Below the pieces are notes generated by a model. The model was not told where the DNA came from and searched no databases. It saw only the letters and a program-made list of their open reading frames with translations. This document shows, in pieces, positions 1 through 64,000 of a stretch of 64,000 bases of DNA. The position numbers and the translations under genes are program-made. This DNA is from Massilia sp. erpn (GTDB lineage: Bacteria; Pseudomonadota; Gammaproteobacteria; Burkholderiales; Burkholderiaceae_D), in the NCBI RefSeq assembly GCF_024400215.1, contig NZ_CP053748.1:1674001-1738000 (forward strand), read 5' to 3'. Each line of letters starts with the position of its first letter. Within the stretch, counting starts at the first letter, position 1.

Positions 1-408
1 GCGCATCGCACGATGATTCGGGAGGTGGAGCGGCGTTTGGCGGCAGCCGGCCTGCCCAGCTACGCCTGGTATGACACGCTGTGGGGTCTGGAAAGCGGAC
101 CTGATGGCACCAGGCGGATGCACGAACTGGCTGATGCGCTGGCCATCGAACGCTACAACCTGACAAGGCTGGTGGACCGGCTGGAACAGGAAGGACTGGT
201 GACGCGTTCCCGTTCGGCTGAAGACGGCCGGGCCGCCTATGCCGCCATCACAAAGGAGGGGCGCGCGCTGCGCAAGAAGATGTGGAAGGTGTACGAATCC
301 ACCGTCGCCGAACTCTTCCTCAAGCAGTTCAGCGCCAGCGAGCAAAAAACCCTGGCTGATGGACTGGACCAGACTATCGAAGCCGTTCGAGCCGCCACCG
401 GCCCGTAG
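1..408 (+). CDS. MarR-family regulator, 5' end outside window
   Basis: Winged-helix transcriptional regulator of the MarR family. The recognition region (ADALAIERYNLTRLVDRLE) and the wing (LVTRSRSAEDGRAAYAAIT) fit the family. The frame is open to the left edge, and the first ATG (position 13) lies inside what is normally helix 1 (IREVERRLAAAGLP), so about 25-30 N-terminal residues are probably missing and the real start is outside the window. It converges on the AceE-like gene with only a 2-base gap. A possible target is the tandem dyad at 1549-1578, but nothing here proves the link. Confidence 0.85.
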   Translation, partial: AHRTMIREVERRLAAAGLPSYAWYDTLWGLESGPDGTRRMHELADALAIERYNLTRLVDRLEQEGLVTRSRSAEDGRAAYAAITKEGRALRKKMWKVYESTVAELFLKQFSASEQKTLADGLDQTIEAVRAATGP

Positions 409-410
409 TT

Positions 411-1508
411 TCATACAAGACGGTAGCGCTTCAGTGCCTCTTCCGCCCGGCATAGCGGAATGGTGCCTTCATCCCCAAGCGCCTTGAGCGCCATGGCGGC
501 AATCCATTGGGCGCTGGCCGTGCCGGCGCCCCAGCGATGGGAGTCGGCGCCAAGTGCCACAAAGCGCGCCGGCACGAAGCCGCCGATCTGGCTGGCAATA
601 TTCTGCGCATACCCGGTCACGGCCAGCACCGGCGATGCGCTGCCGGCCAGGCAGGCCTGGAGATGCGCGCTGCTTTTCTCCGACCGCGGGTGCAGTGTAT
701 GCCAGCGCTCCGCAGCATAAGCATCGCGCGCCAGGCGCGTATAGCTTGGGCAGCTCCAGATTTCACTCGCCACATCCCAATCCTGCTGCAGAAGTTCGGC
801 CGCATGCCTCACTTGCGACAAGGCTTTGCCCGCCCCGAGCAAGCGCACGCTTGCCGTGGAGGCCTGGAGGGGTGCAACGCGGTACATGCCCTTGAAAGCG
901 TGCTGTCCGTCGCTCGCCGACAATGCGCGCGCATCGCCGTCGTCGGCATGTGCCGAGAAATAGACGAATCCCGGTTCGCCATCTATATAGAGCGCGTGCA
1001 GTGCCGCACGCAGGATGGCGAGTATTTCGGCGCCAGAGGCGGGGTCGTATGGCGTGCCGTCTGCTATGGCGGACAGCCACAGGGGCAAGGCCGGCTGCAC
1101 GCTCTTCGGCCAGCGTGAACTGAATGCCTCCGCGTCGTTGCAGAAGATGCCCTGGCTTGCCGTTTCCGCCAGCACCGCGCGCAGCCCCGCAATGGATTCC
1201 GAGCGCATCAGGTAGAGCAGCGGCTTCTCGCGTCGCTGGCATTCACTGCCCAACCACAGGGGCCAGGCGCTTATATTGCGATGGCCTCCGGCTGCGCTGG
1301 AATGCCAATTCCCGTCCCGCTCGGCCGCCCGGACAATCCAGGCACTGCCCTGCTCCAGGCGACTGGCTATCGCCTGCATCGCTGCATGCGGCGATGCGCT
1401 CCTGCAATGCGCATCCAGGACATCGTCGTCCAGCCGCGCCAGGCAGCTTGCGGCGGCGTGACGCACTTCCCGCACCGGCTCCGGCAGATGAAAACGCTCC
1501 CAACCCAT
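411..1508 (-). CDS. stand-alone AceE (pyruvate dehydrogenase E1) C-terminal-like protein
   Basis: 365 residues from the ATG at 1508, chosen because AGAGG lies 6 bases upstream; an ATG at 1547 has no such site. From about residue 125 on it follows the C-terminal half of homodimeric E1 (AceE): a YDPASGAEI segment, then HAFKGMYRV, VRLLGAGKALSQVRHAAELL, ASEIWSCPSYTRLARD and ERWHTLHP, ending with the transketolase C-terminal domain. The ThDP-binding N-terminal domain of the usual ~890-residue enzyme is absent, and the first ~110 residues resemble nothing I know. It is therefore unlikely to be a complete decarboxylase; it may pair with another subunit or have a new role. It is the last gene of the minus-strand operon, after the TonB receptor. 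Confidence 0.7.
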   Translation of the reverse strand: MGWERFHLPEPVREVRHAAASCLARLDDDVLDAHCRSASPHAAMQAIASRLEQGSAWIVRAAERDGNWHSSAAGGHRNISAWPLWLGSECQRREKPLLYLMRSESIAGLRAVLAETASQGIFCNDAEAFSSRWPKSVQPALPLWLSAIADGTPYDPASGAEILAILRAALHALYIDGEPGFVYFSAHADDGDARALSASDGQHAFKGMYRVAPLQASTASVRLLGAGKALSQVRHAAELLQQDWDVASEIWSCPSYTRLARDAYAAERWHTLHPRSEKSSAHLQACLAGSASPVLAVTGYAQNIASQIGGFVPARFVALGADSHRWGAGTASAQWIAAMALKALGDEGTIPLCRAEEALKRYRLV

Positions 1509-1548
1509 GGCATGCCTCTTGTCACGGGCGGGTTTTCTCCCACCCATA

Positions 1549-1578
1549 CGATTGTAATTGCAACGATTGTAAATGCAA
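1549..1578. promoter_or_regulatory. tandem 15-bp repeats, candidate operator
   Basis: Two copies of a 15-base unit, CGATTGTAATTGCAA (1549-1563) and CGATTGTAAATGCAA (1564-1578), lie head to tail between the TonB receptor and the AceE-like gene, about 40 bases upstream of the latter's start. Each unit also contains an imperfect dyad (GATTG...CAATC). This is the size and form of a MarR-type operator, and a partial MarR gene is nearby. Binding is inferred. Confidence 0.45.
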
Positions 1579-1619
1579 TCGCATGGGGGATCAAGCTTGC
1601 TGCGGCATCAGCAGGAAAA

Positions 1620-3833
1620 TTACAATTTCAACTCCAACGTGACACGCAATGTCCGGTAAGTTGCAGTGGACGACCATTGGTCGAAGGAGCTGTTCGCGTC
1701 GAAATAACGGCTGCTTGCCAAAGAATTTTGATGCAGCAGGTTCAATGCCGTCGCCCGGACTTGTACCTTAGGGCTGAACTTCCACAAGGCATACAGGTCC
1801 AGTTGCCGTTTCGGCCCGATATAAGCGCTTTGCGTGAGCGATGTGCGGGCCGATCTCCCGCCTTGGTAAGCAAAATTGCCGCCTATCGTGAGCGGCAGGC
1901 TGGCTGGCCGGAAGTCGGCACCGATGCCGCCACTGACCGGCGTTTGTTTCTCCAGCCGGTTATCCGGCCCGGGCACCGCATCCACCTTCGACCAATTGCG
2001 GGCCACATTGGCCCGCAATTCAAGGTCCGGTCCGCCGGGGGCGTATTTCGACAGATTGACCTTGCCTTCCAGCACCAAGCCCTGTGTCGTGGCCTTGCCA
2101 CTATTGACAGGACTCGTCAGCCACGCCGTTCCTGAATAGGATAGGCGCTGCAAGATGACATTGTCGATATCGCGGCGGTATACGCTGACACTGACCATGC
2201 CCGCATCGCCGAGGTAATGCTCGTACGCCAGATCCAGCCCCCAGGCCAGCTCAGGCCGCAGATCGGGATTTCCCTGCAGATCCGGCGTCGTGGGCGTATT
2301 GTCATTGGCCACGTAGCGGCGCGGCATCAAGTCCCGCACGCTGGGCGCCTTATAATTCCGGCTCAGCCCCGCGCGCACCTGGTCCTTGCCGGAGCCGGGC
2401 AATTTATATACCGTCTGCGCCACCGGACTGAAGACGCTTGAGCGCTTGCTGATGCCGGTAAACACATTGCCTTCGCTCTTGGTATACAGGCCTTCCCAGC
2501 GCAGGCCGTAATACACCGACCAGCTGGCATCGACTTCCCATTCGTTTTGGCCGTACAGGGAGATCTGCGATACCTTCGCATCGAATACTTCGTCCCGGTC
2601 AAGCGCAGGATAGCCCTCGGGCGCCGTTTGCCGCTGAATCCGGTCCTCTGCGCGCCGTGCCTGGTCGATTTCCCAGCCAGCGCTCAGCGTCTGGTTGCTG
2701 GAATACGGCTGCCGGTATTTGCCGCTGACATTCCAGCCCTTGTCCTTGGCCAGCGAACGCGTATGCTCGTCCAGCAGCACGTTCCCGCTCTCGCCGAATT
2801 CGAAAAAGCGCGCGTCGGAAGAGCGGCGGCTGTAATTGAATCCCCCTTTAAGATCGAGCTGCGCCGCGTTCTCGAGCTTGCGTATCCACTGCAGCTTGCC
2901 CTTGAGGATGGTCAGCCGGGCCTTGATCGTGAGGTCGTCCGAGGCATACAGCGGCGGCGTTCCGGACAGCGTTTTCCGCGCTTCCGCGGTACCCGCATCG
3001 ACCCAGCGCGACAGCAACAGGAGATCACCACTGACCGAGCTTCCGCCAGGCAGTTTCCAGTTCAGGCGCGGCGCCAGGTTCAGCGCGTCAATCGTGCTGG
3101 ATTCCCGTTTGCTGATCGCCCGCGCGCTATTGCCCGCCTTGATCTCCGACAACGCGATCTGCCCGAGCGAGGTCAGGATCTCGCTGTTTTCGCGGCTGGC
3201 GCCGCCCGCCAGCGTATAGGATAAATCGCCTTGGCGGTCCGACATCTGCCCTTCGAGAAAATACGAGGGATTGCCGGCATAGCCGGCAACACTGGTCTTG
3301 AGTTCCCGCTGTGCGTTACGCACGGTCTGCTTCAAGATAATATTGATGGTGCCGGCAATCGCCTGCGAACTGAGATCGGCCGTTGCGCCGCGCATGACCT
3401 CGATGCGCTCAATAAGATTGGGCGGCAGGGAATCAACGGAAAAGCCAGGTGCCACGGGATCCCCATTCAGCAAGATCCGGGTGTAACCGGAGCCGAGGCC
3501 GCGCATCTGGATTTCCGCCTGGCCGCCGGCGGCAGTGCCTATCGTTATCCCGGGGACATGGCGCAACACATCTGTGACGGAATTGCTGCCATAACGGACG
3601 ATATCATCGCGGGTGACGACCAGCCGGGCAACGGTCGATTCCCGCCGGTCGTCCAGGTCCTGGACGCCCTCAATCTTCACCACGGCCATTTCCGATGGCT
3701 GCGCTGCCGGCGCGGCTGGGAGTACCGCGGCACTGCCTGCCCCCTGAGCCACTTGCGCGGCCACGTCTTGCCCCAGCACTACCAAGGGTAGCGCCACGAG
3801 TACCGGCTGAATAGTTTTTTTGATTTGCATCAT
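1620..3833 (-). CDS. TonB-dependent outer-membrane receptor
   Basis: 737 residues. It has an N-terminal signal peptide (a lysine pair then a Leu/Val/Ala stretch ending near AAQVAQ), a plug domain (about 60-170) with the typical segments VTDVLRHVPGI, MRGLGSGYTRILLNG and IERIEVMRGATADLSSQAIAG, and a 22-strand-type barrel ending in the aromatic/hydrophobic C-terminus VTLELKL. Such receptors import metal chelates, vitamins or peptides using TonB energy. Its start overlaps the stop of the M24 peptidase by 4 bases (ATGA), so it is translationally coupled to the biosynthetic operon. That favours uptake of the locus product or its metal complex; the ligand itself cannot be read from sequence. Confidence 0.93.
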   Translation of the reverse strand: MMQIKKTIQPVLVALPLVVLGQDVAAQVAQGAGSAAVLPAAPAAQPSEMAVVKIEGVQDLDDRRESTVARLVVTRDDIVRYGSNSVTDVLRHVPGITIGTAAGGQAEIQMRGLGSGYTRILLNGDPVAPGFSVDSLPPNLIERIEVMRGATADLSSQAIAGTINIILKQTVRNAQRELKTSVAGYAGNPSYFLEGQMSDRQGDLSYTLAGGASRENSEILTSLGQIALSEIKAGNSARAISKRESSTIDALNLAPRLNWKLPGGSSVSGDLLLLSRWVDAGTAEARKTLSGTPPLYASDDLTIKARLTILKGKLQWIRKLENAAQLDLKGGFNYSRRSSDARFFEFGESGNVLLDEHTRSLAKDKGWNVSGKYRQPYSSNQTLSAGWEIDQARRAEDRIQRQTAPEGYPALDRDEVFDAKVSQISLYGQNEWEVDASWSVYYGLRWEGLYTKSEGNVFTGISKRSSVFSPVAQTVYKLPGSGKDQVRAGLSRNYKAPSVRDLMPRRYVANDNTPTTPDLQGNPDLRPELAWGLDLAYEHYLGDAGMVSVSVYRRDIDNVILQRLSYSGTAWLTSPVNSGKATTQGLVLEGKVNLSKYAPGGPDLELRANVARNWSKVDAVPGPDNRLEKQTPVSGGIGADFRPASLPLTIGGNFAYQGGRSARTSLTQSAYIGPKRQLDLYALWKFSPKVQVRATALNLLHQNSLASSRYFDANSSFDQWSSTATYRTLRVTLELKL

Positions 3834-5170
3834 AAAAGGTCTCGACTGAAACGCTGCGAGCCGGTCATGGCTTCAATTCCTTCCACGCTGCGCGGCAGCG
3901 CCGCAGAAAGCACTTCATGCCCGGTCTCGGTCACCAGCACCACGTCTTCGATGTGCACGCCGATGTTCCACCAGCGGGGATGAACCTGCTCCAACCCTGG
4001 CCTGATATAGAGCGCCGGTTCCACCGTCAGCACCGTCCCCGGTTCAAAATGGCGCCAGCTGCCATCCGTGCAGCAATAACTGATCTCGTCATGCACGTCC
4101 ATCCCGACCCAGTGGCCGATGTTATGGGGGAAAAATACTTTGTAGGCTTTGTCGCGCCGCAAGGTGTCTAAATCGCCGTGCAATAAGCCCAGCGTCAGCA
4201 AGCCGCGCGTCAGCAGGGTTTCCATGCAATCCAGCAGTACGTCAAAGCCGATGCCCGGACGAATCAGGGCGATCATGCTGCGCTGTATCTCCAGCACCAG
4301 CTCATAGACAGCGCGCTGCTCGGTGGAAAACACGCCGTTGACGGGATAGGTGCAGGTAATGTCGGCCGCATAATAGGCATACTCCGCCCCGGCATCAACG
4401 ATCAGCAGATCACCATCGGCCATACGGTGGCGATTGTCTTCGCGGTGATGCATGACGCAGGCTGCCGTGCTGGCGCAAATCACCACGGGATAGGCGGCTT
4501 GGGCGCCATTCCGCACGAACTCATGCAGCACTTCTGCTTCCAGTTCATATTCCTGGAGATCCGGGCGTACCGCCGCCATGGCGCGCAAATGTCCCGCCAC
4601 GGAAATAGCGACCGCCTTGCGGATCAGCGCAAGCTCAGCAGGAGATTTGCGGTAGCGCAAATCCTGCAGCAGGTGGTCCAGGCTATGCAAGGTGATCGGC
4701 GCCACCACGCCCGCCCGCACCTTATCCTGCAGGGCGGAGATGGTCCGGGTGACGGCGCCGCCCACCACCGCATCATCGATGCCGATTTGGTACAAGACCT
4801 TCGTTTTTCCTTCCAGCAGTTGTGGCAGCAGCGTTTCAAACTGCGCCACGTCGAAGGCGGCATCGGCACCGAAAACGCTTTGCGCGGCGCGCTGCCCTGA
4901 AAAACACCCTTGCAATAGTTCGCGGCCTGCATTTTCCGGGCGGCAGAACAAGAGGAATTCGCCCTGCGCCCGCCCGGGGATGAAGACCGCGTAAGCATCC
5001 CTTTCCGCAAAACCGGTGAGGTAGTAAAAACTGCTGCGCGGCCGGAAAGCGTAATAGGTACCGAAGGTCCGCTCGGCAGGGGTACTGGTCCGAATAATGG
5101 CCACGCTGTGTTCCGGCATCGCCTCCATCAGACGCCGGCGCCGCGCCGCGAATTCACTGGTTTTGATCAC
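3830..5170 (-). CDS. M24B peptidase, Xaa-Pro aminopeptidase type
   Basis: 446 residues from a GTG start at 5170, one base after the stop of the enolase-like gene. I prefer this to an ATG at 5275 because the N-terminus then aligns with PepP (EFAARRRRLMEAM). Creatinase-like N-domain, then the pita-bread catalytic domain with the metal ligands visible in VDAGAEYAYYAADIT (two Asp), FPHNIGHWVGMDVHD (His), TVEPALYI (Glu) and VHIEDVVLV (Glu). The family removes N-terminal residues ahead of proline, using two metal ions. Inside this operon it may trim the peptide product or a re-imported form; the substrate is unknown. Confidence 0.9.
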   Translation of the reverse strand: MIKTSEFAARRRRLMEAMPEHSVAIIRTSTPAERTFGTYYAFRPRSSFYYLTGFAERDAYAVFIPGRAQGEFLLFCRPENAGRELLQGCFSGQRAAQSVFGADAAFDVAQFETLLPQLLEGKTKVLYQIGIDDAVVGGAVTRTISALQDKVRAGVVAPITLHSLDHLLQDLRYRKSPAELALIRKAVAISVAGHLRAMAAVRPDLQEYELEAEVLHEFVRNGAQAAYPVVICASTAACVMHHREDNRHRMADGDLLIVDAGAEYAYYAADITCTYPVNGVFSTEQRAVYELVLEIQRSMIALIRPGIGFDVLLDCMETLLTRGLLTLGLLHGDLDTLRRDKAYKVFFPHNIGHWVGMDVHDEISYCCTDGSWRHFEPGTVLTVEPALYIRPGLEQVHPRWWNIGVHIEDVVLVTETGHEVLSAALPRSVEGIEAMTGSQRFSRDLL

Positions 5171-5171
5171 A

Positions 5172-6332
5172 TCAGGCAGCCAATGACCATTCCGAGATCT
5201 TGAACTTCTCGATGGCATCAAAATCAAGTTCGACACCCAGACCATTGCCTTCCGGGAGATAGGCAAAAGGCGCATCGATGCGTAAAGGCGCTTTCAACAG
5301 GTCGTGGCTGCGCAGCATGCGACCAAAGATGTCGCTTGGCCAAACGCAGCTCTTCGCCGCGCTCGCATTGTGGATGAACATCGCCTCCAGCACCCCCAGG
5401 TCGATTTCGGAACCATGCCAGCAATTCATGCCCGCCGCCGCCGCAATGGAATCGAGCTGTTTGAAACTGTCGACGCCGGCATTGAAATTGAAGCCGTCCA
5501 CCGCGTCGAGCTTGATGGCGTTGATCGCATCGTGCACGGTCTGTCCTTCCTCCGTGTATGGCGGCGAAACGTGCAGCACGATGGGAATCGAGGTAAAGCC
5601 GCGCAATTCGCGGAAACCGTGGTACATCCAGTGCGGCAGCGGATCTTCCAGCAGCAGGACATTACCGATCGCTTCCAGGCGTTTGGCCTTTTCCCTGACA
5701 TAGCCCGTATTCTTCCAACGCATGTTCGGATCGATAATCACCGACATGTTCGGCGCAGCCTGCTTGATTGCCAGGCACCATTCTTCGATCGGGTCGTCCA
5801 GGTCCGCTTTCAGCTTGATGTTGTCATATCCCTGGCCTGCGAATTCCGCGGCCACGCGCCCCATGTCGGCAACCGTGCGCTGGCTGGACCAGGCGCCGAC
5901 CTTGACCCGGTCGCGCACCGGTCCACCGATCAGGTCAACCACCCGGACCCCTTTGTGCTTGGCGAAGGTGTCGTACATCGCACATTCAAAGCCATAGTAT
6001 TCGCGTGAGCGCCCGATCGGCAGCATCTGGAGCGAGATATCCTTTATTGCGCGGCCAACCAGCTCATGCGCCATCCCCTTGACTCGCTCCCAATGGTGGT
6101 CGCGGTAGAATTCGCCAATGCCGACGACACCGTCGCTGAGCTCCACTTCGACGATCAGTTTGTGCAACTGGTCGAATTGGATACCCCATTCTTTTTTGCC
6201 TTTGACCGACTGGCGGTGGAGCGGCTTGTCCATGCCCACCGTATTGATCGCGCCTTCATGGCATGGCACCACGACCTCGTGGAATTTCAGCTTTGTGATG
6301 TGCTCAGATTTGCTCATTGCGTTGTCGCTCAC
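5172..6332 (-). CDS. enolase-superfamily (mandelate racemase/MLE-like) protein
   Basis: 386 residues from a GTG at 6332; an ATG at 6317 is an equally possible start. The capping domain is followed by a TIM barrel with the KxK pair (IKLKAD, K173/K175), the first two metal-ligand regions (IIDPNMRW, D201; LLLEDPLP, E229) and a GSEIDLG segment near the expected end of the barrel. Family members abstract a proton alpha to a carboxylate (racemases, epimerases, dehydratases, cycloisomerases). Where a third acidic metal ligand is expected (often ADE), this protein has IPIVLHVSPP, so metal binding may differ. It overlaps the upstream SDR by 29 bases. A role in making or epimerising a building block is plausible. 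Confidence 0.85.
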   Translation of the reverse strand: MSDNAMSKSEHITKLKFHEVVVPCHEGAINTVGMDKPLHRQSVKGKKEWGIQFDQLHKLIVEVELSDGVVGIGEFYRDHHWERVKGMAHELVGRAIKDISLQMLPIGRSREYYGFECAMYDTFAKHKGVRVVDLIGGPVRDRVKVGAWSSQRTVADMGRVAAEFAGQGYDNIKLKADLDDPIEEWCLAIKQAAPNMSVIIDPNMRWKNTGYVREKAKRLEAIGNVLLLEDPLPHWMYHGFRELRGFTSIPIVLHVSPPYTEEGQTVHDAINAIKLDAVDGFNFNAGVDSFKQLDSIAAAAGMNCWHGSEIDLGVLEAMFIHNASAAKSCVWPSDIFGRMLRSHDLLKAPLRIDAPFAYLPEGNGLGVELDFDAIEKFKISEWSLAA

Positions 6333-7107
6333 TCTTGGAAAATTTTTTCATGATGGATGGAACACCAGCAGTCAAGCCGCCATCGACGACCAGCGTTGCG
6401 CCGTTGATCATGCGGGCATCCGCGCTGCATAAAAAGAACACCGGCCCAGCGACGTCTTCCGGCACGCAGAGTTGTCCATTGGCGTACAACTGCTGCACAT
6501 TCTCATAGAAGCCGGGTTGCTCGGCCAGGATCTGGTTCCAGGCCGCGGTTTTCACCGTGCCGGGACAAACGATATTGGCGCGAATGCCCTGGTTGCCATA
6601 CTCGACCGCAACGAATTGGGTAAAGTTGATCAGCCCAGCCTTGGCCGCGCTATACCCGGGATCGCCGTAAATATGGATGCCATTCACCGAGCCGATATTG
6701 ACGATGCAGGCGCCGCCTTGTTCCGCCATATGCGGCAGCAGCGCAGACGTCAGGTAATACGCCGCATTGAGATTTAAATTCACATCCGCCTGCCAATCCG
6801 CCACGGTGGTATGGCACAGCTGTGTGCTGCGGTTGCCCCCGGCATTGTTGATCAGCACCGAGATCGCGCCATGCTGTTCGACAGCGCGCGCGACCAGGGC
6901 CTGGACCTGGAGCGGATCCGTCACGTCGGCCAGCAGCGGTGTCAGCCGCGCGGCACCGCCTTGCAATTGGGAGGCCAGGGCATCCAGGCCCGCACCGTTG
7001 ATATCGATTGCCAATACGTCGGCCCCATCCGCTAAGAAACGCTGGCAGATGGCACGCCCGATGCTGCCCGCCGCACCGGTGACCATCACCACCCGCGCGC
7101 CGCTCAT
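6304..7107 (-). CDS. short-chain dehydrogenase/reductase
   Basis: 267 residues, the usual size for a classical SDR. The Rossmann motif TGAAGSIG (10-17), NNAG (87-90) and a complete catalytic set (S140, Y152, K156 in YSAAK) are visible, and VCPGTVKTAAW follows. It should be an active NAD(P)-dependent alcohol/ketone oxidoreductase. An Asp at the end of strand 2 (LAIDIN) suggests NAD(H) preference. The start overlaps the stop of the ATP-grasp gene by 4 bases. The substrate is probably an intermediate of this operon's pathway. Confidence 0.93.
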   Translation of the reverse strand: MSGARVVMVTGAAGSIGRAICQRFLADGADVLAIDINGAGLDALASQLQGGAARLTPLLADVTDPLQVQALVARAVEQHGAISVLINNAGGNRSTQLCHTTVADWQADVNLNLNAAYYLTSALLPHMAEQGGACIVNIGSVNGIHIYGDPGYSAAKAGLINFTQFVAVEYGNQGIRANIVCPGTVKTAAWNQILAEQPGFYENVQQLYANGQLCVPEDVAGPVFFLCSADARMINGATLVVDGGLTAGVPSIMKKFSKSERQRNEQI

Positions 7108-8039
7108 CGCGCCGTTTCCGCCATGGTTTCGATGTAACGGACGATGAGTTCGATCTTCTTCTGGTCCTGTTCGGCGAAATACGCTGGCGGCTCTTCCCCG
7201 ATCGAACGGTAGTATTCGCCATAAAAGACGCCGAGGAACTGGTTCACTTCGAGCACGTAAGGATGGCCGTCATCCAGGCTGCGGACCATGTCAACAATCG
7301 TGGCCGTGATGCCGAGCGCTTTTGCCGCGGCCACGGCCGTATCCTTCGCATCTTGCTCGGCCGGGATATAGGTGGCCACGCCGCCGGCGCGGACATTGGT
7401 CTTGAACGAATGCTTCATCACGCGCGAGAAACCGTTGCCGACCACCTCGCCGTTGAAGACCTCGACCCGCATGTCCCGGTGCTCGAAGCGCAAACGCTTT
7501 TCCAGATACAGATTGTGCGCATGCGGCTGGACGAACAGCAGGAAATCATAGAATGATTCGAAGTCGTCGAATTTCATCACGCCATGCGCGCAGACGCCGT
7601 TGCGCGGCTTCACGACGACCGATCCCCATTGCTTGAAAATCTCCCGCATCGTCGCTTCGGAGAAATCCGTTGGAATCAACATGGAATCGGCCACGCGCAC
7701 GCCGTGCCGGCGCAAGAGCGTGTTGGCGATGAATTTATCGTTGGCGCGGGAATAGGCCTCAAAACTGTTAACGATGCGCAGGCCCGACGCTTCCAGCGCG
7801 CGCAAAATATCGTGCTGGTGCTCGCTGCGCTCTTCCATATTCATATAGAAGAGCAGATCCAGTTTGGAAAGGTTGACACCATCGCGGGTATACACCTCGC
7901 CATTCAGGCAATAGCACTCGCGCATGTCGAAGTCAAAATACACTTCGTGTCCCGACATACGCAAGCGGTCAGCAATCTGCTGCCTGATGCGGTCACCGTT
8001 CTCATTGGTATAAAACCACAGACCGATTTTCTTCGTCAT
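7104..8039 (-). CDS. ATP-grasp ligase, RimK-like
   Basis: 311 residues. The N-terminal pre-ATP-grasp domain is followed by features of the ATP-grasp fold: VVVKPRNG (ATP-binding Lys), LYLEKRLRFEHRDMRVEVFNG, a glycine-rich RAGGVATYIPA stretch and a terminal VLEVNQFLG, where Glu/Asn bind Mg-ATP. RimK-like enzymes join a carboxylate (often glutamate) to an amine through an acyl phosphate. The gene is followed on the same strand by the SDR (4-base overlap) and preceded by an amidotransferase-family gene, recalling gamma-glutamyl add-and-remove pairs such as PuuA/PuuD or BtrJ/BtrG. That pairing is inference. Confidence 0.85.
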   Translation of the reverse strand: MTKKIGLWFYTNENGDRIRQQIADRLRMSGHEVYFDFDMRECYCLNGEVYTRDGVNLSKLDLLFYMNMEERSEHQHDILRALEASGLRIVNSFEAYSRANDKFIANTLLRRHGVRVADSMLIPTDFSEATMREIFKQWGSVVVKPRNGVCAHGVMKFDDFESFYDFLLFVQPHAHNLYLEKRLRFEHRDMRVEVFNGEVVGNGFSRVMKHSFKTNVRAGGVATYIPAEQDAKDTAVAAAKALGITATIVDMVRSLDDGHPYVLEVNQFLGVFYGEYYRSIGEEPPAYFAEQDQKKIELIVRYIETMAETAR

Positions 8040-8075
8040 ATAGCGTTCCTCAATACCATCTTATGAAGTCATGTT

Positions 8076-8891
8076 TTATGCGGCCATGCCAATTGGCCGT
8101 GGCGCGGCGCCGCTCATACGTTGCTGGCACTCGTAGGCAAAGCGGCGATACAGGGAATCGAATTCCGGCAGGTTGCGGCGGGCCCGCTCAATGTCGCCCT
8201 GCACCCCGACGATAAAGTGCTCGAGACCGGCGTATTCGACAAACTCCGCCACGCCGTCGACGGCGCGCCCGCTCACCACCAGTTTGTCGCCGATACGTTT
8301 CAAAGCCTGGTGATGGGTGGATGGCCCGAAGCAGACTTCGCGCTTGAACAGGCTGTGGAAGAAGCTGCCCGCGGCAATGTGGATCTCATGGTGGTGGCTA
8401 TAGCCGCTATGGTCGATTTCATGCTCGACGGTGGCCACCTCGGAAACCTCCTGGTGCAGGCTGCCGCCTTCGGCAACATTAATCAACTGCAAGCCGCGGC
8501 AAATGCCCATCACCGGTTTCCCCTGCTTTTTCGCTTCCGCATACACCGCCAGCTCAAACAGGTCGCGCTGACGGTCCGGCGCCATCATGCGCGGCCGGGC
8601 GTACGGCACGCCGACCGATTGGGCATCGGCGGTGTACACCACCTTCTGCTCCTCACCATATAGCGATGGATCGATATCCTGTCCCCCTGGGAATAAAATG
8701 CCGTCGAGCCGCGCAACGAGGGCGGGGATGTCGGCGTGGGGCAGGAAATTGGGCATCAGCAGCGGGATGGTGCCGGCGTCGACCAGGGGCTGGATATTGG
8801 CATTCGTCATCACGCTGACGTGGCGCGACAGAGCGCCGTAGGTGGCAACCCAGGAAGCATTGGTTGCTACCCCGATAAGCGGCGCTGCCAT
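8076..8891 (-). CDS. class I amidotransferase-like protein, PuuD/peptidase C26 type, catalytic His missing
   Basis: 271 residues from the ATG at 8891, one base after the stop of the hydroxylase gene and with GGGCGAGG just upstream; a longer form has no such support. Family features: FPGGQDIDPSLYG (67-79), the nucleophile elbow GICRGLQLINV with C131, and STHHQALKRIGDKL (191-204). In PuuD-type gamma-glutamyl hydrolases the triad is completed by His and Glu in GVQWHPE. Here that motif reads GVQGDIE (229-235): the Glu is kept but His is Asp. The protein may be inactive as a hydrolase, work differently, or act as a binding partner, for example of the neighbouring ATP-grasp ligase. Confidence 0.85.
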   Translation of the reverse strand: MAAPLIGVATNASWVATYGALSRHVSVMTNANIQPLVDAGTIPLLMPNFLPHADIPALVARLDGILFPGGQDIDPSLYGEEQKVVYTADAQSVGVPYARPRMMAPDRQRDLFELAVYAEAKKQGKPVMGICRGLQLINVAEGGSLHQEVSEVATVEHEIDHSGYSHHHEIHIAAGSFFHSLFKREVCFGPSTHHQALKRIGDKLVVSGRAVDGVAEFVEYAGLEHFIVGVQGDIERARRNLPEFDSLYRRFAYECQQRMSGAAPRPIGMAA

Positions 8892-8892
8892 A

Positions 8893-9540
8893 TTACGCCT
8901 CGCCCAAGTAGGTTTGGCCTGACGCCGTGTCACGGTAACTGGTTTGCCACGCCACCGGGGCGTTCTCGCGGTGCTTATCGCGGAACAGGTCCAGCACCTC
9001 GCGCGTCATGTAATCGAAAATCAAGTGGATCCGATTCAGCCCGGAGCGGTTTTCCACGCGGTGGAATTGCTGGTTGGAGAATTCATACAGATTGCCCACC
9101 TTCAGATTGAAGTTCTCTTCTTCGATGAAGAAATCCACATCGGGATTGCTGATGATGGGCAGGTGAATGCGGTGGGTATGCAGCAATACTTCTTCCGTAT
9201 CATCCTTATGCTCCAGCACTTTCGCATAGGGCAACAGGTCCGCCAGGCACATGCGAACGATTTCGCCGTCGCCATAAAAGTCCTGCAAGATCGGGGTCAG
9301 CACGGGCAGCAGATAGTCCTTCCAATCGTTTTCCCACGCATCGCAATACGTCATCTGGTTCAGATTCCGGCCATAGATCAAGGGAATGGCCCGCGTGTCC
9401 TGATGGCATTTGAACGATTTTTGACGCGATTCATCTTCGGTCCACTCTGCCAGTGTCAGCACCTTGGCGCGCTCAAGAATTGCCTGGAAAGCCGCCTCGG
9501 GCACGCGCGAGATATGAACCAGGGGTACATCAAGCCTCAT
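8893..9540 (-). CDS. Asp/Asn beta-hydroxylase-like 2-oxoglutarate oxygenase
   Basis: 215 residues. The C-terminal half matches the aspartyl/asparaginyl beta-hydroxylase fold: HTHRIHLPI supplies the first iron ligand (H126) and SNQQFHRVENRS the second (H160), and R170 of LNRIHLIFD is placed to hold 2-oxoglutarate. As in AspH itself, only the two-His form of the facial triad is evident. The family hydroxylates Asp, Asn, His or free/carrier-bound amino acids at the beta carbon. Hydroxylation of an NRPS building block or of the peptide is the likely role. It is 1 base from the next gene downstream. Confidence 0.85.
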   Translation of the reverse strand: MRLDVPLVHISRVPEAAFQAILERAKVLTLAEWTEDESRQKSFKCHQDTRAIPLIYGRNLNQMTYCDAWENDWKDYLLPVLTPILQDFYGDGEIVRMCLADLLPYAKVLEHKDDTEEVLLHTHRIHLPIISNPDVDFFIEEENFNLKVGNLYEFSNQQFHRVENRSGLNRIHLIFDYMTREVLDLFRDKHRENAPVAWQTSYRDTASGQTYLGEA

Positions 9541-9622
9541 ATTTATCCTTGTTTTCGCCAGCAGGGCCGCGAGCGTGCAGCGCGCGCCACCCTGCCGCGC
9601 CGCTCATCGCTCCGGTCTCTTA

Positions 9623-11176
9623 TTAATTGAACAGGCTGTAAGCCGGCCGGCGGCCCGCCAGCTTGTTAGTCAGCCACAATTTGAAGTTGATCCAGCTGAA
9701 CTGGACACCCCGCTTGAAGGTGAACGGCACCGGGGTGGCGCGCAGATTCTCCAGGGCCAGCTTGGGGTTGGCGTGCGGGCCGACCAAGCGATACCAGCTG
9801 GGGATATTGCTGCCGAACATAAAGCGGATCAGCAACTCCGGGCGATACCACATATCCTTGATCCCCGGTAAGCAACCGATCAGGCTGGCCATGCTGTCGA
9901 GATAGACCGAATAGTTGACCAAGGTCTTCATATAACTCTGGACGAAATAATCTTCTTCCTCGGCGGCGCGTTCGCGCTCGATCATGTCGCGCATCTGGGC
10001 CGGCAATTGCTTTTTGCCGCTGCACAGCAAACTGAAGTAACGCGCCTGCATTTCCGAACACAGCGGAACACCACCTTGTGCCGGACGAGCCCAGCCGATA
10101 AAAGCGACACGGGGCCCCAGGTCCGGGTGGATCGAATGGCGGAACATATCGCGCACATTGTCGACCTTGAAGCCGTCGATCAGCTGCGGCGTGCCCGCTT
10201 CGTCGAAGCCGGTGCAGAGCAATACGATATCAGCCTCGATTTCCTTGCCATCTTCAAATATGACGGAATTGGCCGTCAGTTTTTTGACCGCGCTGCAATG
10301 CGCGTGCAGCTTGCCGTCCAGGAGACGCGGCACGAAATCGTCGTTCTTTTGCAGGAACTTGTGAATATGGTGTTCGCACTTGAGATTCCACTCCGCCACT
10401 TTGGCCACGCGCGGATTCGATGAGCGCGCCGAGATTTCCGTCTGGCGGCGCACAATCGTGTTACGCAGTTTCCCCGGTAATTTCTGGCTGGCGCGGATCG
10501 AGAACGCGTCGCCGGCGAAGCCCGAACCGTCCCACCGCATCGCCAGCGAAGGCCAGCGCCGGAACGTGGTCCAGCACTCCTTGGTCACAGCGGAAATCTC
10601 GGTAATGATATCGCCGGCCGATTCGCCAAAGCCCACACACACCACTTTCTTGCCCACGAACGGATCCGCGGTGACGTATTGGGCGGAATGCATGATCAAG
10701 CCCTGAAACGCGTCCTGTCCCTCAAATTTGGGCAATCGTGGCGACGAGGGCCGATGCGGCCCCTGGCACACGGCCACCGCGTCGAAGGTTTCGGTGAGCT
10801 GTTTCTCGCCCTGCGCAATATGCACCTGGTAGCGGCCGTCGGACAGCCGCTTGACATTGTGCACCTTGCTGTTGAAATGTATGTGTGGACGCAGCACGAA
10901 CTTGTCGGCGAAGCGGCGCAGGTAGTCAAGATACTGGTGACGGGTCCAGAACGTCGGCGCCTCATGGGAAGCGGAGGGCATCGAGGAATAGCACATGACC
11001 TTTTGCGTGATGGTCAAGCGCAGTGATTGATAACTGCCGGCATGCGCGCGGAAGTTGCCGCCCTCTTCCGGATTCTGCTCATAGCAAATGACGTCATGTC
11101 CCTCGTCCAGCAATTCCTTGATCGTGACCAGTCCCGCATTGCCACTGCCAATTACACATACCTTCATTTTTTGCAT
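9623..11176 (-). CDS. flavin-containing monooxygenase
   Basis: 517 residues from the ATG at 11176, with AGGAG 8 bases upstream; a longer frame to 11254 would run into the end of the neighbouring gene and lacks a good site. FAD motif GSGNAG (10-15) with the acidic end of strand 2 (ICYEQNPEEGG), an NADPH motif GFGESAGD, and ATG-like LLCTGFDEAG. This is the layout of class B FMOs and N-hydroxylases, which use a C4a-hydroperoxyflavin to oxidise N, S or C atoms. The C-terminal ~110 residues (after CLPGIKDMWY) extend beyond the two dinucleotide folds. With the AurF-like protein it is one of two candidates for N-oxidation in the locus. Confidence 0.88.
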   Translation of the reverse strand: MQKMKVCVIGSGNAGLVTIKELLDEGHDVICYEQNPEEGGNFRAHAGSYQSLRLTITQKVMCYSSMPSASHEAPTFWTRHQYLDYLRRFADKFVLRPHIHFNSKVHNVKRLSDGRYQVHIAQGEKQLTETFDAVAVCQGPHRPSSPRLPKFEGQDAFQGLIMHSAQYVTADPFVGKKVVCVGFGESAGDIITEISAVTKECWTTFRRWPSLAMRWDGSGFAGDAFSIRASQKLPGKLRNTIVRRQTEISARSSNPRVAKVAEWNLKCEHHIHKFLQKNDDFVPRLLDGKLHAHCSAVKKLTANSVIFEDGKEIEADIVLLCTGFDEAGTPQLIDGFKVDNVRDMFRHSIHPDLGPRVAFIGWARPAQGGVPLCSEMQARYFSLLCSGKKQLPAQMRDMIERERAAEEEDYFVQSYMKTLVNYSVYLDSMASLIGCLPGIKDMWYRPELLIRFMFGSNIPSWYRLVGPHANPKLALENLRATPVPFTFKRGVQFSWINFKLWLTNKLAGRRPAYSLFN

Positions 11177-11231
11177 CTGTGTTACTCCTATGCTTGCTTC
11201 CAGTGAGAAGCCGATGAAAAGCCGCTCGGGT

Positions 11232-13382
11232 TCAGGCTGAGCCGCGATCAGCACGAATCATCGAAATCGTCTTGCCATCCTGGCTCGAATGGCTAAACGT
11301 GATCGAACTGTCGCCACGCTCGAACCAAGAGGCCCCGACACGCGCGAAAATCGCGCGACGGTACTTGATGGCATTGGCTTGCGAGACCGGATCGAGATTC
11401 TCCAGATGCTGGGAGTAGCTCTCATTCTTAATCTTGATTGCGTCGTCAACGAAGGACAGCTTGGTAAGACGTTGCGTCAGCTCGCCGGAACCGAAGAAGA
11501 ACTGGTTCCAGTCGTAGGTGTAATTGATGATCTTGCTTTCCTGCATCTGCTCTGCGACAGCCGGCATCAAGTCCTGCTGGAAGCGCAGCACCTCCAACGC
11601 TTGGGCGTCCAGGACTTCCGGCACCAGTTCCGCAACCATATCGTGCACATTGCGGTAGAACTCATCCAGGTTCGAGAGAATGGCCATTTGAATAAACTGG
11701 TCCTGTGCAAACCCGACTTCGCGGTCTTCCTTGATCTTGCACATCTGTTCGAACACGACCGGAACCTTATGAAACAGCTCGCCCATGCCCGGCGGCAGGT
11801 ATTCACCGATCGAATCCGACATCGACGACGGGATTTCCGGGTTGGCAAAGCGCCTGTGGCTGGAGGTAAACACGCCCAACAGGCGACCGACGAAGGTGTC
11901 GGGATATTTCAAGGCATACTCGAGCAGGCCGACATAGAAGCGCTCAAACGAGAAGCCTTTTTCCTGGTGCAGATACTTCGACAGATAGCGCGTGAAAGTC
12001 CCGCGGATATGCATGCCCAGCATGAGCTGCGACATGGCCCCGCACACAATCCAGTCTTCGGTCGGCATCGTACGCGTGCCGACCACAATATCCGACTTCT
12101 CGGAGTGTTTGACCATCAGGCGGAATGGCTTGCTGACAATTCTGAGCTGGTGCAATTCCACCTGGTCGGCCAGCGGCGTATTCGGCAGCAGCGACAAATA
12201 ATGCACGAAGACGCCGTCATGGAAACCATCGCCGAACAATTCAGCCAGACCATGGAACCAGCTTTGCTTGGTTTCCTCGGGCAGGCCAAGAATCAGGTCG
12301 ACCTTGATCGGCGACCCTTCCGCTTCAAACTTCGTCTTCCACTCCTTGGCTTCCTCCGCCATGTTCTTGGAGAACGGCCGCTTGATCGCTTCCAGCACGT
12401 TTTCGTTCATGCTCTGGCGCGCCATCCATACGCCGCCATACATCTGGCCGATGCCGCGCTGCAGCTTGATAATATCCAGTACCGTCTGGTTGGTGCGCTT
12501 GGTATGGTTGGCGCTGATGAACGCCGGATAGCCAGTCTTCACCTTGTAGTCGGCCAGCATTTCCGCAATTTGCAGATCGCGCGGCAAGATGCCGAAGTTC
12601 GCATCGCAAATCCAGATCAGGTCGACCTTTTTGTCGGCGAAATACTTGATTTCCGCCTCCAGCCTTTCCATCGTAATCTGGCGCAATTTGTTCGTTTCCA
12701 GCGTCCCCCAGTAGCAGAAGGTGCAGGCAAAGGGACAACCACGGTTGGTCTCCCAGAGCACATCGATCGGCTCGCCGCGCTGCCGGTAAGCCTCGATCGC
12801 GTCGTCCAGATAGCCGGACGTCCAGGCGCTCGGCGTATCGATCACTTTCGGCAGATTGTCGCCGCGTTCATTGGTGATCGGCACCAGGAACTTGTGGTAG
12901 GAAATCCCTTTGACGTTGGCGAAATCCGGCGCCGGATTCAGGAATTCCTTGAAAATGGATTGGAAGGTTATCTCGCCTTCCCCATGCACGATGACATCGA
13001 CATACGGGTGCTTGCGGAAGAAGTCATTCGGAATGTTCGGTACATGCGGACCGCCCACGACGATCATGCAGGAGGGAAATGCCTCCTTGACGGATCTCGC
13101 AATGTGCATCGACCACTCGAAATTGAAGACATAGCAGGAGAAAGCGAACATGAAGGGGTCGTCCAGGGCGTCCAGCACTTCATCCGCCGAGGCACGCCCA
13201 TCCCACAAGCGCGCAAACTCGTAGTTCCTCCTCACCTCGTCGTCAGTTTCGGCATAGGCGCGCAGCGAAGCCCCTACATAGTTCAATCGCGGCACCCGGA
13301 TGCCATGTTTGGGCAGGTTCGAGCTGAAATAGGCGATATGGACTTCTTTTCGCCTGATTGGGGTCTGTGAATTTATTGTCAT
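11232..13382 (-). CDS. B12-binding-domain radical SAM enzyme
   Basis: 716 residues. Residues ~15-150 form a cobalamin-binding-type Rossmann domain (MIVVGGPHVPN, VIVHGEGEITF); a clear DxHxxG lower-ligand motif is not evident. The radical SAM cluster motif is CxxxCxxC with C216, C220 and C223 (GCPFACTFCYWG). The domain continues with an LILGLPEETKQSW segment, and there is a long helical C-terminus (~430-716). Such enzymes often methylate unactivated carbons or do ring rearrangements in peptide pathways. It is the first gene of the minus-strand operon and divergent from the NRPS operon, so it probably acts on the same product. Confidence 0.9.
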   Translation of the reverse strand: MTINSQTPIRRKEVHIAYFSSNLPKHGIRVPRLNYVGASLRAYAETDDEVRRNYEFARLWDGRASADEVLDALDDPFMFAFSCYVFNFEWSMHIARSVKEAFPSCMIVVGGPHVPNIPNDFFRKHPYVDVIVHGEGEITFQSIFKEFLNPAPDFANVKGISYHKFLVPITNERGDNLPKVIDTPSAWTSGYLDDAIEAYRQRGEPIDVLWETNRGCPFACTFCYWGTLETNKLRQITMERLEAEIKYFADKKVDLIWICDANFGILPRDLQIAEMLADYKVKTGYPAFISANHTKRTNQTVLDIIKLQRGIGQMYGGVWMARQSMNENVLEAIKRPFSKNMAEEAKEWKTKFEAEGSPIKVDLILGLPEETKQSWFHGLAELFGDGFHDGVFVHYLSLLPNTPLADQVELHQLRIVSKPFRLMVKHSEKSDIVVGTRTMPTEDWIVCGAMSQLMLGMHIRGTFTRYLSKYLHQEKGFSFERFYVGLLEYALKYPDTFVGRLLGVFTSSHRRFANPEIPSSMSDSIGEYLPPGMGELFHKVPVVFEQMCKIKEDREVGFAQDQFIQMAILSNLDEFYRNVHDMVAELVPEVLDAQALEVLRFQQDLMPAVAEQMQESKIINYTYDWNQFFFGSGELTQRLTKLSFVDDAIKIKNESYSQHLENLDPVSQANAIKYRRAIFARVGASWFERGDSSITFSHSSQDGKTISMIRADRGSA

Positions 13383-13412
13383 TTAATTTCTAAATGATGC
13401 CATTTTTAACGG

Positions 13413-13444
13413 CGGACATAATATAAAAAAACCCAGTATGTCCG
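13413..13444. promoter_or_regulatory. 8-bp perfect inverted repeat, candidate operator
   Basis: CGGACATA (13413-13420) and TATGTCCG (13437-13444) form a perfect inverted repeat with a 16-base AT-rich spacer, 31 bases upstream of the radical SAM start codon. The spacer, read on the minus strand, contains a TATATTAT stretch that could be a -10 element. A regulator bound here could control the minus-strand operon. No regulator gene lies inside the biosynthetic locus, so the partner is unknown. Confidence 0.4.
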
Positions 13445-13916
13445 AGGCCAAAAACGATCAATTTTATCGTGAATTAATTACAAAAAATACAAACATCTGT
13501 GGCGGCTGCCGCGCTCAGACATGGTCCTGCTCCCCTGCCATGCCCATCCCACGATCGCCCCACGTTCCTGTGCCGACAAGCACAATATTTACACGTCCAG
13601 CAAGACCCACCACGGCCGCCAATCGCGCACGACCCAACCCTTCCTTCCGGCCAGCCATCCCCTGGAATCAGCGCGCTCTCAGGCAAACCTGGGGAAACCG
13701 CGCAGCAAACCCAGGCCGGTTATTGCCAAATAGAGTTGCAAATTTGAGTTACCACCTTAGCAACGTTGCAGAGTCGGATACTACACACAACAACATCCCC
13801 ACGCAATGCCTGTCTCGGAAAAAAAATCATCGCTTCGTCGCCTGTTGGCAATACCCAACGCTTCCAGCGCAATCAGTGACTGCTTTCCTACAGAAGTCGA
13901 ACACGCTTCACGGCAG

Positions 13917-13943
13917 TTGACGAAAAATTTTCAAATATATAAT
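13917..13943 (+). promoter_or_regulatory. candidate sigma-70 promoter of the NRPS operon
   Basis: TTGACG (13917-13922) and a perfect TATAAT (13938-13943), in an AT-rich stretch. The spacer is 15 bases, shorter than the optimal 17, so activity may depend on an activator. Transcription would start near 13950 and give a leader of about 127 bases before the first NRPS gene. Confidence 0.45.
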
Positions 13944-14076
13944 ATTCGACGCTGCATTCTTTTTCGAAACGCCAAAAAATTACATAATAAATTTGAAATA
14001 TGGCGGCGCTGCGGGATCGCCTCGTCATTCGAACCAGCCACCCTGTCTGCCTTGACAACAATTTTTTGATACCGGA

Positions 14077-17000
14077 ATGCTTCAAATTTCTCCTACCGCA
14101 AACGATCAATGGGCACCGGGCCAGCCGCAAGCAGGGTCAATACACCGGCTGTTTGAACAAAGCGTGCAACGCGACCCGACAGCGGCGGCGCTGGCTGACG
14201 TGCGGGAGACGATTTCCTACGGTGAGCTGAACCAACGCGCCAACCGGCTTGCGCACTACCTCCTGGCATGCGGCATCGGCCGCGGCGACTTGGTGGCCAT
14301 CCATTTGGAGCGCTCAATCGAGCTGATCACTTGTGTGCTGGCCGTGCTGAAAACAGGCGCGGCGTATGTGCCGCTGCCCGTGGAATTGCCGCTATCGCGT
14401 CTGCAATTCATATTGCGCGACACGGGTGCGCGCGCCATCCTGAGCAACACCGGCGGCACCACGCTGGCCGATTGCGGGGCCAGGCTTATCGGGCTGGCCC
14501 AAGCAGCAGAGGCCGTAGGCCAGCATGCCGACACCAATCCAGCGCTGTTCTGGCATCCGCAGGATATCGCCTACTGCATCTACACTTCAGGCTCGACAGG
14601 CCAGCCCAAGGGGGTGCAAGTGCCCCACGCTGGCATCGCGGCATTAAGGCAAGCCCAGGCGGAGTGGTTCGGCGTTGGGCCGGCTGACCGGGTCTTACAG
14701 TTTGCCTCGTTCGGCTTCGACGCCTTTGTCTTCGATCTGGTCATGGCGTTTGGCGCCGGCGCCATGCTGGTACTGCGCGGCCCGCAACTCGGCGCAGCGC
14801 TCGTCGATCAGATGGTGGACTGGAAAGTGAGCATAGCGACCTTGCCCCCGGCATTGTTGTTGCGCACCGATTTTCGTCGCGCCAGGTATTTACGCTGCGT
14901 CATCTCTGCCGGTGAAGCGTGCAAGCGCGCGGTGCTGGATGCCCTGCCGCCCAACTGCGAACTGGTCAATGCTTACGGCCCCAGCGAAACGACGATTTGG
15001 GCCAGCAGCCAGCGCGTCACGCCGGAGACCGGGATTGATGTGCCGATCGGCCATGCCGTGGCGCAAATGCGCATTGATCTGCTGGATCAGCAACTGCGCC
15101 CGGTCGCGGCCGGCCAGAGCGGCGAAATCGTTATCGCCGGCCCCGGCTTGGCGCGCGGCTACCTCGGCCAACCGTCACTCACGGCAGAACGCTTTGTGCC
15201 TGACCCGTTTGGCGAGCCCGGCGCCCGGATGTACCGTAGCGGTGACTTGGGGCGCCAGCGCGCCGACGGCGCCATCGAATTTCTCGGGCGTATCGATAAC
15301 CAGCTGAAGATCCGCGGCTACCGGGTAGAGCCGGGGGAAATCGAAAATGCCCTGCTGGCATACCCCGGCGTGCGGGAAGCGGCCGTCGTGGCGCGCGACG
15401 ATGCGGGCGGCCATCGCCGTCTGGTGGCCTACCTAGTCAGTGAACAAGGGCAGCCCTTGCCGATCGCGGCGCTGCGCTCGCAACTGCAGCAAAGCCTGCC
15501 CGAATACATGGTACCGGCCGCCTGGCTGCAGCTCGACGCATTGCCGATGACGCCGAACGGCAAGATCGACCACTCCGCCCTGCCTGCTCCGGCCTTGAGC
15601 AGGGAAGACCTGGGCGTGGACTATGTCGCCCCCAGCAGCCCGACCCAGCAACTGCTGGCGGCCATCTGGTCCGAGATCCTGGGCATCGAACGTATCGGCA
15701 TTCACGACGGCTTCCGCACACTGGGCGGCAGCTCGTTGCAGGCCGTCGACGTCGCTTACCGCGTCGACCGCGCATTGGGGGCGAGCTGGCGCAGGCCCAT
15801 ACCGTTCGGTAACACCACCATTGCAGCTTATGCGGCATTGCTTGACCAGCATAGCCTCTCTGCCGTGGACATCGGCTCCGGTGACGCGGCCAGCACCGGG
15901 GCGCCCGCCTCTTACGCGCAGGAGCAGGTGTGTTTTCTGGAGCGGCTGGAGACGGACGCATGGCGCGCTTACCGCTGCCATGCGCTGCTGGATCTGCGTG
16001 GACCGCTGCGGCCAGCAGCGCTGGAAGCGGCGCTGAACGCGCTGGTGGCGCGGCACGAAATACTGCGCACCAGTTTTGGGGAAAGCAATGGACGCCTGCA
16101 GCGCCTGGTGGCGCCGCAGCTCCAGGTCGTGCTGCCATGCCGCGACCTTTCGGCCTTGCCCTCGGCCGCACAGGCGCATGCGCTGAACGAGATCATGGCG
16201 CGCGAACTGGAGCATCGCTTCGATCTTGCGCAAGCCCCGCTGGTCCGTTGGGAACTCATCAAATTATCGGAGCACCACCACCAACTGCTGCAAACCGAAC
16301 ATCACAATGTCCATGACGGCCTGTCGTTCCGCATTCTGCTCACGGATCTCGGCGCGCTGTATAGCGCGGCTTGCCAGCAGCGCGATGCGATTCTGCCCGT
16401 GATTGAGGCGCAATATGGCGAGTATTGCCTGGAAGAGCTAAGGTGGCGCGGCACAAGCGACTTTCAGCGTCAACTCGATGCATGGCAGGCGCATCTGCGG
16501 CCCTACCTGGACAACTTCGACCTGTTCTCTGAACGACGCCGCACGGCGCAGACCAGCTTTACCGGCGGCCAGGTCAGGGGCCATTTGACGCCCGCGCTCG
16601 TGCAGCAGATCAACCAGGTGGCGGCCTTGCTCGGCGTATCCCGCTATGCGCTGATGCTGGCCGCGTTTGGCGTGCTATGCGGCGGCTACAGCCAGAAGCA
16701 GCGCTTCATGGTTGGCTCCGCGCTTGCCAACCGCACGTCGCCGCGCTATCAATGGACCACCGGCATGTTTGTGAATATGGTGCCGGTTGGCGTCGACCTG
16801 GGCCGGAATACCGGTTTCAGCGAACTGGCGCAGGCGGTCTCGGCCAATGTGGATTTCGCCTTGGCACATGGCGCGGTACCGCTCGGGGAAATCGTCAAGA
16901 AACTGGCCCTTTCACAGCAACTGGAGGGCAAGCCGCCATTCAGCGTCGGCTTTTCTTTCCACGACTCGCTCGCGCTCAATCCACAGTTTGAGGGATTGCA

Positions 17001-19032
17001 AGTCGCGGTGACCGAAGCGCTGCCGAATGGCTCGGCCAAGTTCGACCTCAGCGTGGTAGGCATCCTGACCAACCGCCAGGGTGCGCAGCCGCTGGAACTG
17101 CTGTTCGAGTACAACGCCGACCTGTTCGATCCAGCCATGGTGGCGCAAATCATGGACAGCTACCGCTGTGTGCTGGAAGCGGTGGTGGCCGCGCCGGCGA
17201 CGCCGCTGCGCGACCTGCCGCTGCAGGCGCCGGACCAGGCGCGCCGCCTGCTGGCCGACTTCAACCAGCACGCGGCCGGCGCCCTGGAAACGCGCTGCCT
17301 GCACCAATTGTTCGAGCTGCAGGTCGCGCGTACCCCGTCCGCCACCGCCCTGCTGTTCGGTGAACAGGCCCTCAGCTACGCCGAACTCAATCTGCGCGCC
17401 AACCGCCTGGCCCATGCCCTGCGCGCCGACGGCGTCGGCCCCGATACCCTGGTCGGCCTGTGCGTCGAGCGCGGCTGCGACATGGTGGTCGGCATGCTGG
17501 CCATCCTCAAGGCCGGCGGCGCCTATGTGCCGCTGGACCCCGACTATCCCGCGCAACGCCTGGCCTATATGCTGGACGATACCCGCGCCCCCGTGCTGCT
17601 GCTGCAGCGCCATCTGGCCGCGCGCCTGCCGCCCCATGCCGCGCGCGTGCACTGGCTCGACGAGGCCGACACCGCCCCCGGCCAGCCGGACGGCAATCCG
17701 CCCAATCGCACGCTGCCCCAGCACCTGGCCTATTGCATCTATACCTCCGGCTCCACCGGCGGACCGAAAGGGGCCATTAACACGCACCAGGGCGTGGCCA
17801 ATCTGCTGGCCTGGTATTGCCCCGGGCAGGCCGGCGGCGAGCGCATCATGCTGGCCAGCTCGCTCAGCTTCGACCTGACCCAGAAAAACATCCTGGGTCC
17901 GCTGCTGGCCGGCGCCACTCTGGTCATTCCCTGCGGCGGCGCCGCCGATGTCGCCGCCTTCCAGGACGCCTTGCAGCGCCATCGCCCCAGCCGCATCAAC
18001 TGCGCCCCTTCCGCCTACCGCGCCTATATGGAAGCTGCTCAGCCGCACAGCCTGCGTACCGTGGTGCTGGGCGGCGAACCGATCGACCAGGCCCTGGCCG
18101 CTGCCCTGGCCGCCCAGGGCATCGCGCTGGTCAACTCCTACGGCCCGACCGAATGCGCCGACGTCGCCCTGTTCCACCGCCAGGAGCCGGATGCGGCAGC
18201 CGGCCCCTTGCCCCTGGGGCGCCCCCTGCCCCATGTCCGGGTCTATGTGCTGGATGCGGCCCTGGTCCCGGTGCCGCCCGGCGTGGCCGGGGAAATCCAC
18301 ATCGCCGGCAGCGGCCTGGCGCGCGGCTACCTGAACCGTCCTGGCCTGAGCGCCGACAGGTTCATTCCCGACCCTTACGGCCCGCCGGGCAGCCGCATGT
18401 ACCGCACCGGCGACCTGGGCCGGCATACCAGCGCCGGCACCATCGAGTTCATCGGCCGGCTTGACCACCAGGTCAAGATCCGCGGCCACCGCATCGAACT
18501 GGGCGAGATCGAACAGGCCCTGCTGCGCTGCCAGGACGTGCGCGAAGCCGTCATTACCGCGCCCGCCGATCCGGCCGGCGAGCGGCGCCTGGTCGCCTAT
18601 GTGGCCGGCACGGCCGGCCGGCTCGACACCGCGGCCCTGAGCCAGCAATTGCAGCAAGTCCTGCCTGCCTATATGCTGCCCGCCGCCTGGGTCGTACTGG
18701 ACGCCTTCCCCCTCAATCCCAACGGCAAGATCGACCGGGCCGCCCTGCCCGCGCCGCTGCCTGCGGCAGCACCATCAACGGCATTGCTGCCGCAGGCAGC
18801 GTGTCCCGAGTTGGCGACGGTGCTGGAGATTCTTTCCGGCCTGCTGCCTGGCATTCAACTGGCCCCCGATGACGACCTGTTTGGCAAAGGCTTGCACTCG
18901 ATTGCCATGATGCGATTCGTCTCACAATGCCAGGAGCGCCTTGGCGTCAGCCTCAAAGTGCGCGATGTATACCGTCTGGCCACCGCCGGCGCTATTGCGC
19001 AAGCTGTCATGGCCAACCGGAGAGCGGCATGA
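14077..19032 (+). CDS. NRPS protein 1, domains A-T-C-A-T
   Basis: 1651 residues. A1 (about 20-530, YTSGSTGQPKG at 169-179), T1 with phosphopantetheine Ser553 in LGGSSL, a C domain with an intact HHxxxDG (742-748), A2 (about 1060-1560) and T2 with Ser1608 in the unusual GLHSI. Having no leading C domain, it is the starter protein. By hand alignment to GrsA, the A1 pocket reads D-A-F-T-I-A-A-I-W-K, close to the Phe code, so a hydrophobic or aromatic residue is likely; A2 reads D-L-K-N-V-G-S-D-V-K, which I cannot assign. There is no E domain. The start codon has only a weak GGA just before it. Its stop overlaps the next start by 4 bases. Confidence 0.95.
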   Translation: MLQISPTANDQWAPGQPQAGSIHRLFEQSVQRDPTAAALADVRETISYGELNQRANRLAHYLLACGIGRGDLVAIHLERSIELITCVLAVLKTGAAYVPLPVELPLSRLQFILRDTGARAILSNTGGTTLADCGARLIGLAQAAEAVGQHADTNPALFWHPQDIAYCIYTSGSTGQPKGVQVPHAGIAALRQAQAEWFGVGPADRVLQFASFGFDAFVFDLVMAFGAGAMLVLRGPQLGAALVDQMVDWKVSIATLPPALLLRTDFRRARYLRCVISAGEACKRAVLDALPPNCELVNAYGPSETTIWASSQRVTPETGIDVPIGHAVAQMRIDLLDQQLRPVAAGQSGEIVIAGPGLARGYLGQPSLTAERFVPDPFGEPGARMYRSGDLGRQRADGAIEFLGRIDNQLKIRGYRVEPGEIENALLAYPGVREAAVVARDDAGGHRRLVAYLVSEQGQPLPIAALRSQLQQSLPEYMVPAAWLQLDALPMTPNGKIDHSALPAPALSREDLGVDYVAPSSPTQQLLAAIWSEILGIERIGIHDGFRTLGGSSLQAVDVAYRVDRALGASWRRPIPFGNTTIAAYAALLDQHSLSAVDIGSGDAASTGAPASYAQEQVCFLERLETDAWRAYRCHALLDLRGPLRPAALEAALNALVARHEILRTSFGESNGRLQRLVAPQLQVVLPCRDLSALPSAAQAHALNEIMARELEHRFDLAQAPLVRWELIKLSEHHHQLLQTEHHNVHDGLSFRILLTDLGALYSAACQQRDAILPVIEAQYGEYCLEELRWRGTSDFQRQLDAWQAHLRPYLDNFDLFSERRRTAQTSFTGGQVRGHLTPALVQQINQVAALLGVSRYALMLAAFGVLCGGYSQKQRFMVGSALANRTSPRYQWTTGMFVNMVPVGVDLGRNTGFSELAQAVSANVDFALAHGAVPLGEIVKKLALSQQLEGKPPFSVGFSFHDSLALNPQFEGLQVAVTEALPNGSAKFDLSVVGILTNRQGAQPLELLFEYNADLFDPAMVAQIMDSYRCVLEAVVAAPATPLRDLPLQAPDQARRLLADFNQHAAGALETRCLHQLFELQVARTPSATALLFGEQALSYAELNLRANRLAHALRADGVGPDTLVGLCVERGCDMVVGMLAILKAGGAYVPLDPDYPAQRLAYMLDDTRAPVLLLQRHLAARLPPHAARVHWLDEADTAPGQPDGNPPNRTLPQHLAYCIYTSGSTGGPKGAINTHQGVANLLAWYCPGQAGGERIMLASSLSFDLTQKNILGPLLAGATLVIPCGGAADVAAFQDALQRHRPSRINCAPSAYRAYMEAAQPHSLRTVVLGGEPIDQALAAALAAQGIALVNSYGPTECADVALFHRQEPDAAAGPLPLGRPLPHVRVYVLDAALVPVPPGVAGEIHIAGSGLARGYLNRPGLSADRFIPDPYGPPGSRMYRTGDLGRHTSAGTIEFIGRLDHQVKIRGHRIELGEIEQALLRCQDVREAVITAPADPAGERRLVAYVAGTAGRLDTAALSQQLQQVLPAYMLPAAWVVLDAFPLNPNGKIDRAALPAPLPAAAPSTALLPQAACPELATVLEILSGLLPGIQLAPDDDLFGKGLHSIAMMRFVSQCQERLGVSLKVRDVYRLATAGAIAQAVMANRRAA
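17107..18756 (+). repeat. A-domain repeat, copy 1
   Basis: Segment encoding the end of the C domain, the linker and nearly the whole A2 domain of NRPS 1. It aligns without gaps to copy 2 (17173-18756 with 24216-25799) and copy 3 (17107-18603 with 27598-29094), with only scattered base differences. The flanking C and T domains are clearly different, so the near-identity is confined to the A-domain unit. Confidence 0.9.
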
Positions 19033-21665
19033 ACGACAGCCGGCAGCCGGTTTCGGCAATGGCAGCAGGCGAGCACCTGACCCCTCGCGGGACCCATGGG
19101 TGGTCGTTCTGGCGTGCCGTGGAATGTCGTACCGCGGGCTTTCCGGTGACACTGGCAACGGGCTTCGCGGATCCGGCCTGCAGCCTTGCCGCTGACCGTT
19201 GCAACGAGGCGGTAAGGGATGCGGAGCAGCGCTGGGAAGCGGTGAGAAGTGATGTCAAGCAACGCATCAAGACCCAGCTGGATGTGCTGCGCCAGCTGCG
19301 CGACAGCGCTGCGGATACGGCCGCGCTGGATGCGGCGATCCGCAGCCTGCGCGCTTCGGTCAAGCTGATCGACCGGCGCCAAACGGGGCAGGCGCTGGGC
19401 GCGCAGCTGGAGGCCGAACAGTATGCGCAGCTGTGCCACGCGGAAGACGAGCGTCAGCGCCACCTAGCTTGCTATACGCAAGCATTCGCGCAGGCCGCCC
19501 AACGCTCTCTCGACTATGCCACAGGGTTGGCGGCCAGTTCGCGTTTCCGCGAGGCCGTCACGTGGCAAAACTGGGAAGTGCTGCACAAAGTGCTGGATGT
19601 CCTGGCCGACGAGCATACCGGCAAGACGCGCCGGCACCGCAGCGAAGAACTCGTCGCCCGGTATGGGCAACGCTATGCGACCAAGAACGATACGATTGGC
19701 TTTTTCGGCCCGGTGGGTTGGGCCAGCATCGTTTATCACGCGGCGCCGCTGCGGGTGGAAGCGGGCAAATCCTTGCTGGCGCGGCGCAGCGTGTACTTTG
19801 AGGACTGGGCCATCCAGGCCGTCGCAGCCCAGCTGTCGACCTTGGCCGGCATGCGCCCTTGGTGCACGCCGCAGCGCATGCCTTTTCTCCGGATCGAGGG
19901 AACGACCCTGTATTTGCCGGGCAATGCGACCCAGCGGCTGAGCGCGGAAGAGGCCGCGCTGTTGCGGGCCTGCGATGGCCGGTGCACAGCGCAGCAGATT
20001 GCCGCCGTATTGGCGATGCAGCCGATGCTGGCGTTTGATGGCGCGCATGACGTGTATGCGCTGCTGGAACAGCTGGCGGCCGCGCAACGCATCAGCTGGG
20101 GCTTGGTGGTGCGCGTGGGGGATGCCTGGCCGGAACGTCATCTGCGCAGCCAGCTGGAAGTGATCAGCGAACCGTCGCTGCGCCAGACCGCCCTGGCCAC
20201 GCTGGATCGCCTCGTGCAGGCGCAACACCAGGTGCACGCTGCGGCAGGCGACGCAGTACGGGTCGAACAGGCTTTGGCGCATCTGAACGCTACCTTTGAA
20301 ACCGTGACCGGCCATGCCGCCAAACGCTGCGCCGGCGAAACATACGGTGCGCGCACCGTGGTATACGAGGATTGTGTACGCGACATGCAGGTGCACCTGG
20401 GTTGGCCGCTGGCTGAGCGCCTGCAGGCCGCACTGGAACCCTTGCTGCTCAGCGCACGCTGGTATTGCCATCGGCTGGCGCAACGCTTCAACGACACCGC
20501 CGCCGGGATTTGGCAGCGGACCGCGGCGGCGGCACCCGGCCAGGAACGCGCAGTCGACTTCCCGACGTTCTGGGTCCATGCGCAATCACTCTTCTTTGGC
20601 GAGGAGCGCCTGGACTGCGCTGCGCTGCAGGCCGAGCTGGCGGCCCGCTGGTCGGCCTTGCTGGCGCCGGCCGCCGATGCCCGGGCCCTGCAACGATCCA
20701 GTGCGGCGCTGGGAAACACCGCCCGCGAGATGTTCGCCGCACCCGACTGCGGCTGGCGTGCCGCCTGCCATCACAGCCCCGATGTGATGATTGCGGCCGC
20801 AGACAGCGCCGCAGTCTGCCGCGGCGAGTTCCAGTTTGTGCTCGGCGAGCTTCATCTCGGCTTGAACACCCTGATCAATTATTCGGCGCTGAACCAGGCC
20901 CCTTCCGCTCAGGCATTGCTGCACATGCTGAAGACGGACCGCGGCGCACCGCGCATCTTGCCCATTGTCTCCCGCGCTGCGGCGCGCCAGCCTATCCGGG
21001 TCCAGACGGTGCGCGACGCTGGCTATGATATCGAGCTGTGCTTCTCACATGACGCCCGCCCGCTGGCTCCTGAGCATGCGCTGCAGATTGGCGAGCTGGA
21101 AGTCGTCGCCGCTGCGGAAGGCCTGGTGGTGCGCACGCGCGACCGCAAGCGGCAATTTGCGCTGACCGAGGTCTTCGGCGAATTTTTGTCCGGCCTGGCG
21201 GCGGATCAGTTCCGTATCCTGGCGCCAGCCCCGCGCCACCCGCGGATAACGATCGACAAGCTGGTGATTCAACGGGAAACCTGGCACTTTCCATGCGCCG
21301 ACCTGGCGCTGTTTGACGCCAAGGACGAAGCCCAATGCTTCCGCGAGGTCCGCCAATGGCGCGCAATGCAGGACATGCCGCGCCGGGTGTTTGTCAAGCT
21401 ATCGTGGGAAAGAAAACCATTTTTCATCGATTTCGATAGTCCGCTGCTGGTGCGCATGCTCGCCAAGCAGGTGCGCCATGCCCGTTCCCTGCCCACGCTG
21501 TCGTCAGCACGGGCCAGCTTCAGCGAAATGCTGCCCACGCCGGACCAGGCATGGCTTGCCGATGCCGAGGACCTGCGCTATACCAGCGAATTGCGCTTGG
21601 TCGCGGTGCACGCTGACGACCTTGCACCTTCTACCGGCAGCGCCTCCAGGGAGCCCACCATATGA
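19029..21665 (+). CDS. LanB-type lantibiotic dehydratase homologue
   Basis: 878 residues from the ATG at 19029, which overlaps the NRPS stop (ATGA) and has GGAG upstream. It resembles the N-terminal (glutamylation) domain family of lantibiotic dehydratases: RYATKNDTIGFFGPVGWASI around 215-234 corresponds to the LanB TPFG region, and YEDCVRDMQVHLG followed by LLLSARWYCHRLAQRF is typical of actinobacterial-style members. LanB enzymes use aminoacyl-tRNA (usually Glu-tRNA) to activate Ser/Thr side chains; related PEARL proteins add an amino acid to a peptide C-terminus. No LanC and no convincing precursor peptide is nearby, so here it probably acts on the NRPS peptide. Which tRNA it uses is unknown. 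Confidence 0.75.
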   Translation: MNDSRQPVSAMAAGEHLTPRGTHGWSFWRAVECRTAGFPVTLATGFADPACSLAADRCNEAVRDAEQRWEAVRSDVKQRIKTQLDVLRQLRDSAADTAALDAAIRSLRASVKLIDRRQTGQALGAQLEAEQYAQLCHAEDERQRHLACYTQAFAQAAQRSLDYATGLAASSRFREAVTWQNWEVLHKVLDVLADEHTGKTRRHRSEELVARYGQRYATKNDTIGFFGPVGWASIVYHAAPLRVEAGKSLLARRSVYFEDWAIQAVAAQLSTLAGMRPWCTPQRMPFLRIEGTTLYLPGNATQRLSAEEAALLRACDGRCTAQQIAAVLAMQPMLAFDGAHDVYALLEQLAAAQRISWGLVVRVGDAWPERHLRSQLEVISEPSLRQTALATLDRLVQAQHQVHAAAGDAVRVEQALAHLNATFETVTGHAAKRCAGETYGARTVVYEDCVRDMQVHLGWPLAERLQAALEPLLLSARWYCHRLAQRFNDTAAGIWQRTAAAAPGQERAVDFPTFWVHAQSLFFGEERLDCAALQAELAARWSALLAPAADARALQRSSAALGNTAREMFAAPDCGWRAACHHSPDVMIAAADSAAVCRGEFQFVLGELHLGLNTLINYSALNQAPSAQALLHMLKTDRGAPRILPIVSRAAARQPIRVQTVRDAGYDIELCFSHDARPLAPEHALQIGELEVVAAAEGLVVRTRDRKRQFALTEVFGEFLSGLAADQFRILAPAPRHPRITIDKLVIQRETWHFPCADLALFDAKDEAQCFREVRQWRAMQDMPRRVFVKLSWERKPFFIDFDSPLLVRMLAKQVRHARSLPTLSSARASFSEMLPTPDQAWLADAEDLRYTSELRLVAVHADDLAPSTGSASREPTI

Positions 21666-22957
21666 GCGGCAACGCACTTCCACCTCTCCCGAAATCGGCG
21701 CTGACCCTGGTGGTCAGCCGCGGTCTCAGCGGCATCGGTTCCTCATTGACCGTTTTCGGCCTGGACGTTTGGCTGTTCCGCAGCACGGGCTCCTATACAA
21801 TCTTCGCCTATATGGCCGTGCTGGCTTCCCTGCCTACCCTGGTGTTTGCACCGTTTGCCGGCATGGTCACCGATCGCTACAACCGGCGTGCGCTGCTCTT
21901 GCTGTGCGACCTGGTCTCCTTGCTGATGGTGGCGGCACTGCTGGCTTGCTACTGGTATGGCAAGCTGGGCACCGTCATGATTGGGCTGGCGATCGTGGTG
22001 CTGGCGCTGGCCACCGAGCTGCGCTGGTCGGCATTGAGCAGCGTGCTACCCTCGCTGGCCCCCAAAGAACAATTGATGCGCTTGAACGGCCTGCAGCAGT
22101 CGTTCCGTGGCGTCACCGTCATGCTCGGCCCGATGATCGGGGCTATCGGCCTCAACACGCTGGGATTGTCGCTGCTGCTGGCGGTCGACATCGCCACCTA
22201 TTTGATCGGCATTCTCGGGCTGGCCCGGATACGCCTGCCGGCGGCGGCGCCAACGCCGCGGCACGGCATGGGCTTCTGGAGTGAGCTCAGCTTCGGCGTG
22301 CGCTGGGTTGCCCGGCAGCCTGGCCTGCGCCGCCTGTTGTGCTTCTTCATGATCATTAATATTGGTGTTTCTGTTTTCACCAGCACCTTTGCCCCCTACC
22401 TGCTCTCGTTCACCACCAATACCGTGCTGGCCGGCAGCCTGGGGCTGCAAGGCATGGGCGCCTTCCTGACCGGTATTTTGCTCTCCCGGCATCACCTGGT
22501 GAAGAACAACGAAGCCGCCATTGTCGGCGGGGCAGTGTGCTTTGGAGTGTGCATGCTGGCCTGGGGCCTGTCACGCCATCCCGCAGCGCTGTGGCTGACC
22601 GCCGTACTCCTGGGTTCACTGGCCAGCATGATCATGGCGGCCAGCAATACGATCTGGCAATCCCATGTCCCGAACGAGATCCAGGGCAAGGTCTTCGCCG
22701 TCCGCTCCATGCTGTCGTATGGCTTGACGCCGTTGTCGGTTTTCCTGTCGGCGCCATTCGCCTCTGCCGTCTTACAGCCATTGCTGCTCAGGGCGCCCCA
22801 ACTCTCGGCCATTTGGGGAGAGGCATCTGCCGGCGCGCTGGGCTTGATGGTTTCCGTGCTTGGGCTGGGCGTGATCGCCAGTTCCGTCATTGTGCTGGGC
22901 CAGGGCGGGCTGCGCCTGTCCGAGCCGGCACCTTCCATTTTGCGTCCGCTCTCTTAA
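21662..22957 (+). CDS. MFS exporter
   Basis: 431 residues with about 12 hydrophobic segments and the MFS loop motif between helices 2 and 3 (GMVTDRYNRRALL). The layout resembles the EntS/MFS_3 group of siderophore and drug exporters. Start overlaps the LanB-like stop by 4 bases. As the only exporter inside the operon it is the best candidate to move the product, or an intermediate, out of the cytoplasm. Energy source would be the proton gradient. Confidence 0.9.
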   Translation: MSGNALPPLPKSALTLVVSRGLSGIGSSLTVFGLDVWLFRSTGSYTIFAYMAVLASLPTLVFAPFAGMVTDRYNRRALLLLCDLVSLLMVAALLACYWYGKLGTVMIGLAIVVLALATELRWSALSSVLPSLAPKEQLMRLNGLQQSFRGVTVMLGPMIGAIGLNTLGLSLLLAVDIATYLIGILGLARIRLPAAAPTPRHGMGFWSELSFGVRWVARQPGLRRLLCFFMIINIGVSVFTSTFAPYLLSFTTNTVLAGSLGLQGMGAFLTGILLSRHHLVKNNEAAIVGGAVCFGVCMLAWGLSRHPAALWLTAVLLGSLASMIMAASNTIWQSHVPNEIQGKVFAVRSMLSYGLTPLSVFLSAPFASAVLQPLLLRAPQLSAIWGEASAGALGLMVSVLGLGVIASSVIVLGQGGLRLSEPAPSILRPLS

Positions 22958-22958
22958 T

Positions 22959-25900
22959 ATGACACTGCATCCGCTCACTACCGCACAACAAGGCTTGTGG
23001 TTCCTCAGCCAATTCGATCAACTGACCAATGCCGCCTACACCATGGTGTACGCATTTGAAGCCAGCCACGACCTGGAGGAAGGCAAGCTGCGCCAAGCAT
23101 TGGCCATCCTGAGCAAGCGCCATCCCATGCTGCGCTCCCGGATCACGCCGGTCGGCGGCATTCCCCATATGGAAGTGCGCGACGCTGACCAAGGCGCGGC
23201 ACTACCGCTGAGCCAGTCCTGCGAGACCATCGATGCCGTCGCCAGCATGCAAAGCGCGCTGCCGTTCGATACGCAGGAACAGCATCTGTACCGGGTCGTC
23301 ATGGTCGCCCCCGCGTTGACACCGCCATCCCGGCCGGGCCTGGTGTTTGCTTTCCACCACATCATGTTCGACAACGCGTCGGCGCACGCCTTCTTCCTCG
23401 AATTGTCCCAGCTGTATACGGAACTCGCCGCAGGCCGCATGGCCGAGGCCAGCGGCCTGCCCGTCAGCCTGGAAGCGGCCGTGAGTGCCGAACAGGCTTT
23501 TATGGAAAGCGCGCAGGGCATTGCGGAAACCGAGCAGGCGGTAGCACGCCTGCGCGGCATTCCCAGCAGCCTGGCCCTGCCGCGCAAGCGCCCGCGTGGC
23601 GATGATGAAGTCGTCTTCCCCGCCGCATTCGCGGTTGTGCCGCTGCCGGCCGCCTTGGCCAGCGCTGTGGCGGAACAGGCCCGGCGCCTGCGTGCCACCC
23701 CGGCGGCGGTCTATCTGTCCGCGTTTCAATTGCTGCTATGGCAGTACAGCGGCCAACATGACTTCGGCGTGGCCATTCCGGTAGCCAACCGCAGGCATGA
23801 CGTGCCGGAATCGGCGCTCGGATATTTTGTCAATATGGGCATCGTCCGCGCCGCGATCTCGCCGTCGGCCAGCGGCGCCGATCTGATCGCCTCCGTACGC
23901 GACCAGCTATTCGATACGATGGACCTGGCGGCCGTGCCATTCCCCATTCTTGCCAAGAGGCTCAAGCGTGGCGGCGATGATATTCAGGGCCCGTTGCAGC
24001 AGATAGGCTTTAATTATTTGCATGGGCAACAGCGCAGCTGGCAGTTCGGCGCCTGCCGGCTGGTCGCGCAAGCGACCCGGCCCAGCTACAGCAAAAACGA
24101 ATTCAAACTCGATATCCAGGAATCGGATGGCGAAGTGGAGTGCTGCTTCCTGTATGACGGCAGTGGCTACGACGCGCTGCTGATCCAGCAAATGGCGGCA
24201 CATTACCGCTATTTGCTGGAAGCGGTGGTGGCCGCGCCGACGACGCTGCTGCGCGACCTGCCGCTGCAGGCGCCGGACCAGGCGCGTCGCCTGCTGGCCG
24301 ACTTCAACCAGCACGCGGCCGGCGCCCTGGAAACGCGCTGCCTGCACCAATTGTTCGAGCAGCAGGTCGAGCGTACACCTTCCGCCACCGCCCTGCTGTT
24401 CGGCGAACAGGTCCTCAGCTACGCCGAACTCAATCTGCGCGCCAACCGCCTGGCCCATGCCCTGCGCGCCGACGGCGTCGGCCCCGATACCCTGGTCGGC
24501 CTGTGCGTCGAGCGCGGCTGCGACATGGTGGTCGGCATGCTGGCCATCCTCAAGGCCGGCGGCGCCTATGTGCCGCTGGACCCCGATTATCCCGCGGAAC
24601 GCCTGGCTTATATGCTGGACGATACCCGCGCCCCCGTGCTGCTGCTGCAGCGCCACCTGGCCGCGCGCCTGCCGTCCCATGCCGCGCGCGTGCACTGGCT
24701 CGACGAGGCCGGCACCGCCCCCGGCCAGCCGGACGGCAATCCGCCCAATCGCACGCTGCCCCAGCACCTGGCCTATTGCATCTATACCTCCGGCTCCACC
24801 GGCGGACCGAAAGGGGCCATTAACACGCACCAGGGCGTGGCCAATCTGCTGGCCTGGTATTGCCCCGGGCAGGCCGGCGGCGAGCGCATCATGCTGGCCA
24901 GTTCGCTCAGCTTCGACCTGACCCAGAAAAACATCCTGGGCCCGCTGCTGGCCGGCGCCACCCTGGTCATTCCCTGCGGCGGCGCCGCCGATGTCGCCGC
25001 CTTCCAGGACGCCTTGCAGCGCCATCGCCCCAGCCGCATCAACTGCGCCCCTTCCGCCTACCGCGCCTATATGGAAGCGGCACAGCCGCACAGCCTGCGT
25101 ACCGTGGTGCTGGGCGGCGAACCGATCGACCAGGCCCTGGCCGCTGCCCTGGCCGCCCAGGGCATCGCGCTGGTCAACTCCTACGGCCCGACCGAATGCG
25201 CCGACGTCGCCCTGTTCCACCGCCAGGAGCCGGATGCGGCAGCCGGCCCCTTGCCCCTGGGGCGCCCCCTGCCCCATGTCCGGGTCTATGTGCTGGATGC
25301 GGCCCTGGTCCCGGTGCCGCCCGGCGTGGCCGGGGAAATCCACATCGCCGGCAGCGGCCTGGCACGCGGCTACCTGAACCGTCCCGGCCTGAGCGCCGAC
25401 AGGTTCATTCCCGACCCTTACGGCCCGCCGGGCAGCCGCATGTACCGCACCGGCGACCTGGGCCGGCATACCAGCGCCGGCACCATCGAGTTCATCGGCC
25501 GGCTTGACCACCAGGTCAAGATCCGCGGCCACCGCATCGAACTGGGCGAGATCGAACAGGCCCTGCTGCGCTGCCAGGACGTGCGCGAAGCCGTCATTAC
25601 CGCGCCCGCCGATCCGGCCGGCGAGCGGCACCTGGTCGCCTATGTGGCCGGCACGGCCGGCCGGCTCGACACCGCGGCCCTGAGCCAGCAATTGCAGCAA
25701 GTCCTGCCTGCCTATATGCTGCCCGCCGCCTGGGTCGTACTGGACGCCTTCCCCCTCAATCCCAACGGCAAGATCGACCGGGCCGCCCTGCCCGCGCCGG
25801 CAAACGACCGTATCGGTGCCCCCGCGGACAGCATTCAGCCAAGCACACCGACCGAGAAACTGCTGGCGGAAATCTGGGCCACCGTGCTGAAGCGCGAGCA

Positions 25901-26138
25901 AATCAGTCTCAATGACAATTTTTTCATGCTGGGCGGCCATTCACTGCTTGCCTCCCAAGTGGTGGCAAAAATCCGCGAACGCAAAGGCTACGCGGTGCCG
26001 TTGCGTATGCTGTTTGACGCACCAACCGTTGCCGAGCTCGCCCGACAACTCGATTCCTTGCCGCCGCAATCACGGACGCGCCCTGAAATCACGCCGATCG
26101 CACGGCAGGCGCGGAACGCCTTTAAAAAACGTGTCTGA
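22959..26138 (+). CDS. NRPS protein 2, domains C-A-T
   Basis: 1059 residues from the ATG at 22959, one base after the MFS stop; no strong ribosome-binding site is seen, so coupling is likely. The C domain carries HHIMFDN (133-139): both His and Asp of HHxxxDG are kept but Gly is Asn. The A domain (about 430-945) is almost identical to those of NRPS 1 (A2) and NRPS 3 and has the same predicted pocket, D-L-K-N-V-G-S-D-V-K. T domain Ser995 in LGGHSL. No E or TE domain. It should add the third residue of the chain. Confidence 0.95.
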   Translation: MTLHPLTTAQQGLWFLSQFDQLTNAAYTMVYAFEASHDLEEGKLRQALAILSKRHPMLRSRITPVGGIPHMEVRDADQGAALPLSQSCETIDAVASMQSALPFDTQEQHLYRVVMVAPALTPPSRPGLVFAFHHIMFDNASAHAFFLELSQLYTELAAGRMAEASGLPVSLEAAVSAEQAFMESAQGIAETEQAVARLRGIPSSLALPRKRPRGDDEVVFPAAFAVVPLPAALASAVAEQARRLRATPAAVYLSAFQLLLWQYSGQHDFGVAIPVANRRHDVPESALGYFVNMGIVRAAISPSASGADLIASVRDQLFDTMDLAAVPFPILAKRLKRGGDDIQGPLQQIGFNYLHGQQRSWQFGACRLVAQATRPSYSKNEFKLDIQESDGEVECCFLYDGSGYDALLIQQMAAHYRYLLEAVVAAPTTLLRDLPLQAPDQARRLLADFNQHAAGALETRCLHQLFEQQVERTPSATALLFGEQVLSYAELNLRANRLAHALRADGVGPDTLVGLCVERGCDMVVGMLAILKAGGAYVPLDPDYPAERLAYMLDDTRAPVLLLQRHLAARLPSHAARVHWLDEAGTAPGQPDGNPPNRTLPQHLAYCIYTSGSTGGPKGAINTHQGVANLLAWYCPGQAGGERIMLASSLSFDLTQKNILGPLLAGATLVIPCGGAADVAAFQDALQRHRPSRINCAPSAYRAYMEAAQPHSLRTVVLGGEPIDQALAAALAAQGIALVNSYGPTECADVALFHRQEPDAAAGPLPLGRPLPHVRVYVLDAALVPVPPGVAGEIHIAGSGLARGYLNRPGLSADRFIPDPYGPPGSRMYRTGDLGRHTSAGTIEFIGRLDHQVKIRGHRIELGEIEQALLRCQDVREAVITAPADPAGERHLVAYVAGTAGRLDTAALSQQLQQVLPAYMLPAAWVVLDAFPLNPNGKIDRAALPAPANDRIGAPADSIQPSTPTEKLLAEIWATVLKREQISLNDNFFMLGGHSLLASQVVAKIRERKGYAVPLRMLFDAPTVAELARQLDSLPPQSRTRPEITPIARQARNAFKKRV
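24216..25799 (+). repeat. A-domain repeat, copy 2
   Basis: Near-identical, gap-free copy of the NRPS 1 segment 17173-18756. Homology begins within the C-A linker (at the codons for LEAVVAAP) and ends at the A10 motif (NGKIDRAALPAP). The upstream C-domain sequence is unrelated at the DNA level, giving a sharp left edge. Confidence 0.9.
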
Positions 26139-26161
26139 ACAAGACAGCAACTGGAGCAATG

Positions 26162-26353
26162 ATGGAGCAAGCTATTTTTGTCGTCGTTAAAAATGATGAA
26201 GAACAATATTCGATCTGGCAGGCGGAACGCGAGGTGCCGGCAGGCTGGCATGTGCAGCCTTGCCGAGGCCCGAAAGAGGAATGCCTCAACTACATCGAGC
26301 AAAACTGGACGGATATGCGTCCTGCAAGCCTGAAACGGGCAATGACAAACTGA
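26162..26353 (+). CDS. MbtH-like protein
   Basis: 63 residues from the ATG at 26162 (GGAG 5 bases upstream); an ATG at 26159 directly before it lies too close to that site. The family signature is complete: EEQYSIWQ, VPAGWHVQPC, and the C-terminal YIEQNWTDMRPASLKR with the invariant Trp residues. MbtH proteins bind the A-domain core and are needed for solubility or activity of many adenylation domains. Its place between NRPS 2 and NRPS 3 suggests that at least some of the A domains here depend on it. Confidence 0.97.
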   Translation: MEQAIFVVVKNDEEQYSIWQAEREVPAGWHVQPCRGPKEECLNYIEQNWTDMRPASLKRAMTN

Positions 26354-26379
26354 TTAACCGCGGCGGACAAGGCAATGCT

Positions 26380-29300
26380 ATGGATGCACAAGAAAAAGAC
26401 CGTTTTCCCGCTTCGTTTTCCCAGCGACAGCTCTGGTTTCTTGAGCAGTTCGAACCCGGTTCGGCAAGATACAATGTGCCGGCGATCTGGCGGCTTCGTG
26501 GCGCGCTCGATATCGATGCGCTCGAGCGCAGCCTGAACGAGATTGTCCATCGCCACGAAATACTGCGCACCACGTTCACAGATGGCGCGGAAGGCGCCAT
26601 GCAACTGATCAGCGCCACGCTGTCGATCACTCTGGATGTCGCTGACCTGTGCGGCCAGGACGAGGCCTGGCACGAAGGCCTGGAACTGGCGCGCGCCTAC
26701 GGTCAAACACCGTTCGACTTGGCCAACGGCCCCCTGCTCCGCGCCGGGCTGGTGCAACTGGCGGCGGATGACCATTTGTTCATTCTCGTGCTGCACCATA
26801 TCGTGACCGATGGCTGGTCGATGGAAGTATTGATCCGTGAACTGAGCGCCTTGTATTGCGCCGAGCGGGAAGGGCAGCCCGCCACCCTGAAGGCTCTGCC
26901 CATCCAGTACGCGGATTATTCGGCATGGCAAAACGACTGGATGACGGGCGAGGTACTGGAAGAGCACCTCGCCTATTGGCGTTCCCGGCTGCATAACGCA
27001 GCGCCTGCGCTGGACTTGCCGACCGCACGCCGTGCTATGGGCGCACAGGGCCAGCGTGCCGCATATATTCCCTTCAATTTGGAGCCGGAGATTTGCGCAG
27101 CGCTGGAACAGTTGAGCAAGCAGGCGCAGACCACCCTGTTCAGCACGCTGGCGACCGCGCTGGGTACGGTATTGTTCCGCTATAGCGGCCAGGCCGACCT
27201 TTGCATCGGTTACCCCGTTGCTTGCCGCAATTATCCCGAAATACAGGACTTGATCGGCTTTTTTGTCAACACGCTCGTCTTGCGCATGCAGATGGAGCCG
27301 CATCAATCATTTGCTTCGCTGCAAAAGCAAGTCGCCAAATCTGTGCTTGATGCCAACGACTTCCAGGAACTCCCCTTCAGCAAGCTGGTGGAGGATCTGC
27401 GTCCGGGCCGGGCCGTGCAGCGTTCTCCGATATTCCAGGTGCTGTTCTCGTATTATTCGTCCAGCAGCACGGCTGCGGGCTGCGGCCTGTCCCTGTCCGG
27501 CATCCAGGCCGACATCGTCCCCTGCGACAGCGAAGTTGCAAAATTCGACTTGACGCTGGAATTGGTGATGCGCGACGGACGCATAGTCGGCGTCATGGAG
27601 TACAACGCCGACCTGTTCGATCCAGCCATGGTGGCGCAAATCATGGACAGCTACCGCTGTGTGCTGGAAGCGGTGGTGGCCGCGCCGGCGACGCTGCTGC
27701 GCGACCTGCCGCTGCAGGCGCCGGACCAGGCGCGCCGCCTGCTGGCCGACTTCAACCAGCACGCGGCCGGCGCTCTGGAAACGCGCTGCCTGCACCAATT
27801 GTTCGAGCTGCAGGTCGAGCGTACCCCGTCCGCCACCGCCCTGCTGTTCGGCGAACAGGCCCTCAGCTACGCCGAACTCAATCTGCGCGCCAACCGCCTG
27901 GCCCATGCCCTGCGCGCCGACGGCGTCGGCCCCGATACCCTGGTCGGCCTGTGCGTCGAACGCGGCTGCGACATGGTGGTCGGCATGCTGGCCATCCTCA
28001 AGGCCGGCGGCGCCTATGTGCCGCTGGACCCCGACTATCCCGCAGAACGCCTGGCCTATATGCTGGACGATACCCGCGCCCCCGTGCTGCTGCTGCAGCG
28101 CCACCTGGCCGCGCGCCTGCCGTCCCATGCCGCGCGCGTGCACTGGCTCGACGAGGCCGGCACCGCCCCCGGCCAGCCGGACGGCAATCCGCCCAATCGC
28201 ACGCTGCCCCAGCACCTGGCCTATTGCATCTATACCTCCGGCTCCACCGGCGGACCGAAAGGGGCCATTAACACGCACCAGGGCGTGGCCAATCTGCTGG
28301 CCTGGTATTGCCCCGGGCAGGCCGGCGGCGAGCGCATCATGCTGGCCAGCTCGCTCAGCTTCGACCTGACCCAGAAAAACATCCTGGGCCCGCTGCTGGC
28401 CGGCGCCACCCTGGTCATTCCCTGCGGCGGCGCCGCCGATGTCGCCGCCTTCCAGGACGCCTTGCAGCGCCATCGCCCCAGCCGCATCAACTGCGCCCCT
28501 TCCGCCTACCGCGCCTATATGGAAGCGGCACAGCCGCACAGCCTGCGTACCGTGGTGCTGGGCGGCGAACCGATCGACCAGGCCCTGGCCGCTGCCCTGG
28601 CCGCCCAGGGCATCGCGCTGGTCAACTCCTACGGCCCGACCGAATGCGCCGACGTCGCCCTGTTCCACCACCAGGAACCGGATGCGACAGCCGGCCCCTT
28701 GCCCCTGGGGCGCCCCCTGCCCCATGTCCGGGTCTATGTGCTGGATGCGGCCCTGGTCCCGGTGCCGCCCGGCGTGGCCGGGGAAATCCACATCGCCGGC
28801 AGCGGCCTGGCGCGCGGCTACCTGAACCGTCCTGGCCTGAGCGCCGACAGGTTCATTCCCGACCCTTACGGCCCGCCGGGCAGCCGCATGTACCGCACCG
28901 GCGACCTGGGCCGGCATACCAGCGCCGGCACCATCGAGTTCATCGGCCGGCTTGACCACCAGGTCAAGATCCGCGGCCACCGCATCGAACTGGGCGAGAT
29001 CGAACAGGCCCTGCTGCGCTGCCAGGACGTGCGCGAAGCCGTCATTACCGCGCCCGCCGATCCGGCCGGCGAGCGGCGCCTGGTCGCCTATGTGAGTGTT
29101 CAGCCCACCGCCAAGTCCCTTACCGGTACGCAGCTGCAGTCGCAGTTGTTCGAGGTCCTGCCGGCCTATATGGTGCCGACATGCTGGGTCATCCTCGACA
29201 AACTCCCGCTCAATGGGAACGGCAAGGTCGACCGCGCGGCGCTGCCAGCGCCAGACACGCGCGAACGGCTCGCCAGCCACGCGGCCAATGAACCGATGAC

Positions 29301-29532
29301 GCCGCTGGAAAGCCAGGTGGCGCAGCTCTGGCAAGAGCTGCTGGCATGCAAGCACGTGGGCCTGGATGATAATTTCTTCGAGCTCGGCGGGCATTCCCTG
29401 CTGGTGACGGACTTGCTGTTACGTGTGCGCAAGCAATGTGGGGTGGTGCTCTCGACCAAGAGCATCTACATCGCGCAAGACCTGCAATCATTCTGCGGCC
29501 TGATCAACCAACGCAGCAAACAGCTTGCCTGA
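26380..29532 (+). CDS. NRPS protein 3, domains C-A-T, no release domain
   Basis: 1050 residues from the ATG at 26380, with AAGG 7 bases upstream. The C domain has the canonical HHIVTDG (139-145). The A domain repeats the sequence of the two previous modules and the pocket D-L-K-N-V-G-S-D-V-K. T domain with Ser1006 in LGGHSL; the protein ends about 45 residues later. No thioesterase, reductase or terminal C domain follows, here or as a separate gene in the operon. It should load the fourth and last residue, and release must be carried out by another protein or by spontaneous cyclisation. Confidence 0.95.
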   Translation: MDAQEKDRFPASFSQRQLWFLEQFEPGSARYNVPAIWRLRGALDIDALERSLNEIVHRHEILRTTFTDGAEGAMQLISATLSITLDVADLCGQDEAWHEGLELARAYGQTPFDLANGPLLRAGLVQLAADDHLFILVLHHIVTDGWSMEVLIRELSALYCAEREGQPATLKALPIQYADYSAWQNDWMTGEVLEEHLAYWRSRLHNAAPALDLPTARRAMGAQGQRAAYIPFNLEPEICAALEQLSKQAQTTLFSTLATALGTVLFRYSGQADLCIGYPVACRNYPEIQDLIGFFVNTLVLRMQMEPHQSFASLQKQVAKSVLDANDFQELPFSKLVEDLRPGRAVQRSPIFQVLFSYYSSSSTAAGCGLSLSGIQADIVPCDSEVAKFDLTLELVMRDGRIVGVMEYNADLFDPAMVAQIMDSYRCVLEAVVAAPATLLRDLPLQAPDQARRLLADFNQHAAGALETRCLHQLFELQVERTPSATALLFGEQALSYAELNLRANRLAHALRADGVGPDTLVGLCVERGCDMVVGMLAILKAGGAYVPLDPDYPAERLAYMLDDTRAPVLLLQRHLAARLPSHAARVHWLDEAGTAPGQPDGNPPNRTLPQHLAYCIYTSGSTGGPKGAINTHQGVANLLAWYCPGQAGGERIMLASSLSFDLTQKNILGPLLAGATLVIPCGGAADVAAFQDALQRHRPSRINCAPSAYRAYMEAAQPHSLRTVVLGGEPIDQALAAALAAQGIALVNSYGPTECADVALFHHQEPDATAGPLPLGRPLPHVRVYVLDAALVPVPPGVAGEIHIAGSGLARGYLNRPGLSADRFIPDPYGPPGSRMYRTGDLGRHTSAGTIEFIGRLDHQVKIRGHRIELGEIEQALLRCQDVREAVITAPADPAGERRLVAYVSVQPTAKSLTGTQLQSQLFEVLPAYMVPTCWVILDKLPLNGNGKVDRAALPAPDTRERLASHAANEPMTPLESQVAQLWQELLACKHVGLDDNFFELGGHSLLVTDLLLRVRKQCGVVLSTKSIYIAQDLQSFCGLINQRSKQLA
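27598..29094 (+). repeat. A-domain repeat, copy 3
   Basis: Gap-free near-identical copy of NRPS 1 bases 17107-18603, starting at the codons for EYNADLFDPAM in the C domain end and stopping inside the A-domain C-terminal subdomain (after RLVAYV). Past that point the NRPS 3 sequence diverges abruptly, so the right edge differs from that of copies 1 and 2. Confidence 0.9.
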
Positions 29533-29588
29533 TGACAGCGGCCACGCAGCATGGTGCGTTTTCCCATATCACGACTTAGAGCAGATTC

Positions 29589-31940
29589 ATGACACTTCCC
29601 CAAACCAGCCTCGTCCGCCAGGCAGTACGCTGTGAATCAGCGCAGGATTACCGCCGCGTTGCCAGCCTGCGGCCCCTGCCGGGGCAACCGCCGGTCTTCG
29701 TGCCTTACCTGGTAGAACAGGGCGAAACGCCCACGCCGGTAGTGGCCCTCATCGAACAGCAATACGCCGCCATCAGGTTTTCCGACTTCCATCCCGCGGC
29801 GGCGCCCATCCGGCCGCAGCCGGCTGACGGGGCTGTCACGTCGCCGCCCACCGCTTCGGTCGTGCTCAGCCTCTCGGCCGCAACGCTCGACTGCGCATCC
29901 TGCTTGGCCATGGCAACGGGGCGCTCCCACCATACCGCGGCCAGCCCGGCCGACATTGAGATGGTCGCGGCCGGACTGGGACCGCACGGTTCCCTGCTGG
30001 TGATGGGCGAACTGGGCGAATTCACCCCGGTGCTGATACGTCTTTTATCCCTGCTCTCGCTCCAGCACAGTATCGGCGTGCTGTGTGCCCATTCCTACGC
30101 GGGATTGACCCAGGTCGTCGCCTGGCGCATTCTGCAGCAGGCGGCGGCGCCCAAGGGCCGGCATTTCCTGATGCTGCCCGATATGGTGCTGGCCGATGCT
30201 TTCCGTGACGACAATACGACCAGCTTGTACTCGGCGGCCTTCACGCCACCGTCAGCGGACGAAGAATACGACTTCATCGGCGTCGGGGGACATGGCAACT
30301 CGATCCATGTCGACCTCGGCTCCCGGCACACCTTATGCGGTAAGCGGCAAAACGGGCGGCAAAACCGCGACTATGCGCTCAGCAATGGCTGCCAATCCGC
30401 TGCGCTGTGCATCATCGCTCCCGGCAGGCAGTTGCTGCCGCTGGACCAGTTGCGCGCCCGCCTATTCCTGGTGCAAACCTGCATGGGGATCGCATTGGGC
30501 GACCCCTTCCATTCGCCCGACCTGAGCCTGCCAATTGGTGCCATTGAATGTGGTGCCCTCGGCTATTTGTCCAGCACCAAGGTCGTGAAAAGCCGCGCTA
30601 TCTATGCCGCCATGGTATCGAGTGCCCTGCGTTCAGGCTACAGCATGGGGGAATGCGCCAGCCTGCTCGGCCGCCTGCATGTCGATGCCTGCCGCGAACC
30701 GGCCAGCCACCTGCTGTTCGGTGATCCGGAAGTGCGCTTGACCGCGCCGCAAGCGGGTTCCTGGCAGCTGGAGTGGCATCCCGATCTAGCCGGCCGCGCC
30801 GTCGAGCTTACCTTGACCGCCGATAGCCAGCACCGGCTTTATCGCTGCGAGCTGCCGCGCCAACAGTGGGGCCAGGTGGCGCCGCAAGCGTTCCGGCTGG
30901 CCCACGTGAGCGCGCTCACGGCCGACGGCATGCCGGCACCGGCGCCGTTCATTGAAATTTACCCCACTGACACCTCGCTGGTGCTGCTGTGCGTGAGCGC
31001 GCAAGCGGCTGGCGGGATGCGGTACCGGATCCGCATATCCTGGGACGATCAGCCGGCCCAGGATATGGCCGCGCTGGCGCGGCGCATCGGTCTGAACCTG
31101 GTCGGCTTGCGCGCGGTCGCCGCCTATCTTGATCAGCAGAACAAACACGGCCCGCTCGAGGGCCGGCAAGCGTTTGCCGCGGCGTTGCAACGACTGTCCA
31201 GCGGCGGCGATGCCTTGCAGCCAGCCCTATCCGCACTATGCTACGATCTGCGCCCCTGCAACACTCTGGCGCTGGAAAATTACCAGTTAGCCGAGTCTGA
31301 AACCGAACTCATCCTGGACCGCATGGATCAATTGGCCCGCGCCGAAATATCGCAAGCCGGCGGCTGGCGGCATAACGATTACTTCACCAGTATGTTTGAA
31401 CCGACCTACACCACGGAATCGGAGCAGCAGAGCGCATTACGCTGTGGCGGCTGCGCAGCGCAAACGGACTTCAGCATACGCCGCTCCGTGTTCTACCCTG
31501 ACGCCTTGCGGCATACCTGGCACTGCCAGCGCTGCCAGCAGGTACTCGATCGGCCGGCCGAGGGGATGGACATCCGTCTCGAAACCAGCAAGGCCGTCTG
31601 TGCGGGCGACAAGCTTTTGCTGAAAATCCACGCCCACAACCCGCTGCGCCTGCGCGCGCGGGCCTGCGGCATCGTGCGCGTGCATAACAAGGAACAGGGG
31701 CCGCTTCTGGTATCCGAGGAGATTGCGCCGCTGTACATTGATTTGCAGCCACAGCAAAACAGCAGCATTGAATTGACGCTGTGCATAGACCATCAGGCCA
31801 TGATCGGGCACCACCGGATTTCGCTGCTGTATATCTCGGAATTTGGCCTGGCCTGCGCCAACAGCAGCCTGCACGTGGCGCCCCGCGAAAGCAAGGCGGC
31901 GCGGCCGGTCATGATCGCCCGGCCACGCCGCCCAACCTGA
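29589..31940 (+). CDS. caspase/gingipain-fold (clan CD-like) protein with zinc ribbon
   Basis: 783 residues, not recognised as a named family. The middle resembles clan CD cysteine peptidases: a hydrophobic strand then His-Gly (FIGVGGHGN, H235), a second strand then Cys (LFLVQTCMG, C298), and LLFGDPEVRL (376-384), which recalls the LLGDP segment of gingipain-type C25 enzymes. Later there is a four-Cys zinc ribbon (C619, C622, C646, C649) and a beta-rich C-terminus. No signal peptide, so it is probably cytoplasmic. It is the last gene of the NRPS operon, 56 bases after an NRPS lacking a thioesterase. Transfer, cleavage or release of the bound peptide is possible but only inferred. Confidence 0.6.
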   Translation: MTLPQTSLVRQAVRCESAQDYRRVASLRPLPGQPPVFVPYLVEQGETPTPVVALIEQQYAAIRFSDFHPAAAPIRPQPADGAVTSPPTASVVLSLSAATLDCASCLAMATGRSHHTAASPADIEMVAAGLGPHGSLLVMGELGEFTPVLIRLLSLLSLQHSIGVLCAHSYAGLTQVVAWRILQQAAAPKGRHFLMLPDMVLADAFRDDNTTSLYSAAFTPPSADEEYDFIGVGGHGNSIHVDLGSRHTLCGKRQNGRQNRDYALSNGCQSAALCIIAPGRQLLPLDQLRARLFLVQTCMGIALGDPFHSPDLSLPIGAIECGALGYLSSTKVVKSRAIYAAMVSSALRSGYSMGECASLLGRLHVDACREPASHLLFGDPEVRLTAPQAGSWQLEWHPDLAGRAVELTLTADSQHRLYRCELPRQQWGQVAPQAFRLAHVSALTADGMPAPAPFIEIYPTDTSLVLLCVSAQAAGGMRYRIRISWDDQPAQDMAALARRIGLNLVGLRAVAAYLDQQNKHGPLEGRQAFAAALQRLSSGGDALQPALSALCYDLRPCNTLALENYQLAESETELILDRMDQLARAEISQAGGWRHNDYFTSMFEPTYTTESEQQSALRCGGCAAQTDFSIRRSVFYPDALRHTWHCQRCQQVLDRPAEGMDIRLETSKAVCAGDKLLLKIHAHNPLRLRARACGIVRVHNKEQGPLLVSEEIAPLYIDLQPQQNSSIELTLCIDHQAMIGHHRISLLYISEFGLACANSSLHVAPRESKAARPVMIARPRRPT

Positions 31941-31962
31941 GCCGGCGCACAGCCAGCCGGGC

Positions 31963-33339
31963 TTAAGAACGGCTGACCTGAGCCCCCTCGGGCCGGTCGG
32001 CAATAGCAAAGCCGCGTGCCTCGATTTCCTTGCGCAGGCGGTCCGATTCCGACCAGTTCTTATCGGCGCGGCATTGCTCGCGCCGGCTCACCAGTTCCAG
32101 GATGTCAGCCGGGATGGCATCTTGCGAAGCTGGCTGCCATTCGCTCAGGCGCAGGCCCAGCACCTTATCCAACACGGCCAGCGTCGCCTTCTTATCCCCG
32201 TCCGGCACGCCGCTCTTGACCAGTTCCCAGACCAGCGCAAGCGCCCTCGGCGTGTTTAAGTCCTGGTTAATCAGCTCAGTAAAGCGCGCGATATATTCCG
32301 GATCGGCGGTGCCCCCTGGCGGCCAGGCGTGGAAATGCTTGCGCAGGCGTTCCAAGGCGGTCTGCGCCGCCTGCAATGGCTCCCAGGCGAAATTGAGGTG
32401 GCCACGATAGTGCGCAGTCAAGCACAGGTAACGGTAAGCCAATGGATCGATCCCGCGGTCGATAAGGTACTGCAGGCGCAGGAATTCACCGCTCGACTTG
32501 GACATTTTTTCCTGGTCCAGCTGCAGGAAATAACCATGCATCCAGAAATTGGCCAGCCGGGTGCCATGGCACGCCTTATTTTGTGCAATTTCGTTCGTAT
32601 GGTGGACCGCCAGATGGTCTTCACCGCCGCAATGGATATCGAACCACGGCTCCAGATACTTGGACGCCATGGCCGAGCATTCAATGTGCCAGCCGGGGAA
32701 GCCGACGCCCCAAGGGCTGTCCCATTCCATTTGGCGGACTTCACCCGGCGGGCTGAATTTCCACAACGCAAAATCGGTAATATTGCGTTTTTCCCCCAGC
32801 GCCACCCGGGCTCCGGCGGCGAGTCCCTCTTTGTCCAGGCGCGCCAAATACCCGTAATCGTCCTGCTTCGATGTATCGAAATAAACTCCGTCGCCGGTGA
32901 TATAGGTATATCCTTTTTCCTCCAGCGTCTGCACGAACGCAATCTGCTCGGGAATATGCTCGGTGGCCTTGCACCAGATAACCGGGGGTTCGATATTCAG
33001 TTGCCCCAGGTCTTCCATAAAGGCTTGCGTATACCGTTGCGCGATCACCCAGGCGGATTCGCCCCGGCGCCGGCTTTGGCGTTCCATTTTATCCTCGCCC
33101 TCGTCGGCATCGGACAGCAGATGCCCGACATCGGTGATATTCATGACATGGCGCACGGAATGGCCATTAAACTCCAGCGTACGACGCAAGATGTCTTCAA
33201 ACAGATAGGTCCGCAGATTGCCGATATGGGCATAGTCATAGACAGTCGGACCGCAGCAATACAGGCCGACCCAATCCTGACGCATCGGTGTAAATTGGCG
33301 GAGGGATCGCTCCCAATTATCGTATAGAAAAATATTCAT
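31963..33339 (-). CDS. cysS: cysteinyl-tRNA synthetase, divergent type
   Basis: 458 residues from the ATG at 33339, close to the usual ~460. Class I signatures: CGPTVYDYAHIGN (HIGH at 38-41), KMSKS at 278-282, zinc-site Cys/His residues (CCGPTVY, GWHIECSAM, HCGGEDH), a DALR-type region (INQDLNTPRALALVWEL) and the usual C-terminal helix ending RGFAIADRPEGAQ. So it is a complete CysRS, not a short MshC. Where most proteobacterial enzymes have NITDIDDKI, this one has NITDVGHLLSDADEGEDKME, the mark of a different CysRS subgroup. It is last in the operon starting with the AurF-like gene. It may supply Cys-tRNA to the LanB homologue, form an amide with an amine as MshC does, or be a resistance copy. 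Confidence 0.92.
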   Translation of the reverse strand: MNIFLYDNWERSLRQFTPMRQDWVGLYCCGPTVYDYAHIGNLRTYLFEDILRRTLEFNGHSVRHVMNITDVGHLLSDADEGEDKMERQSRRRGESAWVIAQRYTQAFMEDLGQLNIEPPVIWCKATEHIPEQIAFVQTLEEKGYTYITGDGVYFDTSKQDDYGYLARLDKEGLAAGARVALGEKRNITDFALWKFSPPGEVRQMEWDSPWGVGFPGWHIECSAMASKYLEPWFDIHCGGEDHLAVHHTNEIAQNKACHGTRLANFWMHGYFLQLDQEKMSKSSGEFLRLQYLIDRGIDPLAYRYLCLTAHYRGHLNFAWEPLQAAQTALERLRKHFHAWPPGGTADPEYIARFTELINQDLNTPRALALVWELVKSGVPDGDKKATLAVLDKVLGLRLSEWQPASQDAIPADILELVSRREQCRADKNWSESDRLRKEIEARGFAIADRPEGAQVSRS

Positions 33340-33484
33340 TACCTGGTCTAGATAGGACTGATCGATAACCCCGGTATGGCAACGCGGGCTGCGCTGCCAT
33401 ACCGGGGCGGGCATGCCAACCACGAGGTGGAGGATTTCATATTGCGCCCAACTTCGCTAGCATAACCTGCCGCGGCCGCGCTGA

Positions 33485-34690
33485 TTAAACGGGATGCAAT
33501 TCCTTGTCGGATAGGGCAGGAACTGCGCCGGCAGAGTTGGCTTGGCAGGTTTGAATGACGCGCTGCACGAATGTATTACAAATGTCCAGCTGAGACAAAT
33601 CGACATACTCATCCTGCTTGTGCGCCTGGGTAATGGAACCCGGTCCGCACAATATGACGGGACAACCCAGCCCCTGCTGATAAAGACCCGCCTCCGCACA
33701 ATAATCGGCGCCACGGCCATGGCGTAAGGGCGCCAAAATATCATGCAGCATCGTGCAGCTGTCATCGGCTACCGCGCGCAAGGCCGGGATGGCCGAGATC
33801 TCTTCCGTATGGATGCCGATCCGGTCCGCATGGTCTCGGTTATAGTCCTCCAGCAATTGCGCCGTTCTGGATTGAAAACGGGCAAAGATCTCATCCTTGC
33901 TGTCGCCCGGCAGATAACGGTATTCCCACAGGAACTCGGCGTGCGGCGCCACGATATTGACCGCGTCCCCTCCGCTGAGCACGCCCACATTGACCGTGGT
34001 ATAAGGATATTGGAATGCACTGCTTGCAAGCGCGGTACGCCCAGCCATTTCTTCACCGAGATCCGCCAGGTAACTGACCAGACGCGCTGCGACGGAGACG
34101 GCGCTCGCCGTTCCGCTTTGAATACTGGAATGGCCCGGCGTTCCACGGACTTGGGTTTTGAAGATGCGCATGCCTTTGTGCGCATCGAGAATTTCCATAT
34201 TGGTCGGCTCGCCAACGATGCAATACAGTGGGCGGCCAGGAATCAAGGCGCCGACGTCCGCCATCAGGGCTTTGGCGCCGCCGCATCCGACCTCTTCGTC
34301 ATAGGTTAATAACAAGTGCAGCGGACGGCTCAAGGTGGCCGGGTCGAGCTCGAGCAAATTCGCCAGCACGACGCCAATGAATCCCTTCATATCGCATGTT
34401 CCCCGCCCATACAGGCGGGCATCGCGTACTTCAGGCTGAAAAGGATCTGAACTCCATGCCTGATTTTCCACAGGAACCACATCAGTGTGCCCGGCAAATA
34501 TCACGCCGGGAACGCCAGCAGGGCCCACCGTCAGCACCAGGTTAGCCTTGACGCCATCGTCCTGATATTGCAGCACCGGTTGCCAGCCTTTGCGCAGCAG
34601 CAGTTCACGAATATATTCAATGAAGGCAAGATTCGAATCCCGGCTTACGGTCGGTATCCGGATCAGTTCTCGAACCAGCGCTAAATCCAT
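33485..34690 (-). CDS. M20 deacylase, ArgE (acetylornithine deacetylase)-like
   Basis: 401 residues with the metal-site motifs of M20 amidohydrolases: GHTDVVP (H68, D70), YGRGTCDMKG (D100), TYDEEVGCGG (catalytic Glu and metal ligand at 132-133), GEPT (E161) and a late GPGSITQAHKQDE with the last His. A dimerisation lid domain lies between about 175 and 285. ArgE-type enzymes remove N-acyl groups from amino acids. Inside this operon it may deprotect an acylated building block made by the aminotransferase and dehydrogenase genes, rather than serve arginine synthesis. Confidence 0.88.
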   Translation of the reverse strand: MDLALVRELIRIPTVSRDSNLAFIEYIRELLLRKGWQPVLQYQDDGVKANLVLTVGPAGVPGVIFAGHTDVVPVENQAWSSDPFQPEVRDARLYGRGTCDMKGFIGVVLANLLELDPATLSRPLHLLLTYDEEVGCGGAKALMADVGALIPGRPLYCIVGEPTNMEILDAHKGMRIFKTQVRGTPGHSSIQSGTASAVSVAARLVSYLADLGEEMAGRTALASSAFQYPYTTVNVGVLSGGDAVNIVAPHAEFLWEYRYLPGDSKDEIFARFQSRTAQLLEDYNRDHADRIGIHTEEISAIPALRAVADDSCTMLHDILAPLRHGRGADYCAEAGLYQQGLGCPVILCGPGSITQAHKQDEYVDLSQLDICNTFVQRVIQTCQANSAGAVPALSDKELHPV

Positions 34691-34717
34691 ATCTCTCTCT
34701 TTCAGATGCCTGCACCA

Positions 34718-35248
34718 TCAGTACACAAAAAGGTTACGCCTGCGATTAAGCCGCTGGTACGCTTCGAAACGTCTTGGGCAATTGGCCCGGTAAGCCTGCA
34801 GTGCGGCGATCATTCGGCCCTTACGGTCTAGCATCTGATCGGCGATTTTCACGACATTCTCGCTTGGCCATGGCTTGTTACATATTTTCAGCAGTTGTTC
34901 GAAGGCTTCCACCTCGCAGCCCAGGGCCAGACAATAAGTCATAAAGGCGATCGCCGGACTGCGGCTGGCACCGGCATGGCAATGAACAAGCAAGCGATGG
35001 CTGTCGCTGGACAGAACTTCCTGCCGCAGAAACTGCAAGACTGGCGCCAGATGCGCTTCCACCGACCCGGTTTGGCGGGCCAGATCGTCATCATCGTAGA
35101 AATGCGCATGATGCACTTTGACGTCAGCACCGAAGGCCAGCGGATGGCAGGCGGCGAAATCGGGGTCCAAGACAGAAATAATGTGTGTCGGCTCGAATTC
35201 AGCGACGCTGCGCTTCAATTGAATTAAGCTGCTGACCTTGATATCCAT
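34718..35248 (-). CDS. dual-specificity/tyrosine phosphatase-like protein
   Basis: 176 residues. The active-site loop HCHAGASRS has the full CX5R signature (C90, R96), preceded by an acidic stretch DDDD (52-55) that may hold the general-acid Asp. The fold region IISVLDPDF...LAPVLQFL fits cysteine-based phosphatases that are common in bacteria. It begins one base from the epimerase stop, in the same operon. A small-molecule phosphate substrate seems more likely than a protein, given the sugar-type enzymes next to it, but this is a guess. Confidence 0.85.
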   Translation of the reverse strand: MDIKVSSLIQLKRSVAEFEPTHIISVLDPDFAACHPLAFGADVKVHHAHFYDDDDLARQTGSVEAHLAPVLQFLRQEVLSSDSHRLLVHCHAGASRSPAIAFMTYCLALGCEVEAFEQLLKICNKPWPSENVVKIADQMLDRKGRMIAALQAYRANCPRRFEAYQRLNRRRNLFVY

Positions 35249-36277
35249 TTACGCCGCCAATTCCTGCTGCTGGCGGCCGGCCAAAGCGACCAGCTCCTTG
35301 GTTCGCAGGAAGTTATTGAATAAAGGATGGTCTGGATCGAACTGGCCGTAGTTGGCCAATTCGCCCATAATTTCGCGCACCCCGGCCTCCAAGCTGACCT
35401 CAGCGCGATAGCCCAGCACCGTCTGGATCTTCTCAAATGACACGGCATAGTCGCGGTGATCCGCCATCTGCGGAATGATGTTCAAGGCGGTAGCGGGCAA
35501 CAAGTCTCGAATACGGTGGGCGACATCAATGATGCGGTGATTATTTTCAGACGAGCCGACATTGAAGGTTTCTCCCGCCACCAGATGCGCTGGGGCTTCC
35601 AGCGCCATCTGGAATGCTCTGGCAGCGTCGTTGACGTGCACAAAGGGACGCCATTGATTGCCACCGAAAATTTTCAACGGCGCGCCATTGGAAGCCTGCG
35701 CAGTCAAGAGGTTGACCACCAGGTCGAAACGCATGCGCTGCGACCAGCCAAACAGCGTGCTCAAGCGGAGCATGACGGGGGAAAAATCATCGTCGCACAT
35801 GCCCTGCAACTCGGCTTCGCACATCAGCTTGTCGCGCGCATACGCCGACAGCGGATTGGTTGGCGAACGTTCATCTACCAGTTCCTGCGACGCTTTGCCG
35901 TAGACGCTGCAGCTGGAGGCGAAGACGAAGCGTTTCACGCCAGCGCGTTTGCAGATTTTTGCCAGCGATGTAGTCGACAAGTAATTACATGAAAAAGTGA
36001 AGTCCTCATCGATGGCGCAAGCCGGATCGCCGACGACACCCGAGAGGTGCATGACCGCGTCGCAGCCGCGCACCGCATCGGACAGCAAATCGAGACGGCG
36101 CGTATCCAGCTCGACATACTCATAGCGCTTGTGCTGATCCAGCGACCGCCAACCGGCATTGCCGAACCAGCCGGCATCGACCGACTTGACTGCGAACCCT
36201 GCATCGAGCAAGCCCTGGCATAAAGCGGTGCCGAGATAACCGCCGCCACCCACTACAAGTACTTTTTCATGTTTCAT
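35249..36277 (-). CDS. extended SDR, NAD-dependent epimerase/dehydratase
   Basis: 342 residues from the ATG at 36277, which overlaps the aminotransferase stop (ATGA); a longer frame runs into that gene. Rossmann motif GGGGYLG (9-15), the catalytic region SSCSVYGKA then YARDK (Tyr/Lys), and the extended-SDR downstream block RPFVHVNDAARAF and FNVGSSENNH. Relatives are nucleotide-sugar epimerases and dehydratases. Coupled to a DegT aminotransferase, it would supply a keto or epimerised substrate for amination. Whether that substrate is a sugar or another polyol/amino-acid precursor is open; no glycosyltransferase is present in the locus. Confidence 0.9.
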   Translation of the reverse strand: MKHEKVLVVGGGGYLGTALCQGLLDAGFAVKSVDAGWFGNAGWRSLDQHKRYEYVELDTRRLDLLSDAVRGCDAVMHLSGVVGDPACAIDEDFTFSCNYLSTTSLAKICKRAGVKRFVFASSCSVYGKASQELVDERSPTNPLSAYARDKLMCEAELQGMCDDDFSPVMLRLSTLFGWSQRMRFDLVVNLLTAQASNGAPLKIFGGNQWRPFVHVNDAARAFQMALEAPAHLVAGETFNVGSSENNHRIIDVAHRIRDLLPATALNIIPQMADHRDYAVSFEKIQTVLGYRAEVSLEAGVREIMGELANYGQFDPDHPLFNNFLRTKELVALAGRQQQELAA

Positions 36278-37443
36278 TTTTGCACCATCTCCAAATGACC
36301 CGACTGACTGGCAAAGGCAACGATGAGATCGCAAATGTAATTGACCGATTCTTCCGAAAGAGTTGGATACATGGGTAAGGTCAATACCGTCTGCCCCAGC
36401 GCCTCGGCTACCGGCAAGACCAGGTCCTTATTTTTCGCCCGGAAATATGGTTTTAGGTGCAAAGGTTCGAAATAGCCGCGTACCAATACGCCGGCGGCCA
36501 GCAAGTGTTCCTTCAGCTGCTCCCTGCAAGCATGCGATGGCAGCACCACCGTATACATCTGGAAGCAATGGCTGAACCGTTCCGGTGCCGCAGGCTGACG
36601 CACCATTGGCAGTGAGTCCAGGCGCGCCCGATAATATCCCGCGACCGTTTGGCGCAACGCCAAGTTGCTGGCAATATTTGCCAGCTGCGAACTGGCAAAG
36701 GCAGCATTGACACTCGGCATACGGAAGTTATAGCCCGGGAACAGATATTCATTATCCTGGCTGGTTTCAAAATGCTTCTTGCCGGGTTGATCCACCCGGC
36801 CATGCGAACGCAGGTATTTGGCTTTTTCGTAAATGGACTGATGGCGGGTCACCAAGCCACCACCTTCGCCCAGTGCGGTAATCACCTTGTTCTGGCAAAA
36901 ACTGAAGATGGCGAAGTCGCTATGCGCCCCGGCGTGAACACCATCCAGACGGGCGCCAAACGATTGTGCGGCATCTTCAATCAGCAGCAAGCCATGCGCA
37001 TCGCAGAGTGCACGCAGGGCAAGAATATCCCGGCTTACGCAACCGCCATAATCGATCGTCATCACAGCCTTGGTGTTGGGGGTGATGGCCTGCGCCACCG
37101 CCGCCACATCCAGGCCGAAAGTCGTGGCTTCACAATCTACGAATACCGGGGTGCCGCCGGCTAACTCAATGGTGTTGGCGGAGGCGATAAAGGTAAAACT
37201 GGGACAAATGACCTCGCGCCCCTTGACGTCGATCGCCAACAAGCCGGCCAGCAAAGCCGAGGTGCCGGAGTTAAAGGCGAGCGCGTGTGAAATGCCTGTA
37301 TAGCCGGCCATATTGCGTTCGAATTCGTCGATCTCAGGGCCATCCGCCCAGAACATTGCTCGATCGATGACTTTCATGACCGCTTCCACATCGCTGGCAG
37401 AATAGTGACTCTTAAAGCTCGGAATCTTATACATGACTTTCAC
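36274..37443 (-). CDS. DegT/DnrJ/EryC1-family aminotransferase
   Basis: 389 residues with the family's PLP site: GTSALLAGLLA for phosphate binding (60-70), IEDAAQSFGA with the Asp that contacts PLP nitrogen (D157), and the Schiff-base lysine K186 in FSFCQNKVIT. These enzymes put an amino group on a keto-sugar or related cyclic ketone using glutamate or glutamine. Start overlaps the Nudix-like stop by 4 bases and its stop overlaps the epimerase start, so the three are made together. Product identity is unknown. Confidence 0.93.
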   Translation of the reverse strand: MKVMYKIPSFKSHYSASDVEAVMKVIDRAMFWADGPEIDEFERNMAGYTGISHALAFNSGTSALLAGLLAIDVKGREVICPSFTFIASANTIELAGGTPVFVDCEATTFGLDVAAVAQAITPNTKAVMTIDYGGCVSRDILALRALCDAHGLLLIEDAAQSFGARLDGVHAGAHSDFAIFSFCQNKVITALGEGGGLVTRHQSIYEKAKYLRSHGRVDQPGKKHFETSQDNEYLFPGYNFRMPSVNAAFASSQLANIASNLALRQTVAGYYRARLDSLPMVRQPAAPERFSHCFQMYTVVLPSHACREQLKEHLLAAGVLVRGYFEPLHLKPYFRAKNKDLVLPVAEALGQTVLTLPMYPTLSEESVNYICDLIVAFASQSGHLEMVQK

Positions 37444-38228
37444 CCCGCCAAATGAAGATATGATTTTAAAAACAAGACATCTTTGCTCACGCGTTGCGAC
37501 GCTGCTATCTCGGCGTGTAAATCCAATGCGACCAGCTCAGTCAGTTCTCCATTTGAAATGAAGCCATCACTGAGTCGTTGTAAGTCATACGCAACCTTGA
37601 AGACAAAAAACACGCAATCACCGTCGTGATTGATTGACCACAGCCGCAAATCCTTTGGCGCCAAGGACACACCTGTTTCCTGCACAAACTCCAGCGTGGA
37701 AAATTCCCTGATGGAGTCAAGCGTTTGCAGATCAAGTTCACTGGTATTCAAGCTGCCACCGACAAGGTCCAGCAGACCGGGATCCTGGATGCTGAGCGCA
37801 CCGACACGGCCGAGCAATACCTTGCCCTCGGCATCGACCGGCATTACGGCCGTGAACATATGGCGTTTGACGGCAGCTGGGGAAAAGGTGTCAGCAATCG
37901 TTTCCGCACCCCGGACACGTTTGAATACAATATCCTTATATTCAACCAAACCCAGCTCGACGATGAGCCGCGTATTTTCCCAGTGGATCGATTCGGTGGA
38001 ATACACGACGCCATTCCACAGATTCTTCCCAAGGCGTGCGCATTCGCTGGCCCAGCAAGCCTCGCGTTGCGCGATATAGTCGATATCTTGGCCGCCTGGA
38101 TCTGATGGGACACGTCTGAATTCTATTTCAGGCTCTTTTTCCGTAACCAAATAAACCCAAGGTTGCCGGCATGCCAAATCCATTTGCTCAAGCGGCTTGA
38201 GCATCTGCGGAAGGGGGAGTGGTTCCAT
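37440..38228 (-). CDS. Nudix-like protein, degenerate box
   Basis: 262 residues. The C-terminal half has a Nudix-like segment: LLDLVGGSLNTSE (about 150-162) followed by IREFSTLEFVQETGVSL. Compared with GX5EX7REUXEEXGU the last part reads LEFVQETGV, so one of the two metal-binding Glu is Gln and the Arg is Leu. The N-terminal half is not recognised. Such a protein may be a weak hydrolase of a nucleoside-diphosphate compound or only a binder. It lies between the AurF-like gene (15-base gap) and the aminotransferase (4-base overlap). Confidence 0.6.
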   Translation of the reverse strand: MEPLPLPQMLKPLEQMDLACRQPWVYLVTEKEPEIEFRRVPSDPGGQDIDYIAQREACWASECARLGKNLWNGVVYSTESIHWENTRLIVELGLVEYKDIVFKRVRGAETIADTFSPAAVKRHMFTAVMPVDAEGKVLLGRVGALSIQDPGLLDLVGGSLNTSELDLQTLDSIREFSTLEFVQETGVSLAPKDLRLWSINHDGDCVFFVFKVAYDLQRLSDGFISNGELTELVALDLHAEIAASQRVSKDVLFLKSYLHLAG

Positions 38229-38243
38229 CGGAAATGGCGAAAA

Positions 38244-39155
38244 TCAAACAGCTTGCAGCGCGTCACGCGCCATTTCATTCAGATCGGCAATCAAGTTACG
38301 CGCAGCAGAAGTATCGCTGATCAATTTTGGCGAACCGGCCTGGGCGCGAATATCCGCAATAATCTGATCCGCCGATGCAATGCCAGCCTGTTCCAGAATA
38401 GCGTGCCATACCGAGAAATCTTGGCCCGCAAAGAAATCCAGCGCCATCGGCAATTTCTCCAGGAAGAATTGGCGCTGCTCTTCGTTCAGTCCAGAAAAGA
38501 CCACTTTGGTGATCTCGACAAATATTTTATTGTGCGAATATTCGTCACGATTATGTACTCTGCAGATATAGGAATGGCTTGGTTGAATCGTTTTATCTTC
38601 AGCCAGCAATTCGAGATAGGCATTGATTGTCATTTCCGATACTGCCGCCCAGATCAGCGTCAATAAATCGTGCTGCCAGGGCGCGGGATTCAAATCCTGC
38701 AGCTTAATCAGCTCACGATAAATGACCGAATCGGGGAAAACCGGCAGCGTTACCACATCGCGCATCGCCATTGTTTTACGAATGGCAATTTCATGCAAGA
38801 ACAGGTGGAACTGCTCATCGATCTGGGTTTGCTGCAAGGCCTGGCGCGCGTGCACCGTCGATGCCCCCGGCAGGTCCCCTTTCAGGATCATGGCAATAGC
38901 GGGGTTTGTGACCTGCTCTTCGATATGAATGACCCGCATATTATAGGCAAGCCAGGCCAAGGTCAGCACCGTCTTGCGCTGAGATTCACTGCTCGCTAAA
39001 AACAGAGGATGGTCATGAAATGGCAATAAGCCAAAAGGGTAATCCGGCAATTCTACCGGACCATCGATCTCAATCTGCCCCATATCGATATGCCGTACCG
39101 CTGCACGCTTGGACCAGGACGCCACCAGATTTTTAAGTAACTGAGGATTATTCAT
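38244..39155 (-). CDS. AurF-like di-iron N-oxygenase
   Basis: 303 residues. All seven iron ligands known from AurF (E101, E136, H139, E196, H223, E227, H230) have counterparts at the same spacing, shifted by 22: E79, E114, H117 (DEQFH), E174 (SEMTINAY), H201, E205 and H208 (VHNRDEYSH). The family oxidises amines to hydroxylamine, nitroso or nitro groups using a peroxo di-iron centre. It is the first gene of this minus-strand operon. The amine made by the adjacent aminotransferase is a possible substrate; an N-oxidised group would also suit a metal-binding product. Confidence 0.88.
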   Translation of the reverse strand: MNNPQLLKNLVASWSKRAAVRHIDMGQIEIDGPVELPDYPFGLLPFHDHPLFLASSESQRKTVLTLAWLAYNMRVIHIEEQVTNPAIAMILKGDLPGASTVHARQALQQTQIDEQFHLFLHEIAIRKTMAMRDVVTLPVFPDSVIYRELIKLQDLNPAPWQHDLLTLIWAAVSEMTINAYLELLAEDKTIQPSHSYICRVHNRDEYSHNKIFVEITKVVFSGLNEEQRQFFLEKLPMALDFFAGQDFSVWHAILEQAGIASADQIIADIRAQAGSPKLISDTSAARNLIADLNEMARDALQAV

Positions 39156-39554
39156 TCGTAAATTTCAATTAAGCTTGACATGGCCATTTGCTATTGCCTA
39201 GAGGAACTTATCAATAATATAATCAAAAATCATAATAGCATATACGTTCACCGCTGGCAACGCCCAAGACAGGGCCTCTCATGCGCCAAGTGTTAACGGC
39301 AGCGGCACAGGCTTCCGGCAGTGTTTAAGCACCAATCAACACAAAATTCTCTTTTTGTCAATTCACAAAAAAACAACATTAATCGACGATAAATAACCAC
39401 CAATCCACTCATCGGAATAACAGCTACGCTTGGGTGAAACTATCAAGATGGAATAAACCTCATAGCAATTAATTCTTTACCGCTGCCGGCTAGTTGCCCA
39501 TTTGATATCACTCCCTGCTATAGTGCTGGCACTTGAATAGCTCATTGGAAAATC
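39156..39554. other. 399-bp AT-rich divergent intergenic region
   Basis: Lies between the AurF-like operon (minus) and the antiporter gene (plus). It is much more AT-rich than its surroundings, with AT tracts near the AurF-like start and a short ACAAAA/TTTTGT hairpin at 39341-39358. I see no ORF with a ribosome-binding site and no clear operator. A TATAGT near 39519 could be a -10 element for the antiporter, without a convincing -35. Confidence 0.5.
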
Positions 39555-40760
39555 ATGACCACAAGTGAAGTTTTCTTAATTGCAATAATTTTGGTATTCG
39601 GTGCCCCCTATATTTTATGGCGCCTATGCAACATGGATTACTATGCGCCATTAGTCGTTGTGCAGATGATCGTGGGGATTTCATTGGGCCCCGCCATGCT
39701 GGGATCAGCCTACCCCAGCTATTACGCCCTTATATTCAGTTCCCCTGTTGTGCAAGCGCTGAGCGGCTTGGCATGGTGGGGCGTGATGATTTTCGTGATG
39801 CTTGCCGGAATAGAGCTGGATCTCGGCGAGACCTGGAAACATCGCCGTGAAAGCGCGATCACGGCGTCTTTGGCGCTGGGCTCGCCCTTGTTACTGGGTG
39901 GGGTGGCGGCCTTCATCCTGCAGAGTTATGGCAATTGGGCTGGCGCTTTGGCAGAACAATGGCAATTCATCTTGAGTGTCGGCATGGCCTGCTCAGTGAC
40001 ATCGCTGCCGATTTTGATCCTGCTGCTGGAAAAGCTGGACATCATGCGCGCTCCGCTTGGCCAGCGGGTCTTGCGCTACGCCAGCCTGGATGACGTCGTG
40101 ATCTGGGCCGTGCTCGCCGTCATCCTGCTGGATTGGCAAAGAGTTGGCCAGCAAGCGGCCATGCTGGCCGGATTCGCCTTGGTCGCCCCGCTTTACCGCG
40201 CATTGATGGTGCGGCTGAATGAACAGGACCGGTGGTATGTGGCACTGCTCTGGCTGGCCATCTGTGGTTTTGCATCGGATCGGGCCGGCCTGCACTATAT
40301 GGTGGGGGCATTCCTGGCCGGCCTGGTGACCGAAGCAAGCTGGTTTGAGCAACGTAAGTTGGATATGGCGCGAAGCCACGTTTTAATGATCCTGATGCCA
40401 GCCTATTTCCTGATCACGGGACTACGCACCAACTGGTCGGTCGGCAGCAGCAGCATCCTGGTTGCCACCGCCCTGCTGCTGGTGGCTGCAATCGGCGGCA
40501 AACTCGCAGGGCTGCGCATTGCTGGAAAAATCCTCAATTGGAGCAACGACGAGAGCGACATTCTTGGCTGGCTGCTGCAAACCAAGGGCTTGATCATGAT
40601 TGTTTTCGCCAATATCCTGCTCGACAAACAGCTCATTTCCAACGATATGTTTGCGGCACTGATGTTGATGGCGATCGTCAGCACGATGCTGACCGTGCCG
40701 GTGATTTATCCCAAGCTGCAAGGCCGGCAACTGCCGTCGAAAGGCGCCGAACTGACTTGA
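39555..40760 (+). CDS. CPA2-type cation:proton antiporter
   Basis: 401 residues with about 12 transmembrane helices, similar to the membrane domain of Kef/NapA-type sodium or potassium:proton antiporters (MLAGIELDLGETWK; SLDDVVIWAVLAVIL with the ion-site Asp pair region; GAFLAGLV). There is no C-terminal TrkA-N domain, so gating by nucleotides is unlikely. Such antiporters often border secondary-metabolite loci, but no gene overlap or shared operon ties it to the NRPS genes. It may mark the right edge of the locus. Confidence 0.88.
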   Translation: MTTSEVFLIAIILVFGAPYILWRLCNMDYYAPLVVVQMIVGISLGPAMLGSAYPSYYALIFSSPVVQALSGLAWWGVMIFVMLAGIELDLGETWKHRRESAITASLALGSPLLLGGVAAFILQSYGNWAGALAEQWQFILSVGMACSVTSLPILILLLEKLDIMRAPLGQRVLRYASLDDVVIWAVLAVILLDWQRVGQQAAMLAGFALVAPLYRALMVRLNEQDRWYVALLWLAICGFASDRAGLHYMVGAFLAGLVTEASWFEQRKLDMARSHVLMILMPAYFLITGLRTNWSVGSSSILVATALLLVAAIGGKLAGLRIAGKILNWSNDESDILGWLLQTKGLIMIVFANILLDKQLISNDMFAALMLMAIVSTMLTVPVIYPKLQGRQLPSKGAELT

Positions 40761-40781
40761 CGCGCAATCCCGACTGCAGCA

Positions 40782-40819
40782 GGAGGGGGCTCTCCCCCTC
40801 CCCGATGGCGGAGCATCGG
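40782..40819 (+). terminator. tandem hairpins after the antiporter
   Basis: Two perfect stem-loops in a row: GGAGGGGG-CTCT-CCCCCTCC (40782-40801) and CCGATG-GCGGAG-CATCGG (40802-40819), starting 22 bases after the antiporter stop. No T-run follows, so termination may need Rho, or the hairpins may protect the transcript end. Confidence 0.5.
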
Positions 40820-40839
40820 CAGGAATCCTCAAAAATAGC

Positions 40840-40868
40840 TTGCAATTGAATCGCGCACTATCTATAGT
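40840..40868 (+). promoter_or_regulatory. sigma-70 promoter of ohr
   Basis: TTGCAA (40840-40845) and TATAGT (40863-40868) with the ideal 17-base spacer, giving a leader of about 80 bases. The -10 element lies inside the dyad listed next. Confidence 0.6.
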
Positions 40869-40924
40869 GTGCATATGGGCGCTGCGAACAGTAAGTGGCA
40901 TCTCTTAAATATAGCGCACTATTT
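40853..40924. promoter_or_regulatory. paired operator-like dyads upstream of ohr
   Basis: A near-perfect 20-base dyad, GCGCACTATCTATAGTGTGC (40853-40872), covers the -10 element. A second dyad, AAATATAGCGCACTATTT (40907-40924), lies 41 bases before the ohr start. Both contain GCGCACTAT. Ohr genes are usually repressed by OhrR, a MarR-type peroxide sensor, so these are its likely sites; no ohrR gene is in the window. Confidence 0.5.
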
Positions 40925-40958
40925 ACTTGTTAACTATTAATCTGAAAAGGATTTCATC

Positions 40959-41384
40959 ATGTCGATCAACCAAGTTCTGTACCGTGCCAACGCCAAATCC
41001 ACCGGTGGCCGCGAAGGCCGTTCCGTCAGCAGCGACGGCGTGCTGGACGTGAAACTGACCACGCCGAAGGAACTGGGCGGCAATGGCGCCGTCGGCACCA
41101 ATCCGGAACAGCTGTTCGCCGCCGGCTACTCGGCCTGCTTCATCGGTGCCCTGAAATTCGTCGGCGGCCGCGACAAGATTGCCGTGCCGGCGGACACCTC
41201 GATCGACGCCACCGTGGGCATCGGCGCCATCGAAACCGGCTTCGGCATCGAAGTGGAACTGAAAATCTCGCTGCCAGGCCTGGACCGCGCCACTGCCGAG
41301 AAACTGGTGCAGGCCGCCCACATCGTCTGCCCTTACTCGAACGCCACCCGCGGCAATATCGACGTGACCCTGACCATCGTTTAA
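40959..41384 (+). CDS. ohr: organic hydroperoxide resistance protein
   Basis: 141 residues, the full length of Ohr. The redox-active cysteines are in SACFIGAL (about residue 60) and VCPYSNAT (about 125), with the catalytic Arg in the N-terminal half. Ohr reduces organic and fatty-acid hydroperoxides using lipoylated proteins as reductant. An AAAAGGA ribosome-binding site precedes the ATG. The promoter with two matching dyads suggests peroxide-responsive repression. Confidence 0.95.
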
Positions 41385-41423
41385 GAAGCCGTACAATGAT
41401 CGCCTCACTTCATAGGGGCGATC

Positions 41424-41876
41424 ATGATCGAATGGCAGTGGCGGGACTTTGACGGCATTCCGGGCCGGGACTTGTATGAGCTGCTGCGCCAGCGCCAGGA
41501 TGTGTTCGTGCTGGAACAGCAGTGCCTCTATCCCGATCTGGACGGTTACGACCAGGGCGCCCACCACCTGCTGGGCTGGCGCAATATCGGCGGCAAGCGC
41601 GAGCTGGCCGCCTATCTGCGCTGCATCGCGCCTGGTGTGAAATTCCCCGAAATGTCGCTGGGCCGCGTACTGACCACGGCCGCGGCGCGCGGCATCGGCG
41701 CCGGACGGCTGCTGGTGGCCGAAGGCGTGCGCCAGGCCGAATTGCAGCATCCGGGCCACCGCATCCGCATCGGCGCGCAAGCGCATCTGGAACAGTTCTA
41801 TGCCGGCTTTGGTTTCCAGACCATCTCCGCACCCTATGAGGAAGACGGCATCGCGCACATCGACATGCTGCGTTGA
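41424..41876 (+). CDS. elaA: ElaA-type GNAT acetyltransferase
   Basis: 150 residues that follow E. coli ElaA along their whole length: MIEWQW start, YELLRQRQDVFVLEQQCLYPDLDG, LGRVLTTAAARGIGAGRLL (the acetyl-CoA pyrophosphate loop), and the strongly conserved IGAQAHLEQFYAGFGF. The substrate of this family is not established. It starts 37 bases after ohr and ends 4 bases before the convergent histidine-kinase gene. Confidence 0.93.
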   Translation: MIEWQWRDFDGIPGRDLYELLRQRQDVFVLEQQCLYPDLDGYDQGAHHLLGWRNIGGKRELAAYLRCIAPGVKFPEMSLGRVLTTAAARGIGAGRLLVAEGVRQAELQHPGHRIRIGAQAHLEQFYAGFGFQTISAPYEEDGIAHIDMLR

Positions 41877-41880
41877 GCGC

Positions 41881-43185
41881 TCAGAAAGTCACGATGAAGC
41901 GCGCGCCGCTGCTGACGGTGCGCGCATAACGCACCGTGCCGCCATTGCCATGCACCAGATGGCGCACCATGGCGAGGCCGATGCCGCGTCCCTGTTTTTT
42001 GGTGGAGAAGAAGGGCGTGAAAATATGCGCCGCCAGCTCGTCCGGCACGCCCGGGCCATTGTCCGCCACTTCGATGCGCAAGCGCCCGCCCCGGCTTAAG
42101 CGGGCGCTGACCGCGACCGTGGGACGGACTTGCGCGGCAGTGGCTTCCGCCGCGTTTTTCAGCAGATTGATCAGCGCCTGTTCCAGCTGGCCGGGATCGA
42201 CCAGCACATCCAGCGAGGCCGGTTCGACCGAGAACTCGGCGCTGCCGCCGCGCGCCTGCCAGTCCGCCGCCAGCAAGGCCGCGAGGCGGGCGAACATTGC
42301 ACTCAGGCGTACGCGCTCGGGCCGGGCCTCCGGCACGCTGGACAGGCTGCGGTAGCTGCCGACGAAATCGGCCAGGCTGGCGGCACGGCGGGCGATGGCG
42401 TCGAGCGAAGTGCGCAGATCGTCGGCCAGTTCAGCGGCTTGCGCCGGCTCCAGCTGCGGCGCCTGCATTTCCTCCACCAGTTCGCGCGCGGTACGCGACA
42501 GCGAGGCGACCGGGGTCAGGGAATTCATGATCTCGTGCGTCAGGATGTGCACCAGCTGGCGCCAGGCGTTCAAGGCCTCGGCTTCCAGCTCGCTTTCCAC
42601 CGGCAGCAGGGCGGCGATGCGCTGGCCCTCGCCCTGCACCGTCAGCGCGGAGACGGCCAGCATGGCGCGCTCCAGGCCTCGCTCGGTATCGAAGCTGATC
42701 AGATTGCGCTGGTCGGCCGGCTGCGCCGTCAATACCTCACACAGCTGCTGCGGCGCGCTGGCGCGGCCCGGCGCCAGCAGGCGGCGCGCGTTGGCGTTCA
42801 ATGGCGCGACCTCGCCCGCTCCGCTCAGGTGGGCGATGCGGAACAGCGCAATCGGCGCATGCTCCAGGCGCGCTTCCAGCGCCAGCGCGGCGGGGTGCAG
42901 GCCGCGCCAGCCATCCATGCCGCCATCGTCATCGGCGGCGAATGTGGCGCGGCTGGCGGGCAGAAAAGCACTGGCCGGGGCTTCGCGGCGCGGCTGGCGC
43001 ACTTCCAGCTTGCTCAAGCCATGCCACATCAGGGACGCCGCAGCCGCCGCGCCGATGCCGCACAGCGCCAGCAGGCGCGGTCTGTCCGGTTCCGTGTACA
43101 GCACGGCCGTGGCAGCCGCCGACACCGCCATCAGGACCAGCGCGCCAGCGGCAAGCGCCAGCTTGGAGCCGCGCTCAGATGCCAT
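41881..43185 (-). CDS. membrane sensor histidine kinase
   Basis: 434 residues from the ATG at 43185, overlapping the regulator stop by 11 bases. Two transmembrane helices lie at the N-terminus (about 8-30 and 36-56) with almost no periplasmic loop, then a PAS-like region (95-200), the phosphoacceptor H217 in HILTHEIMNSLTP, the N box (LINLLKNAAEA), G1 (VADNGPGVP) and G2 (GRGIGLAMV). It resembles NtrY-like kinases that sense the membrane or cytoplasm. It should phosphorylate the sigma-54 regulator encoded just upstream; the MacAB-like operon beside it is the likely target. Confidence 0.93.
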   Translation of the reverse strand: MASERGSKLALAAGALVLMAVSAAATAVLYTEPDRPRLLALCGIGAAAAASLMWHGLSKLEVRQPRREAPASAFLPASRATFAADDDGGMDGWRGLHPAALALEARLEHAPIALFRIAHLSGAGEVAPLNANARRLLAPGRASAPQQLCEVLTAQPADQRNLISFDTERGLERAMLAVSALTVQGEGQRIAALLPVESELEAEALNAWRQLVHILTHEIMNSLTPVASLSRTARELVEEMQAPQLEPAQAAELADDLRTSLDAIARRAASLADFVGSYRSLSSVPEARPERVRLSAMFARLAALLAADWQARGGSAEFSVEPASLDVLVDPGQLEQALINLLKNAAEATAAQVRPTVAVSARLSRGGRLRIEVADNGPGVPDELAAHIFTPFFSTKKQGRGIGLAMVRHLVHGNGGTVRYARTVSSGARFIVTF

Positions 43186-44569
43186 GCTTGCCCAGCTTGC
43201 GGTACAGGGCGGCACGGCTCACGCCCAGCAGGCGGGCCGTATGGCTGATATTGCCTTTCGACTGGGCCAGCGCCGCTTCGATCGCATCGCGCTCCAGCAC
43301 GTGCAGCTTCAACTCGTCCGGCGCGCCGCGCAGGCCGGGCGCTTCCGCCAGCAGCGCTCCCGCCGCCGGTTCCGTGCCGGCAGGGACGCTGCCGGCACCC
43401 AGGCTCAGGCCAAAGTCCTCGGCAAGATACTCCCCGCCCGCGCACAGGATCACGGCGCGCTCGCAGGCGTGGCGCAGCGCGCGCACATTGCCGATCCAGG
43501 CATGCGCCTGCAAGTCCTGCAGGGCCGCCCCATTCAGCACGCGCGGCGGGTGCTGGTACTGCCGGCTGTAATGCGCCAGGTAGTGATGCAGCAGGGCCGG
43601 AATATCCTCGCGCCGTTCGCGCAAGGGCGGCACGCGGATCACAATCGTGTTCAGGCGGAACAGCAGGTCGGTGCGGAAGACGGCCGGATCGAACAGGCTG
43701 GCCTCGTCCAGATTGGTAGCGCTGACGATGCGCACGTCGATGGTCTCGGCGCGGTCGGCGCCCAGCGGCGTGACTTCGCGCCGCTCCAGCGCCGTCAGCA
43801 GCTTGGCTTGCGCCGCCAGGCCCAGATTGCCGACTTCATCGAGGAAGAGCGTACCGCCGCGCGCGGCCTGGAAACGTCCGGCGCGGTCGGCCTTGGCGTC
43901 GGTGAACGATCCCTTGCGGTGGCCGAACAACTCGCTCTCGAAGGTCGCTTCAGGCAACGTGCCCATATCCACCGGCAGGAAGACGCCGGCGGCGCGGCGC
44001 GACGCCAGATGAATGGCATGCGCCACCAGCTCCTTGCCCACGCCGTTCTCGCCCAGCACCAGCACATTGGCGGCGGTGGGGCCGACGCTGGCGATCATGC
44101 GCTTCACGGCGCGCATGGCAGCCGATTCGCCCATCAGCGCATCCGTGGCCGCGTTTGCAGGCGGACTCTCGATGCGCCGCTCCTGGCGCGCCAGTGCCAT
44201 TTCCACGGCCGCCAGCAGGCGTGCATTGTCCCAGGGCTTGGTGATGAAATCGCTGGCGCCGCGCTTCAGCGCTTCCACCGCCAGCGGCACATCGGCATAG
44301 GCGGTCAACGCGATCACGGCGGGAGCGCCGGGCTGGCGCCGCAGCAGCTCCAGCGTGGCCAGGCCTTCGGCGCCATCGGTGCGGCCGGGGGTGAAATTCA
44401 AATCCAGCAGCACCAGATCGGGGGCTGCGGCTTGCAGCAAGGCAGGCAGGCCCGCCGGGTCGTGCAGCACCGAGATTTTGCCGTGATGGCGACGCAGCAG
44501 CATCTGCGCGGCGTAAGCGACGTCGGGATCGTCGTCGAGGATCAGGATATGTGCGGCGGAATCGGCCAT
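43175..44569 (-). CDS. sigma-54-dependent response regulator
   Basis: 464 residues from the ATG at 44569. Receiver domain (8-120) with acidic D12/D13 and phosphoacceptor D56 (LLDLNF), AAA+ domain with Walker A GENGVGKE, and a Fis-type HTH at the C-terminus (GNISHTARLLGVSRAALYRKLG). The sigma-54 contact loop reads GSFTDA instead of GAFTGA, keeping the key Phe-Thr. It is transcribed away from the efflux operon, whose -24/-12 promoter and two dyads lie in the 273-base gap between them. It is thus very likely the activator of that operon. Confidence 0.95.
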   Translation of the reverse strand: MADSAAHILILDDDPDVAYAAQMLLRRHHGKISVLHDPAGLPALLQAAAPDLVLLDLNFTPGRTDGAEGLATLELLRRQPGAPAVIALTAYADVPLAVEALKRGASDFITKPWDNARLLAAVEMALARQERRIESPPANAATDALMGESAAMRAVKRMIASVGPTAANVLVLGENGVGKELVAHAIHLASRRAAGVFLPVDMGTLPEATFESELFGHRKGSFTDAKADRAGRFQAARGGTLFLDEVGNLGLAAQAKLLTALERREVTPLGADRAETIDVRIVSATNLDEASLFDPAVFRTDLLFRLNTIVIRVPPLRERREDIPALLHHYLAHYSRQYQHPPRVLNGAALQDLQAHAWIGNVRALRHACERAVILCAGGEYLAEDFGLSLGAGSVPAGTEPAAGALLAEAPGLRGAPDELKLHVLERDAIEAALAQSKGNISHTARLLGVSRAALYRKLGKHGI

Positions 44570-44653
44570 GGCGTGGGAATGGGAGGGACTCGCCGGGCAT
44601 TCTAGCAGTCCGTCAGCAGGCGGCAAACGCCGGCCTGCGCGGTGCTGGAATAT

Positions 44654-44693
44654 TGTCCGGAAACGGACAGCTGCCGCTGTTCGGAGCCGCACA
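44654..44693. promoter_or_regulatory. two upstream activator dyads
   Basis: TGTCCGGAAACGGACA (44654-44669) is a perfect 6+6 inverted repeat; TGTTCGGAGCCGCACA (44678-44693) matches it at 12 of 16 positions and sits inside a larger CCGCTGT...ACAGCGG repeat (44674-44697). The centres are 24 bases apart and about 100-140 bases before the -24/-12 promoter, the normal placement for an enhancer-binding protein. The response regulator encoded at 43175-44569 is the expected binder. Confidence 0.65.
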
Positions 44694-44790
44694 GCGGCCG
44701 CCGCCGGTTCGCTGCATTGCGCATCCTGCACCACCAGCCGCGCAGCGCCAGCCCTGCATCCATGCGGCTTGCGCCATCTGCCCGCAAGTC

Positions 44791-44806
44791 TGGCACGCGG
44801 CTTGCT
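44791..44806 (+). promoter_or_regulatory. sigma-54 (-24/-12) promoter
   Basis: TGGCACG-CGGC-TTGCT matches the sigma-54 consensus (TGGCAC-N5-TTGC) with the required GG-to-GC spacing. Transcription would start about 12 bases downstream, near 44817, leaving a ~26-base leader before the adaptor gene. Confidence 0.8.
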
Positions 44807-44842
44807 GTAGTACGCCTTCATGAATCCCAAATCTCAGCAACG

Positions 44843-46129
44843 ATGATCCTGCATCAGCATCAAGCCGCCGCCAGCGGCGCCGCCATGGACCGCATTGTGC
44901 CGCGCCAGCATGGCAAGACGATTGCGCTGGCCGCGCTGGCGGCAACGGCCGTCCTGGCGGCCGGTCTGGCGTTGTGGCACTGGGCACCGCGCGGCCTGCT
45001 GGTGCAAGGCCGCGACCTGCAAATCGCCCAGGTGGAGCGCGGCATCTTCCGCGACGATATCGTGGTGCGCGCCAGCGCCCAGCCGCTGTCCTCGGTGATC
45101 CTCGACTCGGTGGAATCGGGCCGGGTGGAGGAAGTGTATGCGCACGATGGCGAGATGGTGCGCCAGGGCCAGCTGCTGTTCCGCATCTCGAATCCGCAGC
45201 GCAATCTGGAACTGCTGGCGCGCCAGGCCGAACATGCGCAGCAGATTTCCAATCTGTCGAATCTGCGCGTGGCGCAGGAGGCCAGCCGCAGCGAGCATCA
45301 GCGCCGCCTGGACGATCTGGCTTTCGCCTTGCAGCAGGAAGAGAAGAGGCATGCGCGCAACGAGAAACTGGCGGCCGAGGGCTTTATCTCGGCCGTCGTA
45401 CTGGAGGAGTCCCGCGACACGCTGGCGCAGCGCCGGCGTGCGTTGGCCCAGGCCCAGGCCAGCGACGCCACCGAGACCGAGGTGCGCGGCAATGCCCTGA
45501 TCCAGCTGGGCAGCGCGCTGGATGGCTTGAAATCCGGCCTGCAACTGGTACGGGCCACGGTGGAAGCGCTGGCCGTGCGCGCCCCGGTGGCCGGCCGTCT
45601 GACCGACTTCCGCCTGCAGGTGGGCGAATCCATCGTCACCGGCAAGAATGTGGGCCGCATTGACGATCCGCGCCGCTTCAAGCTGTCGGCCCAGGTGGAC
45701 GAGTTTTACCTGAACCGGGTGGCGGTGGGCCGCCAGGGCAGCCTGCGCTTGGACGAACGCAATTACCCGGTCGCCATCGGCACCATTTATCCGCAGGTGA
45801 AGGAAGGCCGCTTCACTGTGGAACTGATGTTCAGCAAGGATCAGCCGCCCGCGCTGAACCCGGGCCAGAGCCTGGATGCGCAAATCACCTTGGGCGAACC
45901 GGCGCCGGCCCTGCTGCTGCCCAACAGCGCCTTCATCGCCGACAGCGGCGGCGCCTGGGTCTTCGTGCTGGCGCAGGACGGGCGGCATGCGGAACGGCGC
46001 GAGATCCGCAGCGGACGGCGCAATAACAGCCAGGTCGAGGTGCTGGCAGGACTGAAGCCGGGCGAACGCGTCATCGTTTCCAGTTATGCCGCTTTCGGCA
46101 AATCCCTCACATTGCAGATTTCACAGTAA
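44843..46129 (+). CDS. HlyD/MacA-like periplasmic adaptor
   Basis: 428 residues from the ATG at 44843 (an ATG at 44885 is possible; the sigma-54 promoter rules out any start before about 44817). One N-terminal membrane anchor (TIALAALAATAVLAAGLAL), a lipoyl half-motif, a long alpha-helical hairpin (about 115-215, rich in Gln/Arg/Glu), the second lipoyl half (VRAPVAGRL) and beta-barrel domains. It would link the inner-membrane ABC transporter to an outer-membrane channel or act as a periplasmic partner. First gene of the efflux operon. Confidence 0.9.
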   Translation: MILHQHQAAASGAAMDRIVPRQHGKTIALAALAATAVLAAGLALWHWAPRGLLVQGRDLQIAQVERGIFRDDIVVRASAQPLSSVILDSVESGRVEEVYAHDGEMVRQGQLLFRISNPQRNLELLARQAEHAQQISNLSNLRVAQEASRSEHQRRLDDLAFALQQEEKRHARNEKLAAEGFISAVVLEESRDTLAQRRRALAQAQASDATETEVRGNALIQLGSALDGLKSGLQLVRATVEALAVRAPVAGRLTDFRLQVGESIVTGKNVGRIDDPRRFKLSAQVDEFYLNRVAVGRQGSLRLDERNYPVAIGTIYPQVKEGRFTVELMFSKDQPPALNPGQSLDAQITLGEPAPALLLPNSAFIADSGGAWVFVLAQDGRHAERREIRSGRRNNSQVEVLAGLKPGERVIVSSYAAFGKSLTLQISQ

Positions 46130-46160
46130 GCTCCACTTCATTCATCGAAAGGAAGCACTC

Positions 46161-46841
46161 ATGATTAAACTCGCGGGCGTCAGCAAAATCCATGTGGCTG
46201 GCGAAGTCCAGACCACCGCATTGGACCGCATCGACCTGGAAATCGATGCCGGCGAATACGTGGCGATCACCGGCCCTTCCGGCTGCGGCAAATCGACCTT
46301 GCTCAGCCTTCTCGGCCTGCTCGATGTGCCCAGCAGCGGCGATTACTGGTTCGAAAACACCAACGTCGCCGGCTGGAGCGAGGCCCAGCTGAACAAGCTG
46401 CGGCGCGGCCGCATCGGCTTCATCTTCCAGAGCTTCAACCTGATCGAGGAGCTGAGCGTGTTCGAGAATGTGGAACTGGCGCTGGAATACACCGGCATGG
46501 CCGCGCGCGAACGCAAGGACAAGGTCAACGCCATGCTCGAAAAACTGGGAATCGCCCACCGCGCCAAGCACCGTCCTTCGCAGCTGTCGGGCGGCCAGCA
46601 GCAGCGCGTTGCCATCGCGCGCGCGCTGGTGGCCGGTCCCGCCGTGCTGCTGGCCGACGAACCGACCGGCAACCTGGACACCGCCCACGGCGATGAAGTC
46701 ATGCGCCTGCTGCGCCAGATCAATGCCGAAGGCACGACCGTGGTGATGGTGACGCACTCCCCGGCCCACGCCGCGCAGGCTTCGCGCAGCCTGAACCTGC
46801 TCGATGGCCGCATCATGGTCGATGCCCTGCGTGCAGCATGA
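46161..46841 (+). CDS. MacB/LolD-type ABC transporter ATPase
   Basis: 226 residues from the ATG at 46161, with AAGGAAG upstream. Walker A GPSGCGKST, Q-loop FIFQSFNLI, signature LSGGQQQR and Walker B VLLADEPTGNLD are all intact, so it should be an active ATPase. Its stop overlaps the permease start by 4 bases (ATGA). With the adaptor and FtsX-type permease it forms a mechanotransmission-type efflux or lipid/peptide extrusion system. Confidence 0.95.
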   Translation: MIKLAGVSKIHVAGEVQTTALDRIDLEIDAGEYVAITGPSGCGKSTLLSLLGLLDVPSSGDYWFENTNVAGWSEAQLNKLRRGRIGFIFQSFNLIEELSVFENVELALEYTGMAARERKDKVNAMLEKLGIAHRAKHRPSQLSGGQQQRVAIARALVAGPAVLLADEPTGNLDTAHGDEVMRLLRQINAEGTTVVMVTHSPAHAAQASRSLNLLDGRIMVDALRAA

Positions 46842-49252
46842 GATTCAGCGATTTCCGCATCGGCTGGCGCGTGTTGTGGCGCCAGCCAGCATGGTCGGCC
46901 GTCAGCATCCTCAGTCTCAGCGTCGGCTTTGCCACCTGCTTTCTGCTGCTGGGCTTCCTGCATTTCAGCCTGAGCTTCAACCGCCAAGTGCCGCAGGCCG
47001 AGCGCATCCAGCTGGTCAAATACCGCCCGAATCTGAAGTCCAATGCCAGCTGGAGCGAGTCAAGCTATGCGCCGCTGCGCGATGCGGCGCTACGCAGCGG
47101 TCTGGCGGAACAGGCCAGCATCGAAGTTGTTCTGGATCTGCCGCTGCGACACGCCGGGCATCTGCATGACGCGCGTTTGCGTGCCGTGGACCCGGCGCTG
47201 GCGGCCATCTTCAGCCTGCATGCCGTGCAAGGAGATGTACAGGCCGCGCTGACGCGGCCTGAAGGCCTGGCTCTCAGCGTGAGCATGGCGCAGAAAATAT
47301 TTGGCGTCATGCCAGCCCTTGGACAGCTGGTACAAGCAGGAGGCAGTACGCTGCAAGTCATGGCCCTGCTGCCCGACCCGCCAAGCAACAGCAGTCTGCA
47401 ATATCGGGCGCTGGTCGGCAGCAATAGCCTCGTTTGGCCGCAAGCCGGGCGCGAAAAGGTCATGAACTGGGGATTGGCGCGTACCTGGCTGAAGTTGCGC
47501 GACAATGCCGATCCGGCGCGCCTGCAAGCTTTCCTACAGGCGGAAACCGACCGCAGCTCGCCGTTGGCGGCGGCCAGGCTTGGCGTCATGGCTGCCGCGC
47601 TGGGCGGACGCAAGCCGGTCGACATTGCTCTTGTCGGCTTGCCAGAGCTCTACCTGGATCCTGACCTGGAAGATGGGGGCAGGTTTCAGCCGCACGGAAA
47701 ATTGAGCGATGCATATAGCCTAAGCGCCGCTGGCTTGCTGATCATGCTGCTGGCCACCATCAACTACGTCAATCTGGCCACCATGCGCACCTTGCAGCGT
47801 CAGCGCGAGATCGCCATCCGCAAGCTCATGGGAGCCGGCATCGGGCGCGTGGCGGCCCTCTTCCTGGCTGAATCCATCCTCGCTGCGCTGCTGGCGATGG
47901 CGCTTGGCCTTGGCCTGGCATGGCTATTCCAGCCGCTGCTGGGCAACTGGCTGGAACGCGACCTGGGCAGCCTATTCAATCCGGCGTATTGCGCCAGTGC
48001 GCTGCTGCTGGCGATTGCCGTTGGCATCGTGGCTGGCGCCTATCCCGCCTGGGTGGCGCTGAACGTGCATCCGGCCCAGCCTCTGGCCAACCGCGATAGC
48101 GGCGAGAAACGGACAGGGCTGAACATGCGCCGCGCCCTGACGGTATTGCAATTCGGTGCTGCAATCGGGCTGGCCGCCACGGCTACCGCCATCACCTGGC
48201 AAACCTGGTACGCCAGCCATGCCGATCCAGGTTTCAACACGACCCATCTGCACGTCATTGGCCTGCCTGGCAAAGCCACGGCACAAAGCAGGAAGGCCTT
48301 TGTCGAGGCGCTGCGGCGCGAGCCGGGGGTGCAGGCTGCTGCCAGCTCGCTGGCAGCAGTGGGCGGCAATCTCGGCGACCGCATATTCCGGTTTTACAAA
48401 AACGGGGACAGCCCTATGCTGAGCTATGAAGCGCAGATCGTGGATTCCGCCTTCTTTCAGGTATACGGTATCCAGCCTCTGGCCGGAGAACTGTTCTCGC
48501 CGCAGCGCGACCAAGGCAAGGCTCGCGGCGTGATCCTGAATGCGACCGCCCTTAAAAGCTTTGGCTTCAACAAGGCGGAGGATGCCGTCGGCCAGACTAT
48601 CCGCAACGCTGGACGAGAGGTGGTACTCGGCGTGGCGCCGGATATACGCCATCACTCGCTGTACAGCAAGGCGGGAACCATCGTGTATGAACTCGACGAT
48701 GGCAGCGCAAGCGGTGGCGTGGCCAGCGTGCGTAGCACCTTGGCCAGCGCCGAGCTGGCGCGCCGGCTAGAACCTGTGTGGCAGCGCTATTTTGCCAACG
48801 AAACGATGGTGCTGCATCCCGCTGCCAGCCTATTCGCGGAAAACTATGAGCGGGACCGCGGCAAGGCGCAGATGCTGGGTCTTGCCAGCCTGATCGCCAT
48901 CGCGCTGGCCGCCTGCGGCATCTATGTGCTGGCCGCCTACAGCGTGCAGCGCAACCAGCGCCAGATCGTGCTGCGCAAGCTGCATGGCGCCAGCAACGGC
49001 GCCATCGTGCGCCTGCTGGGCCGCGAATACACACTGCTGCTGGCCCTGGGCGCCCTCTGCGGCCTGCCGCTGGCGGCGCTCGCCATCGAACGCTATCTGG
49101 CCGAATATGCGGAGCGCGCACCCATGGGCTACTGGCCCCTGCTGGCCGCCCTGCTGCTGGCCATGCTGATCGCCCTGCTTGCCACCGGCCGCCATATGCT
49201 GGCTGGTCTGAGGCTGCCACCGGTACTGGCCCTGCGCCTGCAGGACGCCTGA
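46838..49252 (+). CDS. FtsX/MacB-type ABC permease, two-domain
   Basis: 804 residues with the eight-helix arrangement of duplicated FtsX permeases: an N-terminal helix (ILSLSVGFATCFLLLGFL) and large periplasmic domain, three helices around 295-400 (with REIAIRKLMGAG, the coupling region for the ATPase), then a second copy with a helix near 440, another periplasmic domain and three helices at the end (RQIVLRKLHGAS). Several such permeases move peptides or antibiotics from the periplasm. Substrate unknown. Confidence 0.92.
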   Translation: MRFSDFRIGWRVLWRQPAWSAVSILSLSVGFATCFLLLGFLHFSLSFNRQVPQAERIQLVKYRPNLKSNASWSESSYAPLRDAALRSGLAEQASIEVVLDLPLRHAGHLHDARLRAVDPALAAIFSLHAVQGDVQAALTRPEGLALSVSMAQKIFGVMPALGQLVQAGGSTLQVMALLPDPPSNSSLQYRALVGSNSLVWPQAGREKVMNWGLARTWLKLRDNADPARLQAFLQAETDRSSPLAAARLGVMAAALGGRKPVDIALVGLPELYLDPDLEDGGRFQPHGKLSDAYSLSAAGLLIMLLATINYVNLATMRTLQRQREIAIRKLMGAGIGRVAALFLAESILAALLAMALGLGLAWLFQPLLGNWLERDLGSLFNPAYCASALLLAIAVGIVAGAYPAWVALNVHPAQPLANRDSGEKRTGLNMRRALTVLQFGAAIGLAATATAITWQTWYASHADPGFNTTHLHVIGLPGKATAQSRKAFVEALRREPGVQAAASSLAAVGGNLGDRIFRFYKNGDSPMLSYEAQIVDSAFFQVYGIQPLAGELFSPQRDQGKARGVILNATALKSFGFNKAEDAVGQTIRNAGREVVLGVAPDIRHHSLYSKAGTIVYELDDGSASGGVASVRSTLASAELARRLEPVWQRYFANETMVLHPAASLFAENYERDRGKAQMLGLASLIAIALAACGIYVLAAYSVQRNQRQIVLRKLHGASNGAIVRLLGREYTLLLALGALCGLPLAALAIERYLAEYAERAPMGYWPLLAALLLAMLIALLATGRHMLAGLRLPPVLALRLQDA

Positions 49253-49271
49253 AGCGCAAGCCGGAAATGAA

Positions 49272-49295
49272 AAGGGCGGCCCACGGGCCGCCCTT
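49272..49295. terminator. bidirectional terminator between permease and FKBP genes
   Basis: AAGGGCGGCCC pairs with GGGCCGCCCTT around a minimal AC core, so the working loop is about 4 bases. It lies between two convergent genes. Short A and T runs flank it (AAAA before, TTCTCGCTT after), so it may serve both strands. Confidence 0.7.
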
Positions 49296-49314
49296 CTCGC
49301 TTAAGCCGCAAGGC

Positions 49315-49767
49315 TTATTTCGGGTAGACGCTCACCAGCTCGAACTCGAACAGCAGGCCGGTATTCGGCGGCACACTAGGCGGACGGCCGTTCGGGCCGT
49401 AAGCCAGGGCGCTCGGCACGGCCACCAGGCGCTTGCCGCCAAGACGCATGCCGAGAATGCCCATTTCAAAGCCAGGCACATAGTTGTTGCCCGCGCCCAG
49501 CGGAACGCTCAACTGGCCCGCGTCCAGCTTGACGCCTTTCTTGTCCACCGCATCGCGGTTGTAGATATAGGTCACGTAGCGCACGTCGACGCGGTCGCCA
49601 TTGACCACCGGGTTGCCGCTGCCGACGGCGATGTCGGTCTTGGTCAGCTCGGCGACCTGGGTCAGCGGGTCCAGGACCACGGGTTCGGAATAGTCTTTGG
49701 CGCCGCCGCAGGCTGCGAGAGCCAGCGCACATGCCAGGGTAGCAATCTGTTTGAAAATCGAGTTCAT
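49315..49767 (-). CDS. FKBP-type peptidyl-prolyl isomerase lipoprotein
   Basis: 150 residues from the ATG at 49767, with AAGG 6-7 bases upstream. A lipoprotein signal ends in LALAACGG, so Cys21 would be acylated. The FKBP domain follows: KKGVKLDAG, PLGAGNNYVPGFEMGILGMRLGGKRLVAVPSALAYG and the C-terminal LLFEFELVSV. It would be membrane-anchored in the periplasm and help proline isomerisation in folding envelope proteins. Confidence 0.93.
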   Translation of the reverse strand: MNSIFKQIATLACALALAACGGAKDYSEPVVLDPLTQVAELTKTDIAVGSGNPVVNGDRVDVRYVTYIYNRDAVDKKGVKLDAGQLSVPLGAGNNYVPGFEMGILGMRLGGKRLVAVPSALAYGPNGRPPSVPPNTGLLFEFELVSVYPK

Positions 49768-49892
49768 CTTCGCCTTCTGTTTTACTGGATGTCGGAGTGG
49801 TCGCACACGCATCCGTGCGCCGATCGGAGCAGCAGTTTAGCAGACTGCCCCGGACGGGATTTAAAAGTACATTTTCTTACAAAATTTATGTC

Positions 49893-51773
49893 TCAAATTT
49901 CCACCTGCGTACCCAGTTCGATCACGCGGTTGGTTGGAATCTGATAGTAATCGGCGGCGCCGCGCGCATTGCGCGACATGGCCACGAACAGATGCTCGCG
50001 CCATGGCGCCATGCCGGCGCCAGGCGCCGAGATCACGGTCTGACGCGCGATGAAGAAGGAGGTTTCCATCATCTCGAACTGCAGGCCATGCTCGGCGCAC
50101 ATCTCCAGCACCTTCGGAATATCGGCTTCGTCCTTGAAGCCGTAGTACACATTCAGCTGGTAGCAGTCATGGCCCAAAGGCGTGATGCGCACCTGTTCGG
50201 CCGGCGGCACCCAGGGCTCTTCCACGATATGGATGGTGAAGAAGACCACGCGTTCGTGCAGCACCTTGTTGTGCGAGAGGTTATGCAGCAGCGCATGCGG
50301 CACGCCATCGCTCTCGCCGCGCAGGAAGATGGCGGTGCCGGGCACGCGCAGCGGCGGCGCCATGAACAGGGAATTGAGGAAGTCTTCCAGCGGGATCGCG
50401 TGCTTTTCCAGGTTCTTGAACACCAGCTGGCGGCCGGTGCGCCAGGTGAGCATGGTGGTGAACAGGATGCCGCCCAGCAGCAGCGGGAACCAGCCGCCGT
50501 GGAACAGCTTGAGCGTGCTGGCCGAGAACAGCATGATGTCGATCACGATGAAGAAGCCGGTGGCGGCAAAGCACAGCAGCAGCGGCAGCTTCCAGCGGTA
50601 GCGGATCACGAAGAAGGTCAGGATGGTGGTGGCCAGCATGGTCGCGGTAACGGCGATGCCGTAAGCGGCGGCCAGGTTTTCCGAGGAGCCGAATCCGACC
50701 ACGGCCAGCAGCACCACGGCCAGCTGCAGCCAGTTCACGGCAGGAATATAGATCTGGCCGATCTCGCTTTCCGAGGTGTGGCAGATGCGCATGCGCGGCA
50801 GCAGGCCGAGGGCGATGGCCTGCTTGGTCATGGAGAAGGTGCCGGAAATGGTCGCCTGCGAGGCGATCACGGTCGCCATGGTGGACAGGATCACCAGCGG
50901 ATAGACGCTCCAGGCGCCCAGCTGCTGATAGAAAGGATTGGCGACAGCCTCGGGATGGGCCAGCAGCAAACCGCCCTGTCCCAGGTAGTTCAGGGCCAGG
51001 GCCGGGAACACGATCATGAACCAGGCGGTGCGGATCGGCTTCTTGCCGAAGTGGCCCATATCGGCATACAGGGCTTCGGCGCCGGTCAGGGACAGCACCA
51101 CGGCGCCCAGGGCGACGAAGGCGATCAGCCGGTTCTCGTACATGAAGGCCAGGGCGTGCCAGGGATTGAGGGCGGCCAGGATGGCCGGCGACTTGACGAT
51201 ATTGATGACACCCATCACCGACAGCGCGATGAACCAGACCACCATCACCGGCGCGAACCAGCGCCCGATGCCGGCCGTGCCATGCGACTGCACCGCGTAC
51301 AGGGCCACCAGCACGATGATGGTGAGCGGCACCACGTAGGGACTGAAGGCGGGGGTGGCCACTTCCAGGCCTTCGATGGCGGACAGCACCGAGATGGCGG
51401 GCGTGATCACGCTGTCGCCATAGAACAGGGTGGCGCCGAACACGCCCACCAACAGCAGCACGGTATGCCAGCGCGAATGGCGGCTGACCGAGGACAGCGC
51501 CAGCGCCATCAGGGCCATGATGCCGCCCTCGCCGCGGTTGTCGGCACGCAGCACCAGGGTCACGTATTTGAGCGACACGATGATGGTCAGTCCCCAGAAA
51601 ATGAGGGAGACGATGCCGATCAGATTGGGGGCGTTCAGCGCCAGGCCGTGCTGCGGATCGAACACGGTCTTCAGGGTGTACAGGGGGCTGGTGCCGATAT
51701 CGCCATACACGATGCCGACGGCCGCCAGCGTCAGTGCGACGAGGCTGCTTTTTTTATGTTGTTGCGACGTCAA
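49893..51773 (-). CDS. kup: Kup-type potassium uptake protein
   Basis: 626 residues from a TTG at 51773, chosen because the family is about 620-630 long and conservation begins right after it (LVALTLAAVGIVYGDIGTSPLYTLK). An ATG at 51875 would add 34 unconserved residues. Twelve membrane helices are followed by a cytoplasmic C-terminal domain (from about 450) with the family segment FLRGESDGVPHALLHNLSHNKVLHERV. Kup imports potassium with protons and matters most at low pH or osmotic stress. The start site is the least certain point. Confidence 0.93.
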   Translation of the reverse strand: MTSQQHKKSSLVALTLAAVGIVYGDIGTSPLYTLKTVFDPQHGLALNAPNLIGIVSLIFWGLTIIVSLKYVTLVLRADNRGEGGIMALMALALSSVSRHSRWHTVLLLVGVFGATLFYGDSVITPAISVLSAIEGLEVATPAFSPYVVPLTIIVLVALYAVQSHGTAGIGRWFAPVMVVWFIALSVMGVINIVKSPAILAALNPWHALAFMYENRLIAFVALGAVVLSLTGAEALYADMGHFGKKPIRTAWFMIVFPALALNYLGQGGLLLAHPEAVANPFYQQLGAWSVYPLVILSTMATVIASQATISGTFSMTKQAIALGLLPRMRICHTSESEIGQIYIPAVNWLQLAVVLLAVVGFGSSENLAAAYGIAVTATMLATTILTFFVIRYRWKLPLLLCFAATGFFIVIDIMLFSASTLKLFHGGWFPLLLGGILFTTMLTWRTGRQLVFKNLEKHAIPLEDFLNSLFMAPPLRVPGTAIFLRGESDGVPHALLHNLSHNKVLHERVVFFTIHIVEEPWVPPAEQVRITPLGHDCYQLNVYYGFKDEADIPKVLEMCAEHGLQFEMMETSFFIARQTVISAPGAGMAPWREHLFVAMSRNARGAADYYQIPTNRVIELGTQVEI

Positions 51774-51960
51774 GTTCTCACCCGATTTTGTTATGGTGCA
51801 TCGCACAATAAGAGATGTGTATGCAATTTGCAAGCGATTTTGCCACGGCTGCGGCGGCCACTCCAAGCCTCCCATTCTAGCCCCGGGCGGGGCTGCTCAG
51901 CGCCAATTGTGCATTTCCGCGATAATTCCAGGTTCCGCCCACCGTCTTTTGCGCGCAACC

Positions 51961-52836
51961 ATGAACACCGGCATCCTCTATGCAGTCCTGGCCTTTTTGT
52001 GCTGGGGCTTGTTTCCCCTATATTTCCACGCCCTGGGCGCCATGCAGGCCATGGAAATCCTGGCGCACCGCGTGCTGTGGTCCCTGGTCTTCCTCGCCAT
52101 CGTGCTCTTGCTGCGGCGCCAGTGGAGCTGGCTGGGCGCGGTGCTGCGCCAGCCCAAGGTGCTGGCCAGCTTTATCGCCAGCGCCTTGCTGCTGAGCGCG
52201 AACTGGTTTGTGTATATCTGGGCCGTCAATAATGGCCATGTGATCGACGCCAGCCTCGGCTATTTCATCAATCCCCTGTTCAATGTCCTGCTGGGCTTGC
52301 TGGTGCTGAAGGAACAGCTGCGGCGCGGCCAATGGCTGGCGATCGGCGTGGCGGCCAGCGGCGTGCTGTGGCTGACCTGGCAGGCCGGCCAGTTGCCCTG
52401 GATCGCCCTGCTGCTGGGCATTTCCTTCGGCGGCTACGGCTTGCTGCGCAAGACGGCCGCGCTGGCGGCGCTGGAAGGCTTGTCATTTGAAACCATGCTG
52501 CTGTTCCCGCTGGCGGCCGGCTATGTCGCCTGGCTCACGCTGCACGGCGCGAATACCTTCGTCAACACGGACAGCAGCGCCATGCGCTGGCTGCTGGTAG
52601 CGGCCGGGCCGATCACCGCCATTCCGCTGCTGCTGTTCGCGGCCGGTGCGCGCCGCATTCCGCTCTCGGTACTGGGCATGCTGCAATACATCTCGCCCAC
52701 CATGCAGATGCTGCTCGGCATGTTCGTCTTCCATGAAGCCTTCTCGTCCGAGCGCCTGGCCGGCTTCATCGTGATCTGGAGCGCACTGGCCCTGTATATG
52801 GCCGAGGGCTGGTGGGCCAGCCGGCGCGCCGCGTAA
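51961..52836 (+). CDS. rarD: RarD/EamA-family transporter
   Basis: 291 residues, ten membrane helices in two five-helix repeats. N-terminal GILYAVLAFLCWGLFPLYF and NWFVYIWAVNNGHVIDASLGYFINPL are typical of RarD, as is RRIPLSVLGMLQYISPTMQMLLG in the second half. The transported substrate of RarD is not established. Stand-alone gene between the divergent kup and the downstream ettA. Confidence 0.93.
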   Translation: MNTGILYAVLAFLCWGLFPLYFHALGAMQAMEILAHRVLWSLVFLAIVLLLRRQWSWLGAVLRQPKVLASFIASALLLSANWFVYIWAVNNGHVIDASLGYFINPLFNVLLGLLVLKEQLRRGQWLAIGVAASGVLWLTWQAGQLPWIALLLGISFGGYGLLRKTAALAALEGLSFETMLLFPLAAGYVAWLTLHGANTFVNTDSSAMRWLLVAAGPITAIPLLLFAAGARRIPLSVLGMLQYISPTMQMLLGMFVFHEAFSSERLAGFIVIWSALALYMAEGWWASRRAA

Positions 52837-52910
52837 AGGCGCAAAAGCATGGCTTGCGGACGCGCTTTGGCGTATCCTTGTTGACCTTTGTAAAAAATCG
52901 AGATTTCCTA

Positions 52911-54578
<1,668 letters not shown>

Positions 54579-54592
54579 GCAGGCTAAGATCG

Positions 54593-54620
54593 AAGGCACG
54601 CTCAACAGCGTGCCTTTTTT
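54593..54620 (+). terminator. Rho-independent terminator of ettA
   Basis: AAGGCACGCT-CAAC-AGCGTGCC stem with four-base loop, followed directly by a run of T. It begins 15 bases after the ettA stop and ends 18 bases before the next gene, so that gene needs its own transcription or read-through. Confidence 0.9.
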
Positions 54621-54637
54621 TATTTTCGGAGACCGCT

Positions 54638-55132
54638 ATGCCTAAATGCTTATCTCTGCTGGGCCTGCTGGCCAGCGCCGGCGCGATGCACGCTGCCGCA
54701 GCCGCCGATACGGCTTCACTGAGCAGCCTGAACTGGCTAGCCGGCTGCTGGACGCAAACGAATGGCGAGGCTGGCACCGGCGAACAATGGATGACGGCGG
54801 CCGGCGGCGTCATGCTGGGCACCGCGCGCACGGTCAAAAACGGCCGCACCGTGGGCTGGGAATTCATGCGCATCGAGGAAACGGAGGCGGGCCAGCTGGT
54901 GTTTACGGCCAAGCCGCGGCGCGAGGCCGAGGGCAGCTTTGCGCTGCTGCGTCTGAGCGAGAAGGAGGTGGTGTTTGAAAACATCCAGCACGACTTCCCC
55001 CAGCGCATTATCTACCGCCGCGACAGCGCCCAGGCCGTCAGCGCCAGCATCGAGGGCATGCTTAAAGGCAAGCTCAAAAAAATAGACTACCCCTTGCAGC
55101 GGGTAGTCTGTGAAATAACTAAGGAAACGTGA
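54638..55132 (+). CDS. secreted DUF6265-type protein
   Basis: 164 residues with a cleavable signal (MPKCLSLLGLLASAGAMHAAAAAD). The mature part (LNWLAGCWT...GEQWMTAAGGVMLGTARTVKNGRTVGWEFMRIEE) matches a small periplasmic domain of unknown function, a lipocalin-like beta-barrel by its pattern. CGGAG precedes the ATG. Its last 20 codons overlap, on the opposite strand, what looks like the terminator of the outer-membrane protein gene. Confidence 0.8.
   Translation: MPKCLSLLGLLASAGAMHAAAAADTASLSSLNWLAGCWTQTNGEAGTGEQWMTAAGGVMLGTARTVKNGRTVGWEFMRIEETEAGQLVFTAKPRREAEGSFALLRLSEKEVVFENIQHDFPQRIIYRRDSAQAVSASIEGMLKGKLKKIDYPLQRVVCEITKET
55076..55109 (-). terminator. intrinsic terminator of the minus-strand barrel gene
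   Basis: Read on the minus strand: AGACTACCC, a loop, GGGTAGTCT, then A and seven T. This is a textbook terminator for transcripts coming from the gene at 55242-55826. It lies inside the 3' coding end of the convergent DUF6265-type gene. Confidence 0.75.
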
Positions 55133-55150
55133 AAAGCGGAGAGCGGGGGG

Positions 55151-55209
55151 AGGCCGGGCGCAGGGACAGCGCCCCACGCCCCAGGCATGGGCGCTGTCGC
55201 ACCCGGCCT
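55151..55209. repeat. long inverted repeat between convergent genes
   Basis: Outer arms AGGCCGGG (55151-55158) / CCCGGCCT (55202-55209) and inner arms GACAGCGCCC (55165-55174) / GGGCGCTGTC (55189-55198), with an unpaired bulge between them and a 14-base loop. Very stable hairpin without a T-run; probably protects or ends the convergent transcripts. Confidence 0.7.
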
Positions 55210-55241
55210 CGATCGATAGCGGGATTCAACCCGCGTGATCA

Positions 55242-55826
55242 TTAGAAGTGGTAGCGGGCGCCGAAACCGAAAGCGCCGTTTTTGCGGCCCTGGTCGGTTT
55301 TGTTCTTGCCGTAGCGCTCGTAGGACACTTCCAGACCAAGCTTCGGCGTAACCATATATTCGGCACCAATCGCGGCGTACAGGGCAGTTTTGTTGCCGCT
55401 GTCGTTCAGGTTCGCGGCCAGGCCGGATGCGTTCACGTCGTTCTTGTTGCGGCCGACGCCCAGCTTGCCGAAAACGGAGAACTGCTCGTTGATCGGGTAA
55501 GCGGCCTTACCGGCGATGTAGAAGGATTTGGCCTTGGCTTCGACGCTACCCTTGTCGGTGCCGACGGAGTAGTCGTACTTCTGCTTGCCGAACTGGGTGT
55601 AGCCGGCTTCGACCGCGAACATCTTGTCGATCTGGTAGCCGCCGAAAATCTTGCCGCCGAATTCATTGGACTTCTTGTCGCCGTTGGTGCTGTCGTTGGC
55701 GATGTTGTACTGGTTCTTGTTGTACACGCCGCCAATACCGATGTATGGGCCTGGTTCAGCAGCGTGCGCGGTGACCGCGCCGAGAGTGGTTGCGGTGGCG
55801 ATAAGTGCGAGAACAGTCTTTTTCAT
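55242..55826 (-). CDS. small outer-membrane beta-barrel protein
   Basis: 194 residues with a signal peptide (lysines, then LIATATTLGAVTAHAAEPG). The mature protein alternates in the way of an eight-stranded OmpA-like barrel (GPYIGIGGVYNKN, KIFGGYQIDKMFAVEAGYTQFG, SVFGKLGVGRN, LYAAIGAEYMVTPKLGLEVSYE) and ends with an aromatic residue (FGARYHF), the BAM signal. Function is probably structural or adhesion-related. A long inverted repeat lies in its upstream region. Confidence 0.88.
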   Translation of the reverse strand: MKKTVLALIATATTLGAVTAHAAEPGPYIGIGGVYNKNQYNIANDSTNGDKKSNEFGGKIFGGYQIDKMFAVEAGYTQFGKQKYDYSVGTDKGSVEAKAKSFYIAGKAAYPINEQFSVFGKLGVGRNKNDVNASGLAANLNDSGNKTALYAAIGAEYMVTPKLGLEVSYERYGKNKTDQGRKNGAFGFGARYHF

Positions 55827-55872
55827 GTTTTGATCTTTCAGCTAAAAGTTTCGAAAAGTTCGTATTGCCTGG

Positions 55873-55906
55873 GATCGCAATCTCTCAGGTAATTGCGATT
55901 GCGATC
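55873..55906. promoter_or_regulatory. 10-bp perfect inverted repeat upstream of the barrel gene
   Basis: GATCGCAATC (55873-55882) and GATTGCGATC (55897-55906) are exact reverse complements with a 14-base spacer, 47 bases before the barrel gene's start codon. It could be an operator or a leader hairpin in its mRNA. Confidence 0.45.
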
Positions 55907-56041
55907 ACAATAGCACCGCAACATGAACTTAGGCTGAAGGATTCAGTAATAAATGTTAGCAGTTGTAAGCGCACTTGAAACTGGGAAGATCGCCCCAAGT
56001 TGCCGGGAATTGCATGGAATTAAGCTGATCTTAAGGTAACT

Positions 56042-56641
56042 TTAGTGAACCAGACGAAACGTCAGGTTCATCCGTGGACCGTGGGCGCGGCTGGATTTAT
56101 TGATGCCATGGCGCCAATAATGCTGCAACGCACCAGCCATCAGCAGCAGGCTGCCATCGGTCAAATCGAGTTTCAGATCGAGCGGACGCTGCTTGTGCTT
56201 GAGGATGAAACGGCGCGTCGCGCCCAGGCTGAAGGAGGCGATGGCGGGGTTGCGGCCCAGCTCGGGCTCATCATCGCTGTGGAAGCCCATGCTGTCGCGC
56301 TCGTCGCGGTAATAATTGAGCAGCACGCTATTGAAACGGCAGCCACTGGCGGCCTCGACAGCGGCCTTGATGTCCAGCAGCAGGGGGGTGAAAGGCAGCG
56401 GGTGGAAAGTCTTGCCCGAATAGGTATAGCTGGCGTCGCCGTACCAGGCACTCAGGCGCGGCTGGGCCTGCTCCTTGCCGAAAACGATGATGGTTTCCAC
56501 GCGCCAGGCGATTTCCGCCTGCAGCCGCCGCATCAGCTCGGCATTCGGAAGGGGCAGCTTCAGCTGCTGTAAAAAGCGCAGTTCGCCATCCTCGACCGGG
56601 ATGGCCTGCATCGCATCGTCATCGGCGGCAAACAGGTCCAT
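56042..56641 (-). CDS. alkB: AlkB-family alpha-ketoglutarate dioxygenase
   Basis: 199 residues from the ATG at 56641; an ATG at 56677 is possible. Iron ligands H121 and D123 (FHSDDEPEL) and H178 (HYWRHGINK), with 2-oxoglutarate-binding arginines in RMNLTFR (R190, R196). The layout is nearer to the ALKBH2-like bacterial group, which repairs N1-methyladenine and N3-methylcytosine in DNA. No ada gene is nearby. Confidence 0.92.
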   Translation of the reverse strand: MDLFAADDDAMQAIPVEDGELRFLQQLKLPLPNAELMRRLQAEIAWRVETIIVFGKEQAQPRLSAWYGDASYTYSGKTFHPLPFTPLLLDIKAAVEAASGCRFNSVLLNYYRDERDSMGFHSDDEPELGRNPAIASFSLGATRRFILKHKQRPLDLKLDLTDGSLLLMAGALQHYWRHGINKSSRAHGPRMNLTFRLVH

Positions 56642-56682
56642 AGGGCTTATGATAGCGAAATCTGCTTCTTTGCCCAAAAACC

Positions 56683-57261
56683 ATGAAAAAACGCCATTTC
56701 CTCGGCGCTTTGGCGGCGGCCGGCACCCTGCCCGCCTTGCCCGCCAGCGCGAAAACCGCGCCGCGCGGCCCAGCCCTGCTGACCGTGACGGGCGCCATCG
56801 CCCGGGCCAACCGCGGCCGCTTCGACCCCGTGGCCGACCAGATGATGCACAAGCAAAAGCTGAGCTTCGACAAGGCCTATGTCTTCGACTTCGCCGCCAT
56901 CACGGCGCTGCCGGCCCAGACCATCCGTCCTACGCTGGAATATGACGGCAAGGCGCACACCTTGCGCGGCCCGCTGCTGCTGGACGTGCTGAAAACGGCC
57001 GGCGCCACGCTGAACGAGGGCAGCAAGCTGGTGCTGCGGGCGGTGGATGGCTATGCGGTCAGCCTGCCGGTGGCGCAGGCGCGCGCGCAGCGCTTCATCG
57101 TCGCCACCCATCTGGATGGCGCGGCGATGGCGCTCGGCGGCCTCGGCCCGCTGTGGGCGCTGTACGATGCCGACCGCGTGCCGGAAATGGCGGCCAAGCC
57201 CGTGGCGGAGCGTTTTCCGCTCTGCCCCTGGGCGCTGTACCACATTGAAGTGCAGGCCTAG
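56683..57261 (+). CDS. exported molybdopterin-fold protein
   Basis: 192 residues with a short signal (MKKRHFLGALAAAGTLPALPASA). The body (LLTVTGAIARAN, DFAAITALPAQTI, GPLLLDVLKTAGA, LRAVDGYAVSLPV, GPLWALYDAD) matches the sulfite-oxidase-type molybdopterin-binding domain seen in small periplasmic proteins. The Cys that binds Mo in real oxidases is not evident, so it may not carry the cofactor. It diverges from alkB. Confidence 0.8.
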   Translation: MKKRHFLGALAAAGTLPALPASAKTAPRGPALLTVTGAIARANRGRFDPVADQMMHKQKLSFDKAYVFDFAAITALPAQTIRPTLEYDGKAHTLRGPLLLDVLKTAGATLNEGSKLVLRAVDGYAVSLPVAQARAQRFIVATHLDGAAMALGGLGPLWALYDADRVPEMAAKPVAERFPLCPWALYHIEVQA

Positions 57262-57276
57262 GCCTGCGGCGGAGGC

Positions 57277-57639
57277 TTAGGCGTAGGCTTCGGCCAGGGT
57301 CATCACGCGTGGCGCGATGGCGATGCCGATGTCGCCGAACAGCTTGGTGATGGCGGCCATATTCGCTTCGCATTCCTCGGCTTTCCAGCCTTTGAACAGA
57401 TCGGTGCCGTCTTTCTGGAAGTGCAGGTCGAGCACCTTGCCGCGGTCTTTATGCACATAGCCGGAGCTGTGGGTGTTCTGGAAGCCGAGGGCGGCCAGCG
57501 CTTCCAGCACGGCGGTGGGCGGATTGTCCGGATCGGTTGCCATGTAGACACCGTAAGTCTTGCCTGGCGGCTTGGCGGCAATATCGACTTCGTAAATGCC
57601 CGGCGCCTTGGTCACGGTCGTGGATTTCAAAAATAACAT
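57277..57639 (-). CDS. conserved hypothetical protein
   Basis: 120 residues from the ATG at 57639; a 189-residue frame has an unusual Lys/Ser/Cys-rich extension that does not look translated. I do not recognise the family. The protein is soluble, with no membrane segment or signal; the C-terminal part (TDLFKGWKAEECEANMAAITKLFGDIGIAIAP) reads like a folded domain. It converges on the Mo-fold gene with a 15-base gap. Confidence 0.65.
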   Translation of the reverse strand: MLFLKSTTVTKAPGIYEVDIAAKPPGKTYGVYMATDPDNPPTAVLEALAALGFQNTHSSGYVHKDRGKVLDLHFQKDGTDLFKGWKAEECEANMAAITKLFGDIGIAIAPRVMTLAEAYA

Positions 57640-57926
57640 GGCTATCCCCTGTTCGGCGCCGGATCGCAGCGCCGATGATGAATTCTTAGAGACACGATCG
57701 CAGAGCGACCGCAAGTAACCTAGCTTATTGCTTCCGAGCCATTTTGTCGATGCAAACGACGATTTTTTTGCTCTACCACAACGCTTTTCGCCGTAGAGAC
57801 AAGCCGGCCTGCTACTGAAATATACTTTCGCATCAATAATTTGCAAGCCGCTCTCGGTGGCGTGCGCAACAAAATATGCGGCAACATTGTCCAGGGCGAA
57901 ACACTGCGCGCCATCCTCCGGCGCGC

Positions 57927-58745
57927 TCAGCCCTGGCTCTTGCGTGCCGCCAGCGCCGCGGTGGGCGCGACCAGGGCTTGGTACAACTCGCCGGTGGCGC
58001 CATCCCAGGCCGCCACTGCCTGCTGCTGGCGTGCGACGGTGGCGAAGTCGCCGCGCGCGATCGGGCCGCTGAGGGCGGGTGCGGCGCCCAGGCGGAACAC
58101 ATTGTTCAGGGTCTCGCTGGCCAGCGGACGGGCCAGCTCACGCGCCACGGCTTCCGGAATGCCGGCCGCCTGGTAGGCGCGCAAGGCGGCGTCCAGCACC
58201 GTCACCAGATAGTTGCTGGCGAAGACGGCCGCCGCGTGGTACACGGTCTTGGCGGCGGCATCGATGGCGACCGGGCGGCCGCCGATGGCTTGCAGCGCGG
58301 GATCGAGCACGGCCAGCGCGCGCGCATCCCCCTCCACGCCGCAGAAGGTGCCGGCGAAATTGGCGGCCACGGCGGCCGGATCGGCAAAGCTGCGGACCGG
58401 GTGGACGCTGGCGGTGTAAGCGCCCGCTTCGCTTGCAGCTTGCAGCTGGTCGGATGCCAGCGCGCCACTGCAGTGGAAGACCACGGCGCTGGCCAGCGGC
58501 ACGGCCGCCGCCAGCGCCGCGCAGGCGGGCAGGATCTGGTCGTCGCTGACGGCCAGCAGATACACATCGGCCGGACGCAGCTGGGCATAGTCGTGCAGGG
58601 CGCGGCCGGCGCCGATGAAGTCCACCGCCTGCTGCGCCGACTGCGGCGAGCGCGTGAGCACGTCCTGCACGCTGAACTGCCCGGCCAGCAGGTGGCCCAG
58701 GGCGCGGCCCACATGGCCGCCGCCGATGATGGACAGCGTCGGCAT
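57927..58745 (-). CDS. DUF2520/Rossmann-like protein
   Basis: 272 residues. N-terminal NAD(P)-binding motif GGGHVGRALG (8-17), LLAVSDDQI and the strand FHCSGALAS, followed by an all-helical C-terminal domain (from about 150) typical of DUF2520 proteins, distant relatives of 6-phosphogluconate-type dehydrogenases. HPVRSFAD (114-121) is a family hallmark. The reaction is not established. Its start overlaps the DUF924 stop by one base. Confidence 0.88.
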   Translation of the reverse strand: MPTLSIIGGGHVGRALGHLLAGQFSVQDVLTRSPQSAQQAVDFIGAGRALHDYAQLRPADVYLLAVSDDQILPACAALAAAVPLASAVVFHCSGALASDQLQAASEAGAYTASVHPVRSFADPAAVAANFAGTFCGVEGDARALAVLDPALQAIGGRPVAIDAAAKTVYHAAAVFASNYLVTVLDAALRAYQAAGIPEAVARELARPLASETLNNVFRLGAAPALSGPIARGDFATVARQQQAVAAWDGATGELYQALVAPTAALAARKSQG

Positions 58746-59329
58746 CAGAAGCTGGAACCGGGCTGGCGCAGGAATTCCTGCTCTTCCGGCGTGGAAGGGC
58801 GGCCGAGAATGGCGTTGCGGTGCGGGAAGCGGCCAAAGCGGCGGATCACGTCGAAATGCCGCTTGGCATAGTCGAGCGGCACTTCAAAGCCCGGCACGGC
58901 GGCGCTCAGCATATCGAACAGGTCGACCGAGCGCATTTGCAGCGAGAGGTTTTCCGCATGCTCGAAGGGCAGATAGGCGAAGAAGCGCTGCACCGGCGGC
59001 AAGGTCTGGTTGGCGCCGGAATCGTCCAGGGCCTTGGCCGCCTCCAGCGCCAGCGCATCGCCGGCAAAGGCCTTGGGCGTGCCGCGATAGGCGTTGCGCG
59101 TCATCTGGTCCAGCACGATGATGCGCGCCAGCGTGCCTTGCGTGCCCTCGTCGTCCCACTGGCGCAAGCCGCCGCTGATGGCTTCCTCGATCAGGGCGCC
59201 GAAATGCAGGCGGATGCCGGCGTCGAAGACCGGATCCTGGGTAAACCACTCTTGGCGCTGCGCATTATGGCCTTTGACGCCGATGGGCAGGAACCAGAAA
59301 TCCAGAATGTCTTGCGAAGTGATGATCAC
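58745..59329 (-). CDS. DUF924 family protein
   Basis: 194 residues from a GTG at 59329 with AAGGAG about 7 bases upstream; earlier in-frame ATG codons lie inside the MgtC gene. Family features: ILDFWFLPIG near the start, IIVLDQMTRNAYRGTPKAFAGD and the C-terminal RRFGRFPHRNAILGR. The protein is all-helical with a TPR-like pattern. Its function is unknown. Confidence 0.9.
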   Translation of the reverse strand: MIITSQDILDFWFLPIGVKGHNAQRQEWFTQDPVFDAGIRLHFGALIEEAISGGLRQWDDEGTQGTLARIIVLDQMTRNAYRGTPKAFAGDALALEAAKALDDSGANQTLPPVQRFFAYLPFEHAENLSLQMRSVDLFDMLSAAVPGFEVPLDYAKRHFDVIRRFGRFPHRNAILGRPSTPEEQEFLRQPGSSF

Positions 59330-59340
59330 ATTCGTCTCCT

Positions 59341-60084
59341 TCAGTTGCGGGCGTGGGTCAGCTGGAAGCCGTCGATGCCCTCGAAATGCGCCAGTTCGGC
59401 CGCCAGCTGCGACAGCGGCGAACCACTGCGCTTGCTCAGGGCCAGCGCCACGAAGCGCCACTCCTGCATGCCGCGGTCCAGGCCAATGGTCAGCGAGCCG
59501 CCGGCGATTTCATAGCCGCGTTCCAGCGCCACCTTGCGCAAGGCGTCTTCGCGCGGCTCGAAACCGGGCTTGAAACGCATGGAAATCGCAATTGCGTGGC
59601 GCGAAGGCAGCCAGGCCTCCAGCTTGGACAGGAAAATCATCGACATCGCGCACAGGAAGGCCAGTCCCATGGCCGAGGCGTAAAAGCCCACGCCCACCAG
59701 CACGCCGATCACCGAGGAGGCCCAGATCGAGGCGGCCGTCGTAAGGCCGCTGATATTGAAACCTTCCCGCATGATGACGCCCGCGCCGAGGAAACCGATG
59801 CCGGTGACGATGCCCTGGATGACGCGGGTGGGATCGACGCCCAGCATCTCGGTCATATGGCCGCCGAACCAGTGGGCCGGATAGCCGCCGATCACGGTCA
59901 GGGCGGCCGACGCCATGCACACCAGACCATAGGTGCGCATGCCGGCCGCCCGGCCATGATAGGAACGCTCATAACCGACCAGCAGGCCAAGCAGCAGCGC
60001 GCCGAGCAAATTCAACAGAATCACGCCATTGGTCGCCAGCTCTCCGGTGGACCAGTAGGCGCGCAAAAATTCAATGGAGGGCAT
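59341..60084 (-). CDS. MgtC/SapB-family membrane protein
   Basis: 247 residues. The N-terminal membrane domain has the family signatures LLGLLVGYERSYHGRAAGMRTYGLV and GIVTGIGFLGAGVIMREG, about five helices in all; the cytoplasmic C-terminal domain (170-247) is ACT-like. MgtC proteins are linked to growth at low magnesium and to control of membrane potential and F-ATPase. It sits in a minus-strand run with the M24 aminopeptidase upstream. Confidence 0.92.
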   Translation of the reverse strand: MPSIEFLRAYWSTGELATNGVILLNLLGALLLGLLVGYERSYHGRAAGMRTYGLVCMASAALTVIGGYPAHWFGGHMTEMLGVDPTRVIQGIVTGIGFLGAGVIMREGFNISGLTTAASIWASSVIGVLVGVGFYASAMGLAFLCAMSMIFLSKLEAWLPSRHAIAISMRFKPGFEPREDALRKVALERGYEIAGGSLTIGLDRGMQEWRFVALALSKRSGSPLSQLAAELAHFEGIDGFQLTHARN

Positions 60085-60102
60085 ATTCGCCTCTTCTCCT
60101 GG

Positions 60103-60366
60103 TTAGTCGGCCTTCTTCCTGCCGAGCTGTTTTTCAAACTCGACATCGAGCTTGCTGACGCGCTTGGGTTTCTGCGGCCCCTGGGCGTTGAGGAAGGCGA
60201 CGAAATCGTCGAGTTCCATCGGCGCGCACAGCGGCGGCTTGCCGGCGCCCTCGCTCAGAAAGAAATGGCCGTTGCCGGTGCGCGTCATCGAATAGGCGGC
60301 ATTGCCGCTGCGTTCTTTGAGCCGCGCCAGCGCATTGGCGGCCCTGGTGGAACGGGCGCCGCTCAT
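60103..60366 (-). CDS. small conserved hypothetical protein
   Basis: 87 residues from the ATG at 60366, overlapping the aminopeptidase stop by 4 bases, so it is translated by coupling. Arg/Lys-rich with the segments ANALARLKERSGNAAY and PMELDDFVAFLNAQGP; no membrane segment, no signal. I do not recognise the family. Confidence 0.75.
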   Translation of the reverse strand: MSGARSTRAANALARLKERSGNAAYSMTRTGNGHFFLSEGAGKPPLCAPMELDDFVAFLNAQGPQKPKRVSKLDVEFEKQLGRKKAD

Positions 60367-62177
60367 ATTGCCGCCGTCCTTTCTTCCAGCCAGGCCAGGG
60401 CCACGCCGCCCACATGGGGGCTGAGGCGGGCGCGCACCGTGGCGTGGTAGTCGTTCAGCCATTGGACCTCGTCGGCGCGCAGCAGGGCCTTGTCGATGCA
60501 GCGCGTGTCGATCGGGCACAGGGTCAGCGTCTCGAACGCGAGGAAGGGGCCGAAGCCATGGTCGCCCGCCAGGCGGTTGAGCACCAGGTTCTCGATGCGG
60601 ATGCCCCATTTGCCGGGACGGTAGATGCCCGGCTCGATCGAGGTGATCATGCCCGGCTCCATGGCGGTATGCGCTTCCGGCATGGCGGACGGCGAAATCG
60701 ATTGCGGACCTTCATGCACATTCATGAAATAGCCCACGCCATGGCCGGTGCCGTGGCCGAAGTCGACGCCCTCGGCCCAGATCGGCGCGCGCGCGATGGC
60801 GTCCAGCATGGGCGACTTGGTGCCGCGCGGGAAACGCGTCACGGACAAGGCCATCATGCCTTTCAGGACCAGGGTGAAGTCGCGCTTATGCTCGGCCGTA
60901 ATGTGACCGACCGCGATCACGCGCGTGATGTCGGTGGTACCGCCCACATACTGGCCGCCGGAATCGATCAGCAGCAAACCGTCGCCTTCGATGACGGCGC
61001 TGCCCTCCACCGGCGCGCGGTAATGCATGATGGCGCCATTCGCCTTGAAGCCGGCGATGGTGCCGAAGCTGGGGCTGACAAAGCCGGGACGGCGCGAACG
61101 CGCGGCCGTGATGCGGGTGCCGATTTCATACTCGGTCAATGGCGCGCGCTGGGGATTGGACAGGGTCTGTTCCAGTTCGCAGAAGAATTCGCACAGCGCG
61201 GCGCCGTCCTGCTCCATGGTGTCGCGCACATGGAAGGCTTCGGCCTCGGTCTTTTTCGACTTGGCGAAGGTGGTCGGATTGATCGCTTCCACCACGTTCA
61301 CCGAGGCCGGCACGGCCTGGCGCGTGCCGCTGGTGATGCGGCGCGGGTCGAGCAGCAGGGTGCTGCCCGGCGGCAGCGCGGCCAGCGCGGCATGGGCGGC
61401 GGCATATGGCGCCAGCGCCACCTTGTCCTGCGCCAGGGTGGCGGCCAATTCGGACGGCACCTTGCCGTCGGCCACAAACAGCGTGGCCTGCTCGGCGCCG
61501 ATCAGGGCGTGCGACAGGAAGATCGGATTGTAGTTGACGTCCGAGCCGCGCAGATTGAACAGGTAGGCGATATCGTCCAGGGTCGAGATGATGTGGTGCT
61601 GGGCGCCCAGGCGCGCCATCTCGGCGCTCAGCTCGGCCAGTTTGGCGGTGCGCGGCGTGACGGCATACGGCGGCAAGTGTTCATACACGGGCGCATCGGG
61701 CAGGGCGGGACGGTCCTGCCACACCTCGTCCAGCAGATCGAGGTCGGTGCGCAGCTCTACGCCCTTCGCCTGCAACGCCTGTTGCAGCAGGCGCGCGATG
61801 GACAGGCCCAGCACCGCGCCATCCACGGCCACGGTCTGGCCGCGCTGCAGGGTGGCGGCCAGCCAGTCCACATACTGCACGCTGGCGCCCGAGGAAATCT
61901 TCATCAGCTGCACGCCGGTGCCGGCCAGCTCGGATTCGGCCTGGGTCCAGTAGCGGCCATCGGTCCACACGCCGGCGAAATCGGCGGTGATGATGAAGGT
62001 GCCGACCGAACCGGTGAAGTTGGACAGCCACTCGCGGCCCTGCCAGCGCGGCGGCAGGTACTCGGACAAATGCGGATCGGCGGACGGCACCATCAGGGCA
62101 TCGATACGGTGCGCGCGCATCGCCTGGCGCAGCGAGGCAAGCCGGCCGGCGATCGTGGAATTTTCTGGATTTTGCAT
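60363..62177 (-). CDS. M24 aminopeptidase P, three-domain type
   Basis: 604 residues from the ATG at 62177. Two creatinase-like N-terminal domains (to about 300) precede the catalytic domain, as in eukaryotic-type cytosolic aminopeptidase P. Metal ligands are seen in LLIDSGGQYVGGTTDITR (two Asp), GHGTGHGVGYFMNVHEGP (His), SIEPGIY and the late LVLNRLA region (Glu). It removes N-terminal residues before proline. A second M24 enzyme, distinct from the one in the biosynthetic operon. Confidence 0.94.
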   Translation of the reverse strand: MQNPENSTIAGRLASLRQAMRAHRIDALMVPSADPHLSEYLPPRWQGREWLSNFTGSVGTFIITADFAGVWTDGRYWTQAESELAGTGVQLMKISSGASVQYVDWLAATLQRGQTVAVDGAVLGLSIARLLQQALQAKGVELRTDLDLLDEVWQDRPALPDAPVYEHLPPYAVTPRTAKLAELSAEMARLGAQHHIISTLDDIAYLFNLRGSDVNYNPIFLSHALIGAEQATLFVADGKVPSELAATLAQDKVALAPYAAAHAALAALPPGSTLLLDPRRITSGTRQAVPASVNVVEAINPTTFAKSKKTEAEAFHVRDTMEQDGAALCEFFCELEQTLSNPQRAPLTEYEIGTRITAARSRRPGFVSPSFGTIAGFKANGAIMHYRAPVEGSAVIEGDGLLLIDSGGQYVGGTTDITRVIAVGHITAEHKRDFTLVLKGMMALSVTRFPRGTKSPMLDAIARAPIWAEGVDFGHGTGHGVGYFMNVHEGPQSISPSAMPEAHTAMEPGMITSIEPGIYRPGKWGIRIENLVLNRLAGDHGFGPFLAFETLTLCPIDTRCIDKALLRADEVQWLNDYHATVRARLSPHVGGVALAWLEERTAAI

Positions 62178-62332
62178 GAGCTTCGTCGAATTCTTATCAG
62201 GCGCGCCACTGCGGCGCGGCATGGCTCTATGATACAGCGATCTTTCCAGCGCCGGGGTGCAGGGTCGGCCTGAGCACTTCCTGTCTCGAATTCCATGTTT
62301 GCGCTAAGATAGGATTTTCTTTGGAGCAAATT

Positions 62333-63115
62333 TTGATACCTGCCGAAGTAAGAGAAGATATTTTGCAGCGCCTGGCCGCCGCCGAAAAAGAACACAATGT
62401 ACGCATTCTGCTCGCAGTGGAATCGGGCAGCCGGGCCTGGGGCTTTGCCTCGCCCAACAGCGATTACGATGTACGCTTCATTTATGCGCATCCCCCTGAG
62501 TGGTATCAGGCCGTCGACCTGGAAGAACGCCGCGATGTGATCGAATACCCGATCGTGGACGACATCGACCTGAATGGCTGGGATTTGCGCAAGGCGCTGC
62601 GCCTGTTCTGGAAATCCAATCCCGCTTTCGTCGAGTGGGTACAGTCACCCATTCTGTACATGCAGTCGGGCGGCTTTGCGGAAGGCGCGCGCGCCTTGCT
62701 GCCAGCTGTGTATTCCGGCGAAAGCGGCATCTATCATTACCGCAGCATGGCCAAGACCAATTACCGCGGCTATCTGCGCGCCGATATGGTCCCGCTGAAA
62801 AAATACTTCTACGCTCTGCGTCCCCTGCTCTCGGTGCGCTGGATCGAGCGCTATGGCAGTGCGGCACCCATCGAATTCCAAAAGCTGCTGCATCTGCTGG
62901 AAGGCGAGCCGCAACTGCTGGCCGATATCGACGCCCTGCTCGAGCAAAAGCGCGCGGCGCCGGAACTGGGCCTATCCAAGCCAGTGCCCAGCCTGAATGC
63001 CTTTATCGAACGCGAACTGGAGCGCCTTGAGCATCCGGATATCGCCCGCGTCACGCGCGGCGAAGTGGTCTCTCAGTTGAACAGCCTTTTCCACACCTGT
63101 CTGCGCGAGCAGTAA
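62333..63115 (+). CDS. predicted nucleotidyltransferase (DNA polymerase beta-like)
   Basis: 260 residues from a TTG at 62333 with GGAG 6 bases upstream; another TTG at 62321 lies ahead of that site. The N-terminal fold carries the signature VESGSRAWGFASPNSDYDVRFIY, with GS and the DxD-type Asp pair of the minimal nucleotidyltransferase family, followed by a long helical region. The group (YcgL/RlaP-type) is common in bacteria; its target is unknown. Convergent with the Crp/Fnr-type gene. Confidence 0.88.
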   Translation: MIPAEVREDILQRLAAAEKEHNVRILLAVESGSRAWGFASPNSDYDVRFIYAHPPEWYQAVDLEERRDVIEYPIVDDIDLNGWDLRKALRLFWKSNPAFVEWVQSPILYMQSGGFAEGARALLPAVYSGESGIYHYRSMAKTNYRGYLRADMVPLKKYFYALRPLLSVRWIERYGSAAPIEFQKLLHLLEGEPQLLADIDALLEQKRAAPELGLSKPVPSLNAFIERELERLEHPDIARVTRGEVVSQLNSLFHTCLREQ

Positions 63116-63133
63116 AGCCAAGGACTTGCTCAG

Positions 63134-63820
63134 TCAAGCCTCGAAGCGGCGCAGGCCGTCGAGGTCGAGGATGCGGATGCCGCCGTAGTCGACTCTGAGC
63201 AGGCCTTGCCGTTCCAGCAGTTGCAAGGCCTGGTTGGCGCGCTGGCGCGAGGCGCCGGACAGCAGGCCGACTTCTTCCTGCGAGATCTGCAGCAGCGGCT
63301 CGCTGCCGGGATACAGGTGGGAATGGAAGAGCGAGGCGAGGCAGCGCGCCACGCGGGTGTCGGGGTCGAGCAGGCGCTCGCTTTCGACCAGGCCGATGAA
63401 CTGGCCCAGGCGTTCGTTGAGCTGCATCAGCAGGAAGCGCGTGAATGGCAGGCTGGTTTCCAGCAGCCACTGGAAAGTCTCGGCCGGCATGCGCGCGATG
63501 CGGCTGTCGCGCAGGGCCATGGCGTCGTACTTGCGGCGCTCGTCCTTGAGCAGCGAGCCTTCGCCGAACCAGCCGCCGGGCGGCACGCCGGTGAAGGTCA
63601 CGCTTTTGCCGGACGGCGAAAAATTATTCATCTTGACCATGCCGCTCAGGATGCCCACCCAGTTATCTACCACCTCGCCCTTGTGGCAGACATAGCCCCC
63701 CTTCGGCACGAACACTTCAAACGTGGTCGCCTCCACGCGCGCCATCTGCTCGGGCGTCAGGGTCTTGGCCCAGATTGCCGCGTGCAACGCTTCCTTCAGG
63801 GTCGGTTGTTTAGTATCCAT
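63134..63820 (-). CDS. Crp/Fnr-family transcriptional regulator
   Basis: 228 residues. Cyclic-nucleotide-binding-type beta roll (FVPKGGYVCHKGEVVDNWVGILSGMVK, PPGGWFGEGSLL), dimer helix and a winged HTH (ISQEEVGLLSGASRQRANQALQLLERQGLLRV). The cAMP-contact residues of Crp are not all present and there is no Fnr Cys cluster, so the effector is unknown. It diverges from the truncated gene at the right edge and may control it and itself. Confidence 0.93.
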   Translation of the reverse strand: MDTKQPTLKEALHAAIWAKTLTPEQMARVEATTFEVFVPKGGYVCHKGEVVDNWVGILSGMVKMNNFSPSGKSVTFTGVPPGGWFGEGSLLKDERRKYDAMALRDSRIARMPAETFQWLLETSLPFTRFLLMQLNERLGQFIGLVESERLLDPDTRVARCLASLFHSHLYPGSEPLLQISQEEVGLLSGASRQRANQALQLLERQGLLRVDYGGIRILDLDGLRRFEA

Positions 63821-63850
63821 TGTTGCGACGCACCATCAAAAGTCCGGGAA

Positions 63851-63868
63851 TTGTCTTCGAAAAGACAA
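63851..63868. promoter_or_regulatory. operator-like dyad between divergent genes
   Basis: TTGTCTT-CGAA-AAGACAA, a perfect 7+7 inverted repeat 30 bases before the Crp/Fnr-type start and about 95 bases before the divergent gene. Size and symmetry fit a Crp-family site, though the arm sequence is not the usual TGTGA. Confidence 0.5.
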
Positions 63869-63962
63869 CATGGCCCAAAAACGCACGTTAATATCATCAC
63901 ACAAGAAAAGTGCTGGTCCAGACCATTATAAGCGCCCCCAAGAGAGGGCTAAGGAGACACTG

Positions 63963-64000
63963 GTGCAGACTGAATTACACACTTTCCCGCGCCGCCTGCT
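63963..64000 (+). CDS. truncated gene, possibly acyl-CoA synthetase
   Basis: Only 12 codons are in the window, from a GTG at 63963 with AAGGAG 7-10 bases upstream: VQTELHTFPRRLL. This resembles the N-terminus of AMP-forming long-chain acyl-CoA synthetases (often HTFPRLLL), and such genes often sit opposite a Crp-type regulator in this group, but the fragment is too short to be sure. Confidence 0.4.
   Translation, partial: MQTELHTFPRRL

Follow-up and report, generated by a model that had tools for sequence, protein, structure and literature searches.

A LanB-like protein encoded within a nonribosomal peptide synthetase (NRPS) operon of Massilia sp. erpn is probably a Gram-negative PEARL of the SnaE type, which would extend the ureido end of the NRPS product with an amino acid from aminoacyl-tRNA. 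This action is best read as tailoring and not as chain release. The stretch of DNA analysed as a whole (the window; 64,000 nucleotides) is part of a complete genome of 6.15 Mb. The closest known system is the sna (threopeptin) pathway of Stackebrandtia nassauensis described by Yu and van der Donk, in which SnaA, an A-T-C-A-T NRPS whose C domain carries EHHXXHDG, the signature published for ureido-forming C domains, couples two Arg via urea, and the LanB-like SnaE adds Thr to the carboxylate freed by SnaA chain reversal (PMC10769383, PMC11212132). This published precedent appears to explain the step at the window locus better than either release or modification of a hydroxyl, and the reading would place sna-type chemistry (ureido chain reversal, then tRNA-dependent carboxylate extension) in Gram-negative bacteria. 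New here are the Gram-negative setting, an extra cysteinyl-tRNA synthetase (CysRS) in two clusters and the occurrence of PEARL residues far beyond ureido pathways.

The + strand operon holds, in order, NRPS1, the LanB-like gene, an MFS transporter gene, NRPS2, NRPS3 and the gene for a 783-aa protein, with ATGA overlaps at both the NRPS1/LanB junction (the LanB-like ATG overlaps the NRPS1 stop at 19029-19032) and the LanB/MFS junction. At 22 bases past the 783-aa gene lies a facing - strand operon, the last gene of which encodes the CysRS, preceded by M20, phosphatase-like, epimerase, DegT, 262-aa and AurF-like genes. When the stretches of relatives were compared, the gene content common to the window and to a related genome, G324, spanned 1620 to 39155. 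The features are as follows.

1620-8933, - strand: genes for a TonB receptor, an M24 peptidase, an enolase-superfamily enzyme, an SDR, an ATP-grasp protein and a C26 peptidase, common to the G324 cluster.
14077-19032, + strand: NRPS1, A-T-C-A-T (Pfam: two AMP-binding, one Condensation, two PP-binding).
16297-16320, + strand: EHHNVHDG, the active-site motif in the C domain of NRPS1 (residues 741-748), of ureido type (published signature EHHXXHDG; PMC10769383, PMC11212132).
19029-21665, + strand: LanB-like protein, 878 aa, read as a SnaE-type PEARL from Pfam, residues and fold.
20781-20855, + strand: D585 and E607-x-H609 of the putative PEARL, ATP-grasp-like set (residue alignment).
21588-21596, + strand: E854-x-R856 of the putative PEARL (residue alignment).
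21662-22957, + strand: MFS transporter, probable exporter (Pfam; adjoins LanB in other loci too).
22959-26138, + strand: NRPS2, C-A-T, start inferred (Pfam).
26380-29532, + strand: NRPS3, C-A-T, without thioesterase, start inferred (Pfam).
29589-31940, + strand: 783-aa protein, a candidate release enzyme on the reading of its caspase/gingipain-like motifs (H235, C298) only.
31963-33339, - strand: second CysRS, type 2 (family model, motifs, tree).
33485-34690, - strand: M20 peptidase, acetylornithine deacetylase-like (family match; kept in G324).
34718-35248, - strand: dual-specificity-phosphatase-like protein (below the Pfam cut-off; kept in G324).
35249-36334, - strand: NAD-dependent epimerase/dehydratase (family match; kept in G324).
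36274-37443, - strand: DegT-type aminotransferase (family match; kept in G324).
37440-38228, - strand: 262-aa protein without a family match (kept in G324).
38244-39155, - strand: AurF-like N-oxygenase (family match; kept in G324).

The sole Pfam match of the LanB-like protein is Lant_dehydr_N (PF04738), at 86.8 bits against a cut-off of 28 (E 0.001), and its fold is that of tRNA-dependent glutamylation domains. The elimination domain, which class I lantibiotic dehydratases carry fused or encoded apart (PF14028), was found neither in this protein at the same E value nor by genome search in the whole window genome (G000), in G324 or in G170; the positive control, six of six actinobacterial genomes, contained it. 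Judged by its sequence, the protein is not a dehydratase. An Asp and an Arg have been reported to tell PEARLs apart from LanBs, these being Asp542 and Arg803 in TglB, with Glu801 at the ATP site (PMC11117183). The window protein has D585, R856 and E854 at what, by published numbers, spacing and invariance, are the equivalent positions, and the spacing of D585, E607-x-H609 and E854-x-R856 matches that reported for TglB (PMC11117183). These PEARL-type residues are near-invariant across 100 LanB-like rows, mostly from NRPS-linked loci (D585, E607, H609 and R856 in 100/100, E854 in 99/100). For the residues that reportedly grip the 3' end of the tRNA (PMC11962472) there are likewise equivalents by published numbering, namely Y212 in 99/100 rows and R215 and R442 in 100/100. 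Two positions of BhaBC are less well kept: Q201 is without a counterpart (L208 in the window protein), and R197 corresponds to R204, which is mostly Q in relatives. By published numbering the ATP-grasp-like set and the tRNA-end residues are shared with the PEARLs TglB, BhaBC and AmmB (PMC11117183, PMC11962472); these are described as acting on ribosomal scaffold peptides, whereas none was identified at the window locus. An RRE-like region is nevertheless kept in the LanB-like protein, though no precursor peptide is known. A PDB sequence search with this protein alone returned nothing useful.

The NRPS that directly precedes the LanB-like gene combines the A-T-C-A-T order with EHHNVHDG, so that the cluster encodes an NRPS with the active-site motif of ureido-forming C domains. 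Both this arrangement and a stand-alone PF04738 protein with the same PEARL-type residues and without an elimination domain are common to the window and sna as published (PMC11212132, PMC10769383). The window differs from sna in that no PKS module was seen and in having two further NRPS modules, the extra CysRS and a caspase-like protein; the SnaE-like locus of genome G442 has other A-domain codes than the window, and the donor in sna is Thr. The A-T-C-A-T order and the ureido motif (EHHNVHDG) recur in the NRPSs that precede LanB in G170 and G324, and in G213 the end of the contig cuts NRPS1. In an IQ-TREE analysis, five EHHXXHDG C domains fell on one side of one branch among 43 domains drawn from 21 loci, 16 of them hand-picked (SH-aLRT 87, not strong support); FastTree, run on the same set of domains, did not bring the five together.

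The nine-letter code of the first A domain, DAFTIAAIW, is identical in the window, G324 and G170 and agrees at seven letters with what we take to be the GrsA-Phe code; a Phe-like first residue would be our guess. The other three A domains of the window read DLKCVGSDV, and the second A domain of G170 differs from that of the window. Over 1365 bases each, the A-domain stretches 17221-18585, 24264-25628 and 27712-29076 have 98.5-98.8% DNA identity, and the 300-600 bases upstream of them have only about 24-31%; these near-identical stretches point to the NRPS genes having recently undergone gene conversion or internal swapping. The C domain of NRPS2 has FHHIMFDN in place of HHxxxDG and sits on a long branch, and its activity appears uncertain.

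In the mechanism that we propose, NRPS1 (A-T-Curea-A-T) would link a pair of amino acids by a urea in head-to-head fashion, and the carboxylate of the first residue, perhaps Phe-like, would stay free and beyond activation by the assembly line. The PEARL would use ATP to phosphorylate this ureido-end carboxylate, which the amino group of an aminoacyl-tRNA would then attack; the tRNA would be hydrolysed off, leaving a peptide one residue longer in the direction opposite to that of the NRPS, and NRPS2 and NRPS3 would extend the other end. The domain order, the ureido signature, the PEARL-type residues, the fold and the lack of an elimination domain are established here by sequence, and we infer the reaction, the substrate and the order of steps. 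The preliminary description had recognized a LanB homologue inside the NRPS operon, had seen no elimination partner and had noted that the NRPS lacks a thioesterase; all of this holds, the last in that none is among the Pfam matches of NRPS1-3. It had also proposed a tRNA-dependent tailoring or release step, of which an aminoacyl-tRNA-dependent enzyme acting on an NRPS product is supported, with no loss of the tRNA-binding surface seen and equivalents of the reported tRNA 3'-end residues kept, but release is not, since the target of SnaE is a free carboxylate at the chain start. Its suggestion that a hydroxyl side chain is modified finds no support, given the PEARL-type residues and the missing elimination domain.

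The CysRS gene of the facing operon (start inferred from translation; the ORF opens at 33423) encodes a protein that scores 419 bits with TIGR00435 (cut-off 340), has catalytic and C-terminal anticodon-binding domains above the Pfam cut-offs and DALR just below, and contains the HIGN, KMSKS and metal-site motifs. The other CysRS of the genome, at C1:5669858, scores 444.8 bits against 310. The cluster copy is a bona fide second CysRS and, as had been claimed, complete. The adjoining sugar-type genes prompted us to consider an MshC-like ligation of Cys to an aminosugar; this was rejected, since the MshC score was 221.4 bits (cut-off 485.1) and enzymes of this CysRS type are the sole CysRS match in 23/25 genomes of the genus g33. 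Type 2 CysRS (at least 594 bits) was present in 69/294 family genomes, and since in g33 it is mostly the only match, it can serve as a housekeeping CysRS. Its pattern, sole match in one genus and second copy elsewhere, looks as if it had spread horizontally. The genome sets for this search, for the LanB and AurF searches and for the wider LanB search described below are even samples of larger groups.

Both the window genome and G324 have type 2 plus canonical CysRS, whereas G170, G213 and G357 have the canonical enzyme alone. In G324 about 9 kb separate the CysRS gene from the M20 gene and 17 kb separate it from NRPS1, with common cluster genes in the intervening DNA, and the gene orders of the two clusters differ. 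The two CysRSs are sisters (support 0.895), and AurF above 380 bits was found only in these two genomes among 392. Among all LanB loci scanned, the flanks of which are often short, a CysRS was found in G324 only, and none of the cluster genes tested was present at 12/12 other type 2 CysRS loci examined. Since the only other LanB locus scanned that has a CysRS is that of G324, which shares the AurF/DegT/M20 block, the CysRS tracks this larger block and not the ligase. Regular co-occurrence of CysRS and LanB, on which the preliminary description had staked its pairing of the two genes, is thus lacking, which weakens the pairing but not tRNA use as such, because the relatives could use their housekeeping CysRS.

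The CysRS goes with the larger variant of the cluster and, by precedent, may serve for self-resistance, for the supply of Cys-tRNA or for both. Extra aminoacyl-tRNA synthetases in clusters with aminoacyl-tRNA-dependent chemistry are described for ascamycin (AcmD/AcmF, with AcmD acting in resistance and supply) and for SbzA; AcmF is AlaRS-like and SbzA IleRS-like, and neither is given as a PEARL (PMC12945691). A cluster with its own CysRS makes donor choice and self-resistance testable together. It is a serious possibility, short of probable, that the type 2 enzyme is purely a self-resistance copy, insensitive to a product or precursor that inhibits the canonical CysRS and unrelated to the PEARL step. 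In its favour, the enzyme is a second, divergent and complete CysRS that tracks the AurF/DegT/M20 block rather than LanB, the precedents just cited fit, and the cluster's TonB receptor gene would suit a product taken up by cells. However, that receptor gene is also found in G170 and G357, both without type 2 CysRS; just two clusters carry the enzyme, no inhibitor is known, and our literature search returned no report of CysRS self-resistance in biosynthetic clusters. The same search gave no report of CysRS, NRPS and lantibiotic dehydratase in combination, the nearest item concerning thiaglutamate.

Alternatively, the CysRS could be a hitchhiker or general second copy beside the cluster with no part in the pathway, as its frequency in the family, its standing as the sole CysRS match in most g33 genomes and the 12 loci devoid of cluster genes would allow. 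We regard this as rather unlikely, since the gene lies among common cluster genes in both clusters despite their different gene orders and the CysRSs of the two clusters group as sisters.

The SnaE-type reading includes, as a special case, a Cys-adding PEARL with its own supplier, in which the cluster CysRS would charge tRNA-Cys and Cys would be added at the ureido end. TglB is reported to add Cys (PMC11962472), and the joint presence of both genes in the window and G324 clusters, with sister CysRSs, is consistent with such a supply. Against it, G170 and G213, with LanBs 53-54% identical to that of the window, manage with canonical CysRS, none of the other LanB loci scanned has a CysRS and type 2 CysRS is common where there is no LanB (69/294 genomes); we consider the case unlikely. 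We know of no need for a CysRS in TglB clusters. The fuller combination, in which the cluster CysRS would charge tRNA-Cys, the PEARL would add Cys at the reversed end, the CysRS would withstand the product and the caspase-like enzyme would replace a thioesterase, is decidedly doubtful.

How far the ligase depends on a ureido domain was judged from its relatives. LanB above 500 bits was found in five of 392 family genomes (the window genome, G324, G170, G213 and G357) and in 3/74 genus-search genomes (G000, G324 and G357), with no further close LanB. A genome_contigs scan with the single LanB protein gave no relative; with the LanB alignment 319 stretches matched, of which the best 80, representing 76 loci, were retained. 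A wider search matched 127/300 genomes, from which 20 regions in 19 genomes were taken (18 rows and two G442 pieces), and plasmid records gave 16 LanB relatives, all actinobacterial. The 100 rows comprise the window, G324, G170, G213, G357, G442, the 76 genome_contigs loci and the 18 further regions (L046-L121 and L206-L223), with at least three duplicates among them (L046/G213, L053/G357 and L091/L219). G442 has, on a contig of 6,841,557 bases, one SnaE-like LanB gene beside EHHLVHDG; its product is only 34% identical to the window protein, and the two fall in a clade of 11 (FastTree support 0.894).

Within the stretches examined, the ureido motif lies beside 5/100 LanB rows. The only carrier among the 76 genome_contigs loci (best of 319 matches) is L072, and the motif is present at 0/41 LanB loci flanked by 9 kb or more on each side; NRPS similarity was found in 67/76 of the genome_contigs loci (again best of 319 matches). 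On these counts the ligase family as a whole appears not to depend on a ureido domain, and most of its members would have to reach their carboxylate by another route, making the substrate route of PEARL-type ligases without the motif a testable question. The window protein could likewise act on another carboxylate, an acidic side chain or a released C-terminus, as the 95 rows without EHHXXHDG would suggest. However, the motif is present in G170 and G324, the nearest relatives for which upstream sequence exists, and at the SnaE-like locus, and for the window we think action on another carboxylate quite improbable.

That the protein glutamylates Ser/Thr of a nonribosomal peptide for dehydration would fit PF04738 and the glutamylation-domain fold, as in the glutamylation domains or dehydratases TbtB, MibB, NisB, MadB and GodF, but is very hard to reconcile with a genome lacking an elimination domain and with D585 and R856, where split LanBs such as TbtB reportedly have Tyr and Leu in place of the Asp and Arg of PEARLs (PMC11117183). 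Albopeptide, considered as a LanB precedent, proved to be the wrong one; its dehydrations are described as the work of C domains (PMC10880069).

The SnaE-type reading leaves chain release to another enzyme. The last NRPS of G170 ends C-A-T-C-T-TE, and in the window and G324 the gene for the 783-aa protein stands in place of the C-T-TE of G170; among the LanB loci scanned, only G324 has a relative of this protein. Its GHG and TC-G motifs (H235 and C298), kept in the G324 homologue at 41% identity, are presumably clan CD-like (caspase/gingipain), and release might conceivably be carried out by this caspase-like protein. It has no Pfam or NCBIfam match, a PDB sequence search gave nothing useful and a fragment model reached a pLDDT of 36.5. 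The protein also has a CxxC-type zinc-like stretch.

Several further genes lie in or near the cluster. An FMO-like monooxygenase gene and a B12-type radical SAM gene (9623-13382), next to NRPS1, are without a counterpart in the relatives' stretches compared, and a 160-aa ORF (13438-13920) matches no Pfam or NCBIfam family and lacks a counterpart in the stretches of six relatives. The 262-aa protein gave no useful match in a PDB sequence search. An MFS gene adjoins LanB in G324, G170, G213, G357 and L047 as well. In G324, G170 and G357, too, a TonB-dependent receptor gene (1620-3833 in the window) accompanies the NRPS-LanB genes, which suggests product uptake or a metal-linked role. Finally, the G324 cluster has a GCS2 gene (glutamate-cysteine-ligase-like; L147:14542-15939) near its C26 peptidase gene, and a gamma-glutamyl protection step is possible there.
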